Shown here: positions 1-56,374 of the stretch, piece after piece
Numbering within the stretch: position 1 is the first letter of the stretch
Layout of the letters: every line of letters begins with the position of its first letter
Source of the DNA: Lachnospiraceae bacterium
GTDB lineage: Bacteria; Bacillota; Clostridia; Lachnospirales; Lachnospiraceae
DNA length: 56,374 bases
Direction: 5' to 3'
Assembly (NCBI GenBank): GCA_017938285.1
Contig: JAGBBW010000073.1
Span: 1 to 56,374, forward strand
Translations under genes and position numbers: made by a program
Notes under the pieces: generated by a model
Databases searched by the model: none
What the model was told of the DNA's origin: nothing
The model's input: the letters and a program-made list of their open reading frames with translations, nothing else

Positions 1-209
1 CCTACATTATGATATGAGTCCTGCCCCAGAATCACTACCTTCACTTTGGAAAGCGGAGTCAGATGAAATGCGTTAAAAATATCTTCCGATGGCGGAAACA
101 CTGGATATTCGCTGTACTCCTGCTTTACAAAACTGTATAATTCCTTATAATAGTCCTTACTGAATTCTGACCTGATGGCAGTCATCCAGTCATTTGTAAT
201 CATTCCCAT
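1..209 (-). CDS. ung: Uracil-DNA glycosylase, N-terminal part (cut by window edge)
   Basis: Removes uracil from DNA as the first step of base-excision repair. Only the first 69 codons are present; the gene runs off the left edge. The visible protein begins MGMITNDWMTAI and reaches the family-1 catalytic loop, preceded by the typical strand KVVILGQD. The loop reads GQDSYHN where the family consensus is GQDPYH, so the water-activating Asp is kept but the next residue is Ser (codon at 15-17). ATG at 209 is preferred because GGAGAAACAGGA lies just upstream; ATG at 203 is an alternative. It follows hisF on the same strand but a hairpin at 237-289 separates them. Family assignment is firm, and the substitution is read directly from the sequence. 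Confidence 0.88.
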   Translation of the reverse strand, partial: MGMITNDWMTAIRSEFSKDYYKELYSFVKQEYSEYPVFPPSEDIFNAFHLTPLSKVKVVILGQDSYHNV

Positions 210-236
210 TCCTGTTTCTCCTTTTCCATAATAAAA

Positions 237-289
237 GTTAAGAAGTCTAATTTCAAAGCGGTTCTGCCTTGCAAACTAAACTTCTTAAC
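237..289 (-). terminator. Hairpin terminator after hisF
   Basis: GTTAAGAAGT at 237-246 is perfectly complementary to ACTTCTTAAC at 280-289. Read on the minus strand the stem is followed by CTTTTATTATGG. It lies 47 bases past the hisF stop and upstream of ung, so it probably ends the hisHF transcript. The loop is long (about 33 nt), so efficiency is uncertain. Confidence 0.55.
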
Positions 290-335
290 AAAATTTCTGT
301 CATTATACCAGCCGGTGAAAGATAATTTGTGTCAC

Positions 336-1097
336 CTACAAACGTACACTGACTCCTTCTTTCCGCAGATACTGTTTTACTTCACTGATTTCCAGCTCTT
401 TATAATGGAATAACGAAGCCGCCAGGGCAGCATCTGCCTGACCATCGGTCAGGGCATCCTTAAAATGCTCCAGACTGCCGGCACCACCAGAAGCAATAAC
501 CGGAATTTTTACCAGCTCAGAAATTCTTCTGGTAAGCTCCAGATCATAGCCATCCTTTGTACCGTCTTTGTCCATACTGGTAACCAATAGTTCTCCGGCA
601 CCAAGCCTGTATGCCTTTTCCGCCCATTCCAGCGCATCAATTCCCATATCTACCCGGCCACCGTTTTTATAAATATTCCAGCCGGAACCATCGGCACGCC
701 GCTTGGCATCAATAGCAACAACCACACACTGGCTTCCAAATTTATCCGCTGCACGGCTGATTAATTCCGGCTCCAGAATCGCTGCTGTATTTACTGCCAC
801 CTTATCTGCACCTTCTCTTAAAATATCGCGGAAATCTTCTACCGTACGGATGCCGCCGCCTACAGTAAACGGAATAAACACACGCTCTGCTACCTTACGG
901 ACCAGTTCCGTCTTGATTGCCCTGGCATCCGAAGAAGCTGTAATATCCAGAAATACCAGTTCATCTGCACCAGCTTTATCATAAGCCGCACCAATTTCCA
1001 CCGGATCTCCGGCATCTTTTAAATTTACAAAGTTTACACCTTTTACCACTCTGCCGTTGTGCACGTCCAGACATGGGATAATTCGTTTGGTAAACAT
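336..1097 (-). CDS. hisF: Imidazole glycerol phosphate synthase, cyclase subunit HisF
   Basis: Cyclase half of IGP synthase. It uses ammonia from HisH to turn PRFAR into imidazole glycerol phosphate and AICAR in histidine synthesis (cytoplasm). At 253 residues it is the usual length for this (beta/alpha)8 barrel. The opening [19 protein letters not shown] carries the first catalytic Asp, and VVVAIDAKR carries the second. The phosphate-binding loops are visible as FTVGGGIRT and [10 protein letters not shown] near the C-terminus. The stop of hisH lies 18 bases upstream, so the two subunits are co-transcribed. No hisA or other his gene lies in the window, so the rest of the pathway must be encoded elsewhere. 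Confidence 0.97.
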
Positions 1098-1115
1098 AAT
1101 TTTCCTCCATTCCTG

Positions 1116-1718
1116 TTACATTGTAGCAAAATTTTTCAACAGCTTCAGTCCAATTTCCCCACTCTTTTCCGGGTGGAACTGGCAGGCAAAAATATGCTCT
1201 TTTTCTACTGCTGCATGAATGTCAACCACATAATCTGTAGTCGCTGCCACAATTGGCTCCTCTGCCTTTAAATAATAGGAATGAACAAAATAAACATAGG
1301 ATTCCTGCGGAATTCCACGGAATAACCGGGATTCCGGATTCACCGCCAGGGAATTCCAGCCAATATGGGGAACCTTAAATCCCTCTTTATCCGGAATTCT
1401 CCGAATGCTTCCCTTTAACACGGAAAGTCCACTCACTCCAGGAGACTCTTCACTGCTTTCAAACAAGAGCTGCAGTCCAAGACAAATCCCCAGCAACGGT
1501 ATTTTCTTTGCCACGGCCTCTCTGATCGTATCAGAAAGACCGCTTGTATTTAATTTTTCCATGGCATCGCCAAAAGCACCTACTCCCGGCAGAATAATTT
1601 TATCTGCCGAAAGAATCTCTTTTGCATCTGAAGTCACCTTCGCTTCTTCTCCAAGAAAAAGCAACGCCTTCTCCACACTCTTTAAATTACCTGCATCATA
1701 ATCAATTATAGCTATCAT
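1116..1718 (-). CDS. hisH: Imidazole glycerol phosphate synthase, glutamine amidotransferase subunit HisH
   Basis: Class I glutamine amidotransferase that hydrolyses glutamine and channels ammonia to HisF. The protein is 200 residues, normal for HisH. The catalytic Cys lies in LLGICLGLQLLFE (around residue 79), and the His and Glu of the triad are in FACQFHPEKSGEIG near the C-terminus. The oxyanion/P-loop region ILPGVGAFGDAM is present. It precedes hisF by 18 bases. The gene upstream on the same strand is an unrelated zinc-ribbon membrane protein 13 bases away, so hisHF may share its transcript. Confidence 0.97.
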   Translation of the reverse strand: MIAIIDYDAGNLKSVEKALLFLGEEAKVTSDAKEILSADKIILPGVGAFGDAMEKLNTSGLSDTIREAVAKKIPLLGICLGLQLLFESSEESPGVSGLSVLKGSIRRIPDKEGFKVPHIGWNSLAVNPESRLFRGIPQESYVYFVHSYYLKAEEPIVAATTDYVVDIHAAVEKEHIFACQFHPEKSGEIGLKLLKNFATM

Positions 1719-1731
1719 TGTCTGTTCCGCC

Positions 1732-3345
1732 TTATTTTTCCACTAATCCGCATTCCATCAAAACCTTATAAAGCTCCAGATTATATACTAACTCTGCTTC
1801 TTTATCCAGCGCTGTTCTGGTTCCTTCCGGCATGGTGTCTTCCAGCCTGCTGCGCAGTACCTCTGCCTCATCCTCCGAAACATGGAATGTACTCTCCAGT
1901 GCCTTTAATATCTGGGTTCTGACATAATCCATATCCCGGTCAATACCAAGCGGAATTGCCTGTTCATAATACTTGCCATAACGGTACAGTCCCTGAAGCA
2001 GTGAATGCAGCGCAGCCTGGTAATTTTCCATTACCATGTAACTGTTATAAGAATTCAGCTCCTGATTTACAAACATAACTGTCATAATCTTGTCACTGAG
2101 CACCTGTTCTTCCGGTTTCACTTCCAGACCGTAGATTTCATTATAAGCATCGGTATAGTACTTAACATCATTATTTAATGCCCTGTTAAAACTTTCCTCC
2201 GCATTATTCACGCTGACATTGTAGCCAAATAAATCACTTCCAAAAAACAGTCCCACGGCAATTAACGCGAAGAATACAAAAACAATAGTTGCTCCGACCC
2301 GGTTGATTCTTGTTTCCTGCATATCTTCCAGAATCTGTTTTGCTTCTTCCAGTTTCTTCGCCTTTTTTTCTTCCTTGGCTAATGCTTTCTGTCTTGCCTT
2401 TTCTTCCTTGGCAGCTTTTGCCGCTTCTTTCTTTTCTTCCGCAGCTAATTTCTTTTCCTGCGCCTTCTGTTTTTTCTCTTCTTCCTCTTTCTTTTTCTTT
2501 TCTTCTAACTCTTCCGGCGTAGGTTCCGGCTTCTTTTTGGACGGATCTACCGGCACATTACCGAATACCCGTTTAAAGAAAGGTTTCTTTTCCTTTTTTT
2601 CTTTCTTGGAGTTCTTTCCTTTTTTCTTTTCACCGGCTTCTGCTTTTGCTCCGGCTGCTGCCATGGTTCCACTGGCAGCAATCAGATCTTCCAGTTCCTG
2701 ATCCAGCACAATTACATCATCCTGCTGCGTTTCCCCGGAACCGGATTCTCCTCCCATATCCTGGAACAGTTCATCCAGACCTGCAAAATCCGTTTCCTCC
2801 ATTTCTGGAAAAATCAGATCATCACCGGCCAGTCCATCACCTTCCGGTAAATCCGGCGAAAGTTCTTCCAGGCTTCCTTCATCCTGAAGCAAAAAGCCAA
2901 GATCATCTAACGGTTCTTCCACTGGTGCTGCCTCCATTTCCTCCGGTGGCTGCTCTGTCATGGCTTCCGCCACATCTGCTTCCGAAAGACCCAGCATCTG
3001 TGCCAGCTCCATTTCTTCAGAACCATCCGCTTCCGGCTCACCAAAACCGATTGGATCTTCTGCAAACCCGATTGCTTCCTCTGGTTCTTCCATGCCAAAA
3101 TCCAGCATCTCCGGCATTGCCTCTGATACCGGTTCTTTTTTCCGCTCTTCCTGCTGGAATTCCTTGGAAAGCAGACTGTCCAGATCAAATTCCTCCGGAG
3201 CATCAAATATATTATATGCCTCTTCTTCCAGTTCCTCATCCGGTTCAAAAAAATCTCCAAAACCGGTTTCTGCTGTTTGGCCGCAATTTGGGCAGGATTC
3301 CAGACCATCTTCAAATTCTGCCCCGCAATGCTTACAAATTGCCAT
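1732..3345 (-). CDS. Zinc-ribbon, acidic/coiled-coil single-pass membrane protein, function unknown
   Basis: A 537-residue protein of unknown function. It opens with a zinc ribbon, CKHCGAEFEDGLESCPNCG (residues about 4-22). A strongly acidic low-complexity region (about 25-230) follows, then a Lys/Glu/Ala-rich segment predicted to be a long charged helix (about 240-345). One membrane segment (about 355-375, ATIVFVFFALIAVGLFFG) precedes a C-terminal extracytoplasmic domain of about 160 residues with no family I recognise. ATG at 3345 is chosen over 3357 because GAGGGAGAAG precedes it. The layout, with a cytosolic zinc ribbon and an external domain, is common in uncharacterised Clostridia membrane proteins. 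It sits between cheV and hisH with short gaps. I infer a scaffold or stress-sensing role only weakly. Confidence 0.7.
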   Translation of the reverse strand: MAICKHCGAEFEDGLESCPNCGQTAETGFGDFFEPDEELEEEAYNIFDAPEEFDLDSLLSKEFQQEERKKEPVSEAMPEMLDFGMEEPEEAIGFAEDPIGFGEPEADGSEEMELAQMLGLSEADVAEAMTEQPPEEMEAAPVEEPLDDLGFLLQDEGSLEELSPDLPEGDGLAGDDLIFPEMEETDFAGLDELFQDMGGESGSGETQQDDVIVLDQELEDLIAASGTMAAAGAKAEAGEKKKGKNSKKEKKEKKPFFKRVFGNVPVDPSKKKPEPTPEELEEKKKKEEEEKKQKAQEKKLAAEEKKEAAKAAKEEKARQKALAKEEKKAKKLEEAKQILEDMQETRINRVGATIVFVFFALIAVGLFFGSDLFGYNVSVNNAEESFNRALNNDVKYYTDAYNEIYGLEVKPEEQVLSDKIMTVMFVNQELNSYNSYMVMENYQAALHSLLQGLYRYGKYYEQAIPLGIDRDMDYVRTQILKALESTFHVSEDEAEVLRSRLEDTMPEGTRTALDKEAELVYNLELYKVLMECGLVEK

Positions 3346-3381
3346 CTTCTCCCTCATTCCTGCTTACTTCTTATGTAGCCC

Positions 3382-4284
3382 TTATTTTAAAATCAAACGG
3401 TCAATTTCTTCAACCAGAGTGCCAATCTCCGGCTTTGTAATCTGTGCATCCGCACCCAGACTGGTTCCCTTTCTCATCATTTCTTCCGAAATCATGGAAG
3501 AGAAAATAATTACCGGAAGGAACGATGTCTTTCCATTGGATTTAATCAGTTTGGTCAGACGGTGTCCATCCATTCTTGGCATTTCAATATCAGTAATCAC
3601 CAGCTTAACCTTATCTGCCAGTGTACCATCCTGTGCAAATTTATCAATTTTTTCCCATGCTTCCTGACCATCCATATTGACAATCAGGTTGCTGTATCCT
3701 GCCTTCTTTAAGCAGTCCTGAATCAGATGGGACAGCAATGGGGAATCTTCTGCAATCAGAATTGGCAGACTGCTTCTCTCTCTTGCACCCAGAGCCTCTA
3801 CATCTTCAATTTTCAATGTAGTCGCCGGACTGATATCTGCAATAATTTTTTCGAAATCCAGCAGAATAATCAGACGTCCATTAATTTTAACAATACCCGT
3901 TGCCACACCATTTCCCTGGGAACTCAAGGTTGCATCCGGCTTTAAAATATCTGCCCAGGAAACACGCTCAATTCCCACTACGGAATGCACATGGAACGCT
4001 GCATTCGTATGATTAAAATATGTAACGACATATAAATCCGAAGATGGATTCTCTGATTCTCTTAAATTTAATACTTTTGCCAGATTAATACTTGTAATAA
4101 TTTCATCACGAGGCATAAAAATACCTTCGATTGCCGGGTCCGAATTCGGTACAGGCACCGCTTTTGTATATGGAAGAATTTCCCGTATCTTTGCAACATT
4201 GATGCCATACCGATTATTTCCAACCATAAATTCCAGAATTTCTAACTCATTCGTTCCGCTTTCTAACAAAATACCTGTATCCAT
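3382..4284 (-). CDS. cheV: Chemotaxis adaptor CheV (CheW domain plus receiver domain)
   Basis: Couples chemoreceptors to the kinase CheA and adjusts signalling through a phosphorylatable receiver. Residues about 10-160 form a CheW-like domain (LEFMVGNNRYGINVAKIREIL; GIVKINGRLIILLDFEKII). Residues about 172-300 form a receiver domain with acidic pocket IAEDSP, phospho-acceptor Asp in LVITDIEMPRMDGH, and conserved Ser/Thr and Lys in VIIFSSM and QITKPE. The length of 300 residues is typical. Together with the methyl-accepting protein at 30091-31731 it implies that the organism is chemotactic. It appears monocistronic or first in a short run with the zinc-ribbon gene 36 bases downstream. Confidence 0.93.
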   Translation of the reverse strand: MDTGILLESGTNELEILEFMVGNNRYGINVAKIREILPYTKAVPVPNSDPAIEGIFMPRDEIITSINLAKVLNLRESENPSSDLYVVTYFNHTNAAFHVHSVVGIERVSWADILKPDATLSSQGNGVATGIVKINGRLIILLDFEKIIADISPATTLKIEDVEALGARERSSLPILIAEDSPLLSHLIQDCLKKAGYSNLIVNMDGQEAWEKIDKFAQDGTLADKVKLVITDIEMPRMDGHRLTKLIKSNGKTSFLPVIIFSSMISEEMMRKGTSLGADAQITKPEIGTLVEEIDRLILK

Positions 4285-4348
4285 AATAGTACCCCTCCAG
4301 TTATTTATTCTTTTTATTATTATAGTATAAATTTACTGATAATTCAAC

Positions 4349-5092
4349 CTATTTTCCATACACCTTAATAAAAACTGTTTCCTCTGCTTTGTTGGAAATC
4401 ATCAGGTGGGCTGTATTAATCTCTTCTGTCCCAATTTCGAATACAAGTACTGCCTCTGCTTCTCCTTTTGCAGGAACAGTAATCGGCATATACTGCATAT
4501 CATTTTCCAGCATGGAAAGAGACACTCTCGACACAGTACCTACATTAATATCCAGCAGATATTCCAGACCGTTTTCTGAAGCGTCAAATATCTGATCCTG
4601 CTCTGTATTATTGTGCAGCCGGAACGTAACTACCGCATACTGTCTGCCCTCTTTGGCTACCAGCGAAAAATAATCATTGCTTTCCACGGCATCCATCAAT
4701 TCAAAATTTTCACATGTAATTGAAAAATTTTCTTCCGCAATCACCTGGGTCAGCTGCTTGTTGGTCTCTGCATCATTAATAGAACCTATGGTTACCTCCG
4801 GATCTGTTCCTCCCGGTACAACACTGGAACCATTTCCCTGCATGCCACTTTCCGCTCCGTCCGGAACCGGTGTCACTACCGGCGTTGGTGTCGGTGTCGG
4901 ACTCAGCAGCTCTGTCATCTCTTCCACATAATACAATGGTGAATCATAATTCACATCATACTTCAGAAGCAGATTTGCCGCATACTCTGCTACCACATCC
5001 AGTTCCTCATCTGTAAGCGGTGTACTCTGCAGACACCCACACATCATACAAAGCAACATCGACATTCCAACTATACATATACGCTTTTTCAC
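4349..5092 (-). CDS. Surface lipoprotein with Pro/Thr linker and Ig-like C-terminal domain
   Basis: A 247-residue exported protein. The N-terminus MKKRICIVGMSMLLCMMCGC is a signal peptide ending in a plausible lipobox Cys at position 20. A short helical region is followed by a Pro/Thr stretch (SPTPTPTPVVTPVP, about residues 68-82) that probably spans the wall. The C-terminal part (about 120-247) is beta-rich and resembles the DUF4352/DUF5067 group of Ig-like lipoprotein domains (YAVVTFRLHNNTEQDQIF; GEAEAVLVFEI). I cannot assign a ligand. It lies between cheV and a sensor kinase on the same strand and may be regulated with either. Membrane anchoring is a confident inference, function is not. 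Confidence 0.72.
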   Translation of the reverse strand: MKKRICIVGMSMLLCMMCGCLQSTPLTDEELDVVAEYAANLLLKYDVNYDSPLYYVEEMTELLSPTPTPTPVVTPVPDGAESGMQGNGSSVVPGGTDPEVTIGSINDAETNKQLTQVIAEENFSITCENFELMDAVESNDYFSLVAKEGRQYAVVTFRLHNNTEQDQIFDASENGLEYLLDINVGTVSRVSLSMLENDMQYMPITVPAKGEAEAVLVFEIGTEEINTAHLMISNKAEETVFIKVYGK

Positions 5093-5186
5093 AAGAAACT
5101 CCTCCTGTTTCTACTTTTTCTGACTATATTAATTCTATTTTAACACTTTTCTGTTCATTCGGCAACATTTCTTCGAAAGTTTAGGT

Positions 5187-6806
5187 CTAAATTTCTATAT
5201 TTGCCTCCAGTTCGAACCAGAACTCTACTCCATTGGAGTGATTAATGACGCCAAATGGCTGGTTATGTGACTCCATAATTGCCTTGACGATGGACAGTCC
5301 GATACCGCTGCCACCATATTCCCTGGTTCTTGCCTTATCCACTTTGTAAAATTTAATCCAGATTTTATCAATATCCTCCTCCGGAATCGGACTGCCGGTG
5401 TTAAATACAGAAACTCTCACGTTTTTTCCCTGATGGATTACCCGGATATCAATCACCTTTTCCATGGCAGCATGATGAATGGCATTGGTAAGATAATTTG
5501 TCACTACCTCCTCCATCATGTATTCATCTGCCCAGACCTCTGCCGGTTCGGTATATTCAAACTGCACCCGGATATCCTTCTGTTTTATCAGAATTTCAGA
5601 AGATTCCAGTACGGACTTTATCAGTGCCGTGATATCAAACCGTTCCAGTTCCACCATATCATTGCCGGACTCAATCTGGTTCAAAGTCAGAAGTTTTTTC
5701 ACCATCTTGTTCATTTTGGAAGCTTCATCTATAATTACATCACAATAAAACTCCCTGCTTTCCGCATCCTCTGAAATATTGTCCTTTAATCCTTCTGCAT
5801 ACCCCTGAATCAGTGCAATTGGCGTTTTCAGTTCGTGGGTCACATTGGACAGAAACTCCTTTCTCATTTCATCCACCTGGACCTTCTGCTCAATATCCCT
5901 CTGCAGCTGGTTATTGGCACTCTTCAAATCAGAAATGGTATCCTCCAGCTTCTCTGACAGCAGATTGATACTATGTCCAAGCTCTCCAATTTCGTCATTG
6001 CTTCTTACTTCATATTTTGCATTAAAATCCAGATTGCTCATCCGTTTTGCAATACCGGATAATTCTTCCACCGGACGTACAAAAGACTTTGTTGCAAAAA
6101 ATACGCCAGCCGACACCAGCAGTGCCACCACAATTCCGGCATACGCCAGAAATTTATTGGCAATATCCGCATTTGCCTGAAGACTCTCCAGACTGGTACG
6201 GATCAGCACATACGCACCGCTCTCCGGCTCTGTCCACACAAGCTCAATGGAAGTCGTTTTGGTTCTCATGTCATAGCTTTCATAAATATCATATATATTA
6301 TCGACTGTTTTTATTTTCTGGTAAGCATTAAACTCTGCTTTTTGTCCCGGATAAAAATCCGGCATAATCCGGTCCAGCATATAAAACATAGTATCCGGAC
6401 TCCGGTTGGTAGAAGTATAATACAGCGACTGTGCATTCTGTGCCACCAGAATGGACACATCGTTCCGGATTGCCTGTACATCCAGCTCAAGCTTCTGCGC
6501 ATCAGAAAGTTTCAGTACAATCCTCTGCTCCCCGGCTCCCTGGGACGATTCCAGTTCCTCTATCAGAAACCCTTTTAAAGATTCCTCTTCCGGCTGGCTG
6601 TCTTCTTTTTCTATCGCCCTTTCCTCAGCCTCCAGCACAACGCTCCGGACTTCCCGGAATACACTGTCCAGCATATTCATTTTACTGTATAAATAATAAT
6701 CTTCCAGAAAGGTTCTGTTCAGCACCCAGGTAACTGCTATGGCACCAACCACCGCTACCAGCATAAGCAGAACCATTTTCACTCTCCAGGAAATTTTCTT
6801 CTTCAT
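5187..6806 (-). CDS. Two-component sensor histidine kinase with HAMP domain
   Basis: A 539-residue membrane sensor kinase. Transmembrane helix 1 spans about residues 10-28, an extracytoplasmic sensor domain about 30-212, and helix 2 about 214-236 (AYAGIVVALLVSAGVFF). A HAMP linker follows (PVEELSGIAKRMSNLDF). The H-box is SNVTHELKTPIALIQGYAEG with the phospho-accepting His. The N-box is NYLTNAIHHA and the G-boxes are GSGIGLSIVKAIMESHN. The gene starts 18 bases after the response-regulator stop, so the pair is one operon and the regulator at 6825-7496 is the expected partner. The sensor domain does not match a ligand class I recognise. Similar kinases in Firmicutes answer to envelope stress or antimicrobials, but that is only analogy. 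Confidence 0.92.
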   Translation of the reverse strand: MKKKISWRVKMVLLMLVAVVGAIAVTWVLNRTFLEDYYLYSKMNMLDSVFREVRSVVLEAEERAIEKEDSQPEEESLKGFLIEELESSQGAGEQRIVLKLSDAQKLELDVQAIRNDVSILVAQNAQSLYYTSTNRSPDTMFYMLDRIMPDFYPGQKAEFNAYQKIKTVDNIYDIYESYDMRTKTTSIELVWTEPESGAYVLIRTSLESLQANADIANKFLAYAGIVVALLVSAGVFFATKSFVRPVEELSGIAKRMSNLDFNAKYEVRSNDEIGELGHSINLLSEKLEDTISDLKSANNQLQRDIEQKVQVDEMRKEFLSNVTHELKTPIALIQGYAEGLKDNISEDAESREFYCDVIIDEASKMNKMVKKLLTLNQIESGNDMVELERFDITALIKSVLESSEILIKQKDIRVQFEYTEPAEVWADEYMMEEVVTNYLTNAIHHAAMEKVIDIRVIHQGKNVRVSVFNTGSPIPEEDIDKIWIKFYKVDKARTREYGGSGIGLSIVKAIMESHNQPFGVINHSNGVEFWFELEANIEI

Positions 6807-6824
6807 CGTCCCGTTTCCTCACTG

Positions 6825-7496
6825 TTACGGCTCAAACTTGTAGCCCATTCCCCAGATGGTTTTAATGTAATCGCCCTTTTCTCCCATCTTGCTTCGCAGC
6901 TTTTTCACATGGGTATCAATCGTTCTGGCATCACCAAAATAATCATAATTCCAGACATTGTTCAAAATTTTTTCCCTGGACAGCGCCACTCCCTTATTGG
7001 TAAGGAAATATTCCAGAAGTTCAAACTCCTTTACACTTAAGTCCACCGGCTGGCCGTCAATTTTTACGGAATGCGCCGCCTTGTCCAGTACAATTCCTCC
7101 AATTTCCAGTGCCTCCTCCTGAACCGTACTGGCACGCCGCAGAATTGCCTCTGCCCTTGCCACCAGAATCTTTGGTGAAAACGGTTTGGAAATATACTCA
7201 TCCACTCCCAGATTAAATCCCATCAGTTCATCTCGTTCATCACTTTTTGCTGTCAGCATAATAATTGGCACCTGGGAATACTGCCGGATTTCCCGGCATA
7301 CCTGCCAACCATCCATTTTCGGCATCATGACATCCAGAATAATCAGGCTGATATTCTTATCTGAAAAGAACATATCCACTGCTTCTTCCCCATTTTCCGC
7401 TTCCAGCACGGCATACCCCTGCTTTGCAAGAAAATCGTGTACCAGCTTCCTCATTCTGCTTTCATCATCCACTACAAGTATTTTTATCTGGTCCAT
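6825..7496 (-). CDS. OmpR/PhoB-family response regulator
   Basis: A 223-residue DNA-binding regulator. The receiver domain (1-118) has the acidic pair in VVDDESRMRK, the phospho-acceptor Asp in LIILDVMMPKMDGW, Thr in IIMLTAKSD and Lys in EYISKPFSP. The winged-helix effector domain (about 128-223) ends with the recognition region TIDTHVKKLRSKMGEKGDYI and the wing IWGMGYKFEP. It is first in the operon with the sensor kinase. I could not identify a target operator in the window. The 150 bases upstream hold no convincing promoter that I can read. Confidence 0.95.
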   Translation of the reverse strand: MDQIKILVVDDESRMRKLVHDFLAKQGYAVLEAENGEEAVDMFFSDKNISLIILDVMMPKMDGWQVCREIRQYSQVPIIMLTAKSDERDELMGFNLGVDEYISKPFSPKILVARAEAILRRASTVQEEALEIGGIVLDKAAHSVKIDGQPVDLSVKEFELLEYFLTNKGVALSREKILNNVWNYDYFGDARTIDTHVKKLRSKMGEKGDYIKTIWGMGYKFEP

Positions 7497-7646
7497 AACC
7501 TCTGTTCCCCTTCCATCCGGTATCTGCCTTCCGGCACACTGCTTTTATTGTATCTTTTTCCATGATATCGGGATTTTATGTACAAATTGTGTTTTCTTTA
7601 TGAGTTTCCTGTGTTTTTGCGCTGTATCACTTCATATGTCTTCCTA

Positions 7647-8270
7647 TTATTTTTCTTTTCCGTCAGCCGTATCATCTTCCTCCGCCCAGTCCGGCTCCTG
7701 CCAGCCCGGCACCTCAATGCCCTGTGCTTCCAGCTGCCGTACATACTCCCGCAGAAAATCCTCCTTTTCCTGCAGTTCCTGTGCCCATGCCGCATACTTA
7801 TTAATAATCTGTTCTTCATACCGGATGGCAAGCGGCGAACGTGTTCCCGTCAGCACAATCACAAACATCCCCACCACCAGCACAACAAGAAAGAAGCACA
7901 CTGTCTTTAAAACTGTATTCTGACGCTCGCTCCTCTCCAATAAGGTGCGCTCTCTGCTTCTTGTCTGGATTTCCTTTCTCTTTTTCAGTTTCTTTACCTC
8001 CGGCAGCAGCGGTACCGGCCGGATCTGTTCCTCCCTGAACATCCCACAGTTTAAAAGCATCGTCCTGATTTCTTTTAAAAATTCAATGCCAACCACGGTT
8101 TCCATCATATCCTTGTCCAGAATCCGGTTATACAGTTTCATCAGATTATTTGCATTATTAAAATCCGTTTTTGCACGGAGATATTCGATTGCCTCTGCTT
8201 CCTTTTTTGCAGCTATTAACTGTTTTTCGTCATCAAAGGTGTGACCCTGAAATGTAAATTTGTTTTCCAT
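7647..8270 (-). CDS. Single-pass membrane protein of unknown function
   Basis: A 207-residue protein I do not recognise. A charged N-terminal cytoplasmic region (about 1-118) contains helical repeats (NANNLMKLYNRILDKDMM). A membrane helix follows (about 119-142, TVLKTVCFFLVVLVVGMFVIVL) and then an acidic external coiled-coil tail (about 148-207). The start at 8270 has GAAAGG nine bases upstream. It lies downstream of the jetC gene, where a jetD nuclease would be expected, but it shows no toprim or DUF3322-like features, and a terminator at 8374-8412 separates it from jetC. It is therefore not treated as part of that system. Confidence 0.65.
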   Translation of the reverse strand: MENKFTFQGHTFDDEKQLIAAKKEAEAIEYLRAKTDFNNANNLMKLYNRILDKDMMETVVGIEFLKEIRTMLLNCGMFREEQIRPVPLLPEVKKLKKRKEIQTRSRERTLLERSERQNTVLKTVCFFLVVLVVGMFVIVLTGTRSPLAIRYEEQIINKYAAWAQELQEKEDFLREYVRQLEAQGIEVPGWQEPDWAEEDDTADGKEK

Positions 8271-8373
8271 TCTTTTTTGCCTTTCTGTATGTTGTGGTTC
8301 TGCTGCCTGGCTGTTTTACAGACAAACCATCATGGAGATAGTTTATCATAAATTTCAAAAAAATACCACCCAG

Positions 8374-8412
8374 AAAAAGGCATCACATTGAAAATTCCGT
8401 GATACCTTTTTC
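8374..8412 (-). terminator. Rho-independent terminator after jetC
   Basis: AAAAAGGCATCAC (8374-8386) pairs with GTGATACCTTTTT (8399-8411) with one mismatch. On the minus strand it reads as a stem ending CCTTTTTCTGG. It lies just past the jetC stop at 8451 and ends the jetABC transcript. Confidence 0.8.
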
Positions 8413-8450
8413 TACTGTTCACCCGCTGTCTTCCCACCGTTGCTGCCGCC

Positions 8451-11400
8451 TTACCCTTCCATCAGTTCCAGATAATTTCCTTTGTCAATATGCAGCATGG
8501 AAATCTGGTTATTTTTATCCCGCCGGAATCCATACACACAGTCCACATTCCGGATCAGGGAAGACAGTCGTTCATCCGGCACACAGACAATCAGCTGCAG
8601 GTTCAGCTTTCTCGCATACTTTAAGCAGACCTCACTCCGCTTCTGGTCCATTTTGGAAAACGCCTCATCCAGCAGCACCAGTTTGATTCTGGAATCCCGG
8701 TTGCTCTGGTCCATGTACAGCATGGCAAAACCTGCCAGCAGGGCAACATACTTTGGATTCTGCCCTTCCCCACCGGAATCCCTTCCTGCCATTTCATCCA
8801 CATAATTTTCCCGGATAACCCCATGCTCATCCTCCACCTGCTCGTACATATTAAAATGCAGGTAGGTGCGGTAATCCGCATACTTTTCCATTTCCCTGCG
8901 GCTGGCTTCCAGGGAACTTTCATCGCCACCCCTTGGCGGCATAAATTTTTGCATCAACAGATTCAGCTTCTTCTCATATTTCTGGTAGAACTCATCATCC
9001 CCAAAACTCAACTGCCCCTCAATATCATAGCGGTTTACATTCTTGGTATCCAGCTCTTTGGCAGTGAGCATCTCATAAAACTGTCCATCCTCCGTTTTTG
9101 CCGCCTCAATTTTAATCTGGTACACACTGTCTCCAAAATTAGTATCCTTCAGCATACGATTAATTTCGTTTTTATGCCGCATCGCCTGCTTAATATCATT
9201 ATGAATTTTTGCCACAATATTCTCTTTCAGCGTCTGGTACACCTTTCCGCACTGTTTGTCAAATTCCTCCTGATACTGCGGCTCATAATTTTTCCGGTAA
9301 TCATTCAGTTTTTCCATATAAACATCATTGGAATGTTCCGCAGCCGTAAAACCACAGGCCGGATAGGCCATCACATAATCCAGCCGTGCTTTCGTCAGCT
9401 CCTCTGACAACACTTTTTCCTGCTGGTTTAACGTCTCCAACTGGTTTCTGAAACGCTCTGCCAGTGTATTGCCGGATACCTTCTTAAGCTCTTTCTCCAC
9501 TTCCTGTTCCAGCCCTGCGTCAGGCACATACCCATACTGCTCAATACTTAAACGTTCCTCATGGAAACGGATATCATTTTCCAGTGCTGCAATATCCCGG
9601 ATTCTTGACACCAGCCGGCTGTTATACTCAGAAATTTTCTGCTTCAGTTCTGCCCTTTTGCTTTCCAGTGCCACCTTCTTTTGTTCCAGCTGCTTATATT
9701 CGCCCTCAGACAACTTGCGAATCTCCTGTTCCAGTTCCTGTTTTTCCCGAAGCACCTGCTCCAGTTCTTTATTCGCCTTTGACAAAGATACCAAAAGTGC
9801 CGGTTCATAATGTGCCAGACTTTCAAATTCCTGAATTTCCTTAAAGTCCTGACAAAGAATCGTATTTTCTATATGCTTTTTCTCCAGAACTTCTATCTGC
9901 TCCATGTACTCCTGCAGTTTTTTCTTCGAAACCTTACGTCCTATACACGCTCCCGTTGTATAGTCCTTCTGACGCAGATGGCGGAACATAAAATTGCTGT
10001 AGGAATAACAGTCCGGTGTCACACCATCCCTGACTTTCTCCAGTTCCTCCACGCTCCTGCACTTCACAATCTTTCCAATGTAGTGCTTTAAACATTCATC
10101 CACGTAGTCCTCGTCCGTGGAAACAGACTCATACAACGAATGTTCCAGCACATGTTTTTCCATCTTCAGAATGGCATCCGAATGAATCAGCTTGACATCC
10201 TCAAACCGTTTCAGACCCTTAAACAATTCCGCTGCATTATGTGCGTACTGCGGTTCCGTAATCAGCGCATATTTCACACTGCCCATCCGGCCCTCAATGG
10301 CATTTTTCCATTCCTCGTCCACAATATCAAACAGGTCCGCAAATACATGCACATTCACCTTTTTTCCATATAAATCACCAAGCTTCCGCTCCAGCAGTTC
10401 CTTCACCTGACGAATGCCCGGACTGTAGGTTTTCCGGTTATTCTGCATATCATCCACCAGGGTTTTCTTTTCCTCCAGTTCTTTGGTTATCTCATCCTTT
10501 TTCTGCTCAAACTGTCTGCGAAGCTCATCTATCTCTTTTTTCTCACTCTTTATCAGCTTTCGCAGCTGTTCACAGGCGTTCTCGTCAATGTTGCCGGATA
10601 AAAATTCTTCAATCTGCTCCAGCAGATAATTGCTTACATAGTCCTTTGCCGTCTCATCCTCACACCATTTCTGTAATCCGGCTGTAATACCACGCCACTG
10701 TCCGCTGTTCTCTGCCAGATACCGCAGCTGTTTTTCCAGATCCTCCAAATGCTGTTTTTTACTCCCCAGGTCACTGGACTGGATATCCGCCTTCACCTGT
10801 ACCAGTTCTTCCTCTGTCTCATTTTCTTCTGTTTCCAGCCTGTTTTTGTTTTTCTCTAACTCTTCTTTTTCCTGGCTGTAAATCTCCAGTTTCTGCTGAC
10901 TATGCTCTATTTTCCTTTTTGTTCCCATGATGTCCACACACTTAATTCTGGACTTCATAAGTTCCGCATCTCCCTGGATCGTTACCAGTTCCATGCCTTT
11001 TTCCTGTACCACTGTCAGCAAATCAATACGTTTCTTAACATCTTCTATCTTCTCTTTAATCTCCCGGTAAGCACCTAACTGTTCCGACAGTGTTTCGATT
11101 ACATCGCCCTCACTGCGGGTAAACATATAATCCCGGATGAATTGTCCGGTTCCATTCGTCATTTTCAGGGCAATGGCACTCTTTTGCATGGTACGGAATC
11201 TTCCGCCGTCAATAAATCCAAAAATCACATCATTCAGATTCGTTGTATAGGATTCCAGCGAACCATAAATCCGGTTTACTTCCCCACGCCCCCTGTTATC
11301 CCTTGATTTCTGCCTGGATTCAATCAGCGCCTGCAATTCCTTGAAAGAATAATGGAGCCCTTCCGCATTAAGATACCCTTCCTCCGGCATTTTTCCGGAA

Positions 11401-11801
11401 TGACTGAAAAAATAATACTTTTTCAGCTCTGTTTCATTTTTATGTACTTCAAACCACGCACCGACACAGGTGGTTGTCCCAAGTCCGGTATCTTTAATTT
11501 CCAGCGCAATAATCGTTCTGAAATCCTGATTGGCACGGTTGGCACTGCCGTCTTACTGTTCTCCCCGCAGGTAACTGAATACACTTCTCTTATTTTTGGC
11601 ATCGTCCGCTGCCTTGTTCAGAAAGTTAGAGGACATACTTCCATACAGCAGAATCTGAATGGCGTCCATCACCGTGGATTTTCCCGAACCGCTCATACCG
11701 CTGAACAAATTAATATATTCATGGAATTCCAGTATTTTATGGGAAATTCCGCCCCAGTTGCTCAGACACATTCTAGTAAATATCTTCTTCGGCTGTTCCA
11801 T
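8451..11801 (-). pseudogene. jetC: JetC/MukB-like SMC ATPase, interrupted by one in-frame stop
   Basis: SMC-family motor of a MukBEF/MksBEF/Wadjet-like condensin. Read through, it would be about 1,116 codons. Walker A is GMSGSGKST at residues 35-43. Long coiled coils flank a hinge (around EGRMGSVKYALITEPQYA). The ABC signature SGGEGQ and the Walker B LVLLDEAFSKMD lie near the C-terminus. Codon 83 is TAA (11553-11555). Reading on in the same frame gives DGSANRANQDFRTIIALEIK and joins the downstream reading frame with no shift, so the lesion is a single nonsense codon, not an indel. An internal ATG at 11390 (codon 138) opens a 979-residue product that lacks Walker A and could not bind ATP normally. 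The gene overlaps jetB by 29 bases. No jetD follows. A sequencing error or suppression cannot be excluded from here. Confidence 0.85.
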
Positions 11802-12438
11802 CGTTTTCCTCCTCTCCTTCTCCTGCTTCTTCTAACCGCTGCTGCCCATCTTCCTGTGCCGCATACAGTTTTACTACCTCGTTAATATCCACCGTCGGAC
11901 ACAGGATATTAATGGAACTGTACAAATAAATCGGACTGTCATCCTCCATATCAGAAACCGCACAGGGCAGTTCAATCATCTGGTGACGTTTAAACGTACT
12001 TAACGCCTCGTTCCACTCCACCGCCGTCAGCTTCTCTGTAATTAAATTTGTTTCCGCTCCGTATTTCCGGATTTCCGCACAGGTTGTTACCGTAGCTTTC
12101 AGCCCTTCCCCCATGATTTTATCCCGGTAGATACATTTCAAAAGCAGCAGTATCTTCGTGGAAACATGACTCAGCCGCTGTGTCATGGCACCTTCCCCGC
12201 CTAACCGGTAAATATTTTCCTGCGGGTCATGAAGCAGTTCACAACCCAGCACACTCACATAATCCGCAATAAATTCCCTGTGCTTCGTACAACTATGATA
12301 CCTTGGATTTTCCCGGGCAATCAACGAAACCGGGTCATATTTTATCTGCAGAATACAGGTCTGCCGGAATAAATCCTGTATCGTCTTTTTTACATCCTCT
12401 GCCTGTCCCGGCGTTAAGTTTTCTATATATTGAAACAT
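11773..12438 (-). CDS. jetB: JetB/MukE-like KITE subunit (DUF4194 family)
   Basis: Predicted winged-helix KITE subunit that binds the kleisin JetA and the SMC JetC in a Wadjet/MksBEF-type condensin. The protein is 221 residues from ATG at 12438, which has AGAGG nine bases upstream; an upstream TTG at 12468 is rejected. Recognition rests on length, position between jetA and the SMC gene, and DUF4194-like features such as LGGEGAMTQRLSHVSTKILLLL in the winged-helix region. The C-terminus is acidic (EEAGEGEEENDG). It overlaps the start of jetC by 29 bases, indicating translational coupling. It is intact even though its partner JetC carries a stop. Confidence 0.82.
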   Translation of the reverse strand: MFQYIENLTPGQAEDVKKTIQDLFRQTCILQIKYDPVSLIARENPRYHSCTKHREFIADYVSVLGCELLHDPQENIYRLGGEGAMTQRLSHVSTKILLLLKCIYRDKIMGEGLKATVTTCAEIRKYGAETNLITEKLTAVEWNEALSTFKRHQMIELPCAVSDMEDDSPIYLYSSINILCPTVDINEVVKLYAAQEDGQQRLEEAGEGEEENDGTAEEDIY

Positions 12439-12521
12439 GTTACTTTTCCTCTCTACAAACTTTAACAAACACTATCTCTTTCATATTATTTCTATCAAAA
12501 AGCAGACACAAAACCTGTCTT

Positions 12522-13919
12522 TTAAACAGTTTCATCCTGCGCCACCGCTGGGATAACAAGCTTTGTAAACCGCATTCCATCCTTTTCCTCTTCCCCTTCA
12601 AACATTACCTCCGTACTTTCCTCACCAATCACTTCATTCCATAAAAACATCAGCTTTTCCAAATCTTCCACACTGGTAATGCTGTCTTTGTCTGCCACAA
12701 ATCTTCCGTCTTTTGTATTCTTATAGCGGAATTCCTGTAATTCCTTCTTTGTATACAGCGGTTTCGGAATATATTCCAGCATATCCGCTGTCTTTTCTTC
12801 CTTCACTGCCACCGGATGAAATTCCGGCTTACCCGCTGCTTTTTTGCTGTACATCGAATTACCGGTCATTGTATAAAATGGCACCGTAAATTTTAATCTG
12901 TTTTCCAGCTCCGATAAAATTTCTTCTTTGTTTCTGCTCTTATCCAGTATCGATATCAGTTTCAGCACATAATCCTCCGCTGTATTTCCTTCCTGCAGGA
13001 TGTAATGAATTCTCGCCAGTGCCCGTTTCGCAAAAATAGTTTTCTGTTCTATCAGCCGGTTATACTTTTGCTCTATTACGAAGAACTCCTTGTCAATCAG
13101 GTAACAGATTTTTCCGGCCTCTTCACAGCACTCTATCATTTTGCTGTGCCGCATATACTCCCTCGTATTTTCCTGCATGCTGGACCGTTCTGTCATGAGC
13201 TGCCGTTTCTTTTTATCCGAATCCCCTAAAATCTGCTCTACCAGTTCCTTCACCGCTTCCTTATACCGGTAAAAACTGTCCTTCGTTGTGAGAATCGCAT
13301 ATTTTTTACTGTCACTGTTATTCAGTTCACTGATTAAAACCTCCTGTATTTCCAGAAAGTTCTTTCTTTTGGACAATTCATCAAAATAATTCCGCATCCC
13401 ATCCTGCATATTGGACAGCAGCTGGCTCAGCCTTCTGGACATCCGGATGGCATTCTGCAAAATGTCATTGTTTTTTTCCTCATCCTGAAAGTAGGTATAT
13501 AAAGCACTGTACACTGCCAGTATGCTTTCCCTCTCCTGGTCATTATCATCCTTCTCCAGTCTTATAAACAGTTCAATAAATAACTGGCTGTACTCCGGAA
13601 AGGAAAGAATGTACTCATTCAGCTTTTCGTCATAATCTTTTTTTATCCAGCCCCACTCCAGCAGTCTTGTCAGCACACTGCCTTCCGATACCGTAAAATC
13701 CTCAAAATTTTCCTGTGTCAGTTCCGGTTCCCAGGTCAGTTTCTGGCTTCCCATGATTTCCATGATAATCTGCCTTCCCTGCCCCATGGTCAGCCCCAGG
13801 GAAGTATACAGACCATTATTTTCCTCGTACAGCCCAACGAGGATTTTCATATAGTGTTCCCTGTTTTTTGTACGAAACAGACTGTAAAAATTGTCCGGTA
13901 TTTTATCCTTCAATATCAT
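12522..13919 (-). CDS. jetA: JetA/MukF-like kleisin subunit (DUF5716-like)
   Basis: Predicted kleisin of a Wadjet/MukBEF-like complex, bridging the SMC heads and binding JetB. The 465-residue protein begins with a winged-helix-like region (DNFYSLFRTKNREHYMKILVGL) typical of Firmicutes JetA. A helical middle follows with coiled-coil character (about 200-310), then a C-terminal segment with the KPLYTKKELQEFRY stretch that I associate with this family. The order jetA-jetB-jetC on the minus strand matches Wadjet loci. In full Wadjet systems JetD, a topo VI-like nuclease, cleaves circular plasmids recognised by the SMC motor; JetD is missing here. The acetyltransferase gene ends 31 bases upstream and may share the promoter. 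Confidence 0.8.
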   Translation of the reverse strand: MILKDKIPDNFYSLFRTKNREHYMKILVGLYEENNGLYTSLGLTMGQGRQIIMEIMGSQKLTWEPELTQENFEDFTVSEGSVLTRLLEWGWIKKDYDEKLNEYILSFPEYSQLFIELFIRLEKDDNDQERESILAVYSALYTYFQDEEKNNDILQNAIRMSRRLSQLLSNMQDGMRNYFDELSKRKNFLEIQEVLISELNNSDSKKYAILTTKDSFYRYKEAVKELVEQILGDSDKKKRQLMTERSSMQENTREYMRHSKMIECCEEAGKICYLIDKEFFVIEQKYNRLIEQKTIFAKRALARIHYILQEGNTAEDYVLKLISILDKSRNKEEILSELENRLKFTVPFYTMTGNSMYSKKAAGKPEFHPVAVKEEKTADMLEYIPKPLYTKKELQEFRYKNTKDGRFVADKDSITSVEDLEKLMFLWNEVIGEESTEVMFEGEEEKDGMRFTKLVIPAVAQDETV

Positions 13920-13950
13920 ATTGTATTCCTTCCTGTTCCATGTCCTGTCT

Positions 13951-14460
13951 TTACAACCCCTTGGTTATACTCCTGTTTTCCCGAACACCCTTTGTATGCT
14001 TTATAAACACAAAAGATTTCCCTCCATTTTCAAAGACATGCTCCTTCACTTTCCTGAACCCGCACTTTTCATAAAAATGGTGATTTCTCTTGGAATAATC
14101 CGGTGTTTCCAATATCCAGGTCCCAGCCTCTGTATAGTTTTTCTCCATATCCTTCCAGACCATAGTTCCAATTCCCCTGGATGCACAGCCCGGGTCAATA
14201 AAAAGCATATCCAAAATGTACGCATCCTTATCTATGATAACCGTATATTCTCCTACCATTCTGCCATCAGCATAGATGACTTTAGACTCTGCATTTCCAA
14301 TACACATCAATTTCTGTAACAATTCACCGGTATCATATCCGTTTGGACCATCCTCTTCCAACTCTGTATGCATTTTTGTATCTGCGTCAAACGCTGCCTT
14401 CATGATAAGCGTCAGTTCCGGAATATCCTGCTGCTCCAAAGTTTTATATGTAAGATTCAT
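13951..14460 (-). CDS. GNAT-family N-acetyltransferase
   Basis: A 169-residue acetyltransferase of the GNAT fold, transferring acetyl from acetyl-CoA to an unknown small-molecule or protein amine. Motif A, the CoA pyrophosphate loop, is LDMLFIDPGCASRGIGTMVW (about 100-120). Motif B-like residues NHHFYEKCGFRKVKEHVF close the domain. ATG at 14460 is preferred because GGAGAGG lies upstream; in-frame earlier codons to 14523 lack a good ribosome site. It is the first gene before jetA-jetB-jetC, 31 bases away, but nothing shows that it works with them. Substrate unknown. Confidence 0.8.
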   Translation of the reverse strand: MNLTYKTLEQQDIPELTLIMKAAFDADTKMHTELEEDGPNGYDTGELLQKLMCIGNAESKVIYADGRMVGEYTVIIDKDAYILDMLFIDPGCASRGIGTMVWKDMEKNYTEAGTWILETPDYSKRNHHFYEKCGFRKVKEHVFENGGKSFVFIKHTKGVRENRSITKGL

Positions 14461-14693
14461 TTGCCTTATCCTCTCCATTTCTTCGCACCATACTATTATA
14501 ATTCTGCAAATCTCCCTTTGCAACTTACTTTTTCTGCAAAATAGTGCAAATGCACATTTTTATGTAATAAAGCATTAACATATATCATAGAAAAAAAATC
14601 TATGCATCGTAATCACACCATTCTATCGCCCAACAAAACCCATAAAATACCATAAAAAGAAAATACAATTTCCTTATTTTTTATCAAATTTTC

Positions 14694-14722
14694 TTGCAAA
14701 AACCTTATTCCCACGTTATAAT
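14694..14722 (+). promoter_or_regulatory. Sigma-A promoter for glgC-glgD
   Basis: TTGCAA (14694-14699) and a perfect TATAAT (14717-14722) are separated by 17 bases. The start of transcription should be near 14730, about 43 bases before the glgC ATG. AGGAGG at 14760-14765 is an ideal ribosome site. The rest of the divergent gap (14461-14693) is AT-rich with nothing else I can name. Confidence 0.85.
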
Positions 14723-14772
14723 ATAATCATTAAAACTTTAACAAAACTACATACTTATGAGGAGGTAATGTT

Positions 14773-15981
14773 ATGGGCAAAGAAATGATTGCTATGCTTC
14801 TTGCAGGCGGTCAGGGATCACGATTATACGCATTAACCCAGAAGCTGGCTAAGCCGGCAGTTCCATTCGGTGGCAAATACCGTATCATCGATTTCCCGTT
14901 ATCTAACTGTGTAAATTCCGGCATTGATACCGTCGGTATTTTAACACAGTATCAGCCACTCGTATTAAACGAGTATATCGGAAACGGTCAGCCATGGGAT
15001 TTAGACCGTCTGAACGGAGGTGTGCACGTACTCCCGCCTTATCAGCAGGCATCCGGCTCTGACTGGTATAAAGGTACAGCAAATGCCATCTACCAGAACA
15101 TCGCATTTATCGAGCGTTACGATCCGGAATATGTTATCATTCTTTCCGGTGACCAGATCTGCAAACAGGATTACCGTGATTTCCTTCGATTCCACAAGGA
15201 AAAGAACGCAGAATTCTCTGTAGCGGTTATGGAAGTACCGTGGGAAGAAGCTTCCCGTTTTGGTCTTATGGTTTCAGACGAGAATGACCGTATCACCGAG
15301 TTCCAGGAAAAACCAAAGAATCCTAAGTCAAACCTGGCTTCCATGGGTATTTATATTTTCAACTGGGATATTTTAAAGAAGTATCTCACCGAAGATGAGG
15401 CAGATCCAAATTCTTCTAACGACTTCGGTAATAATATCATTCCGAACCTTCTTCGTGACGGCCGCAGAATGTACTCCTATCACTTCTCCGGCTACTGGAA
15501 GGATGTTGGTACCATCTCCTCCCTTTGGGAAGCAAACATGGAGGTTCTCGACCCTGAGAATTCCGGCATTAACTTATTTGACGAAGACTGGAAGATTTTC
15601 AGCCGCAACAGTGGTATGACCGGTCACAAAATCAGCAAGGGCGCTGTTGTGGAGGATTCCATGATTACTGACGGCTGCCGTGTAGATGGTACCGTAAAAC
15701 ACTCCGTTCTCTTTGCCGGCGTTAAGGTTGAAAAAGGCGCTGTGATTGAAGATGCGGTTGTTATGGGTGGCTCTGTTATTAAAGCAGGCGCTGTTGTCAG
15801 ACATTGTATTGTAGCTGAAAACGTAACCATCGGCGCAGGAGCCGTTGTCGGTGCTATGCCGGAGGGAGACAGTACCGGTGTTGCAACGCTCGGTCCTGGT
15901 GTAACGGTAGGCGACGGAGCACATATTGGTCCAAATGCCATGGTAAGTAATGATGTGGAAGGTGGTGCAGAAGTATGTTAA
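14773..15981 (+). CDS. glgC: Glucose-1-phosphate adenylyltransferase GlgC
   Basis: Makes ADP-glucose from glucose-1-phosphate and ATP, the committed step of bacterial glycogen synthesis. The 402-residue protein has the nucleotidyltransferase signature [21 protein letters not shown] (about 8-28), the [17 protein letters not shown] region, the catalytic-domain Asp in [15 protein letters not shown], and substrate contacts [11 protein letters not shown] and YWKDVGT. A left-handed beta-helix (about 285-400) shows hexapeptide repeats such as [18 protein letters not shown]. Its last seven bases overlap glgD. In Firmicutes GlgC pairs with GlgD in a heterotetramer. This is the only plus-strand operon in the window. 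Confidence 0.97.
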
Positions 15982-17114
15982 ATTCCAAGACAAGTGCACT
16001 TGGTATTATTTTCCCAAACAGTTATGATGCAACTGTTCCGGAGCTTGCAAATGTGCGTCTTATGGCTTCCATCCCTTTTGCAAGCCGTTATCGTCTGATT
16101 GACTTTATATTATCCGGTATGAGCAACAGTGGAATTGATAACATTTCCCTGTTGGTAAATAAAAACTATCATTCCCTTATGGATCATTTAGGTTCCGGAC
16201 GTGAATGGGATTTAGTCCGCAAAAACGGCGGTCTTACCCTGTTCCCTCCAAATGCCGAAAAGACTTCCCTGCATTATACCGGACGTATTTCTGCTCTGGA
16301 AAGCATGGTTGGTTTTCTTCGTCATCAGAAAGAGGAATATGTTGTTATAGCAGATACCAACTGTGCCGTAAACTTTGATTTCAAAGATCTGGTTGAAACA
16401 CATGCCGCTTCCGGTGCTGACATTACCATTGCTTATAATGAATCCGAAATTCCGGATGGTTACTTAAATCTTTCCGGCGAAGGTGGTTTCTACTATTCCT
16501 ATGGTTTAGACAATGGACGTATTACAAAAATTTACGTAAACCCTACAGAAGAAGGCACGCACAATCTCTCCATGAATATTTTCGTCATTAAACGGGAACT
16601 CCTGATTGAAATGGTAGATGTTGCTTTCGTCCGTGGTCTTCGGTATTTTGAGCGTGATGTTTTATTAAATTCCCTGGACAAATTAAATGTCCGTGGTTAC
16701 AAATTCGATGGCTATGTTGCACGTATCACCAGCTTACAGAGTTTCTTTAATGAAAACATGAAGCTTCTCGATGACGCTAACTTAAATGCGCTGTTTGACG
16801 CTGCTCCTGTTTATACAAAGATTCGTGACGACAATCCAACCAGATATATCGCTGGTGCCAAGGTAGAAAATATTATGGCTGCCGATGGTTGTGTCATCGA
16901 AGGTGAAGTAGAAAATTCCATTCTCTTCCGTGGTGTTAAGATTGAAAAAGGCGCTAAAGTCAAGAACTGTATTCTCATGCAGGATACTGTTATTAAGGCT
17001 GGTGCCAATATCGAATACCTGATTACCGATAAGAATGTTGTGGTATCTGACGACAAGACAATGAAAGGAACCGATTCTTATCCAATTTACATTACAAAAA
17101 ATACAACGGTATAA
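15975..17114 (+). CDS. glgD: ADP-glucose pyrophosphorylase regulatory subunit GlgD
   Basis: Non-catalytic partner of GlgC that changes its activity and allostery in Firmicutes. The 379-residue protein keeps the fold ([22 protein letters not shown]; beta-helix repeats with [20 protein letters not shown]). It lacks the Gly-rich GGxGxRL nucleotide loop and starts [18 protein letters not shown] instead, as expected of GlgD. It begins inside glgC (seven-base overlap), so translation is coupled. A hairpin terminator follows at 17125-17170. Confidence 0.95.
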
Positions 17115-17124
17115 TATTCTTAGA

Positions 17125-17170
17125 AAAACAACGAGGGCGTCCTTGTATAGGACATCCTCGTTGTTTTTTG
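17125..17170 (+). terminator. Rho-independent terminator after glgD
   Basis: AACAACGAGG and CCTCGTTGTT form a long stem with an inner GTCCT/AGGAC pair, followed by TTTTTTG. It starts about 13 bases after the glgD stop. Confidence 0.92.
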
Positions 17171-17319
17171 ATTTTAAGGTAGTCTGTCTTCACTCCGACC
17201 GGCACAAAACCAGGATTTATACAAAAGTATCATTACATAAGGTTTCTGCCATATCAGATTTTACATAGTCATAGCCAAAGATTTAAACTGATTTTTAGCA
17301 AGTTTGTAGAAGTTCCAAA

Positions 17320-17360
17320 CAATAAAAACACCAGTAAACAAATTTCTACATTTACTGGTG
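17320..17360 (-). terminator. Terminator of the decayed PIN gene
   Basis: CACCAGTAAA (17329-17338) and TTTACTGGTG (17351-17360) form a perfect 10-bp stem. On the minus strand it is followed by TTTTTATTG. It lies about 30 bases past the ancestral PIN-domain stop at 17391. The 158 bases between here and the glgD terminator hold only a short degenerate reading frame (minus, ending KSDMAETLCNDTFV) that I cannot assign. Confidence 0.7.
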
Positions 17361-17390
17361 CATATCCATTTCTATTTGTACAATTTCAAA

Positions 17391-17770
17391 TTACTTTGCA
17401 AGATACTCTGCTGGTGTGATTGCTTCAACCTCGGAAGATATATAGTCTGCAACATTTCTTGTCACAGTGTATTTTGCTCCATATATGCCTTTGCACATTC
17501 CATCTACAAGCAATCTTCAAAATCTGCAAAATCTTCATTTTGAAGTCCTGCTAATAATTTTACTCTGTCTATGCCTTCCACATCAAAGATTTTGTACAGA
17601 TTGATAAGTACTTTTCTTCGTTCTTCTGCACTGTAATCTTTTCTCAAAATGAAAAACATATTTGAAATTGAATGAACCGCAATACAGCCTGCAATTTTAC
17701 CTCCTGCACAAACTAACACAATTTTCTTTGCAGCTTCATAAAATGTCTCTCGCGTCCGAAGATAGTCCAT
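17391..17770 (-). pseudogene. PIN-domain toxin remnant (lost N-terminus, stop and frameshift)
   Basis: Remains of a PIN-family ribonuclease, the VapC-like toxin type. The first piece reads MDYLRTRETFYEAAKKIVLV and continues through FFILRKDYSAEERRKVLI to DFADFEDCL, then meets TAG (17504-17506). After the stop the frame continues MECAKA and is then lost by what looks like a two-base insertion (a TATAT run). In the shifted frame the family's C-terminal strand resumes as GAKYTVTRNVADY and ends EAITPAEYLAK at 17391. The usual opening with the first catalytic Asp (ILIDTNVIL) is absent, replaced by group II intron sequence at 17771-17830. Three independent lesions make a functional toxin very unlikely. 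No antitoxin gene is visible. Confidence 0.85.
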
Positions 17771-17830
17771 CCCACTACTGGGGCGGATTAGGGACTTTCA
17801 CCCATTAGAAACGTGCGCCGCTGGGCGCAC
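17771..17830 (-). mobile_element. 5' end fragment of a class C-like group II intron
   Basis: Read on the minus strand from 17830, the sequence opens GTGCGCCCAGCGGCGCACG and continues TTTCTAATGGGTGAAAGTCC. This matches my recollection of the 5' end of bacterial group II introns (GUGCG plus the first hairpin of domain I and the GUGAAAGUCC stretch). It starts exactly at the T-rich tail of the Uma2 terminator, the insertion site preferred by class C introns. Only about 60 nt survive; the rest, including any reverse transcriptase, is deleted and the sequence runs straight into the PIN remnant. Identification is by recognition, not by a covariance-model search. Confidence 0.7.
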
Positions 17831-17860
17831 AAGAAAACCGCCAGCCATTCCGACCAGCGG
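17831..17860 (-). terminator. Terminator of the Uma2 gene, used as intron target
   Basis: On the minus strand CCGCTGGTC and GGCTGGCGG pair (with G-U pairs) around a GGAAT loop and are followed by TTTTCTT. The next base begins the GTGCGCCC of the intron fragment. It lies eight bases past the Uma2 stop. Confidence 0.8.
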
Positions 17861-17867
17861 CAGTTGC

Positions 17868-18419
17868 TTACATATCATCTAACTGTATTTGTGAGAAATC
17901 AATGTACAAGTCCTCATAAATACCCACCTTTACAGTATCCGAAAATATATGTGTCAGTATATCACCGTCTTCGAAGTTGTAAATCATAATTTGATTTCTC
18001 TCCGGGTCTACAATCCAGTATTCCCGCACACCAGCTTCCCGGTACTTGAAAAGCTTTGTGAAATAGTCCATCCTCTTGCTGCTTGGTGATACAATTTCAA
18101 TCACCCAGTCCGGCGCACCGTTGCAGCCATATTCGTCTAATTTGCTTTTGTCGCAAATAACAGAGATATCCGGCTCGACATAGGTATACTGATCGTTGTT
18201 GAGGAATACAGCAAATGGTGCGGCATAAGCCTCGCAGGAACCGCCTTTTGATTTAATATAACTAACTATCTCAAAATGCAAAAGCGATGAAATTTTCTGG
18301 TGCTTTCTTCTCGGCGGAGTCATGTTATAAATCTGACCGTCTATCAGCTCCGCACGTTCTCCATCTGGAAGGTTATAAATATAGTCTATTGTGTAACGCT
18401 GTTCCTTCAGTAATGGCAT
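17868..18419 (-). CDS. Uma2-family (DUF820) PD-(D/E)XK-type protein
   Basis: A 183-residue member of the Uma2/DUF820 family, predicted nucleases with a restriction-endonuclease-like fold. Typical features are the start YTIDYIYNLPDGERAELIDG, the central VEPDISVICDKSKL with its catalytic-type Asp, PDWVIEIVSPSSKRMDYFTK with Glu-x-Val, and YREAGVREYWIVDPERNQIM. The natural role is unknown; copies are abundant in cyanobacteria and scattered in Firmicutes, often near mobile DNA. It is intact and ends in its own terminator. Neighbours on both sides are decayed genes, which suggests a region of turnover. Confidence 0.88.
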   Translation of the reverse strand: MPLLKEQRYTIDYIYNLPDGERAELIDGQIYNMTPPRRKHQKISSLLHFEIVSYIKSKGGSCEAYAAPFAVFLNNDQYTYVEPDISVICDKSKLDEYGCNGAPDWVIEIVSPSSKRMDYFTKLFKYREAGVREYWIVDPERNQIMIYNFEDGDILTHIFSDTVKVGIYEDLYIDFSQIQLDDM

Positions 18420-18571
18420 AATAACACCCCTTTCTCTATCTGCTTAAATTATATCCTACTTTTCGCATTAAGACAAGTGTCTTCCATCATCAATCATGCG
18501 ACATGGGTGGCTGGAACACTGCCAGAACCATGAAAACAGTGTACCGGAACATTCTCTACAGTTCTATTTTG

Positions 18572-18620
18572 AAATAGCCGGAACACAAGAGAGTCCATCT
18601 CCATGTCCCGGCTACTATTT
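18572..18620. repeat. Imperfect inverted repeat upstream of Uma2
   Basis: AAATAGCCGGAACA at one end pairs with TGTCCCGGCTACTATTT at the other, with small bulges, around an 18-nt loop. There is no clear U-run on either strand. It lies between the ancestral stop of the Rpn-like gene and the Uma2 promoter region, and could be a transcript-end structure or remnant of a small repeat. Confidence 0.45.
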
Positions 18621-18633
18621 GTTAGCTTATTTC

Positions 18634-19444
18634 TTATACTGGCTGTAAATTTGCCAACTCTTCCACTATGTTGATAGGAAGTCCTGAATAACTTGCAATT
18701 TCTTCTGCAGAAAGCTTACCCCCCCGCAATCATTCGCATAGCAGCCTCTCTCTTCTCTTCCAATACTCTTTTCTCCGCTAAATCTTCAAATGCCTTGCAC
18801 ATAATTTCTCTGCCTCCTTCCGTCTCTTTAAAATATTTGACCTGTTTTGCCAACAGTGGATAGAACATATCCACCGAACTTGTACATCTAAAGTCATGCA
18901 TCAACTTGCCAACTGGATCATTGTCATTTTTATAACTGCCATTTACATATACGATATGTGCACCATCTCCAAAATCAGCACCTGTTTCCTTAATTACCCT
19001 GTCTATATGATACAACGATAATCCAGCTCCAATAACATCATTTTCTGTAATGAAGATTACATAAGAATCATGAATGTCCTTAAAGTTCTGCTTTTCTTTC
19101 AACATCTTAGAATCAATCATGCTGCTATGAAACCTTGCACGTTGGGAACCTGCTCCTCGATCCGCACGTTGAATCTCCACATCATATATTTTCCCAGTAT
19201 TATCTTTTGCGTAGATATCAATTATAATAGACCTGTCGCCAGCCATAGTATTTTTATATTCTCTTTGTGCCACAACTTCCAGCACTTTCAAATCTGTTCG
19301 CTGTAATATAATATTCAACAGCAACTCCGTTGCCTCAATGTTCTTGTCGAACACTAATGTCATCATGTCATCATCTAACAATCGTAGATTCGATAGCATT
19401 TACAGGTTTTCCTGCATTCTTCTGTCTAATGTTTGATTATCCAT
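18634..19444 (-). pseudogene. Rpn/PD-(D/E)XK transposase-family nuclease, two lesions
   Basis: A protein of the recombination-promoting nuclease (Rpn, YhgA-like) / PDDEXK_2 group. The original frame seems to start at ATG 19444 (AGAAGG upstream): MDNQTLDRRMQENL, then TAA (19400-19402), directly followed by ATG and LSNLRLLDDDMMTLVFDKN. The core has the nuclease-type Asp in RSIIIDIYAKDNTGKIYDVE and the QRADRG motif. At the 3' end a run of seven G (plus-strand C7 at 18719-18725) throws the frame into TAA after MIAGG. One G fewer would continue as GKLSAEEIASYSGLPINIVE to a stop at 18634, the usual C-terminal DNA-binding helix of the family. An internal product of 227 residues (18716-19399) is still open, so residual expression by reinitiation is possible. 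Confidence 0.8.
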
Positions 19445-19608
19445 AAGTATCAGCCTTCTTTCTTCTTTAATTATAACCGTTTTTCAGCTTTTGTACAATA
19501 TTGTAATTATAAAAATCTACAGGCAGCTTTATAAAGAAGATTATAATCAACTTTATTTCAAATCTCAAAACAGTACAAAATTCTTGTTTTTACACAATCC
19601 ATTATGAG

Positions 19609-19695
19609 TGGACCTGAGGGGAGTCGGTCTTCGCTCCGCTCCGGTCGGCGCTAAACGAACGTCCCCCGGACGTTCAGCGCCCCTGCCGAAAACCC
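19609..19695 (-). repeat. Interrupted second copy of the ssrA 3' end (candidate att scar)
   Basis: The 18-mer TGGACCTGAGGGGAGTCG at 19609-19626 is identical to 19785-19802, the 3' acceptor and T-arm of ssrA. In ssrA the next bases are AA then CCCCTGTCCGAAAACCC. Here 53 GC-rich bases (19627-19679) replace the AA, and then CCCCTGCCGAAAACCC resumes (19680-19695, one base missing). The insert holds the palindrome GAACGTCC-CCC-GGACGTTC inside an outer GCGCT/AGCGC pair. Duplicated ssrA 3' ends are classic footprints of tyrosine-integrase elements; the palindrome inside the T-loop position is a second, separate event. The 19445-19608 stretch is AT-rich with nothing I can name. Confidence 0.75.
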
Positions 19696-19734
19696 GCGTG
19701 TTTTCAGACAATACAAGTCCAATTCACTTCAGAT

Positions 19735-19783
19735 TAATGAAAGAAAGGTCCGACAAAGCTTACGCTCTGTCAGACCTTTCTTT
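19735..19783 (-). terminator. ssrA terminator
   Basis: GAAAGGTCTGACA and TGTCGGACCTTTC form a strong stem on the minus strand with loop GAGCGTAAGCTT, followed by TTTCATTAAT. The stem begins right at the mature 3' end of the tmRNA. Confidence 0.88.
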
Positions 19784-19784
19784 A

Positions 19785-20145
19785 TGGACCTGAGGGGAGT
19801 CGAACCCCTGTCCGAAAACCCATCCATTACGGCATCTCCCATTACAGTCTGTTATAACTGCAAACCCAAAGTCTGCATGTTCCCTCCATCCATCGCAAAC
19901 AGACACGCTCTGAATTTCAGTAGCTTCATAATACGCCTACATCCTCAAAGCTTTGGATGCATCGTTTCCTACATAGTCGATGCCAGGGTCCTAACGTGTA
20001 GGTGCGTCAGGTCTGACAGCTGCCATATTAGGCAGCGAGTGCTAAATTGTCTTCAGCGTTTATTTTTTTTGAGAGTTTTAAGGTGGTCCCCCGCCACCAA
20101 TGGCTTCCGTAACTTCAAAATCCCCGTCGAAACCAGTACAAGCCC
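19785..20145 (-). ncRNA. ssrA: Transfer-messenger RNA (tmRNA)
   Basis: Rescues stalled ribosomes with SmpB, encoded 2 kb upstream on the same strand. The tRNA-like ends are visible. 5' GGGCTTG (from 20145) pairs with 3' CAGGTCC (to 19786) as a seven-base acceptor stem with G-U pairs, followed by discriminator A at 19785; CCA is not encoded. The T-arm reads GGGGTTCGACTCCCC. The 5' region has the conserved GGTTTCGACGGGG. The tag reading frame ends N-A-E-D-N-L-A-L-A-A then TAA at 20028-20030; the exact resume codon is not certain. The length of 361 nt is typical. It ends in a strong terminator, and its 3' end is duplicated downstream. Confidence 0.95.
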
Positions 20146-20246
20146 TGGTTTATCAGATGACTTAATATCTAATGCCATCCGTAGAAATTTCACGAACATT
20201 TTTTATTCGTGGCAGACATTTCGTCTGCTTGTTACGCTGTGACTTA

Positions 20247-20275
20247 ACTATATCATAAAAAAACTATCCGGTCAA
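20247..20275 (-). promoter_or_regulatory. Sigma-A promoter of ssrA
   Basis: On the minus strand TTGACC (20270-20275), 17 bases, TATAGT (20247-20252). Transcription should start near 20240, giving a 5' leader of about 95 nt to be trimmed to the mature end at 20145. Confidence 0.82.
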
Positions 20276-20331
20276 GGATAAAACCGTGGCATTTATATGA
20301 CAAATTTATGGCATATTCCCCGGTTTTATCC
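20276..20331. repeat. Inverted repeat between ppaC and ssrA, possible ppaC terminator
   Basis: GGATAAAACCG (20276-20286) and CGGTTTTATCC (20321-20331) are perfect inverted repeats around a 34-nt loop, 46 bases past the ppaC stop. No U-run follows on the minus strand; the repeat abuts the ssrA -35 box instead. It could end ppaC transcription or bind a regulator of ssrA. Confidence 0.5.
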
Positions 20332-20377
20332 ATCCGATTCATTTTTTCTTTATCAGACAGCTTCCTTTGTCCTCGCA

Positions 20378-22030
20378 CTATCCCTGCTGAATCGCCTGAA
20401 TCAATGCCGGTACCAGCTGTTTCTTTCGGGATACCATTCCAGCCAGTTCAATACTTCCTTCTGCTCCGGTACTGCCAAATACCGTTTCCAGCAATGCCTC
20501 TGTATCCTCTCCTGCATACAGCAGCGTTGTGGACTCCTTTACAATATCCGTCAGCATAAAAAATACCATATTTACCCTCTGGTTCTCACGGAACTGCTCC
20601 ATGCATGGCTGCAGCCTTTTTCCAATCATCTTCAGTTCCTCTGCGTTCAGGGAAGTAATCTGGCTGACACCAAAGGTAACATCCTCCGAAGAGAACTTTT
20701 TAAAATCCTGGAAGAAAATATCCTCTTCGCTCTTATTCTGCAGGTCGCTTCCTGCCAGAAACATCTTGTTTGCATAAGCTTCCACATCAATTCCTGCAAT
20801 CTCTGCCAGTGCTTCTGCCGCTGCCTTATCTGCCGGAGTACAGGTTGGGGAACGGTACATCAGCGTATCCGACAAAATCGCAGAGCAAAGAAGCCCGGCA
20901 ATCTTTTTTGGAATTTCCTGATGATTCTCCTGATACATCTGGAAAATAATTGTTGCCGTACAGCCCAGCGGCTGGTTACGGAAAAATACCGGAGTAATTG
21001 TCTCCATGGTACCAAGACGATGATGGTCTATAATTTCCAGTATTTCTGTGTTTTCTATACCATCTGCCGCCTGGCTCTTTTCATTATGGTCCACAAGAAT
21101 TACCTGCTTTTTCTTCATGTCTAACAGGTTCCGGCGGGAAATCATGCCACGGTACTTACCATTAGAGTCCAGAATCGGAAAGTCTCTGGTACGCTTTTTG
21201 GTCATAACTTCCTTAATTTCTTCTATAAAGTCTGTTGTGCGGAAAACATCAATTTTTTCCTTAATCATAAAATACTCTACCGGCATACTCTGATTAATCA
21301 GACGTGCTGCCGTATACGTATCATGAGGTGTGGAAAGAACCGTACAACCCTTCCCTTCCGCCAGCTTCTTAATCGTCCTGGAAACAGGGGCACCTTCGCA
21401 GATAACAATACAATCCGCATTCATTTCAATAGCGCACAACTGGGTTTCATACCGGTTTCCGGTAATTACAAGGTCATGCTCTTCTATGTATCCTTCCATC
21501 AAATCCGGATTAGCAGCCGCAACCAGTACCTTGCCCTGCTCATAAATTGCGCTTTCATCTCCCACCAGAAGGTTTGCATCCAGCGTTTCTACAATGTTGT
21601 GGTAGGAAGTCTTTGCCTTGGACAAAATACTGCTGTCATAGACATCCATATAGGATGTTGCAATATCACCAATGGTAATTACTCCTTCCAGATACCCTTC
21701 TCTGGTAATTGGAAGGGTCACTACATTTTTTTCCTTCATCAGTGTGTATGCCTTTTTCAGGGAAATACTACCGGAAACCCCTTCAATCTCCCGGATTTCA
21801 ATATCCTTTACCTGGGTTCCTACATCCTCAACCAGTTCCGGCACATCTACCTTAAAATGCTTTAACACAAATCTGGTTTCTGCATTGATAGCTCCTGCTC
21901 TTCTTGGAACATACATTTCCGTATTGGTCATGCGATTTTTTAATTCTGCGTATGCAATAGCTGAACAAACCGAATCCGTATCCGGATTTTTATGACCAAT
22001 AACTGTGATTTTCCGCTTATGTGTTGTCAT
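20378..22030 (-). CDS. ppaC: Manganese-dependent inorganic pyrophosphatase with CBS-DRTGG insert
   Basis: Family II (DHH) pyrophosphatase that hydrolyses PPi to phosphate. The 550-residue protein carries the long regulatory insert found in Clostridia. The catalytic N-terminal motif is VIGHKNPDTDSVCSAIAY. A first CBS region (about 70-125), a DRTGG-type region (about 140-245) and a second CBS (about 250-300) bind adenine nucleotides in studied homologues. The DHH motif EIIDHHRLG follows (about 335), and the DHHA2 substrate domain fills the C-terminus (RSPTCTPADKAAAEALAEIAGI to the end). It lies between smpB and ssrA on the same strand, 53 bases from smpB. Nucleotide control is inferred from the domain layout. 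Confidence 0.94.
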   Translation of the reverse strand: MTTHKRKITVIGHKNPDTDSVCSAIAYAELKNRMTNTEMYVPRRAGAINAETRFVLKHFKVDVPELVEDVGTQVKDIEIREIEGVSGSISLKKAYTLMKEKNVVTLPITREGYLEGVITIGDIATSYMDVYDSSILSKAKTSYHNIVETLDANLLVGDESAIYEQGKVLVAAANPDLMEGYIEEHDLVITGNRYETQLCAIEMNADCIVICEGAPVSRTIKKLAEGKGCTVLSTPHDTYTAARLINQSMPVEYFMIKEKIDVFRTTDFIEEIKEVMTKKRTRDFPILDSNGKYRGMISRRNLLDMKKKQVILVDHNEKSQAADGIENTEILEIIDHHRLGTMETITPVFFRNQPLGCTATIIFQMYQENHQEIPKKIAGLLCSAILSDTLMYRSPTCTPADKAAAEALAEIAGIDVEAYANKMFLAGSDLQNKSEEDIFFQDFKKFSSEDVTFGVSQITSLNAEELKMIGKRLQPCMEQFRENQRVNMVFFMLTDIVKESTTLLYAGEDTEALLETVFGSTGAEGSIELAGMVSRKKQLVPALIQAIQQG

Positions 22031-22083
22031 ACTTTCATTCTCCCTGTAAACATTATTGTTCTGCCGCAGACTTTCTGATACAT

Positions 22084-22557
22084 TTATCCCAGATTCCGAA
22101 TCTTAAATTCTTTTTCGGCTTCCCGCTTAATATCCTTCTTTGCAATGTCATGACGTTTGTCGTAAAGCTTTTTACCACGGGCCACACCAACCTCAACCTT
22201 TACCAGACCGCCTTTTAAATACACCTGCAGCGGTACCAGAGTCAGACCCTTCTGCTGCAGCTTTCCGGCAATTTTATTGATTTCATATTTGTGCATCAAA
22301 AGCTTTTTAATACGCATTGGGTCCTTATTGAAAATATTTCCCTTTTCATAAGGACTGACGTGCATTCCGTAAATATAAACCTCACCGTTTTCAATTTTAA
22401 TATAGGATTCCTTAATGGAACACTTTCCCATACGGATTGATTTTACCTCGGTTCCATGCAGTGCCACACCAGCCTCATATTTATCTTCTATAAAATAATC
22501 AAAATATGCTTTTTTATTATTGGCAACCAGTTTAAAACTTTCTTTTCCACCTGCCAT
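22084..22557 (-). CDS. smpB: tmRNA-binding protein SmpB
   Basis: Binds the tRNA-like domain of tmRNA and delivers it to stalled ribosomes. The 157-residue protein has the OB-fold signature [26 protein letters not shown], the conserved [10 protein letters not shown] and GLTLVPL segments, and the basic tail [17 protein letters not shown] that mimics mRNA in the ribosome. ATG at 22557 has AGGAGGAG four bases upstream; the 20 codons open before it are not part of the family. It lies between rnr and ppaC, with ssrA 2 kb downstream, a typical Firmicutes arrangement. Confidence 0.97.
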
Positions 22558-22780
22558 ACAACTCCTCCTATTTCCCAGCCGAAATCCAGACCTTTCTGCT
22601 GTTTTCCGGCAAAACATTCACTTTCAGAAAATCAGGTTCCTTTCCTTTATGTAAAGACACCCTGCCACTTCTGTTTTCAGGGTATCCTTCTGTTCACATA
22701 ATACTGTTCAACGAAACTGCAATTTCTGCTGCAAATTTGCGCTTCCTTAGAATAGTTTCCTCCATTCTTTCATATACACT

Positions 22781-24889
22781 TTACCTTTTAAATGGAAGAA
22801 AGTCAACGGTTTTTAAAAGTTTATCCACGGAAAGCACCATAATTGTGATGTGCTGGCCCAGTCGGTACACTTTATGAAAATGCTCTCCCACCAGCTGGTA
22901 ATGTTCCTCGTCAAAACGGTAAAAATCATCCTCGACATTTTCCAGATGGATAATTCCTTCTACCGTATTTGGAAGTTCCACATAAATTCCCCAGTTTGTC
23001 ACACCGGAGATAACACCGTCATACACTTCACCAATATGCCGTTCCATATATTCCACTTTTTTCATCTTCTCTACTTCACGCTCTGCTTCTTCTGCAGTAC
23101 GCTCCGTTTTACTGGACTGCAGCGCCACATCATCCAGAATTTCCAGATAGTGCTCCTTCTTTTCCTCTGTCAGTCTTCCATTTAAATTATCCTTGATGAT
23201 CCGGTGAATCTGCAAATCCGGATAACGGCGGATTGGAGAGGTAAAGTGACAGTAATACTTTGCTGCCAGACCAAAATGTCCCTCGCAGTCTGTGGAATAC
23301 TTCGCCTGCTTCAGGGAACGCAGCGTCAGTCTGGAAATCAACGGAGCCTCATCCTTTCCTTCCAGGGAATCCAGCAGTTTCTGCAATTCCTTTGGATGAA
23401 TGCCGTCCTTGCCTTCCTTAATATTCAGACCAAAGTTTTTAATAAAAATACCCAGCTTCTTAATTTTATCCGGGTCCGGATTCTCATGGGTACGGTACAC
23501 AAACGGTGCCTCCTGCCAGAAGAAATCCTCCGCCACCGTTTCATTGGCTGCCAGCATAAAGTCCTCAATCAGCTTTGTCGCATCGTTCCTCTCATAAGGC
23601 TTAATTTCAATCGGACGACCGTTTGGTGCCAGCGTAATTTTGCTTTCCGGAAAATCAAAATCCACTGCTCCCCTCTGACGACGCTTGTCCCGAAGAATAT
23701 CCGAAAGCTCTTTCATCAATAAAAACTGTTCCGTCAGCTCTCCATATTCCTGCATAATCTCAGCCCTGGCTGCTTCAGCATCTAATTTCTCTACTGTTAC
23801 TTTTTCTGAATCAGTATTCCCATCCGCTGCTGTTTTGCTATCCCCTTCTGTATCTATAGTCATTGTTTCTGCCCGCATTACCTTCAGAATACGGTTCACC
23901 TCCGTATAACTCATACGTCTTGTTACCCGAATTACGGTTTCTGCAATCTGATGTCCAATGACCGTACCGTTTTCATCAATTTCCATAATGCAGCTCAATG
24001 CCAGACGGTCCACTCCTGCATTCAGGGAACAAATGCCATTGGACAGCCGGTGCGGAAGCATTGGAATCACCCGGTCCACCAGATACACGCTTGTTCCACG
24101 ATGCAGTGCTTCACGGTCTAACGGCGACCCTTCCTTCACATAATTTGTTACATCCGCAATGTGAACACCCAGTTCATAATTGCCGTTTTCCAGCTTTTTA
24201 ATGGTAATGGCATCATCTAAATCCTTGGCATCCTCACCGTCAATTGTTACAGTCAGCACCCCTCGAAGATCCAGGCGTCCTGTCGTTTCTTTTTCCTCGA
24301 TGCTCTCCGGCATGGTTTCTGTCTGTACCATAACCTCCTCCGGAAATTCTGTTTCCAGATTGTAGGTTTTCAGAACTGTCTTTACATCTGCTGCAGGATC
24401 ATTGATATGACCAAGAATCTCCACCACACGACCTTCCGGGCTACGCTTTTCGTTACCATAATCCGTAATCTTTACATACACTTTGTGCCCATTGACCGCT
24501 CCTTTGGTATGCTCTTTGGCAATGTAAATGTCACTGCCCAGTTTTAGATTGTCCGGTATGACAAAACCATAGTTTTTGCTTTTTTCAAACGTACCTACCA
24601 GAAATACGGCATCATGCTTTACAATCTTTATAATTTTTCCTTCCCGCCGTTTGCCAGCTTCGGCACCACCGGATATCTCCACCTGTACCGTATCTCCATG
24701 CAGTGCCCCCTTCGTATCACGCTCCGGGACGAAAATATCCTCTTCTCCCTCGATTTGTACAAAACCAAAGCCACGGGTCGTTCCACAGAATATCCCCTCT
24801 TTTACTTCTGCAGCACGTTTGACTGCTTTTTTGGACATAAGCTTGTCCCCCGGTCTGACTATTTTTTTATTTTTGCTGATAAATTTCAT
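22781..24889 (-). CDS. rnr: Ribonuclease R
   Basis: 3'-to-5' exoribonuclease that degrades structured RNA and works with SmpB-tmRNA on non-stop messages. The 702-residue protein has cold-shock domains (GFVQIEGEEDIFVPE; KNYGFVIPDN), the RNB catalytic domain with clustered Asp residues in ITIDGEDAKDLDDAIT, and a C-terminal S1 domain (EVYDGVISGVTNWGIYVELP). ATG at 24889 is used because AAGGAGGTGGAGAGC precedes it; 20 codons open upstream are excluded. An acidic/Thr-rich stretch of about 40 residues (around 335-375, TEGDSKTAADGNTDSEK) is inserted in the RNB domain. It follows secG after a hairpin. Confidence 0.95.
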   Translation of the reverse strand: MKFISKNKKIVRPGDKLMSKKAVKRAAEVKEGIFCGTTRGFGFVQIEGEEDIFVPERDTKGALHGDTVQVEISGGAEAGKRREGKIIKIVKHDAVFLVGTFEKSKNYGFVIPDNLKLGSDIYIAKEHTKGAVNGHKVYVKITDYGNEKRSPEGRVVEILGHINDPAADVKTVLKTYNLETEFPEEVMVQTETMPESIEEKETTGRLDLRGVLTVTIDGEDAKDLDDAITIKKLENGNYELGVHIADVTNYVKEGSPLDREALHRGTSVYLVDRVIPMLPHRLSNGICSLNAGVDRLALSCIMEIDENGTVIGHQIAETVIRVTRRMSYTEVNRILKVMRAETMTIDTEGDSKTAADGNTDSEKVTVEKLDAEAARAEIMQEYGELTEQFLLMKELSDILRDKRRQRGAVDFDFPESKITLAPNGRPIEIKPYERNDATKLIEDFMLAANETVAEDFFWQEAPFVYRTHENPDPDKIKKLGIFIKNFGLNIKEGKDGIHPKELQKLLDSLEGKDEAPLISRLTLRSLKQAKYSTDCEGHFGLAAKYYCHFTSPIRRYPDLQIHRIIKDNLNGRLTEEKKEHYLEILDDVALQSSKTERTAEEAEREVEKMKKVEYMERHIGEVYDGVISGVTNWGIYVELPNTVEGIIHLENVEDDFYRFDEEHYQLVGEHFHKVYRLGQHITIMVLSVDKLLKTVDFLPFKR

Positions 24890-24923
24890 GCTCTCCACCT
24901 CCTTCGCATGAATGAATATAATA

Positions 24924-24954
24924 AAGGCGTGTCCAAAACTCCCGGACACGCCTT
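24924..24954 (-). terminator. Hairpin after secG
   Basis: AAGGCGTGTCC and GGACACGCCTT form a perfect 11-bp stem with a nine-base loop; the minus strand continues TATTATATTC, a weak U-run. It lies between secG and the rnr ribosome site and may only attenuate read-through. Confidence 0.7.
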
Positions 24955-24973
24955 ATAAATTCTTACCTTATGA

Positions 24974-25213
24974 TTACCAGTTCAGATTGAGAACAACGGA
25001 TAATACAATGAAAAGAGCAGCAAGGATCTTAGTACCCTTTTCTAACGCACCTTCCATAGAACGTCCCTTATTCTTACCCCAGTAAGTTTCAGCAACACCA
25101 TTAATAGAGCCGGAAAGACCCTGAGTCTTGCTCTCCTGGAATAATACTACTGCAACTAATGCTATACAAATAAGAACATATAAAACTGTCACAATTACTC
25201 TTAAAACGCCCAT
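24974..25213 (-). CDS. secG: Preprotein translocase subunit SecG
   Basis: Small membrane subunit of the SecYEG channel. The 79-residue protein has two membrane helices (about 3-24, VLRVIVTVLYVLICIALVAV; and about 56-77, GTKILAALFIVLSVVLNL) joined by the family loop VVLFQESKTQGLSGSINGV. AGGAGGTG precedes the ATG. It lies between gpmI and rnr, the standard neighbourhood in Firmicutes. Confidence 0.95.
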   Translation of the reverse strand: MGVLRVIVTVLYVLICIALVAVVLFQESKTQGLSGSINGVAETYWGKNKGRSMEGALEKGTKILAALFIVLSVVLNLNW

Positions 25214-25291
25214 TTATCACACCTCCTAAACCTCAGGAAAATCAACTAAAGTATATTATACAAAATAATTTGCATTTTGTAAAGCATTTTT

Positions 25292-26824
25292 TTATTTCTT
25301 AATCAATAAGGACTTACCTGTCATTTCGTTTGGCTGCTCCATACCCATCATTTCAATCATGGTAGGAACGATATCTGCCAGACAGCCGCCCTCTCTTAAT
25401 GTGTAATCCTTATCATAATTTACGAGAATGAAAGGAACCGGATTTGTGGTATGAGCAGTGAACGGAGCACCAGTCTCATAATCCAGTAACTGTTCTGCAT
25501 TACCATGGTCAGCACAGATGAACATCTGTCCGTCAACCTCCAATAATGCGTCATACGCCTTGCCTACGCACTCATCTACTGCTTCTACAGCCTTAACTGC
25601 GGCATTTTCAATACCGGTGTGGCCAACCATGTCAGGATTTGCAAAGTTGATGATAATGACATCGTACTTTAAGGACTTGATTGCTTCCACTAACTTGTCA
25701 GCAACTTCGTAAGCACTCATCTCCGGCTGTAAATCATAAGTAGCAACCTTTGGAGAATTTACAAGAATTCTGTCTTCACCTTCGTTTGGAGCTTCTACAC
25801 CACCATTGAAGAAGAAGGTTACATGGGCGTACTTTTCTGTTTCTGCAATTCTTGCCTGGGTCATCTTGTTTGCCGCAAGGAATTCACCGAACGTATTGGT
25901 AATTGCAATCTTCTTGAAGGCAACGGTCTTGTTTGGAATTGTTACATCATACTCAGAGAAGCAGACAAACTTCACATCCACCCTGCCGTTTCTTCTTTCA
26001 AAACCGTCAAAATCCTCTGCACAGAACGTTCTTGTAATTTCTCTTGCACGGTCCGGACGGAAGTTGAAGAATACAACGGAATCCTTATCCTTGATGGTAG
26101 CACCCTGTACCGTTACGGTAGGAACTACGAATTCATCGGTTACACCCTCTTCGTAGGACTTTGTAATCGCGCAGATAGCACAATCTGCAGTGTTGCCCTC
26201 ACCATATACCAGTGCCGCATAAGCCTTTTCTACACGGTCCCAGCGGTTATCTCTGTCCATTGCATAATATCTGCCGTGGATGGAAGCAATCTGACCAATG
26301 CCAAGCTCGTCCATCTTTTTCTGCAGCTCTACCAGGAAGCCCTTACCAGAAGTAGGAGCCGTATCTCTTCCGTCTAAGAAAGCATGTACATAAACCTTTT
26401 CCAGGCCTTCACGCTTTGCAAGCTCTAATAAACCGTAAAGATGGGTGTTATGGCTGTGTACACCACCATCGGATAACAGACCGAAGGTGTGAAGTGCAGA
26501 ACCATTCTTCTTACAGTTTTCTACTGCTGCCAGAAGTTCTTCATTCTTGAAGAAATCACCATCCTGGATTTCCTTTGTGATTCTTGTCAGTTCCTGATAT
26601 ACAATACGGCCGGCACCCATATTTAAGTGACCAACTTCAGAGTTACCCATCTGACCCTCCGGAAGACCTACGGCCATACCGGACGCATTACCCTTAACGA
26701 ATGGGTACTCGGACATCAATTTATCCATGACAGGAGTCTTCGCAACTGCTACTGCGTTTGCTTCTGCCTTTTCATTTAAACCATAACCATCTAAAATCAT
26801 TAATACTGTTGGCTTTTTGCTCAT
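25292..26824 (-). CDS. gpmI: 2,3-bisphosphoglycerate-independent phosphoglycerate mutase
   Basis: Interconverts 3- and 2-phosphoglycerate in glycolysis. The protein is 510 residues, the usual length. The metal-binding N-terminus MILDGYGLNE and the phospho-acceptor Ser in EGQMGNSEVGHLNMGAGR are present. The transferase insert follows (HAFLDGRDTAP; SIHGRYYAMDRDNRWDR), and the second metal cluster is CADHGNAEQLLD near the C-terminus. In many Clostridia gpmI directly follows tpiA; here tpiA lies 29 kb upstream on the same strand, at the end of the window. Confidence 0.97.
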   Translation of the reverse strand: MSKKPTVLMILDGYGLNEKAEANAVAVAKTPVMDKLMSEYPFVKGNASGMAVGLPEGQMGNSEVGHLNMGAGRIVYQELTRITKEIQDGDFFKNEELLAAVENCKKNGSALHTFGLLSDGGVHSHNTHLYGLLELAKREGLEKVYVHAFLDGRDTAPTSGKGFLVELQKKMDELGIGQIASIHGRYYAMDRDNRWDRVEKAYAALVYGEGNTADCAICAITKSYEEGVTDEFVVPTVTVQGATIKDKDSVVFFNFRPDRAREITRTFCAEDFDGFERRNGRVDVKFVCFSEYDVTIPNKTVAFKKIAITNTFGEFLAANKMTQARIAETEKYAHVTFFFNGGVEAPNEGEDRILVNSPKVATYDLQPEMSAYEVADKLVEAIKSLKYDVIIINFANPDMVGHTGIENAAVKAVEAVDECVGKAYDALLEVDGQMFICADHGNAEQLLDYETGAPFTAHTTNPVPFILVNYDKDYTLREGGCLADIVPTMIEMMGMEQPNEMTGKSLLIKK

Positions 26825-26865
26825 GTTTTATACCTATCCTTTCGTGTATTTCTGCATACTTGTTT

Positions 26866-26894
26866 ATTCTCTCACAAAATGCCAACATTTGCAA
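26866..26894 (-). promoter_or_regulatory. Possible sigma-A promoter of gpmI
   Basis: On the minus strand TTGCAA (26889-26894), 17 bases, GAGAAT (26866-26871), about 40 bases before the gpmI ATG. The -10 box matches four of six positions. It would let gpmI-secG be transcribed apart from the sugar locus upstream. Confidence 0.45.
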
Positions 26895-26939
26895 GAGGTT
26901 TTCTGTCATAATCCACTGTTTTTTAGTTCAGAAAAATTA

Positions 26940-27989
26940 TCATCTGCTGCTTTCCCTTACAACCAGACTGGACTCAATCAGGCGTAATGGTGCACATTCC
27001 CTTCCTTCTATTGCTGCAACCATCGTATCAAACAGGGTCTCTCCATATTTCTTAAAATCAATTTGTATTGTTGTAATTGCCGGTCTGCCGATTTTTGATA
27101 TTCCTACACCATCCGACCCGATGATGGAAATATCCTCTGGAATCCTGAGACCTGCATCCTTTGCTTCCATCATGGCACCAAAAGCAACATGGTCATTGAT
27201 GCAGACCACTACCTCCGGAATTTCTTCCTGCTGCAGTAACTGACGCATGGATTGTGCCCCATCTATTTCATTATAAGAGTCACCAATATTCCAGCCTTTT
27301 CTGTTTTCAATTCCAGCCTTTCTGAATTCCTCCAGCATAAAAGTTATTTTGTTCTTCGTTGGAAATCTTCCATAAGAACCACCCAGAATTCCCGCTGAAC
27401 GGTATTCCTTTTCCTTTAAATACCGGCCAACCAGTTCACAGGCTTTTTTCTCATCATGATGCACTCCCGGACACTGGAACCGCCCTGCCTGCTCCGTACA
27501 TAAAATAGAATGTACCGACTGGCCGAACTGCTTTACTTCTTCGATATACCGTTCCTCCAGTTCGATTGCATCAATACGTCCTCCCATCATAATGGCAGCT
27601 TCCACCCTTACTTCTTCCAGGGCAGAAAAAATCCGGCTTTCTACTTCCAGACTGCTCTTACCATTATATACAATTGTCATGTAACCATACTCGGAAGCGC
27701 AACGTTCAAATTCATAATATACCGATGAAAAATATTCATTTCCGATATGCGGAATGATAAAACCAATCAGACCGGTTTTACTCTTCTGTAATCCTCTTGC
27801 AAAGGCATTCGGCTTATAATTATACTTATCCAGAAGCTCCTGTATCCGAACCTTATTTTTTTCGGACACCACACCGTTTCCAGAAACCACCCTGGATACC
27901 ATGGATGGAGAAACTCCCGCCTCTCTGGCAATATCAATAATTGTTACTTTCTTTTTGGAACTGTTTAATTCTTTGTTCTGTTTTTCCAT
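26940..27989 (-). CDS. LacI-family transcriptional regulator of the carbohydrate locus
   Basis: A 349-residue repressor. The helix-turn-helix is VTIIDIAREAGVSPSMVSRV (about residues 15-35), followed by hinge helix sequence NKVRIQELLDKYNYKPNAFA. The rest is a periplasmic-binding-protein-like sensor domain (GLIGFIIPHIGNEYFSS; VVVCINDHVAFGAMM; IIGSDGVGISKIGRPAITTI). ATG at 27989 is chosen because AGGGGAACAGGA precedes it; the open codons up to TTG 28031 overlap the operator. It closes the sugar locus, 85 bases after the GH51 stop, and has its own promoter with an operator-like site. A related palindrome covers the -35 box of the first operon promoter at 49 kb. I infer that it represses both until a sugar from the target glycan binds. 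Confidence 0.92.
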   Translation of the reverse strand: MEKQNKELNSSKKKVTIIDIAREAGVSPSMVSRVVSGNGVVSEKNKVRIQELLDKYNYKPNAFARGLQKSKTGLIGFIIPHIGNEYFSSVYYEFERCASEYGYMTIVYNGKSSLEVESRIFSALEEVRVEAAIMMGGRIDAIELEERYIEEVKQFGQSVHSILCTEQAGRFQCPGVHHDEKKACELVGRYLKEKEYRSAGILGGSYGRFPTKNKITFMLEEFRKAGIENRKGWNIGDSYNEIDGAQSMRQLLQQEEIPEVVVCINDHVAFGAMMEAKDAGLRIPEDISIIGSDGVGISKIGRPAITTIQIDFKKYGETLFDTMVAAIEGRECAPLRLIESSLVVRESSR

Positions 27990-28024
27990 TCCTGTTCTGT
28001 TCCCCTTTTGTTTCTTAGAAGCTT

Positions 28025-28068
28025 TTTGCAAACGTATTCATTATATCCTGATTTTTCATTTTCTGCAA
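28025..28068 (-). promoter_or_regulatory. Promoter and operator of the LacI-type gene
   Basis: On the minus strand TTGCAG (28063-28068), 17 bases, perfect TATAAT (28040-28045). Overlapping the -10 box, plus-strand TTTGCAAACGTATTCATT (28025-28042) matches the main operator at 49003-49020 at 13 of 18 positions, with one half-site (CGTTTGCAA) intact. This suggests autoregulation. Confidence 0.7.
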
Positions 28069-28074
28069 GTACTT

Positions 28075-30060
28075 TTATACACTGAACCGATAAACAGTAA
28101 AAGTTTCTGCCGGAAGCCGGAGCTGCGTACCATTTTCCACTGCAATTCCCCACTCCCGTGTTGTTACCTTATCCGGTTCCTCGATTGTATTATAAGCCTG
28201 TCTCTCTGGTCCTTCCAGCCGGACTGCCCGGCCACTCCTGATTTCTCCGAATTCTGTGGAAAGTTCCAGTACCGCTTCCTCTGCTCCCGCATTCACCACT
28301 TTCAAAATAATTTCTCCTGACATTTCATCAAAGGAAGCATTGGCAAAAATCCACTTTTTCTCTAATTCTGCATTTATATCCCCACTGCTTTCTACAGCCC
28401 TTCCTTCCTGTTTCATAATCAGTGTATAATCCCCCATATTACATGCATACATTTTCTGTACATGGTAACTTGGAGTTCCGTAAGCTGTTTTTGCATCAAA
28501 CCAGATCAGATCCGGAGCCCACTGTACATACCCTGACCGTGCCATCAGCGGAGCATACGAGGCCATAACAACCACATCTGCATTTCTCTCCACTCCCGTC
28601 AGAAAGGCTGCTTCTGCCAGAGCTCCCTCCAGCGTATTTGCGGTTTCCGGTGCACCATACTTTCTTGGATGGGCAGCATATTCCCCGGAAAACACTTTCA
28701 CTTCCCTCGGATAATCATCATAAAAATGCGTATTTTCCAAAAACCATACCGGCGGCATATAATAATGTTCATCCACCGCATAAGTAAAATTTTCTTTCTT
28801 TGCTGCTTCGCGGTAGAACTTCCATGCCGCCTCATAACGCTCTGTAAGTACATCCGGTCCTGCCGAACCTATCAGTTTCATTTCAGGATATCTGGAATGA
28901 ATTGCTTCTTCAAACAAAGTATAACGGCGGAAAAAATCCACCCGCTCTGTTTCCCACTGTTCATTTCCAATCCCCATAAACTCCAGATAAAACGGTTCCG
29001 GATGTCCCATTTCTGCACGCAATGCACCCCACAACGTATCTGTTCCCCCATTCGCAAATTCCACCAGGTCGAGGGCATCCTGGATAAACTCCTGAAATTC
29101 CGGACTTTCCACCGGAACCAGCTCATCCGACTGATACTGACAGGCAAGACCTGCATTTACTACCGGCACCGCCTTGGCACCAATATACTCACACAGCAGA
29201 AAATACTCATAGTATCCAATTCCCAGAGTCTGATTGTAATGGGAATACTCACTGGTAAAATTATTCTGCTCACTATTGCCATGCACTGCCCACCGGTTCC
29301 AGTTTGCTTTCCTTGTAATTACCGGACCTACACTTTGTTTCCATTGATAGCGGTTTTTCAAATCATTTCCTTCAATAATACATCCTCCCGGAAAACGCAG
29401 AAATCCCGGCCGCATTTCTTTCAACAGTTCCGCCAAATCTTTACGGAACACTCCATAAACTGCATTCCCCGGCATCATGGAAATACAGTCAAACTCCACT
29501 TCTCCGGCATTCATCAGAACAATATGAAAAACGGCTGCATCTACTTCCTCACCAGCTGTCAGAGTCATCTCATATTTTTTCCACCCTTCCACCGCTTCCG
29601 GTATCTCCACCATCCCCTGTAAAAAAGTCACTCCATTCTTTTCCACCAGCACTTTGATACCTCCGGTATAAGACAGTGCATTCATATAAAAACTAATATG
29701 GTATTTCTCGCCTTTTTCCAGAAAAATTCCATCATAAGCTTTGTTCGTAAAACCACATTCCGGCCGCATGGTGCGGATATGCAGATAGTGTGGATTTTCC
29801 TCCGTCAAAGGAAAAAATGTATGGTATTCCAACGCAGTAAAAGGACTCCCTTCCGGATACTTCGTCCAGCCATAACCTCCATCATATTCCGGAGTATAGG
29901 CATTATTCACTCCGGTAGTTTTTACAAATTCAAAGGAACGGTTTTCTATCATCTCCGCATACAGACCACCGTCTGCACTATAATTAATATCCTCAAAAAA
30001 CAGTCCCATCATCCCAGGACGTATATCAACGCCCTTTGTCTTCGTAATCTGTAACTTCAT
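28075..30060 (-). CDS. GH51-type alpha-L-arabinofuranosidase
   Basis: Predicted to release terminal arabinofuranose from arabinogalactan, arabinan or arabinoxylan oligosaccharides. The 661-residue protein starts LQITKTKGVDIRPGMMGLFF and shows the family opening FFEDINYSADGGLYAEMIEN, a carbohydrate-binding-like beta module (about 60-210), the barrel with acid/base Glu in GIGNEQWE, and the nucleophile Glu in VFSGEYAAHP. It ends in the usual beta-sandwich. No signal peptide is visible, so it acts inside the cell on imported sugars. ATG at 30060 has GGAG seven bases upstream; the nine codons open before it are less likely. It lies between the chemoreceptor and the LacI gene. Confidence 0.9.
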   Translation of the reverse strand: MKLQITKTKGVDIRPGMMGLFFEDINYSADGGLYAEMIENRSFEFVKTTGVNNAYTPEYDGGYGWTKYPEGSPFTALEYHTFFPLTEENPHYLHIRTMRPECGFTNKAYDGIFLEKGEKYHISFYMNALSYTGGIKVLVEKNGVTFLQGMVEIPEAVEGWKKYEMTLTAGEEVDAAVFHIVLMNAGEVEFDCISMMPGNAVYGVFRKDLAELLKEMRPGFLRFPGGCIIEGNDLKNRYQWKQSVGPVITRKANWNRWAVHGNSEQNNFTSEYSHYNQTLGIGYYEYFLLCEYIGAKAVPVVNAGLACQYQSDELVPVESPEFQEFIQDALDLVEFANGGTDTLWGALRAEMGHPEPFYLEFMGIGNEQWETERVDFFRRYTLFEEAIHSRYPEMKLIGSAGPDVLTERYEAAWKFYREAAKKENFTYAVDEHYYMPPVWFLENTHFYDDYPREVKVFSGEYAAHPRKYGAPETANTLEGALAEAAFLTGVERNADVVVMASYAPLMARSGYVQWAPDLIWFDAKTAYGTPSYHVQKMYACNMGDYTLIMKQEGRAVESSGDINAELEKKWIFANASFDEMSGEIILKVVNAGAEEAVLELSTEFGEIRSGRAVRLEGPERQAYNTIEEPDKVTTREWGIAVENGTQLRLPAETFTVYRFSV

Positions 30061-30090
30061 ATTAATTCTCCATTCTCCTGTTTTCAATCA

Positions 30091-31731
30091 CTATAATTTG
30101 AAATTTGCCACCAGCCCCTCCAGACTGCTGCTTAACTTTATCAGCATACCAACTTCTGCTGTACACTCATCCACAGCGGCTGCCAGACTCTGCATTGCTG
30201 CACTGGTTTCTTCATTCGCTGCCGCATTTTCTTCGGATACTGCCGCAAGACTTTCCGTAGCTTCTGTAATTACTTCTCTGATTTCTTCTAAATTAACCAT
30301 CTGCCCGGCAATCCCATCACTTACCTGTGACACCTCTCCAATTTTTTCTTTCAGGCTTTCAAACGCAGCATACACATCCTGTAAAGCCGTATGTTCCGTT
30401 TTGGTATCGTTCCGCACTTGTTTCGCCATATCCAGGGAATGATTTGAATTCGCAATAAGTTCTTTTATAATATTTTCAATGACTGCTGCATTTCTGGATG
30501 AACTGTCAGCAAGATTTCTGATTTCACTGGCTACTACCGCAAAACCTCTTCCTGTTTCACCAGCCCTGGCTGCTTCTATTCCCGCATTCAGTGACAACAG
30601 ATTTGTCTGTCTTGCTATATCCTGTATCATTTCCACTGCCTGTTGAATTTTACCTGCAGACACACTTGTAGCCTGCGCTGTTTCTTCCAACACTCCTATT
30701 CCATCAGAATTAATCCTGTTAATTGTAAGCAGTTTCTCCAGCAGGGTATCGGCAGTTCCCGACAGCAGATTCATTGCCTGTACTGTTTCTTCCAGATTCT
30801 CCACTGCCCTGCCGCTATTCTCTACCACTGCTCCCAGTTCTGATACCTGCTCTGCCATATTCTCTGTATCCTGGGCCTGTGTAGAAGTTCCCAGCGCCAT
30901 CTCTTCCATAGCCATGTTGATGCTTCCAACATTTTCATTGATATCCGAAAACTTTATATTAAAATCAGCATTGCTTTGATTTAAATTCTGAACATTTTCA
31001 TCTATTGCAGACACAATGGTTTTCAAATTTTTCTTCAGTATTCCTGTTGCTTCAATGATTCTGAATGTTTCCAGCAATATTGCCCTGGTTTCATTTGTAT
31101 CACGCAGGTCACCATCTGCTATTGTCTTCAAAGCATCTGCTGCCTTTCCCATTGGCTTTACTATCTTATTTGCAGTCAGAACCAGAAAAATAATGAATAT
31201 CATATATAATCCTGTAACAATCACAAGTATCCCCTGCCTAAGTGCAGCCACTTCATCAGAAACACTTTGTACAGACTGACCAGCAAAAGCAGCACCTGTA
31301 TATACTCCATCTACAAAAACAGGTTCATATACCACTGCATAAGCTTCACCATTTATGGTAATATGACTGGAATAATACGATTCTCCTTGTTGAAGTGTTT
31401 TATACACGTCATCGGCAATCGGCGTATTTTCATTCCTTGTTCCATCTTCATTCAATAAAGTGGTATAAAACCGGATATTATTTTTTATCAACGTAAGTTG
31501 AATACCGGTTTCACTCATATTGTCAACATAATCGTGTCCGTAGGAAAATTCTGTTTCTGTTGCATACTCACCTAACGCCAGCGCAGAAACTTCCAGTTTA
31601 TGTTTTATTTCTTTGTGCACTACATTTTCAAATTTTAAACTGGTGTAAATTAATGTAATGATTGCCAGCACTGTAAGAGGAATTAAACCAGCCAGGAAAA
31701 TTGCCAGCCGTACACTAATCTTCTTTTTCAT
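30091..31731 (-). CDS. Methyl-accepting chemotaxis protein with Cache-type sensor
   Basis: A 546-residue chemoreceptor. Transmembrane helix 1 (about 8-28, LAIFLAGLIPLTVLAIITLI) and helix 2 (about 185-207) frame an external single-Cache-like domain (features FYTTLLNEDGTRNENTP; YAVVYEPVFVDGVYTGAAF). A HAMP linker and the methyl-accepting signalling hairpin follow, with tip region RAGETGRGFAVVASEIRNLA. It lies between GH35 (24 bases upstream) and GH51 (30 bases downstream) in the same direction, so it is probably induced with the sugar enzymes. I infer that it senses a breakdown product or a binding protein of the locus. ATG at 31731 is preferred; earlier codons overlap the GH35 stop. Confidence 0.92.
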   Translation of the reverse strand: MKKKISVRLAIFLAGLIPLTVLAIITLIYTSLKFENVVHKEIKHKLEVSALALGEYATETEFSYGHDYVDNMSETGIQLTLIKNNIRFYTTLLNEDGTRNENTPIADDVYKTLQQGESYYSSHITINGEAYAVVYEPVFVDGVYTGAAFAGQSVQSVSDEVAALRQGILVIVTGLYMIFIIFLVLTANKIVKPMGKAADALKTIADGDLRDTNETRAILLETFRIIEATGILKKNLKTIVSAIDENVQNLNQSNADFNIKFSDINENVGSINMAMEEMALGTSTQAQDTENMAEQVSELGAVVENSGRAVENLEETVQAMNLLSGTADTLLEKLLTINRINSDGIGVLEETAQATSVSAGKIQQAVEMIQDIARQTNLLSLNAGIEAARAGETGRGFAVVASEIRNLADSSSRNAAVIENIIKELIANSNHSLDMAKQVRNDTKTEHTALQDVYAAFESLKEKIGEVSQVSDGIAGQMVNLEEIREVITEATESLAAVSEENAAANEETSAAMQSLAAAVDECTAEVGMLIKLSSSLEGLVANFKL

Positions 31732-31754
31732 ACGTTTCAATCCCATCCTTTCTT

Positions 31755-33485
31755 CTATGGCTCCCGGCATAAACTAATATATTCCGCTGCTTTTCCTTCC
31801 GTCTCAAACACAATGATATCATTTTTTCCAGCTTTCAGCAACGGTCCCGGGATATACAGCCGCTTTTGTGGTCCGATTTCCCAGTAACGTCCGATATTAA
31901 ATCCATTTACAAACACACATCCCTTTCCAAAACCTTCAAAATCAAGAAAGGTATCTCCTGTCTCTTCTGTTTCCAGCACAAATTTATAGAAAGCCGGCAA
32001 TCCTTCTGTCCAGCCTTTTCCAAATGGAATTTTTTCCGTATTCTCCAGAGATAACGGATAATGCTTCCATTTATAATGCTGATGTCCGTTAATCACCACC
32101 GCATCCTTAATTCCTTTGTGCTGCTGCTCCATTCTGGCACCATAATTTACACGTCCCATATTTTCCATCAGGATATCAAGACAGTCACCATGCACTTTTT
32201 CTTCCAGCTTCTTTTCAGCCAGTAATTCCCGGTCATACAGCGTTGCAATTTCCTTTCCATCCAGATAACATTTTGCACGGTCATTGGCACCAAACAGACG
32301 AATGCTCTCCATTTCTTTATCCCGTACCAGTTCCGAACGGTATAATATATAGCCATAATTCTGACCCAGTTTTTCCATTGGAAGAGGGTAATGATTCTCC
32401 ACCGGAGTACTGATATCCTCTAAAACTTCCATAAGACCCACTTTGTCTGCCACCGGAAGTCTGCCATACTCCATCCGCTTTATTTCTGTTGTAAAGTTCA
32501 CTTCCGGTAGTTCTCTGAATTTCCGGATAACCTCCTGAAACATACGGTATTTCGGAGTAATCTGTCCATCCTCTGTCAACAGGGCATCATAGTCATAGGA
32601 TGTTACATCCGGCGTCAGAACATCATAATAATTTGCACCATTCATAAAACCAAAATTTGTCCCTCCGTGTGCCATATAAATATTCACGCTTCCCTGCTCC
32701 AGAATATCATTGAGGTCCTTTGCATGCTGGATTCCATCCTCCACATGATGAATATCTCCCCAGGAATCAAACCAGCCAACCCAGAATTCCATACACATCA
32801 GTGGCCGGTTTCCAATATGCTTTTTCAATACTGCAAACTGTTCTTTTGCTTTGGAACCAAAATTAGCCGACTGCAATACACCTTCCACTTTTCCGCAGGA
32901 CAGATAATCCCCCCATGGACCATCCGAAGTAATAAATTGCACTTCTGCACCATTCTCCAGCATCATCTGTTTCAGGCTTTCCAGATAGTCCCCATCGTCT
33001 CCGTAAGCACCGTATTCATTCTCTATCTGAAACATTAAAATCGGACCACCTCTGGTAATTTGAAGCGGTGTCAGAATCTCAAACAGTTTTTTATAATATT
33101 CGCGGACATGATCCAGATACGGACCATAGGAACTTCGCAGACGCATGCCGTCTTCTGCCAGAAGCCAGCCCGGAAAACCACCAAATTCCCATTCCGCACA
33201 AATGTACGGTGACGGACGGACAATTACCCATAGCCCCAGTTCCTGGGCCAGCGTAATAAACTTCTTCAAATCTGCCATACCTTCAAAATGAAACTCTCCT
33301 TTTTTTGGTTCATGCACATTCCAGGCCACATAAGTTTCTACTGTATTACAGCCTAATGCCTTTATTTTTTCCAGACGGTCTTTCCAATACTCCGGCACCA
33401 CACGAAAATAATGAATTCCACCCGAGATAATCTGAAACGGTTCCCCATTCAGATAAAATTTATCCTTTATTTCAAACGTACTCAT
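31755..33485 (-). CDS. GH35 beta-galactosidase
   Basis: Removes terminal beta-galactose. The 576-residue protein has the GH35 opening FQIISGGIHYFRVVPEYWKD, the strand RPSPYICAEWEFGGFPGWLL, the acid/base Glu in FQIENEYGAYG and the nucleophile Glu in CMEFWVGWFDSWGD. Two beta-sandwich domains make up the C-terminus, ending FVNGFNIGRYWEIGPQKRLY. No signal peptide, so cytoplasmic. GGGAGG lies five bases before the ATG. With the GH43 lipoprotein and the GH51 enzyme it fits a galactan or arabinogalactan backbone and side-chain pathway. A stem-loop at 33566-33614 separates it from the binding-protein gene upstream. Confidence 0.95.
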   Translation of the reverse strand: MSTFEIKDKFYLNGEPFQIISGGIHYFRVVPEYWKDRLEKIKALGCNTVETYVAWNVHEPKKGEFHFEGMADLKKFITLAQELGLWVIVRPSPYICAEWEFGGFPGWLLAEDGMRLRSSYGPYLDHVREYYKKLFEILTPLQITRGGPILMFQIENEYGAYGDDGDYLESLKQMMLENGAEVQFITSDGPWGDYLSCGKVEGVLQSANFGSKAKEQFAVLKKHIGNRPLMCMEFWVGWFDSWGDIHHVEDGIQHAKDLNDILEQGSVNIYMAHGGTNFGFMNGANYYDVLTPDVTSYDYDALLTEDGQITPKYRMFQEVIRKFRELPEVNFTTEIKRMEYGRLPVADKVGLMEVLEDISTPVENHYPLPMEKLGQNYGYILYRSELVRDKEMESIRLFGANDRAKCYLDGKEIATLYDRELLAEKKLEEKVHGDCLDILMENMGRVNYGARMEQQHKGIKDAVVINGHQHYKWKHYPLSLENTEKIPFGKGWTEGLPAFYKFVLETEETGDTFLDFEGFGKGCVFVNGFNIGRYWEIGPQKRLYIPGPLLKAGKNDIIVFETEGKAAEYISLCREP

Positions 33486-33565
33486 AATATCCTCCCTTTC
33501 AAAATGTACGAGACATACACTTAACCTCTTTTTTCCTTATACCATTTCCTGCTCGAAAATTAAAA

Positions 33566-33614
33566 GGGTATTGCAAAAATTCAGCCGTAAAATAGACAGC
33601 ATTCTGCAATACCC
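33566..33614 (-). terminator. Intergenic stem-loop between binding-protein and GH35 genes
   Basis: GGGTATTGCA and TGCAATACCC form a perfect 10-bp stem around a 29-nt loop; the minus strand continues TTTTAATTTTCG. A smaller hairpin (ATATGGC/GCCATAT) lies nearer the upstream stop. It could be a partial terminator or mRNA-stabilising structure that lowers expression of the intracellular enzymes relative to the binding protein. Confidence 0.65.
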
Positions 33615-33650
33615 CTCCAATATTATATGGCTGCCCGCCATATGTATCTG

Positions 33651-35186
33651 TTATTCTCCTGCTGTTTCTCCCTCAGAAGCCTGCTCTGCCGCATCCTTGA
33701 TTGCCTGCATTTCTGCATCATAATCGTAATTTAAGGCGTCCTTGATCGCCTGTGCAATCAGTTCCTGATTCTTCTCAATCGCAACCTGCGGTGTAGATGA
33801 ACCATTCTTAATTTCATCGAACATATTATTCATTGCGTTGGAAATATCACCAAAGCCCTTAATTGGATTAATAATACCAACACCGGCATTATTGATATAG
33901 GATACATTTTCTACCGATTCTGCATCCACTGCCCAGTTTTCTAACTGTGCTTCCATCAATTCATTCCATTCTTCTTCAGTATCTGCAATATCCGTGATTA
34001 AATCATAAATCAAAGCAACTTCTTCCGGATTTTCAATACCATTTAACATGAAACGGCCACCAAATTCTTTACCATAGCAGGACCAGTCCTCTGCGGAAGG
34101 TCCCTTAGGAAATGGCACCCAGCCCCATTCATCTGCCATACCGCCTTCTGCCTTGGTCAGATAACCGTAGGAAATCCAGTACTCTTCCAGACACATTAAA
34201 GCTGTACCATCACGGAAATTCCAAATCTGGGACCGCCAATCACCAAGCCATCCGTGCTGATAATCTACGGTTGTTGTGAAATCCTGTAACGCTGTCAGTG
34301 CTTCCACTACCTTTGGATCACTTAAGTTTACTTCCATTCCTGTATCTGTCTTCTTAACAACGTCTGCTCCATTTGAGTACAGATAACACCACGCCAGGGA
34401 CTCTCTTTCATTAAATCCATAGATATCAATCGTACCATCCTTGTCTACGTCCTGGTTTCCGGCAATGGCAATTTCCTTAAACTTGTCCCAGGTCCACTCA
34501 TCCTTGTTGTATAACTCATACAAATTAGGCAAGCCATACTTTTCAAACAACGTCTTGTTCCAGAAAATACCATATCTGATTTCCGGGTCCTTTAACAGCA
34601 TACCGTAATTCTTTCCCTTGTAATAACCTGCTTCTACTACATCCGTACGCCACTTGTAATCATCAAAATCAATGACGCCAAGGTCAGAAACCGGGTAGGC
34701 AATTCCACCTTCGATTAAAGATGGAAGCAGCTTATACGTCATGACATATCCAATTTCACAACATGGCTCACCTGCCAGAACCGAAGTGATGTATGTATTC
34801 AGATAATCACCACCAAGATTTACGAACTGGATATCACAATTGTAGTTTTCTTCTACAAATGCGATACGTTCTGCAAGAGCTTCCTTTAATGCACTTTCCT
34901 CTGGATTTGGAGTCATATCATAATAAGAACCGATTCTTACCACTCTGCCACCGAAATCATAAGATGGTTCCGGTTCTGCGGTCGGTGTTGCTGTTGCTTC
35001 CGGCTGGCTGTCGGTACTACCATCAGTTGTATTACTACTGTCATCCACCTGCGCCTGTTGTGTAGGTGCTGGTGTTGATGTAGCCTCTGTAGTGCTGTCT
35101 CCTTTGCTTCCACATGCTACTGCCGGCATTAACATAACCATACAGAGCAGTGTAGCCATCCATTTTGTTGTTTTTCTTGTACTCAT
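33651..35186 (-). CDS. ABC-type sugar-binding lipoprotein (family 1)
   Basis: A 511-residue solute-binding lipoprotein. The signal peptide ends in lipobox PAVAC (Cys 25), followed by a Thr/Gln/Pro-rich tether (about 28-75). The binding domain starts FGGRVVRIGSYYDM and shows family-1 features (YGIFWNKTLFEKYGLPNLYE; WTWDKFKEIA; ALMCLEEYWISYGYL). It lies upstream of GH35 and downstream of the permease pair 35326-37240, which it should serve. Ligand unknown; by context a galactose/arabinose oligosaccharide. The 139 bases before the gene hold no promoter I can defend, so it is probably part of the long operon. Confidence 0.92.
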   Translation of the reverse strand: MSTRKTTKWMATLLCMVMLMPAVACGSKGDSTTEATSTPAPTQQAQVDDSSNTTDGSTDSQPEATATPTAEPEPSYDFGGRVVRIGSYYDMTPNPEESALKEALAERIAFVEENYNCDIQFVNLGGDYLNTYITSVLAGEPCCEIGYVMTYKLLPSLIEGGIAYPVSDLGVIDFDDYKWRTDVVEAGYYKGKNYGMLLKDPEIRYGIFWNKTLFEKYGLPNLYELYNKDEWTWDKFKEIAIAGNQDVDKDGTIDIYGFNERESLAWCYLYSNGADVVKKTDTGMEVNLSDPKVVEALTALQDFTTTVDYQHGWLGDWRSQIWNFRDGTALMCLEEYWISYGYLTKAEGGMADEWGWVPFPKGPSAEDWSCYGKEFGGRFMLNGIENPEEVALIYDLITDIADTEEEWNELMEAQLENWAVDAESVENVSYINNAGVGIINPIKGFGDISNAMNNMFDEIKNGSSTPQVAIEKNQELIAQAIKDALNYDYDAEMQAIKDAAEQASEGETAGE

Positions 35187-35325
35187 GTTTCCCTCTCCTT
35201 TTTTCTATTATGAGATATTTGTGGGATATGTTGCAGCCCGTCCCTCTGTCCTGTCTTTTCCCGGCTGTCGCAGGCAGTTTACAACGTCCCATTATTTCAC
35301 TGCTGGATTAGCAGAAAAATACAAT

Positions 35326-36291
35326 TTAACCTACAATACCGGAACGCTCAATACCTTCAATAAAGTGTCTCTGGCAAATCAGATACAATACAATCAAAGG
35401 CAGAATCGTAATAATAACACCGGTATTATTCATCATCGAGGCAAACCCCGGACTGATGAAGTTCATGGAACCTCCAAAACTTTCATACTGGCTGTAAACC
35501 GAAGCAGCCAGAGAACCTAAGGAAGTTGCCATTACCTTTGTTGTTGGAAGATACAAAGAGGCATAGAAGTTATCGGTCCACTGCCATACAAAGCCAAACA
35601 GGAACACGGTAATCATCATTGGTACTGCACTCGGAAGCATAATCTGCACAAATGTACGGAATTTTCCGCAGCCATCGACAAATGCCGCCTCATCCAGTTC
35701 TCTTGGCATTCCTTTAAAAAACTGTCTCAGCATATAAATATAAAGACCATTTTTAAATCCCGTACAGGTAACTGCCTGTATCACATACGGCCATGCCGTA
35801 TTGATCAGATTAACACTGCTGCCGCTTACCGCACTTGGTATACCGAGGAGATCAAAGAAACGGTAAAACATAAACATCGGCAGCATGATAATCTGTGGAG
35901 GGACAATCATGGTGAACAGTATGCAGCCAAACAGCAGTTTTCTGCCCGGGAACCGGAATCTTGCGAAACCATACGCCGTCAGCAGACAAGCCATCAACTG
36001 TAATACGGAAACACCACCTGACAATAAAAAGGTTCTTAACATCGTAGTTTTTAATTCCATTCCCTTAATTGCCATCTTAAAATTATCTAATGTAAAATTC
36101 TTTGGAATGTACTTCACGCTGGAATCATACAAATCCGTTTCTGACATTACTGCCGCACTCATTTTGAAAAACAACGGCTGCAAAATAATAAAACAGATAC
36201 CTATAATAATTACTCCACGAATTACCTTCCATGTTCCATTAGCGACTCTGGCAGGTGTCATTCGTCTGTGTCTTTTTTTCATTTTTTCCAT
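35326..36291 (-). CDS. Carbohydrate ABC transporter permease (MalG/CUT1 type)
   Basis: A 321-residue permease with six predicted membrane helices. The EAA loop, which contacts the ATPase, reads LDEAAFVDGCGKFRTFVQIMLP (about residues 190-212) and marks the MalG-like partner. It pairs with the permease upstream (10 bases away) and the binding lipoprotein downstream. No ATPase gene is in the window; Firmicutes CUT1 systems commonly share a distant MsmX-type ATPase. Confidence 0.93.
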   Translation of the reverse strand: MEKMKKRHRRMTPARVANGTWKVIRGVIIIGICFIILQPLFFKMSAAVMSETDLYDSSVKYIPKNFTLDNFKMAIKGMELKTTMLRTFLLSGGVSVLQLMACLLTAYGFARFRFPGRKLLFGCILFTMIVPPQIIMLPMFMFYRFFDLLGIPSAVSGSSVNLINTAWPYVIQAVTCTGFKNGLYIYMLRQFFKGMPRELDEAAFVDGCGKFRTFVQIMLPSAVPMMITVFLFGFVWQWTDNFYASLYLPTTKVMATSLGSLAASVYSQYESFGGSMNFISPGFASMMNNTGVIITILPLIVLYLICQRHFIEGIERSGIVG

Positions 36292-36301
36292 AACTCATTC
36301 C

Positions 36302-37240
36302 CTACCTTTCATCATAATAGAAGACTTTCCGTGAAATCAGTCCACCTACAATCAGGACAATCACTCCAATAGCCAGGAAGTAAATCCATGCCATGGCTGA
36401 ACCATAGCCATACTTGACATCAGAGAAAATTGTTGTTTTAATGGCACTCATCATCTCATTCGTTTCATTTGTAAACGTATCAATAATAGTATAAATACTG
36501 TTCACAAGAATCAGTGGACTAATCATTGGAAAGGTAATCTTCCAGAAGTTTTCCCAGCCGGTAGCACCTTCCATATTCGATGCCTCATACAAAGATGAAG
36601 AAATGGACTGCAGTCCGGCAAGGAAAATCAAAATCTGTACACCGGAAGCAATGATAATATCATAAATACCATTTACGGCATTGGACAAAAATCCAATCAC
36701 ACCAGCCGGGAGATTTGTATATTCCCTTAAAAATCTTGCCATGTTCAAAAAAGAAGCAATCTCATCGGAGTTCATTTCCGCTTCACTGGCAGCCTGTACC
36801 AGGAGGTCTGACGATTCCAGTCCCAGTACAATCCCAGAAGTCAGAATTACCGGAAAGAAGAAAATACTTCTTGCTATTGCTCTTCCGGCAAACTTCTGGT
36901 TCAGCAGATTTGCCGCAAAAAAACTGAAAATGATAATCAGCGGAACATTAATACACATGTTTTTAATGGCCTCCAGCAGCATCTGGTTAAATTCTGGATC
37001 AATCGTAAAGGCCCGGATATAATGCTCCAGTCCTCCCTTTGCCGCCGGAGTCAATACGTAACCATCCGCCGTCACTTCCATATTGTGGAGACTGAATGAC
37101 ACCGACTCAATTACCATTGGAAGGAAAAAGCAGAAGAATCCAATCAGGGCAGGAAGCGCAAACAGATAACCGGCAATGGCTTCTTTCCCACGAAGCGTCA
37201 GTTTTATTTTCCCATTTCTTTTTTTCAACAGCTTCTCCAT
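36302..37240 (-). CDS. Carbohydrate ABC transporter permease (MalF/CUT1 type)
   Basis: A 312-residue permease. Its ATG at 37240 overlaps the stop of the DUF5696 gene (TAATG), so translation is coupled; a longer open stretch to 37339 inside that gene is not used. Membrane helices begin at AIAGYLFALPALIGFFCFFL. The EAA-type loop is SLYEASNMEGATGWENFWKI. It forms the heterodimer of the second importer with the permease at 35326-36291. Confidence 0.93.
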   Translation of the reverse strand: MEKLLKKRNGKIKLTLRGKEAIAGYLFALPALIGFFCFFLPMVIESVSFSLHNMEVTADGYVLTPAAKGGLEHYIRAFTIDPEFNQMLLEAIKNMCINVPLIIIFSFFAANLLNQKFAGRAIARSIFFFPVILTSGIVLGLESSDLLVQAASEAEMNSDEIASFLNMARFLREYTNLPAGVIGFLSNAVNGIYDIIIASGVQILIFLAGLQSISSSLYEASNMEGATGWENFWKITFPMISPLILVNSIYTIIDTFTNETNEMMSAIKTTIFSDVKYGYGSAMAWIYFLAIGVIVLIVGGLISRKVFYYDER

Positions 37241-39867
37241 TACTGCGCCCCCTTCCCAATTAATGCAAAATCTTCTGCGTCCACGGTAACACCGGAAACC
37301 TCCACTGGTTTCTTCGTGTAATTCACAACTACCGTACATCCATTTTCGTAAGTTACCTGGTATACATTCTCTGCAACTTTCGTATGCTCTGTAATCCTGC
37401 TGTTAGCAGATGCCTTATAAATTTCATTGACTCTTGCCCAGTCATTCACTGCCTGATTCAGCCATACGGTATAATTTACAGAATAAAAATCATCATAATC
37501 CGTATCCTTCAATATAGAATTCTCTTCGTAAATCCAGCAGAAATACACACCTGCACCAGACTCTACGCTCTTTAACAATTGGGTACGATAATCATCACTC
37601 ATATTCCAGGCTTCTCCGGCATATTCCACGTAGCCTTTCAGAACCATAGAGTAGAACGGAATCTCTTCGTCAATCATCCGCAAATGATTGGAATCCATCG
37701 GCACATGCACTACATCTGTTACATACGGAAGCACATAAGCATTGGCATTTTCTGCAAGTACACCACCATTCAGTTCTGTTTTCAGAAGAGCTGCTGCCGC
37801 TGCATTTCTAACTGCTGCCAGTTGTCTGTCGGTATACGTTTCTCCATTATAATCCGAATACAGATTACTGGAGAGACTACCCAGACCAATAGCAGAAACA
37901 CCTGCCTTCTTTAAGTACTCCGCCGTCTGCTCTGCAATGCTTTCCGCATAAAACGGACTAATCATTTTTATGTCTTTTTCTTTCATGTAACCATTAGCTG
38001 TCAGATACTCACCGGATTTAATAATACTTCTGTCAAAGTATCTTGGCGCATGGCTCTGTGCAGAATAACCATCCTGCATGGCATCCTGGTATACATACTG
38101 AAATTCTGCTGTCGGGTATACCGTTATGCCACTGTTTTTCATCCGTTCTGTATATTCTTCCAGATCCATACCACCCTTTGCTACCTTCCTTTCTTCCGAA
38201 GGTTTTGCCATAGCAGACCCTTCCAGACCACCATCTGCCCAGCCGGAATAGAGAACCTTAATATTTTCTACCCCTCTGTCAATCAGCAGTTCTGTAATTT
38301 CTGCCGCCTGAGTATAGGTAGTCAGAGGCACAACAGCACTGTACTTAATACCCATCAGTGATTCCAGTTTGTCAATAGCACCAATATATTCCACATAAAA
38401 TGGTGCCTCTGTCGGAAGCTCTTTCTTTACCAGTTTTCCTTCCTTTTCCAGATACTGCTGGTAACAGGAGGCCATACCGGAATAGTCTGCTTCTTCTCCG
38501 CAGAGAAAGAAATAACGCAATGTATAATTTTCTGTAAACTCCGGTCGGGAATACATATAAAAGCTGTTGGCACCTACAATATCACCAAGAGAAATTGCTC
38601 CACAGGTCAGATAAGAAAATCCGGCATAAACATGATTATACGAAGTTGTTCTTCCAGATACATCCGCAGAAATATCCGCATAGGCATCACCCTGCTCAAT
38701 CACTGCCATCCATGCTGTTTCATCCGCCTTTAATCCAAACACCGGCATCTTGACCGACAGGGAATCTTCCATATCACCCTTCCATTGGTTCATGGAGGTC
38801 AGTGTCCTATCCTGTCCGTATACTTTAGAATTATAGCTGGATACTGTGTTTTTCCCATTGTTCAGATAAATCAATGCTCCACTTCCGTCCGGCACAAACA
38901 GGTAACCCTCCTGCTCTGTATTTGCCGCCCCGAAATACGGAAGCAGTTCCACATCCACCAGATAAAAACCATCCGTGTTGTAGGTAATTGTAGCCGGGTC
39001 AATCTCTGCTACAAAATTGTCATCCTCCAGACGATACTCCAGGGTAATCTGGAACCATGGCTTATTAGAGGAAGTTTCTCCGCAGTTTTCTTCCATATCT
39101 GCTACCATCTCTTCTGCTGTATATCCCGCCGCAGTAAAGTATTCCATCATTTCTTCCCTAAGGTAATCCTTGGTTCCTGACTTCAGAATATACAGGTTGT
39201 GCAATTCCAGTCCCGGATACAGTTCCAACTGCTCTTTTAATTCAGAATCACTCATTTGTTCCTTATCCAGATACGTATAATTTCTTTTGATTTTTTTCTG
39301 GATTTTTTCTTCCATCTGTCCAACATAACTTAAAAACCGCTCTTCACTGATTGCAGTCGGAATGACAATTTTTGTTGCTGTTTCACCCAGTGTATATACT
39401 ATTCTGACACCGGATGGCGTATACTCAAAAGCAAACTGTCCTTCTGCCACCGAATCTGTATAACTGTCCATTTCCAGAAGCTGCACATATTCGTTATAAT
39501 AACTGATATTAAACTGTGCCATCATTTTCTTCTGATAATAAGTGGAAGCAAAGGTATCCTCTTCTGCCTCCGGAGGATTGGTATAATATATGGTTCCATC
39601 CTCTTTGTGATAAATTGCTGCCGCTGCATCTTTTTCCCGGAAAAACAGTGCCAGACTGTCATTTTCTGCTGCCAGTGTCATTTCCAGTTCTTTGGCCATT
39701 GTTTCACATTCTTTTGAAAAATCATCCGGGATATCGCAGCTGGTTTCCGGCTTTTCTCCTGTTGTTTTGCTTCCGGTCAGCGGACTGCCATTCAGAAGAA
39801 GTATCCCTACCAGCAAAAGAATGCAGATAACAGGGCTAATCATTATTAACATTTTCCTCTTAGTCAT
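37240..39867 (-). CDS. DUF5696-type membrane-anchored extracellular protein
   Basis: An 875-residue protein (from ATG 39867, preceded by AGAGGG) of the family I know as DUF5696; function unestablished. One N-terminal membrane helix (about 5-25, MLIMISPVICILLLVGILLL) is followed by an all-extracellular body. The first half is beta-rich (about 60-440). The second half (about 480-800) has alternating strand-helix segments resembling a (beta/alpha)8 glycosidase barrel (VENIKVLYSGWADGG; GITVYPTAEFQYVYQDAM; AGVSAIGLGSLSSNLYSDYN), ending in a small beta domain. Conserved-looking acidic residues sit at strand ends, but I cannot name a catalytic pair. It lies between the two importers with YIP1 and NHL partners. 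Glycan binding or processing at the membrane is my inference. Confidence 0.72.
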   Translation of the reverse strand: MTKRKMLIMISPVICILLLVGILLLNGSPLTGSKTTGEKPETSCDIPDDFSKECETMAKELEMTLAAENDSLALFFREKDAAAAIYHKEDGTIYYTNPPEAEEDTFASTYYQKKMMAQFNISYYNEYVQLLEMDSYTDSVAEGQFAFEYTPSGVRIVYTLGETATKIVIPTAISEERFLSYVGQMEEKIQKKIKRNYTYLDKEQMSDSELKEQLELYPGLELHNLYILKSGTKDYLREEMMEYFTAAGYTAEEMVADMEENCGETSSNKPWFQITLEYRLEDDNFVAEIDPATITYNTDGFYLVDVELLPYFGAANTEQEGYLFVPDGSGALIYLNNGKNTVSSYNSKVYGQDRTLTSMNQWKGDMEDSLSVKMPVFGLKADETAWMAVIEQGDAYADISADVSGRTTSYNHVYAGFSYLTCGAISLGDIVGANSFYMYSRPEFTENYTLRYFFLCGEEADYSGMASCYQQYLEKEGKLVKKELPTEAPFYVEYIGAIDKLESLMGIKYSAVVPLTTYTQAAEITELLIDRGVENIKVLYSGWADGGLEGSAMAKPSEERKVAKGGMDLEEYTERMKNSGITVYPTAEFQYVYQDAMQDGYSAQSHAPRYFDRSIIKSGEYLTANGYMKEKDIKMISPFYAESIAEQTAEYLKKAGVSAIGLGSLSSNLYSDYNGETYTDRQLAAVRNAAAAALLKTELNGGVLAENANAYVLPYVTDVVHVPMDSNHLRMIDEEIPFYSMVLKGYVEYAGEAWNMSDDYRTQLLKSVESGAGVYFCWIYEENSILKDTDYDDFYSVNYTVWLNQAVNDWARVNEIYKASANSRITEHTKVAENVYQVTYENGCTVVVNYTKKPVEVSGVTVDAEDFALIGKGAQ

Positions 39868-39908
39868 ATTCCCTCTCATTCTGCCGCTTTCGCGGCTCAC
39901 CAGCTCTG

Positions 39909-40529
39909 CTAACGAAACCGGATTTCTTCATAAATAGTTGAAACAAAGGTCATCATCTGCTGGATTACATTAAAAAACAATAATCCGATAAACATGATAA
40001 TTCCCATACCGACAATCGTACAAATGCAGGTCAGCAGTGTTTTCTTTACCGAATACTGATGTGTAATCATGGTTCCAAGTATCAGAAGAGCTCCTGCCCA
40101 CAGATAACTGACAACACCTATCACATCGTAAAAACTGCCTTCTCCACTGGTCAGCATATAGCTGATAAGAATCATTGGAAGACGAAGCAGAATAACCGGA
40201 AACAAAGCATATCCTGTCGCAATCGCGATATCCTTTAATTTCCCTTCTCCATCCATCAGGGATGTCAGGCACCAGTTTGCCACACACCAGAGCACATACA
40301 ACAAAAGGACGGTAATAACATCCACCATAACATTGATACGGTCCAGACGATACGGATTAAATAAGAATGCCGTCTTCTGCTTTTCCAGAGTCAGTGTAAT
40401 AATGGTCAGCGCCACAAAAGTCAGTGCAGCAGCAAGACTTCCTCTCTGTTCTCTCTTTAAATCCCAGAATCCATCAAATGGATGAAAGATAACATGAAAC
40501 GCATATTTTATTGTTTTTCCATAACGCAT
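39909..40529 (-). CDS. YIP1-family multi-pass membrane protein
   Basis: A 206-residue integral membrane protein with about five hydrophobic helices (AAALTFVALTIITLTL; VLLLYVLWCVANWCL; GYALFPVILLRLPMILISYM; YLWAGALLILGTMIT; GMGIIMFIGLLFFNVIQQM) and the N-terminal AFHVIFHPFDGFWDLKRE typical of bacterial YIP1-domain proteins. Its start overlaps the NHL gene by 22 bases, so the two are translationally coupled. Role unknown; it may anchor or assemble the NHL and DUF5696 proteins next to the permeases. Confidence 0.8.
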   Translation of the reverse strand: MRYGKTIKYAFHVIFHPFDGFWDLKREQRGSLAAALTFVALTIITLTLEKQKTAFLFNPYRLDRINVMVDVITVLLLYVLWCVANWCLTSLMDGEGKLKDIAIATGYALFPVILLRLPMILISYMLTSGEGSFYDVIGVVSYLWAGALLILGTMITHQYSVKKTLLTCICTIVGMGIIMFIGLLFFNVIQQMMTFVSTIYEEIRFR

Positions 40530-42016
40530 CTGACTTCACCTGCCCATCTTCGAAATTTCTTTACTCCAATTACAGTACCTGTTACCAGAATAATTACACC
40601 TACCAGCCCCATTGCCTTGGAGAAATAATCCTGCATGATTTCTTTCCGGTAGTAATAAAATGCAGTGGAATAATACTTTTTGCTGTTTCCAAGTTCAAAA
40701 TACTCCATGGCTTTTTTGTAACTGCCTTCCTTCAGAAACGTCTTTCCAAGACCAATGTAGGCAAGTTCGCAGTTACTGTTCTGCTTCAATACTTCCTGCC
40801 ACTCTTCATATGCTCCCTGGGAATCTCCCCGGTTGTTCTTTTCCATTGCGCCCAAAAAATGGCTGCCGTATTCCGTAATTTCAAACTGCATAATTTCCCC
40901 AAGCTGGGAATCCAGTACATAAATGATGCTGGCATCCCGGTTTGTTCCTATGGCTGCCGGAAGTCTCATGGTTCCTTCCCGGTTTCCTTTATCACCAAAG
41001 ATAAACAAGGAATTACCATCATAATCATAGGCAAATACCTTTCCTCCTGCAGAATCCAGAATGAAGTAGCAGCCATATCCGGTTGCGCATACATCCCGGA
41101 ACACAGACCACTCTGCATCCTCTGAGGAATTGTATAAATCACCGATAATATTGTAATTGCCCAGTCTTCTTAAAATATCTGTTCCTGTCGGATTCAGACG
41201 CCGGATTGCGTCTGCACCGGAAAGATACCCTTCTTCATCCAGATTACTGATCGTGGCGTAAATAAACCCTTCCTTATCCAGAAACAGATTGCTGTATTCT
41301 GTAGGAACAATGGTTTCCATCCTCTTTTTCTGCTCTTCTGTTGAGAAGTAATTTTTCCAGATATACTCCAGTGGATTTACGGATACCTCAGCAGCACCCA
41401 TAAAACCCTGGAACACACCCTCTTTGCTGAACTCCAACAGACCCATATTGATACCATACGCTGTAACATAGATACGGCCTGCTTTATCTACCACCAGTTT
41501 GACCGGTGTGTACATCTGGTTGCTGTCAATCAGGTCTGTCACCGGACGTCCAATACTTCTTAAAAACGCTCCTTCTGCGTCATATTCTACAATCCTGCCA
41601 TTTCCGGAGTCCGCAACATAAAGATGCCCTTCCTCTGTAACAAAAATTCCCTGAGGCTTTGATAGCCGGTCTTCCTCTCCACCGGCCGTATTCCACTCCA
41701 TCAGAACCTTACCGGTCAAAGACAGCTTCAGTACACGGGAGTTTCCTGTATCTGCCACATAAACTGCCTCTTCTGTCAGAAACATATCCTCCGGATAATT
41801 CAGTTTTGTCTGAAAATCATCTGCGGAAAGAGACCCTGTGTACAAATAGGCATGTGGCTGTATCACATCCTCTGTCCAGTAATTATAACTGTAGGTATCG
41901 TATGGCATATCCGCATATACCGTCTGTGCCGCCGGTGCACTTCCGACTGTCAGAACCATTGTCAGCATAGCGAGAGCTGCCATACGTTTTGCTGTACAGA
42001 ATATTCTTTTCTTCAT
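40508..42016 (-). CDS. NHL-repeat beta-propeller membrane protein with TPR segment
   Basis: A 502-residue exported protein. The signal peptide ends near APAAQTVYA (about residue 35). An NHL-type propeller fills about 50-390, with repeats such as LTEEAVYVADTGNSRVLKLS and VTEEGHLYVADSGNGRIVEY. A TPR-like stretch follows (AYEEWQEVLKQNSNCELAYIGLGKTFLKEGSYKKAMEYF), then a C-terminal membrane helix (AMGLVGVIILVTGTVIGVKK) with a short cytoplasmic tail. The propeller and TPR therefore face outside. It lies between the first permease pair and yip1. A scaffold for surface glycan handling is plausible but inferred. Confidence 0.85.
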   Translation of the reverse strand: MKKRIFCTAKRMAALAMLTMVLTVGSAPAAQTVYADMPYDTYSYNYWTEDVIQPHAYLYTGSLSADDFQTKLNYPEDMFLTEEAVYVADTGNSRVLKLSLTGKVLMEWNTAGGEEDRLSKPQGIFVTEEGHLYVADSGNGRIVEYDAEGAFLRSIGRPVTDLIDSNQMYTPVKLVVDKAGRIYVTAYGINMGLLEFSKEGVFQGFMGAAEVSVNPLEYIWKNYFSTEEQKKRMETIVPTEYSNLFLDKEGFIYATISNLDEEGYLSGADAIRRLNPTGTDILRRLGNYNIIGDLYNSSEDAEWSVFRDVCATGYGCYFILDSAGGKVFAYDYDGNSLFIFGDKGNREGTMRLPAAIGTNRDASIIYVLDSQLGEIMQFEITEYGSHFLGAMEKNNRGDSQGAYEEWQEVLKQNSNCELAYIGLGKTFLKEGSYKKAMEYFELGNSKKYYSTAFYYYRKEIMQDYFSKAMGLVGVIILVTGTVIGVKKFRRWAGEVRCVMEKQ

Positions 42017-42027
42017 TGCAGTTCCCC

Positions 42028-42900
42028 CTATTCCTTAATACCTGATGATGCCATTGTTTCAATGATGTTGCTCTGGCTAATAATAAATATCACTATAGGA
42101 ACAATCATCATAATCACTGTTACTGCTGCCGTAGCACCTGCACGGGCAATACCACCAGCAGAAATCTGTGACAACGCATACGGTAATGTTTTTAATTCTT
42201 CACTGTAAATATAATTTGCTCCCTGCATATTCCATAAATCCTGGAAACAGAAAATAATCAGTGTCAGCCAGGCTGGTTTTACCTGCGGCATCGCAATCTT
42301 CCAGAATACTGCAAACTCCCTGGAACCATCAATTCTGGCTGCTTCCAGAAGGGTATCCGGAATCTGCTCCATAAACTGTTTCATCAGAAACAGTCCCAGC
42401 GGTTTTGCCAGTGCAGGTACTATCAGTGCAAGGTAATTATCCAGCCATCCAAGCTTTGTCATAATTAAATAGTTCGGAATGGCCGTTACATGCCCGGAAA
42501 ACATCAATGCTGTTACAATAACTCCGAACACCAGATTTCTTCCAGGGAACTTATGCTTTGCCAGTGCATACGCACACAGACTGGCAATCACCAGATGTCC
42601 CGCAGTACCAAACACTGTAATAAAGACGGTATTGAAAATATATCTGGAAAACGTAACCCAGGACTGACCCATCAATACAAACACATCATGAAAATTATCC
42701 AACGATGGGTCTCTTACAAAAAATCTTGGTGGGAATACGAACAGTTCTTCTGTCGGCTTCAATGCATTACTGAATGACAGAATCAGCGGCAACGCCGTAA
42801 ATGTACCCATAATCAATAAGATAACTATACTGGCGATATCTCCACCTTTGGAATGATTTGGCTTTACTCTTTTTTTATGTTTTTTCTTCCACAATGCCAT
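42028..42900 (-). CDS. Carbohydrate ABC transporter permease (MalG/CUT1 type), first importer
   Basis: A 290-residue permease with six predicted helices. The EAA loop is LLEAARIDGSREFAVFWKIAMP (about 180-202). ATG at 42900 is chosen: it lies two bases after the stop of the upstream permease, with AGGTAGGA ahead of it. It forms the first importer with 42903-43871 and the large binding protein 43880-46771. Confidence 0.93.
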   Translation of the reverse strand: MALWKKKHKKRVKPNHSKGGDIASIVILLIMGTFTALPLILSFSNALKPTEELFVFPPRFFVRDPSLDNFHDVFVLMGQSWVTFSRYIFNTVFITVFGTAGHLVIASLCAYALAKHKFPGRNLVFGVIVTALMFSGHVTAIPNYLIMTKLGWLDNYLALIVPALAKPLGLFLMKQFMEQIPDTLLEAARIDGSREFAVFWKIAMPQVKPAWLTLIIFCFQDLWNMQGANYIYSEELKTLPYALSQISAGGIARAGATAAVTVIMMIVPIVIFIISQSNIIETMASSGIKE

Positions 42901-42902
42901 AC

Positions 42903-43871
42903 TCAATTTCCTACCTTTCTCAGCAGAAATTGAACTGCTTTATTACAAAGAATCATGACTGCGAAAAGCAGTGTTGCAATCGCTGACGCATATCCCATTT
43001 CAAACCGGATTGTACCATAGTCAATCAGATGGGATACTACGGTATGTGCTGCATAATCCACACTTGGAAAACCTGCCAGTGCTGCTAACTGGTCGTGTAT
43101 TCCAAAAGAGGAGGTAATCGTCATTACCGCACCAAATAAAAGCTGCGGTTTCATGGAAGGAAGCGTAATATACCACAGTTCCTGAAAACGATTCGTTACA
43201 CCATCCACATAACCTGCCTCATACAAGGCACGGTCTACATTCTGCAGACCGGCGATAAATGAAAGGAAACCGGTACCCATACTCATCCAGAGTACGACAA
43301 TAATCAGAATTGGTGCTATATAAGTTCCATCCTCAAACCATAAAATCGGTTCATACAAAAAACCAAGTTTCATCAGCCAGCCATTTGCCAGACCATAAGA
43401 GTCACTGGAAAAGATAAACTTCCAGATAACATAAGCCTGACCGGAAATGGTTGGTGCGTAGAAAATCAGTGTCATAACTGCTCTTACCTTAGGCTTTAAA
43501 TCATTAATCATCCATGCGATAAATAATGCAAGGAAATACCCTACCGGACCAGTAATGACAGCAAACAGGAATGTATTCTTTACAGCAGTAAGGAACACTT
43601 CATCCGCAAAAAACAGATTGATGTAATTCTGCCAGCCCACAAATCTCGGTGTTTCCAACACATTAAAGTAAGTAAAACTCAGGCAAATGGAGGAAATTAC
43701 CGGCACCAGATAAAACACAATAAACAAAATACAGAATGGTGCGATAAAAAGATAGGACACTTTATGATTGGCCATCTCTTTCCCCAGCCTTTTCAGTTTT
43801 CTCCCAAGGTAGCGGAACATTAACGGCAGAAAAGGTTCTTTTTTTACAGACTTTTTTTGAATTTCGTTCAT
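42903..43871 (-). CDS. Carbohydrate ABC transporter permease (MalF/CUT1 type), first importer
   Basis: A 322-residue permease. Helices include YLFIAPFCILFIVFYLVPVI near residue 40. The EAA-type loop is ALYEAGYVDGVTNRFQELWY. AGGAGGGAGC lies directly before the ATG. It follows the large binding protein by eight bases. As with the other pair, no ATPase gene is present. Confidence 0.93.
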   Translation of the reverse strand: MNEIQKKSVKKEPFLPLMFRYLGRKLKRLGKEMANHKVSYLFIAPFCILFIVFYLVPVISSICLSFTYFNVLETPRFVGWQNYINLFFADEVFLTAVKNTFLFAVITGPVGYFLALFIAWMINDLKPKVRAVMTLIFYAPTISGQAYVIWKFIFSSDSYGLANGWLMKLGFLYEPILWFEDGTYIAPILIIVVLWMSMGTGFLSFIAGLQNVDRALYEAGYVDGVTNRFQELWYITLPSMKPQLLFGAVMTITSSFGIHDQLAALAGFPSVDYAAHTVVSHLIDYGTIRFEMGYASAIATLLFAVMILCNKAVQFLLRKVGN

Positions 43872-43879
43872 GCTCCCTC

Positions 43880-46771
43880 CTAATCTAATTCCAGATTGAA
43901 TTCTTTTCGTTTGTTTTCAATCTCATTGTTAATGGTCTTTACATAATTCTCCAATGTTTCTCTTGCATCCTCCTGGGAATTATAGACGGTATAAAATGCA
44001 AACTTAATATTTCTTTCCGTAAAATACCCTCCCGGCACTTCCGGAATTGCTTTCACCCATTCCATCTGGGCTTTGAGCTGGCCATAGTCATTACTGGACC
44101 ACGGAAGACTCTCCAGTGCTTCCAGGTTTGCGGTTGCCACACGTCCCGCTACACCAAGGACATTCTCAATATCATTGCCATAATTGGATTGTGTTTCTGC
44201 ACTCATCCACCACTTCAAAAACTCCCATGCGTTTTCTTTCTGATCCGAAGTTTCCATAATAATGGAGGCCGTTTCCCATGCGGATACCGAACGGTTTTCA
44301 TTCCCATTTTCATCCACATATGCCGGAACTACAGTGAATCCCCATAAACCTTTTATTTCCGGTGCAAATACTGTCAGATAGTTGTAATTGGTGTAATCAC
44401 CAATCGCCAAAGGCATTTCACCTGTACGGAAGCGGTTTGCAAAGTCAAATGTAATCGGCATACGGTAGTTTGCATAATTTCCGCTCCACATCTGAAATGC
44501 TGCAATTGCTTCTTCCGAATCCAGACCACTCCTCTTTCCTTCCTCCGCATAGAATTCTCCGCCATGCTGATATAAAAACATCGCATACGTCGTATAATCC
44601 GGAAAGACTCCGACATTCATATTGTTCTTCTGGATAATGGCAAGTGTCTCATAAAACTCATCCCAGTTCGTTGGTACTTTGGCACCAAGTTCTTTTAATA
44701 TATCTGCCCGGTAAAACATAACATGGAACGACATCGTCTGTGGCAGGGCATATACACCACCATCATAGGTAAACTGGGTCATGGCTTCTTCATGAAACCA
44801 TGTCGTCACTTCTTCATAATCCTCAAACTGTGTCAGATCCGCTACTGCATTTCGGAGCGCATAGTTCACAGGTTCTTTTCCGGCAACATTCAATGCCACA
44901 TCCGGTCCTGTACCTGCCAGAGTTGCAGATAACAATACATCTTTATTTACCAGTTTTATGTTGACTGGAATTCCCGTCTCCGGAACAAAATAGTTATCTA
45001 CCATGGTTTTAATAATATTTGCCTGGTCACGGCCGCTTCCGGAAACACTGGACACGCTTCCGGCATCCGCCAGTATCCATACTTCGATTGCATCCGCATA
45101 TACTTCACCAATACTGTCATAATCTTCTACAAAGCTGGCAAAGAATTTTACAATTTCATGCCACAGCTTCTGAAAAAAGTTCGCTTCTACCTTCGGAAGT
45201 TCTGCTCCTGGTGAGGCAACAATGATGTAATCAATTTCCAGTGGCTGTTCTTTCATACCCAGCGCCCAGGAACTTAACGCAACAATATTATCTTTAAAAG
45301 ACCCCCACTGCTTTGCTATGGTTTCCGGTTCTTTTGACATTCTGGCAAGCTGGTTAAGCAGATTGTCAATAGCAGCACCATCGCTGCCCTTCGAGCCTTT
45401 GGAATAGCTTTCCAGCTTTTTTGAAATCTCCTGTACTGCCTCATACTGTTCAGCAAGAATCTGCAAGGCTTCCGGTGTTTTCTTTTCCAGCTGGTAATCT
45501 CTCATGGTATCCGGTGAACTTCCGATTACCATCAAAAGCAGGCGGTAGGCCCGGTTCAATTCATATACCGACTCATCCGTCATACGGAGTATTTCTGAAA
45601 GTTCCTGACCCAGTGTAACCTCCAGTGTAATCGTATGGGTACCGGCTGTCATATAAAACCGGTAGGCTTCGTCCCCATTTCCCGGAGTCAGCATACACCA
45701 GTCATTCTTATACAGGAAATACAGCTCCCTTGCTTCTTCAAATGGAACCTCACCATCAATGGCAAGTGCCCTGGAAACAGTTACCCCCTGTTTTGTATTC
45801 TGACGGTACTTAATATCAATTTCATACAGACCATCCTCCGGAACTTCTACTTCCCAGCTGATCCATTGTCCAATCTGCGACCAGTTTGTTCCACCAATCG
45901 TATTCAGACAAAGTTTTCTGGCGCTGGCCGGTTCTGTCAGCGGAGAAGTACGGTCCGTTACCGGATACAGGGTAGAATCCGATTTATACGCTGCAGCTTC
46001 TCCCTGAATTTTAATATTTTCTGTCTGTGCATCTTCTGCACCGGCTGCTTTCCATCCTTCCAGATACTCTTCATAGGAGGGCAGTGTTTCCTGCTGCTTT
46101 AATGTCAGATTACCAATAATCACCGGTTCTTTGGCCGCCGAAAGTGTAATACGGCTGCTTCCTTTTTCAAAATAAAACTGATACGCCCTGGTATAAAAAC
46201 CATTACTGTCCATAGCATAGGCACTTCTCCACTCGGGTGCTTCTATCTGCTTTGGACGGACCTCGTTATCTCTGGAATCCAGATAAATTCCGGTTTCATC
46301 CTCCCAGACACGGGAAAACTCCAGATACTGTGCTCCCTGAAATGGTATCTCACCATTGATGTACAACGCACGCTCTATCGTATTATTTTTTCCCTCTGTT
46401 GGATAATATGTAAGTTCAATGTTATAAAATCCACTCTCCGGAATCTCCACTTCCCATGTGACATCTCCTTCTTCCGGTGTAAGGACCGCATTTCCGGTAT
46501 ACCCTTCATAACTGCCAAGCACTACGGTTCCTTCCGGCGCTTCCAGAAAACTGCCACCTTCAATAACAATTTCCTGTATTGGATACCCGGCATTTTTATG
46601 CGACTCCAGATAATCCTCATATTCCATTGCGTCATAAATAATCGAAAACGGGTCATATTCTGTTGCGGTTTCTTCCGCTTCTGCTCTGGCTGTAATCTGT
46701 ACAGGAGAAGCCAGTACTGAAAAGCATAGCAAACCTGCCATATATTTTTTCCACCGTGATCTCTTTTTCAT
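43880..46771 (-). CDS. Large extracellular solute-binding protein fused to two CBM-like modules
   Basis: A 963-residue exported protein. A cleavable signal peptide ends near ITARAEAEE (about 31). Two related beta-sandwich modules follow (about 50-200 and 250-395), sharing the pattern RALYINGEIPFQGA / RALAIDGEVPFEEA, and resemble CBM6/malectin-like domains. A helical connector (about 400-540) leads to a family-1 binding domain (about 565-950; LAGTGPDVALNVAGKEPVNY, FHVMFYRADILKELGAKVPT, MPLAIGDYTNYNYL). It is about twice the normal length for a sugar-binding protein. No lipobox Cys is present, unusual for a Gram-positive importer. The ATG overlaps the end of the GH43 region at GGAGGATTAACATG, so it is coupled to that gene. 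Confidence 0.88.
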   Translation of the reverse strand: MKKRSRWKKYMAGLLCFSVLASPVQITARAEAEETATEYDPFSIIYDAMEYEDYLESHKNAGYPIQEIVIEGGSFLEAPEGTVVLGSYEGYTGNAVLTPEEGDVTWEVEIPESGFYNIELTYYPTEGKNNTIERALYINGEIPFQGAQYLEFSRVWEDETGIYLDSRDNEVRPKQIEAPEWRSAYAMDSNGFYTRAYQFYFEKGSSRITLSAAKEPVIIGNLTLKQQETLPSYEEYLEGWKAAGAEDAQTENIKIQGEAAAYKSDSTLYPVTDRTSPLTEPASARKLCLNTIGGTNWSQIGQWISWEVEVPEDGLYEIDIKYRQNTKQGVTVSRALAIDGEVPFEEARELYFLYKNDWCMLTPGNGDEAYRFYMTAGTHTITLEVTLGQELSEILRMTDESVYELNRAYRLLLMVIGSSPDTMRDYQLEKKTPEALQILAEQYEAVQEISKKLESYSKGSKGSDGAAIDNLLNQLARMSKEPETIAKQWGSFKDNIVALSSWALGMKEQPLEIDYIIVASPGAELPKVEANFFQKLWHEIVKFFASFVEDYDSIGEVYADAIEVWILADAGSVSSVSGSGRDQANIIKTMVDNYFVPETGIPVNIKLVNKDVLLSATLAGTGPDVALNVAGKEPVNYALRNAVADLTQFEDYEEVTTWFHEEAMTQFTYDGGVYALPQTMSFHVMFYRADILKELGAKVPTNWDEFYETLAIIQKNNMNVGVFPDYTTYAMFLYQHGGEFYAEEGKRSGLDSEEAIAAFQMWSGNYANYRMPITFDFANRFRTGEMPLAIGDYTNYNYLTVFAPEIKGLWGFTVVPAYVDENGNENRSVSAWETASIIMETSDQKENAWEFLKWWMSAETQSNYGNDIENVLGVAGRVATANLEALESLPWSSNDYGQLKAQMEWVKAIPEVPGGYFTERNIKFAFYTVYNSQEDARETLENYVKTINNEIENKRKEFNLELD

Positions 46772-46772
46772 G

Positions 46773-48845
46773 TTAATCCTCCATTTCGATTTGTGGCAAC
46801 AGCCATTCCTCCTGATAGGAAATATTCATGTGACCTTCCTCATCAAAGGAGATTGGAAGCCAGATATATCTGGAATTTGCCAGGTCGTCACTGTTCCAGC
46901 GGTCACCCATGTAAATATAATAGTCTTTTTCTTCGTCATAACAGAAAATACAGGTACTCTGGGAATAAAATGTCGTTCTGCTGATATCATCCACACAGGG
47001 ATCCCCCATATCTGTCCACGTACCAAAAACAGAATCCGCCATAGCGTATTTTGCAGGATTTGGTGCCCAGCCGGTGCAGGCAGAAGTCATCAGATAATAC
47101 TTTCCATCCCGCTTAAACATAGCCGGTGCTTCACGTTGTGCTCCAGGAAAAATACGGATAAAATCTTCGCCGTATACGGCGTTCTCCGGTGCTGTTGCCA
47201 GATAGGTATATTCTTCATTTAATTTTGAAATATACAATGTCAGGTTTTCTTCACTGGAATAAATGATATACGCTGTTCCATCATCATCAATAAACAGATT
47301 CATATCACGCGCCATACCTTTACTCTTTGGATAAAAATCTTTCTGATTCTCCGGACAGGTATTCAGACGATATCTGTCAATGAATTTAAACGGTCCTGTC
47401 GGAGAATCACTGACTGCAACCCCTGCAGATGCCGCCGCATAATTTGCGCTGCTTGTTGCTGTTGGTCCGTCTGCATGAAACCAGATAATATACTTTCCAG
47501 TCTTTTCGTTATAAATCATTTTAGGACGCTCTATCACAGAGGTTGTATCATTTATACACTCATATACCCGGTCTAACTGTTCTTCTGAATAATCACCATA
47601 CAAATCAATAAAATACGGTTCTGTTTCCAACTGTTCCCTGCTGGAAACATTGCGCATTACAGTCCCTTCAAAAACCCAGTTAATCAGGTCCGTGGAACTA
47701 TAGGCATTAATGCCGCCGCGATAGCCATAGGTCTTGTCTTCTCCAACCCACCACCATTTTTCTACCAGTTCTCCACTTTCCGGATCCATAACCTTCAGCT
47801 TCTGAATGTGACCTCCATGAGCCTGAATCAATGTACCATCCACATCCTTCCAGACATCTCCCGGCCGGATAGCTGCCAGTTCCAGAGATTCTCCCGCTTT
47901 TTCCAGTGCCATGTACCTCTCTTTATATTCCGTACTGTCTGCCACTGTCTTTTCCATTGTTTCCATCGTTTTGATAACCTCGCTTTCCAATACACTCATT
48001 GAGTTCTGTGTGTATTTCTTCCTTTCTTCCATAATTATTTCCTGTTCATCCAACAGGCATTGTAAAAGTTCCCTGTCATACTCCGGTACTGCCTTTATAA
48101 TGATATAAGACAGTATTGGATTTTTCATGGAATCTTTTCCACGATTTTCATTTTTTACACAAAGGTTCAAAATTCCGTCTGTAACCGTTTGTGTACATAC
48201 AAGCTCTGTCGTTTCGTATTTGAATATTTTCCCCTGTGAAACAAGACATTCCTCTTCCACACAGATATCAACTTTTCTCGTGCTGAACGGATCATGAAAT
48301 CCGCAGATAATTTCGTAGTTTCCTTTCGGCACTTCAAAGTCATAATAAAAGCCGGTCTCTTCTGTATATTCTGCATTGGCATTAACTTCCCAGGAAACCG
48401 ATATCTTATCAGCAGCGCCTACATCTCCGACTGCTGTCATATATTCCGGGTTCTGATAGCCCCACTGCCGCTTCGTTCCAGTATCTTCTCCAAAGCTCTG
48501 GTCAGTAACTGTCTGATACAGTCCCATAACATCCTGGTCTGTTATTTCTGTTGTATTTTTCGTTCCACAATTCACAAAATAAATTGTAAAATCATTCTGA
48601 AAAAGCTGCTGCTGCGTCACTCCTGCCGCATATATGGATTCTTCCACCTGCCCCTGTAGTTTTTCCGGTTCGGTAGTTTTTTCCACATTTCCTGCCTGAC
48701 CTTCCAGACCGGATAATGATTCTTCCTGCACACTATCAACCTGTTGTCCTGTATTTTTCTGCCCTGTATCCTGTTTTTCTGTACATGCTGTCAATAGCAT
48801 TAATCCCACCATAATACATAACACCATTCCCTTTTTCTTCTTCAT
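46773..48845 (-). CDS. GH43-family surface lipoprotein, exo-beta-1,3-galactanase-like
   Basis: A 690-residue lipoprotein; signal peptide with lipobox LLTAC. A CBM/malectin-like module (about 95-255) and a helical spacer precede the five-bladed GH43 domain (about 330-690). The GH43 motifs IQAHGG, ERPKMIYNEKTGKYI, ARDMNLFIDDDGTAY and REAPAMFKRDGKYYLMTS match my memory of subfamilies 24/34, where the usual base Asp is absent and the general acid is Glu. Subfamily 24 contains exo-beta-1,3-galactanases acting on arabinogalactan; this is my preferred call. ATG at 48845 has GAGGAG six bases upstream; 12 open codons before it are rejected. It is the first gene of the long operon, 140 bases from its promoter. 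Confidence 0.82.
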   Translation of the reverse strand: MKKKKGMVLCIMVGLMLLTACTEKQDTGQKNTGQQVDSVQEESLSGLEGQAGNVEKTTEPEKLQGQVEESIYAAGVTQQQLFQNDFTIYFVNCGTKNTTEITDQDVMGLYQTVTDQSFGEDTGTKRQWGYQNPEYMTAVGDVGAADKISVSWEVNANAEYTEETGFYYDFEVPKGNYEIICGFHDPFSTRKVDICVEEECLVSQGKIFKYETTELVCTQTVTDGILNLCVKNENRGKDSMKNPILSYIIIKAVPEYDRELLQCLLDEQEIIMEERKKYTQNSMSVLESEVIKTMETMEKTVADSTEYKERYMALEKAGESLELAAIRPGDVWKDVDGTLIQAHGGHIQKLKVMDPESGELVEKWWWVGEDKTYGYRGGINAYSSTDLINWVFEGTVMRNVSSREQLETEPYFIDLYGDYSEEQLDRVYECINDTTSVIERPKMIYNEKTGKYIIWFHADGPTATSSANYAAASAGVAVSDSPTGPFKFIDRYRLNTCPENQKDFYPKSKGMARDMNLFIDDDGTAYIIYSSEENLTLYISKLNEEYTYLATAPENAVYGEDFIRIFPGAQREAPAMFKRDGKYYLMTSACTGWAPNPAKYAMADSVFGTWTDMGDPCVDDISRTTFYSQSTCIFCYDEEKDYYIYMGDRWNSDDLANSRYIWLPISFDEEGHMNISYQEEWLLPQIEMED

Positions 48846-48980
48846 AACTTTCTCCTCATAATCGTCTTTCTTATTTTGCACATAATCCAGTTGTTTTTAT
48901 TAACTTTATTATTGTTGGTATTTACTAATGTTGTAACGTCTATTAAGGTAAATATATTACTAACCATCAATTTCGACTTG

Positions 48981-49009
48981 ATTATAGCACACTATTTTTG
49001 ATATTGCAA
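48981..49009 (-). promoter_or_regulatory. Main sigma-A promoter of the carbohydrate operon
   Basis: On the minus strand TTGCAA (49004-49009), 17 bases, perfect TATAAT (48981-48986). An A/T-tract (49021-49042) lies directly upstream like an UP element. The leader to the GH43 ATG is about 130 nt. The -35 box lies inside the operator palindrome. Confidence 0.88.
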
Positions 49010-49020
49010 TCGTTTGCAAT
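49003..49020. promoter_or_regulatory. LacI-type operator over the -35 box
   Basis: ATTGCAA-TCGT-TTGCAAT is a perfect 7+4+7 palindrome with the central CG typical of LacI-family operators. It covers the -35 box, so binding should block RNA polymerase. A degenerate copy overlaps the promoter of the LacI-type gene at 28025-28042. Confidence 0.85.
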
Positions 49021-49064
49021 AAATTTTTTTAAATTTTTTTTGAGCATTTTGCACAATTTCGGAT

Positions 49065-49078
49065 TGAAAGCGCTTTCT
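49065..49078. promoter_or_regulatory. Catabolite-responsive element (cre)
   Basis: TGAAAGCGCTTTCT matches the CcpA cre consensus (TGWAARCGYTWNCW). It lies about 56 bases upstream of the operon's -35 box and 16 bases from the MATE terminator, so it points to glucose repression of the sugar locus. Confidence 0.72.
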
Positions 49079-49093
49079 TCCTGTTTTTTAGCG

Positions 49094-49135
49094 CAAAAAA
49101 AGCCCGATTCCATTTACTTAACTAGGAATCGGGCT
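49094..49135 (-). terminator. Terminator of the MATE gene
   Basis: AGCCCGATTCC (49101-49111) pairs perfectly with GGAATCGGGCT (49125-49135); the minus strand continues TTTTTTGCGC. It protects the sugar-operon promoter from read-through. Confidence 0.9.
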
Positions 49136-49153
49136 GTAAAAACCTGACATATT

Positions 49154-49188
49154 CTAAGGAAGCACTGATTAATTCAATGCTTCCTTAG
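49154..49188. repeat. Inverted repeat before the MATE terminator
   Basis: CTAAGGAAGCA and TGCTTCCTTAG form a perfect 11-bp stem around CTGATTAATTCAA. It lies 20 bases past the MATE stop and upstream of the true terminator. The 10-mer GCTTCCTTAG also occurs at about 22740-22749, after smpB, so it may be a dispersed repeat. Confidence 0.6.
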
Positions 49189-49207
49189 TGCGTGTCCCCA
49201 TATAATT

Positions 49208-50572
49208 TTATTTATCAATCATTTTTCCCTTTAACAATTTTCTACTCATCAGCAGAAATACTACTCCTGTCGTTACCGCTGCCGCAATATCCGCTACCGG
49301 CTCTGCATAATAAATTCCATCCACACCAAAGAACTTTGGCAGAATCAACGCCAGCGGAATCAGCAGAATTACTTTACGAAGCAAGGCAAGAAATAAAGAC
49401 ACCTTCGCCTGTCCCATACCCATGAATGTACTCTGGCACGCCATCTGCACACCAAAAATCCAGATTCCGGAAAAGAATACCGGCATGACCTGTTCTACCA
49501 AAGCAATCAATGGTGCCTCGTCCGTGAAAACAGAAGCAAACACGCCCGGAATAAACCGGGTCAGCAGACAGGCAATTACCGTTACCATCAAATCTGCTAT
49601 CAGCACAATTTTGAAGGTCTTTTTTACCCGGTCAAACTTCCCGGCACCATAATTATAACTAATCACCGGCTGCACGCCCTGGGTCATACCGTTGACCGGA
49701 ACAACTATCAGCTGCATAACACTCTGTAAAATCGTCAGTGAACCAACATACAGGTCACCGCCATATTTCTGCAGGCCATTGTTTAATACAATAGTCACCA
49801 GTGCTTCTGTAGACTGCATGACAAATGGCGAAATACCAAGGGCACAAATTGGACCAATAATCTTCCAGTCCGGTTTTAAATTTTCCTTCCTAATCCGGAT
49901 AACCGATTTTTTTGAAACCAGGAAACCAACAACCCAGACTGCACTGACTGCCTGGGAAATAATTGTGGCAAGGGCTGCCCCCTTCACTCCCATATTCAAA
50001 GCAAATATGAAAACCGGGTCCAGCACAATATTCAATACCGCACCAATCAGCACAGAACACATGGCAACCTTCGCATTTCCCTGACAACTGATATACGTAT
50101 TCAGACCCAGGGCCAGCTGTACCGCAATGGTTCCCACCAGATAAATATTGATATAATCCAGCGCATAGCCAATGGTTTCGTCACTGGCACCAAAGGCGTA
50201 CAAAATCGGCTCTTTAAAAATACTGAACAATATTGTCAGGACAATCGAGCAGGTAACCAGCAGCATTGCCGCATTGCCTAAAATCTTTTCTGCCCGTCCC
50301 TTATCTCCTTTTCCAAGCTGAATTGCCGCCAGTGGAGCACCACCCATGCCAGCAAAGGCACTAAACGCAGAAATCAGCACAATAATCGGCAGGCACACAC
50401 CAAGACCTGTCAGTGCAGTAGCTCCTGCCTCTGGAATGTGACCAATATACATGCGGTCTACCATGTTGTACAATACATTAATCAGCTGGGCTGCAATTCC
50501 GGGCAGGGCCAGTTGGAAAATAAGCTTTCCCAACGGTGCTGTCCCAAGTCTTTTTTCTCTTGATTCTTCCAT
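49208..50572 (-). CDS. MATE-family multidrug/organic cation exporter
   Basis: A 454-residue exporter of the MATE family (NorM/DinF type), expelling drugs or metabolites in exchange for Na+ or H+. About twelve membrane helices are visible. The N-terminal LGKLIFQLALPGIAAQLINV and VLYNMVDRMYIGHI, and the second-half VNGMTQGVQPVISYNYGAGK, are typical of the family. It has its own promoter and terminator and is not part of the sugar operon. Confidence 0.94.
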   Translation of the reverse strand: MEESREKRLGTAPLGKLIFQLALPGIAAQLINVLYNMVDRMYIGHIPEAGATALTGLGVCLPIIVLISAFSAFAGMGGAPLAAIQLGKGDKGRAEKILGNAAMLLVTCSIVLTILFSIFKEPILYAFGASDETIGYALDYINIYLVGTIAVQLALGLNTYISCQGNAKVAMCSVLIGAVLNIVLDPVFIFALNMGVKGAALATIISQAVSAVWVVGFLVSKKSVIRIRKENLKPDWKIIGPICALGISPFVMQSTEALVTIVLNNGLQKYGGDLYVGSLTILQSVMQLIVVPVNGMTQGVQPVISYNYGAGKFDRVKKTFKIVLIADLMVTVIACLLTRFIPGVFASVFTDEAPLIALVEQVMPVFFSGIWIFGVQMACQSTFMGMGQAKVSLFLALLRKVILLIPLALILPKFFGVDGIYYAEPVADIAAAVTTGVVFLLMSRKLLKGKMIDK

Positions 50573-50609
50573 GTCATCTCTTCCTTTTTATTTTGTTTCA
50601 TATAATGTC

Positions 50610-50638
50610 ATTGTACTCCTAATGCAGCATTGCGTCAA
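50610..50638 (-). promoter_or_regulatory. Sigma-A promoter of the MATE gene
   Basis: On the minus strand TTGACG (50633-50638), 17 bases, TACAAT (50610-50615). About 38 bases upstream of the MATE ATG. Confidence 0.82.
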
Positions 50639-50681
50639 TTAACGAAGGATAAACTTTATGCAGAATTCTGTACAAAGCAAA

Positions 50682-50708
50682 GGGGAAGCCACAACCTGTG
50701 ACTTCCCC
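50682..50708 (-). terminator. Terminator of the methyltransferase gene
   Basis: GGGGAAG (50682-50688) pairs with CTTCCCC (50702-50708), extended by CACA/TGTG inside; the minus strand continues TTTGCTTTG. About 100 bases after the gene's stop. Confidence 0.7.
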
Positions 50709-50807
50709 AAATGTACCTGATTATATCTACGGAAGAATCCATTCAAGTAATATCACACACATTACATAACACAACCTAAACCTTTTAATCCTCATTCCTA
50801 TAGAGAA

Positions 50808-51584
50808 TCATTTCTTCTTTGCCCAAATAATTGCCCTATTTGTACTTTCGCTAATTGGATTTCCCTGATAATCGCCCCATTCCTGTTCGATAACAAATCC
50901 GGCACGTTCTAACCATGTACGAACCTGTTCAATCGATGCAAAGTGCTTTCTGGTTGGTAACTCCTGAACAAGACTGCTTCTGTCTGCCAGTACCATTTCA
51001 AATCTGCGGATACATTGTATAATACCGCTATTTGAATCAAAGGTGCTATTCAGCAATACCATTTTCCCGAAGTTTCCCTCACTATCGGTTCCCTGCCATA
51101 CAACATTCGGAGCAGGGTTATTAAACCATTTCTCAGGATGAAAGGTATGTGCGTAATCAATCAAAACATGACCACCGGAAACCAGAGCACCCGCCGCCTT
51201 TTGAATCATCAATTCCTGTGCCTGCTTATAATCCATATCTGACACTATATTGGACAGAAAATTAGCCGCCAGCAGCACTATATCAAATCCGTTTCCCCAT
51301 ACATCGTTGATAACATCCGCCTTATGCCAGTGAATATTTTGAGAATCTGATATTTTGGCTGATATTCTATTTAACATATGTTCATCAAAATCAAGCCCAG
51401 TAATATCGTGTCCCGCCTTTGCCATAGGTACAAGAAAGCGCCCACTACCACAGGCAATTTCTAAAATACGTTTCGGTTCCAAACCAATAACTGATAATGC
51501 AAAATCCACATCATCCGTCTCTGTTTCATAGCAATCATACATTTCTGAATTCCACTTAGAAATAATATCTTTTTCGTTATACAT
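50808..51584 (-). CDS. Class I SAM-dependent methyltransferase
   Basis: A 258-residue methyltransferase. Motif I, the SAM-binding loop, is LEIACGSGRFLVPMAKAG (about 36-53), followed by GLDFDEHMLNRI and FDIVLLAANFLSNI. The C-terminal part (FEMVLADRSSLVQELPTRKH; WLERAGFVIEQEWGDY) is typical of small-molecule or tRNA-modifying enzymes of this class; the substrate is unknown. ATG at 51584 is preferred (GGAGG five bases upstream) over ATG 51596. It lies 120 bases after the DUF262 nuclease gene; a functional tie to that defence-like pair is not shown. Confidence 0.88.
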   Translation of the reverse strand: MYNEKDIISKWNSEMYDCYETETDDVDFALSVIGLEPKRILEIACGSGRFLVPMAKAGHDITGLDFDEHMLNRISAKISDSQNIHWHKADVINDVWGNGFDIVLLAANFLSNIVSDMDYKQAQELMIQKAAGALVSGGHVLIDYAHTFHPEKWFNNPAPNVVWQGTDSEGNFGKMVLLNSTFDSNSGIIQCIRRFEMVLADRSSLVQELPTRKHFASIEQVRTWLERAGFVIEQEWGDYQGNPISESTNRAIIWAKKK

Positions 51585-51704
51585 TTTTTCCTCCATTTTG
51601 TGTGAAGGGTTAAAAGATTGTCACCCTCCTTGATTTATTAGTGTTGTTTGCTGTATTTCCCATATAAAATCACTCCTTTTCAGATTCAGTAATATCTTTA
51701 TATT

Positions 51705-54248
51705 TTATCCCATATACTTGTTCATATATGGCACAAATACATCATAAAACTTTTTGCTCCATTCTGCATGATACTTAGCCATTTGCAACCAATCAACATC
51801 ATTAATGATACCAAGTCCGGTATTCTCAATAAATATTCTAGATGCCTTAATATCATCACAACGATTCCAGGTTAAATTAATTCCTAACTGTTCTTCGATA
51901 TCATTTTTGAATGAGTACATATAATCAAATATTTTTTTATTTTTTTCTTTATCCGAGGTTGCAATATAAAATTCCACCCTTGCTGAATCTTGATTAGCAA
52001 CACAACTGAGAACCACTCCGCCGTAACCAATAAATCCAAAAATCCAATTTTCTTTAGATGTTGTCACGTTGCTGAAACTACCGTTACCATGTGCTGCATG
52101 AATATGTTCTAAAGCAAAGGTCCAATACTTGCGTCTTCTCTCAAAACGTGTTCCACTAATCTCTTCTTCATCAGAATCACTTTCATTCTTAAGATAAAAA
52201 ACAAGCTCATCCTCAGCTACTCCATATAAGGCAAAGAATCTCCTCAAAAGCGATATTTTGTACGCTGTACTGGTTCTTGCCCACATATAAATCCCATCAG
52301 CAATATCAACACTGCTCTGAAAATCGGTTTTATCATAACTTACATGAACAGAAAGGTCTACTGAATCATCTCTAATTCCTGCAAGCCTTGTTAATACTGA
52401 TTTATCTCCCTCATGAAGAATCTGTAATACCTTCTGATACATTTCCACCCAGCTCACCACGATATATTCCGTATCTCTAAAAGCAAACTTTGCAATCATT
52501 CGTCCCGTCAAATTAACCTCATCATCCAAAGAATAAATATCTAATTGTTTCTCTACCGGTTTGAAGACAGTTACAGGCATTGACCAAATTTTTAATGCCT
52601 GCTTCTTTAAATTCTCATTCCTCTTTTCCAGTTCTGATAGCCCCCAGTTTTCTTCCTGACCAATGACCTGATTCATTCTCAATCCACTATCCCTGAAACC
52701 GTTTTCCATATCACGCTTTTTGGTGAAAACTTCATTACTATATTTTGAATTGTATGCAGTAATTGTCAAATTTGCAATGCGATGTAACCACGTGTCATGA
52801 ATGGTCTCATACTCAGTTCCAAGACTTTCCTTCCATGTTTGAGATAAATGTTGAGGCATAATGTGTTCAATAGAGTAATCTCCGCTATCAAAATGTCTAT
52901 AAACATCCTTATCTTCTTTGGTTCCTTGATTTTCCAAGCGTTCCAACAAATACAATTTATTTTTGCTATTCATAAAATAAATCTGCTTGGTTTCAAAATT
53001 TTCAAGAAATTCTTCATCATCTGGAAAACGGGCTTTCTCTTTTTTAACAAGTAACGCATATTTCATTTTAGCCACATAATCTGACACGGTACCATCATAT
53101 CGCAAAATTTCCCTATGTAGGAATAAAAAGATTTTATTTAAGCTACTTGTAGGCAAGTCACAAATAGTTCTTCTAAACAAAAAACTTTCTATTACAACAA
53201 ATATCTCTACCACATCATCCATCGTAATTTCTTCTGATTCTTTTAATCTCAGTACATCTAAGAAAAACGGTCTGGTAACTGTGGTTTCCAAGCGATTCAA
53301 CCTATATATACAAGCGTTCAACGCCCGACTACTTGTTTTTCCATCTAAAAGCATCTTATATAATTTGGAATAGTCAAGCAATTCTTTTAATAACAGTTCT
53401 ACTTTCAGTTCGTTATCATCAACATAGATTTTAAATGTAAAATAAACTTTATTCAAAGATGGAATTGCTTTCTGTTTTACACTTAAATAATCCCTGATAA
53501 ACAGACTTACATCATAATTAGTATTTACTTCTATCTTGTTCCAATACTTCTCATAATACTCCTCCTGCTTTTTGGCAGGCAGACCCATGAGTATGAAGTT
53601 TCGAATCTTATCACCTTCACTTAAAGCAAGACCTGTTGAATTGAGACTTTCAAAAATCAGCTGTGGGTTATCATCAGGATTCAAGGTTATGCTGATTATC
53701 TCCAACCTACATATTGCACTATACAATTCATCTATAGTTACCTCTTCTTTTTGTATACGAGCGTAAAAATAATTATAGTTGATTGTTAAATTCGACTCAC
53801 CAACATGCTCCATTTTATCATCAAACAATTTTCCATATGCATAAGAATCATTTTTAACAGGCTTCAACTTAATTCTTGTATCCTTTGGTTTCCATTCATC
53901 AATCAAATAGCCTTTATATATTTTTTGGCTCAATTGTGAATCTTCAGATACAAGAATTTTCTGTTCGAGTAAATTATACATAGCCAGGAACAATAAAGAT
54001 ACAGTAGTAAGACGCTGCTGTCCGTCAATTACCAGGTATTCTTCATTAATGCCTTCAAAATCATATACCGATACGATGCTTCCAAAAAAATGCGATGGTC
54101 TGCTATTTTTTATAAGTTTTACTAAATCATCATATAATTGTTTGCAGTTTTCCATCTTCCAGTCATAATTGCGCTGATATACCGGAATCACGAAACGCTT
54201 GTCCGAGCCGGACATATATTTAACTAATTTTGTTTCTGTACCTTTCAT
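51705..54248 (-). CDS. GmrSD-like DUF262-DUF1524 nuclease with C-terminal DUF4268
   Basis: An 847-residue protein of the DUF262 (GmrS-like) group. Residues about 10-250 hold the ParB-like DUF262 domain with its nucleotide motif VIDGQQRLTTVSLLF. The DUF1524 HNH-type nuclease lies near 470-560, with SIEHIMPQHLS and HRIANLTITAYNSKYSN. The C-terminal domain (about 700-847) reads as DUF4268 (WTFALEHIHAAHGNGSF; VEFYIATSDKEKNKKIF). GmrSD enzymes cut modified phage DNA in an NTP-stimulated way, and DUF4268 occurs in other restriction-linked proteins. ATG at 54248 is preferred since GGAGGAATATTCC precedes it. It lies 67 bases after the AlbA-type gene. A role in phage defence is inferred, not shown. 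Confidence 0.85.
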   Translation of the reverse strand: MKGTETKLVKYMSGSDKRFVIPVYQRNYDWKMENCKQLYDDLVKLIKNSRPSHFFGSIVSVYDFEGINEEYLVIDGQQRLTTVSLLFLAMYNLLEQKILVSEDSQLSQKIYKGYLIDEWKPKDTRIKLKPVKNDSYAYGKLFDDKMEHVGESNLTINYNYFYARIQKEEVTIDELYSAICRLEIISITLNPDDNPQLIFESLNSTGLALSEGDKIRNFILMGLPAKKQEEYYEKYWNKIEVNTNYDVSLFIRDYLSVKQKAIPSLNKVYFTFKIYVDDNELKVELLLKELLDYSKLYKMLLDGKTSSRALNACIYRLNRLETTVTRPFFLDVLRLKESEEITMDDVVEIFVVIESFLFRRTICDLPTSSLNKIFLFLHREILRYDGTVSDYVAKMKYALLVKKEKARFPDDEEFLENFETKQIYFMNSKNKLYLLERLENQGTKEDKDVYRHFDSGDYSIEHIMPQHLSQTWKESLGTEYETIHDTWLHRIANLTITAYNSKYSNEVFTKKRDMENGFRDSGLRMNQVIGQEENWGLSELEKRNENLKKQALKIWSMPVTVFKPVEKQLDIYSLDDEVNLTGRMIAKFAFRDTEYIVVSWVEMYQKVLQILHEGDKSVLTRLAGIRDDSVDLSVHVSYDKTDFQSSVDIADGIYMWARTSTAYKISLLRRFFALYGVAEDELVFYLKNESDSDEEEISGTRFERRRKYWTFALEHIHAAHGNGSFSNVTTSKENWIFGFIGYGGVVLSCVANQDSARVEFYIATSDKEKNKKIFDYMYSFKNDIEEQLGINLTWNRCDDIKASRIFIENTGLGIINDVDWLQMAKYHAEWSKKFYDVFVPYMNKYMG

Positions 54249-54315
54249 GGAATATTCCTCCATATCTTCTCTAATATTTATATAATTATTTTTCCATTAC
54301 ATTTCCACTATACCG

Positions 54316-55854
54316 CTAATCAATAACTTCCCATTCACCTGCTTTAGTAGAACCTTTTCGAATTATTTCTCCTGCTTTTTTCATCAATTTGATTCGGTAA
54401 CGTACTGCTTCAGATTTTACTTTTAACTTCTCCGCCATTTCATCAGCGCTAATCATTGGATTCTCTCTCATCAATTGCTTAATTTCTTTGGTAATTTCTT
54501 TGGTAATTTCTTTGGTAATTTCTTTGGTCGCATCCAATTTCTTTTGTTCTTCCTCACGAACTACTGCAAATTCTTCATTAATTCGCAGTACCGCCATTGT
54601 ATAATCATCAATATCATTATCAGGAAGAAACTGTAGTTCCGGCGAATGATTTTCTACTAACGCATCTTTTGCTCTACGAATACCCGAACCATATGACTCA
54701 ATTAAATCAAGCGCAAAGAACATTTCTTTTAATTCCGGATTTAAATAGCGACGTTCATCAAACCGGCGTTCCTTATTCATTGCCTCAATAGTAACCGGCG
54801 GAATCGGACGATTGTGATTCACAAACGTAATTCTGTCATCATACACATAAATACCGATATAATTTGGTGACTCATATTGTTTGTGTAAAATACAGTTCGT
54901 TGCCAGTTCTTCAAATGCAGTAAGAGGCCAGTTATATACAATCCTGTGTTCTATTGTTTCCTTATCTCTTATCGTATAGGAAGCCATGATGTTATCTTTG
55001 AAATAGCGACTTACCTGCTTTGCCTGCATCCAAATCGGACCGTCAAATATCTTTGCCTCCATTTTATCAGTTCCGATTGCTTCCCTGATTATTTCAACAT
55101 GTGCATATGGAATAAATTTGTCTGGCTTTTCAGAGAACATTAACACTGCAAAATTTTTAGCACGATATCCGCCATATTCACTCTCGCTGATTAATCCCAT
55201 GCTTTTTGCCATATCCAATTTAGACTGATTCCTGATATCTTCTCTAGCATTTGTGGCAACCAGATACTCCTTCATATATTCGTAGCTTAAATCATCTAAT
55301 GTTGCTGTTTCGTTCAAATTGGAACTGAACACATCACGGGAAAATTTGCGCAATAACTCATATTCTTCCTTAAAATTCGGAAGAATACTATCTCTTTTTA
55401 CACGAATATATCGTCCTGCTTTCAACTGAATATCCTTATCTTTTTCAGCCTTTTCACTTGTCTGATAAGGTCCGGAGCTTCCCGGTTCTACCGCAATTAC
55501 AAGATAATATCTATCATCAATTTGATCTGTAATCAGCTGATAATTGACCTTAGGATGAATATTAGACAACAATTGCTTTAAAGAGTTTTCTGTAGTTTCT
55601 ATCAATGCTTCCTCAATTCCGAAAATTGGTCTTTTCGGAACTGCTTTTTCACCTGTACTGGCATCATCCACTTCTTCTATTCCAATAAATAATAAACCAA
55701 TCTCCCGATTCATAAAATTATTTGCAAAGGCACACACGGTTTTCAAAATTTTGTCTTTGAACGTGGCAGATTTTTTATATTCAATAAAATCATTTTCGAC
55801 ACTGCCTTTTTCAATAATGTCATATGCCATTCTTCTAATATCTTCCATTCTCAT
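54316..55854 (-). CDS. AlbA/Schlafen-type ATP-binding protein with winged-helix tail
   Basis: A 512-residue member of the AlbA_2 / Schlafen-related group. The N-terminal domain (about 10-150) shows ENDFIEYKKSATFKDKIL and GLLFIGIEEVDD. The middle has the RecG-like ATPase-C segment TAFEELATNCILHKQYESPN followed by IGIYVYDDRITFVNHNRPIP and DLIESYGSGIRRAKDAL. A Lys-Glu-Ile-Thr repeat (about 440-458) links to a C-terminal winged helix (MISADEMAEKLKVKSEAVRY). Such proteins act as regulators or effectors in several phage-defence loci. It is the first gene of a pair with the DUF262 nuclease; its own function is unproven. Confidence 0.83.
   Translation of the reverse strand: MRMEDIRRMAYDIIEKGSVENDFIEYKKSATFKDKILKTVCAFANNFMNREIGLLFIGIEEVDDASTGEKAVPKRPIFGIEEALIETTENSLKQLLSNIHPKVNYQLITDQIDDRYYLVIAVEPGSSGPYQTSEKAEKDKDIQLKAGRYIRVKRDSILPNFKEEYELLRKFSRDVFSSNLNETATLDDLSYEYMKEYLVATNAREDIRNQSKLDMAKSMGLISESEYGGYRAKNFAVLMFSEKPDKFIPYAHVEIIREAIGTDKMEAKIFDGPIWMQAKQVSRYFKDNIMASYTIRDKETIEHRIVYNWPLTAFEELATNCILHKQYESPNYIGIYVYDDRITFVNHNRPIPPVTIEAMNKERRFDERRYLNPELKEMFFALDLIESYGSGIRRAKDALVENHSPELQFLPDNDIDDYTMAVLRINEEFAVVREEEQKKLDATKEITKEITKEITKEIKQLMRENPMISADEMAEKLKVKSEAVRYRIKLMKKAGEIIRKGSTKAGEWEVID
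54481..54528. repeat. 12-bp tandem repeat encoding a (KEIT)4 linker
   Basis: AATTTCTTTGGT repeats exactly four times, in frame inside the AlbA-type gene, and gives a flexible charged linker before the winged helix. The unit is a multiple of three, so copy-number change would alter linker length without breaking the frame. Confidence 0.95.
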
Positions 55855-56009
55855 TTGTTATCCCATCCTTTTCTCTTTATACAACATATATCACGTTCCC
55901 GTTTCCACTACCCCATATTATAAACAAATTCCATCAAAAAGTATAGTTACTATTTTTACATTTCAGGTGATACCAAAGTGATGACAAAAATGATATTGCA
56001 CACTCTATA

Positions 56010-56064
56010 AAATACAATAAAAGACTATTTGTATGGTAAAACCTACCAAATACAAATAGTCTTT
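56010..56064 (-). terminator. Terminator after tpiA
   Basis: AAAGACTATTTGTAT (56020-56034) pairs with ATACAAATAGTCTTT, with a GGT/ACC inner pair; the minus strand continues TTATTGTATTTTATAG. It ends the glycolytic transcript before the defence-like pair. The rest of 55855-56009 is AT-rich; it includes a TATAAT on the minus strand near 55917 without a good -35 box. Confidence 0.8.
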
Positions 56065-56111
56065 CGTCATGATTTAACGTGTTTTATTGTGCAAAATGCA
56101 CAATATTTTTA

Positions 56112-56374
56112 TTACTTATTATAGTTTACAATCTTTCCAAAATCCGGCTTTAAGCTTGCACCACCAACTAAACCACCATCAATATTTGCCTGGGCAAATA
56201 ATTCCGGAGCACTTGCTGCGGAAACGCTGCCGCCGTACTGGATACGGATAGCTGCTGCGGTAGCTTCGTCATAAAGCTCACCGATGCATGCACGAATGCC
56301 TGCACAAACTTCTTCTGCCTGCTCTGTAGTAGCAACCTTGCCTGTACCGATAGCCCAGATTGGTTCGTAAGCGA
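56112..56374 (-). CDS. tpiA: Triose-phosphate isomerase, C-terminal part (cut by window edge)
   Basis: Interconverts dihydroxyacetone phosphate and glyceraldehyde-3-phosphate. The last 86 residues are present. They begin at the catalytic Glu in [12 protein letters not shown], continue through [18 protein letters not shown] with its phosphate-binding Gly/Ser, and end [18 protein letters not shown]. The start lies beyond the right edge. tpiA normally sits next to gpmI in Clostridia glycolytic operons; here it is followed by a terminator and 29 kb of accessory genes. Confidence 0.97.

Follow-up and report, generated by a model that had tools for sequence, protein, structure and literature searches.

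A recurring gene cassette combines two CUT1-type permease pairs with NHL, YIP1 and DUF5696 membrane proteins

The gene cassette around DUF5696 is real and widespread, and many bacteria of gut and soil have it. Its eight-gene set was found in 37 of 398 sampled species, roughly one in eleven, of the phylum to which the window belongs, the window being the whole stretch of 56,374 nucleotides analysed here. The cassette very probably acts as one functional unit. The first-pass annotation had proposed one machine in place of chance neighbours, and this is strongly supported by synteny, co-occurrence and the repeated fusion of NHL with YIP1; synteny and co-occurrence rule out a chance neighbourhood. 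With moderate confidence, we favour a reading in which the products of the eight core genes assemble into a single composite CUT1-type importer, with a constant core and a mostly non-catalytic DUF5696.

Between positions 33651 and 46771 the ORF list places nine genes, all on the minus strand, and together with Pfam it bears out the earlier description of nine co-directional genes with two permease pairs and two solute-binding proteins. The run probably exceeds these coordinates, with GH43 in front and GH35, MCP, GH51 and LacI behind on the same strand. In the direction of transcription the order is GH43, SBP1f, permA, permB, NHL, YIP1, DUF5696, permC, permD, SBP2, GH35, MCP, GH51 and LacI, each on the minus strand. 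GH43, the first gene of the run (46773..48881; PF04616, E 5.6e-17), has an LLTAC lipobox and is a predicted surface lipoprotein. A gap of 1 base separates it from SBP1f (43880..46771; PF13416/PF01547), a CUT1-type solute-binding protein. The first permease pair consists of permA (42903..43871; PF00528), a CUT1-type permease with an EAA loop, and permB (42028..42906; PF00528), which also has an EAA loop and overlaps permA by 4 bases if the listed TTG is its start; the labels MalF-like for permA and MalG-like for permB come from order and size. NHL (40508..42016) combines a propeller with a helical (TPR-like) block and a C-terminal transmembrane helix, YIP1 (39909..40529) has five predicted transmembrane helices, and DUF5696 (37240..39900) is composed of an N-terminal transmembrane anchor, a beta-sandwich and a GH129-like barrel. 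Pfam confirms the identities of DUF5696 (PF18952, E 1.1e-182), YIP1 (PF04893, E 1.8e-17) and NHL (PF01436, E 7.5e-13). The reported overlap of 22 bases between NHL and YIP1 is found in the sequence, as is the TAATG at the DUF5696 stop, where permC can start at the ATG at position 37240. The longest permC ORF (36302..37339 as listed; PF00528, E 1.7e-6) begins 99 bases upstream of this ATG, and position 37240 within TAATG is the probable start. permC is the first permease of the second pair and permD (35326..36291; PF00528, E 1.8e-15) the second; SBP2 (33651..35186; PF01547, E 2.8e-12), a solute-binding protein with an AVAC lipobox, follows.

Downstream lie a GH35 beta-galactosidase-type enzyme (31755..33485; PF01301, E 8.3e-121) and a GH51-type alpha-L-arabinofuranosidase (28075..30087; PF22848/PF06964), both with no hydropathy peak and so no predicted signal, and a LacI-type regulator (26940..28031; PF00356/PF13377). 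Inside this sugar run a chemoreceptor, an MCP with an sCache domain by Pfam (30091-31770), separates GH35 from GH51 and shares 16 bases with GH35. The promoter scan was uninformative, with 37 sites against 38.7 expected; 23 terminator-like sites were found against 10.8 expected. Elsewhere in the window, at 51705-55854, a restriction gene of GmrSD type that ends in DUF4268 is the neighbour of a Schlafen/AlbA-type gene; the two may form a defence pair.

Relatives of DUF5696 (PF18952) were searched in 60 genomes of the family and in 398 genomes of the phylum, the window's own genome included in each. In the family 25 genomes match at E 0.001, 21 of them with a match over the cut-off; at the phylum threshold of 1e-30, 37 of 398 genomes from 20 of 267 genera do so. 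The 25 family stretches comprise all listed places above 300 bits and a few fragments, with fragment G016:C53 omitted. Five further stretches surround short or weak relatives, and 55 represent all new places listed by the phylum search, which scored at most three candidates per genome, so that extra copies in some genomes are not among the loci. Profiles derived from the family loci served to assign the ORFs. The first set contains 81 loci, the window included. The second contains 80 named loci from a genome collection, the best 80 of 562 confirmed among at least 593 pattern matches, and is biased to close relatives, as the best matches were kept. Two places are common to both sets, giving 161 loci with 159 distinct DUF5696 segments. 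Among the matches listed, the closest named relatives of DUF5696 are Lachnospiraceae, which points to Bacillota as the phylum; the named carriers include Lachnospiraceae and Paenibacillus. None of 36 pattern matches in viral contigs was confirmed as a relative.

The order NHL-YIP1-DUF5696-permC-permD is the same in nearly all of the 161 loci that are uncut by contig ends. Of the 161 loci, 156 (78/81 and 78/80) have NHL and YIP1 as the immediate upstream neighbours of DUF5696; the five exceptions are contig edges (3 and 1) and locus L151 with a gap of 547 bases. permC follows DUF5696 immediately in 75/81 and 76/80 loci. Its exceptions are three contig edges in each set, locus L057, where permC-permD comes first in the run, and loci L113, L117 and L185, where permC is present and its ORF was called overlong. 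SBP1f-permA-permB lies in the same stretch as DUF5696 in 131 of 161 loci (58/81 and 73/80). The full triplet is missing from the fetched stretch in 23/81 and 7/80 loci; some of these 30 are truncated at a contig end, and several lack it despite about 8 kb of upstream sequence. Homologues scattered away from their partners, the observation that the first-pass annotation had set against its own proposal, did not turn up where full-length DUF5696 and its partners NHL-YIP1 and permC/permD are concerned; SBP1f-permA-permB, by contrast, is located elsewhere in some loci.

Co-occurrence was assessed over the same 398 genomes. The NHL-YIP1 profile detects 46 genomes at 1e-20, of which 8 were set aside for scores below 90 bits with only part of the propeller matched. 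The remainder are the 37 DUF5696 genomes and G302, whose match also covers part of the propeller. The SBP1f profile detects 45 genomes at 1e-60; 5 with about 320 bits and a match to the SBP domain only were set aside, which leaves the 37 DUF5696 genomes together with G139, G163 and G213, the match in G139 covering mainly the SBP domain (positions 533-971). By comparison of the lists by eye, all 37 DUF5696 genomes among the 398 contain both NHL-YIP1 and SBP1f. Mirror-tree correlations of 0.75-0.95 for all pairs are as shared phylogeny predicts and were not used as evidence.

The conservation of the parts is layered. Over 2645 locus pairs among 108 loci, mean identities are 61.8% for permA, 59.8% for permB, 45.1% for permD, 44.5% for SBP1f, 43.8% for permC, 40.1% for YIP1, 38.8% for NHL, 33.4% for DUF5696 and 27.0% for SBP2. 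permA/permB is hence the most conserved part and SBP2 the most variable, followed by DUF5696. In divergent pairs, the SBP domain of SBP1f retains 49.6% identity versus 24.8% for SBP2. Copy numbers were recounted in 15 genomes with all candidates scored except in G125 (57/70 for SBP1f), some matches being fragments at contig ends. Copies of DUF5696 and of fused NHL-YIP1 agree closely (G121 10/10, G224 8/8, G099 11/12, G141 19/19), and therefore NHL-YIP1-DUF5696-permC-permD is one unit. SBP1f copies are fewer in these genomes (4, 4, 6 and 10, respectively), as they are in G194 (10 DUF5696 versus 4 SBP1f) and G051 (5 versus 3), and equal those of DUF5696 in nine (G054, G039, G045, G401, G160, G349, G394, G125 and G435). 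Given ratios such as 10 to 4, SBP1f-permA-permB is, judged from these gene counts, not strictly paired one to one with the DUF5696 unit. The lower number of SBP1f copies therefore suggests that one SBP1f-permA-permB may serve several NHL-YIP1-DUF5696-permC-permD units.

That the two halves can lie apart and differ in copy number is also expected if the cassette encodes two independent CUT1 importers, each for its own products of a single polymer, in one transcript with a DUF5696 that is an active surface glycosidase and removes branches from the glycan ahead of its import. We consider this doubtful. A fixed operon could hold two merely co-regulated importers, and the EAA loops are intact in all four permeases (136, 136, 155 and 155 aligned members for permA, permB, permC and permD), with E mostly replacing D in permC. 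Two importers leave NHL-YIP1 unexplained, however, and permA/permB are alike across loci with different enzymes. On comparison within these loci, a permease pair so constant beside changing enzymes seems unexpected for a substrate-specific importer, although other constraints could also cause the high permA/permB identity. Apparent fusions of permA and of permC in locus L117 (871 and 821 aa) look like overlong ORFs in a high-GC genome and were discarded. Among the 20 ORFs of the region scanned with Pfam there is no ABC ATPase; MalK-like OB domains are found at four places elsewhere in the genome of the window.

The fold of DUF5696 bears on the same question. The structure model (pLDDT 88.4) and fold comparison support the predicted barrel-like second half, which is GH129-like, as an active glycosidase would have it. 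At the positions of NagBb D435 and E478, which we take to be the conserved catalytic Asp and Glu of GH129, D and E are both present in 16 of 159 members, and some acid is found at the acid/base position in 84. In the window these positions are S675 and E717. Conversely, 32 members lack an acid at both GH129 positions and 9 lack one at all three positions examined; this alignment of positions is indirect, via the GH129 homologues L061-L063. The earlier suggestion of an unclassified glycosidase is thus not supported as the general role of DUF5696, since most members no longer have the intact GH129 catalytic pair, and we judge general glycosidase activity unlikely. D683 is kept in 138 of 159 members, and therefore catalysis through other residues is possible. 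Two short DUF5696-like proteins (L059:8676-10355 and L060:9226-10977) are encoded in 20-kb stretches that contain neither NHL nor YIP1; they have D and E at the D435/E478 positions and, by these residues, are candidate active glycosidases. L061, L062 and L063 are GH129 homologues in the family of the window (L062 versus NagBb 7e-271), and CUT1 permease genes lie near L062 and L063.

In NHL, the model of a fused relative contains a six-bladed propeller and a helical block, and the transmembrane segment at the C-terminus spans residues 467-485. The TPR claimed for NHL stays below the Pfam cut-off in the protein of the window, but the relative's model has the helical block there. YIP1 reaches 64.1 bits against PF04893 (cut-off 28.6) and has five hydropathy peaks. 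NHL and YIP1 form a single fused protein in 57 of 161 loci, with at least nine state changes. The fold search with the fused model was filled with propellers and barely probed the YIP1 part. The YIP1 profile had one match to solved structures, at chance level (E 0.47). Homology of YIP1 to the permeases is not supported (hhalign probability 0.3%), the best local match being the EAA loop. Residues 91-116 of YIP1, with the predicted cytoplasmic loop LMDGEGKLKDI, locally resemble this loop. A tentative and rather improbable extension would be a new class of ABC importer, in which YIP1 is a subunit, a pseudo-glycosidase acts as receptor and the two permease pairs, unlike each other, belong to one complex; a constant permA/permB-SBP1f core would serve a number of exchangeable receptor modules, and LMDGEGK in the cytoplasmic loop of YIP1 would mimic an EAA coupling loop.

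YIP1-family proteins function in eukaryotic membrane traffic, and propellers and helical (TPR-like) blocks are frequently protein-binding folds. Both would suit a role of NHL, YIP1 and DUF5696 in assembly or localisation, in which they position the importer and the surface enzymes in the membrane and do not handle sugar. This is distinctly unlikely, as DUF5696 is second only to SBP2 in variability and has a glycosidase-like fold, which fits a substrate-facing part better.

SBP1f and SBP2 are predicted sugar-binding proteins by Pfam, and for SBP1f the PDB profile search agrees, its binding domain being nearest to Lin1841 (5ysb). The N-terminus of SBP1f is signal-like and has no lipobox; it is followed by two regions resembling CBM35-type beta-sandwiches, a helical linker and a CUT1-type binding domain. 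Of 17 family members, 5 match CBM_35 at E 0.01. SBP1f of the window shows no hydropathy peak over threshold, whereas 116 of 131 members do; 15 of the 131 have a simple lipobox pattern. SBP2, with its mean identity of 27% between loci, is the most variable part of the set. After one cassette each, tandem SBP2-like ORFs, some of them short, number five in locus L075 and six in L070, as if one importer had several receptors.

For the substrate, we surveyed flanking ORFs of at least 300 aa at 19 loci from the family of the window and at 27 from outside it, covering the top 25 of 46 and 25 of 86 flank families, respectively. The glycan families seen most often are, in the family flanks (73 ORFs), GH43 (7), arabinofuranosidase C-terminal domains (6), GH130 (5) and GH31 (3) and, in the other flanks (91 ORFs), GH10 (9), GH43 (9), GH5 (5) and GH26 (4). 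Fucosidases, a rhamnogalacturonan lyase and unrelated genes are also present. The flanking enzymes point mostly to plant cell-wall glycans and to no single glycan. Arabinogalactan, proposed initially, agrees with GH43, GH35 and GH51 of the window, but elsewhere xylan, mannan and other enzymes adjoin the cassette, and as its general substrate it is rejected because the neighbouring enzymes vary. The flanks also encode regulators (LacI-type, AraC-type HTH_18 and His_kinase PF06580), and the run of the window includes an MCP. DUF5696 and NHL-YIP1 might on these grounds form a surface receptor that senses importer occupancy and signals to a regulator or the embedded MCP. We regard this as very unlikely, given that Pfam detects no signalling domain in any core protein and that the regulators vary from locus to locus.

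In the composite importer that we favour, permA/permB and SBP1f would form a substrate-independent core, and substrate specificity would lie with the other half, made up of permC/permD, DUF5696 and exchangeable SBP2 lipoproteins. The two halves would be joined by NHL, through its external propeller, and by YIP1 within the membrane. Because the catalytic pair is eroded while the gene is kept, we infer that DUF5696 is a membrane-anchored and mostly non-catalytic GH129-like barrel that may hold the glycan chain at the importer mouth, possibly helped by the CBM-like regions of SBP1f. MalK-type ATPases encoded elsewhere would power transport. In the window, the surface GH43 would trim arabinose-containing glycans, and intracellular GH35 and GH51 would finish the imported oligosaccharide.

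In the literature, we found no description of DUF5696/PF18952; most subscription papers lay outside the coverage, and a description may exist there. Searches combining Yip1 or NHL with transporter terms returned no account of the gene set among the matches listed, and the literature found on PF04893 does not link it to DUF5696/PF18952. Sugar ABC importers are usually described with one solute-binding protein, two permeases and two ATPases. The recurring set, of which we found no description, suggests a larger assembly. Should the parts work as one machine, this would account for the uptake of large branched plant glycans by the carriers and assign a role to DUF5696 and to the NHL and YIP1 proteins of bacteria.

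Known CUT1 ABC sugar importers include MalFGK2, MsmEFGK and GanSPQ. The cassette resembles them in its solute-binding proteins and its permease pairs with EAA loops, and the MalK-like OB domains encoded elsewhere in the genome may mark the matching ATPases. In contrast to them, it recurs with two permease pairs, two unlike solute-binding proteins, NHL, YIP1 and DUF5696, and its first solute-binding protein has CBM-like regions and rarely the lipobox pattern (15/131). DUF5696 shares its fold with GH129 (NagBb and ZgGH129, related to GH101), but has an additional N-terminal membrane anchor and lacks a conserved catalytic pair. The run of the window, where GH43, GH35, GH51, a LacI regulator and importer genes lie on one strand, has the gene content of a Gram-positive polysaccharide utilisation locus (gpPUL). 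Unlike a gpPUL, the cassette has an unchanging core that is found next to different enzymes.
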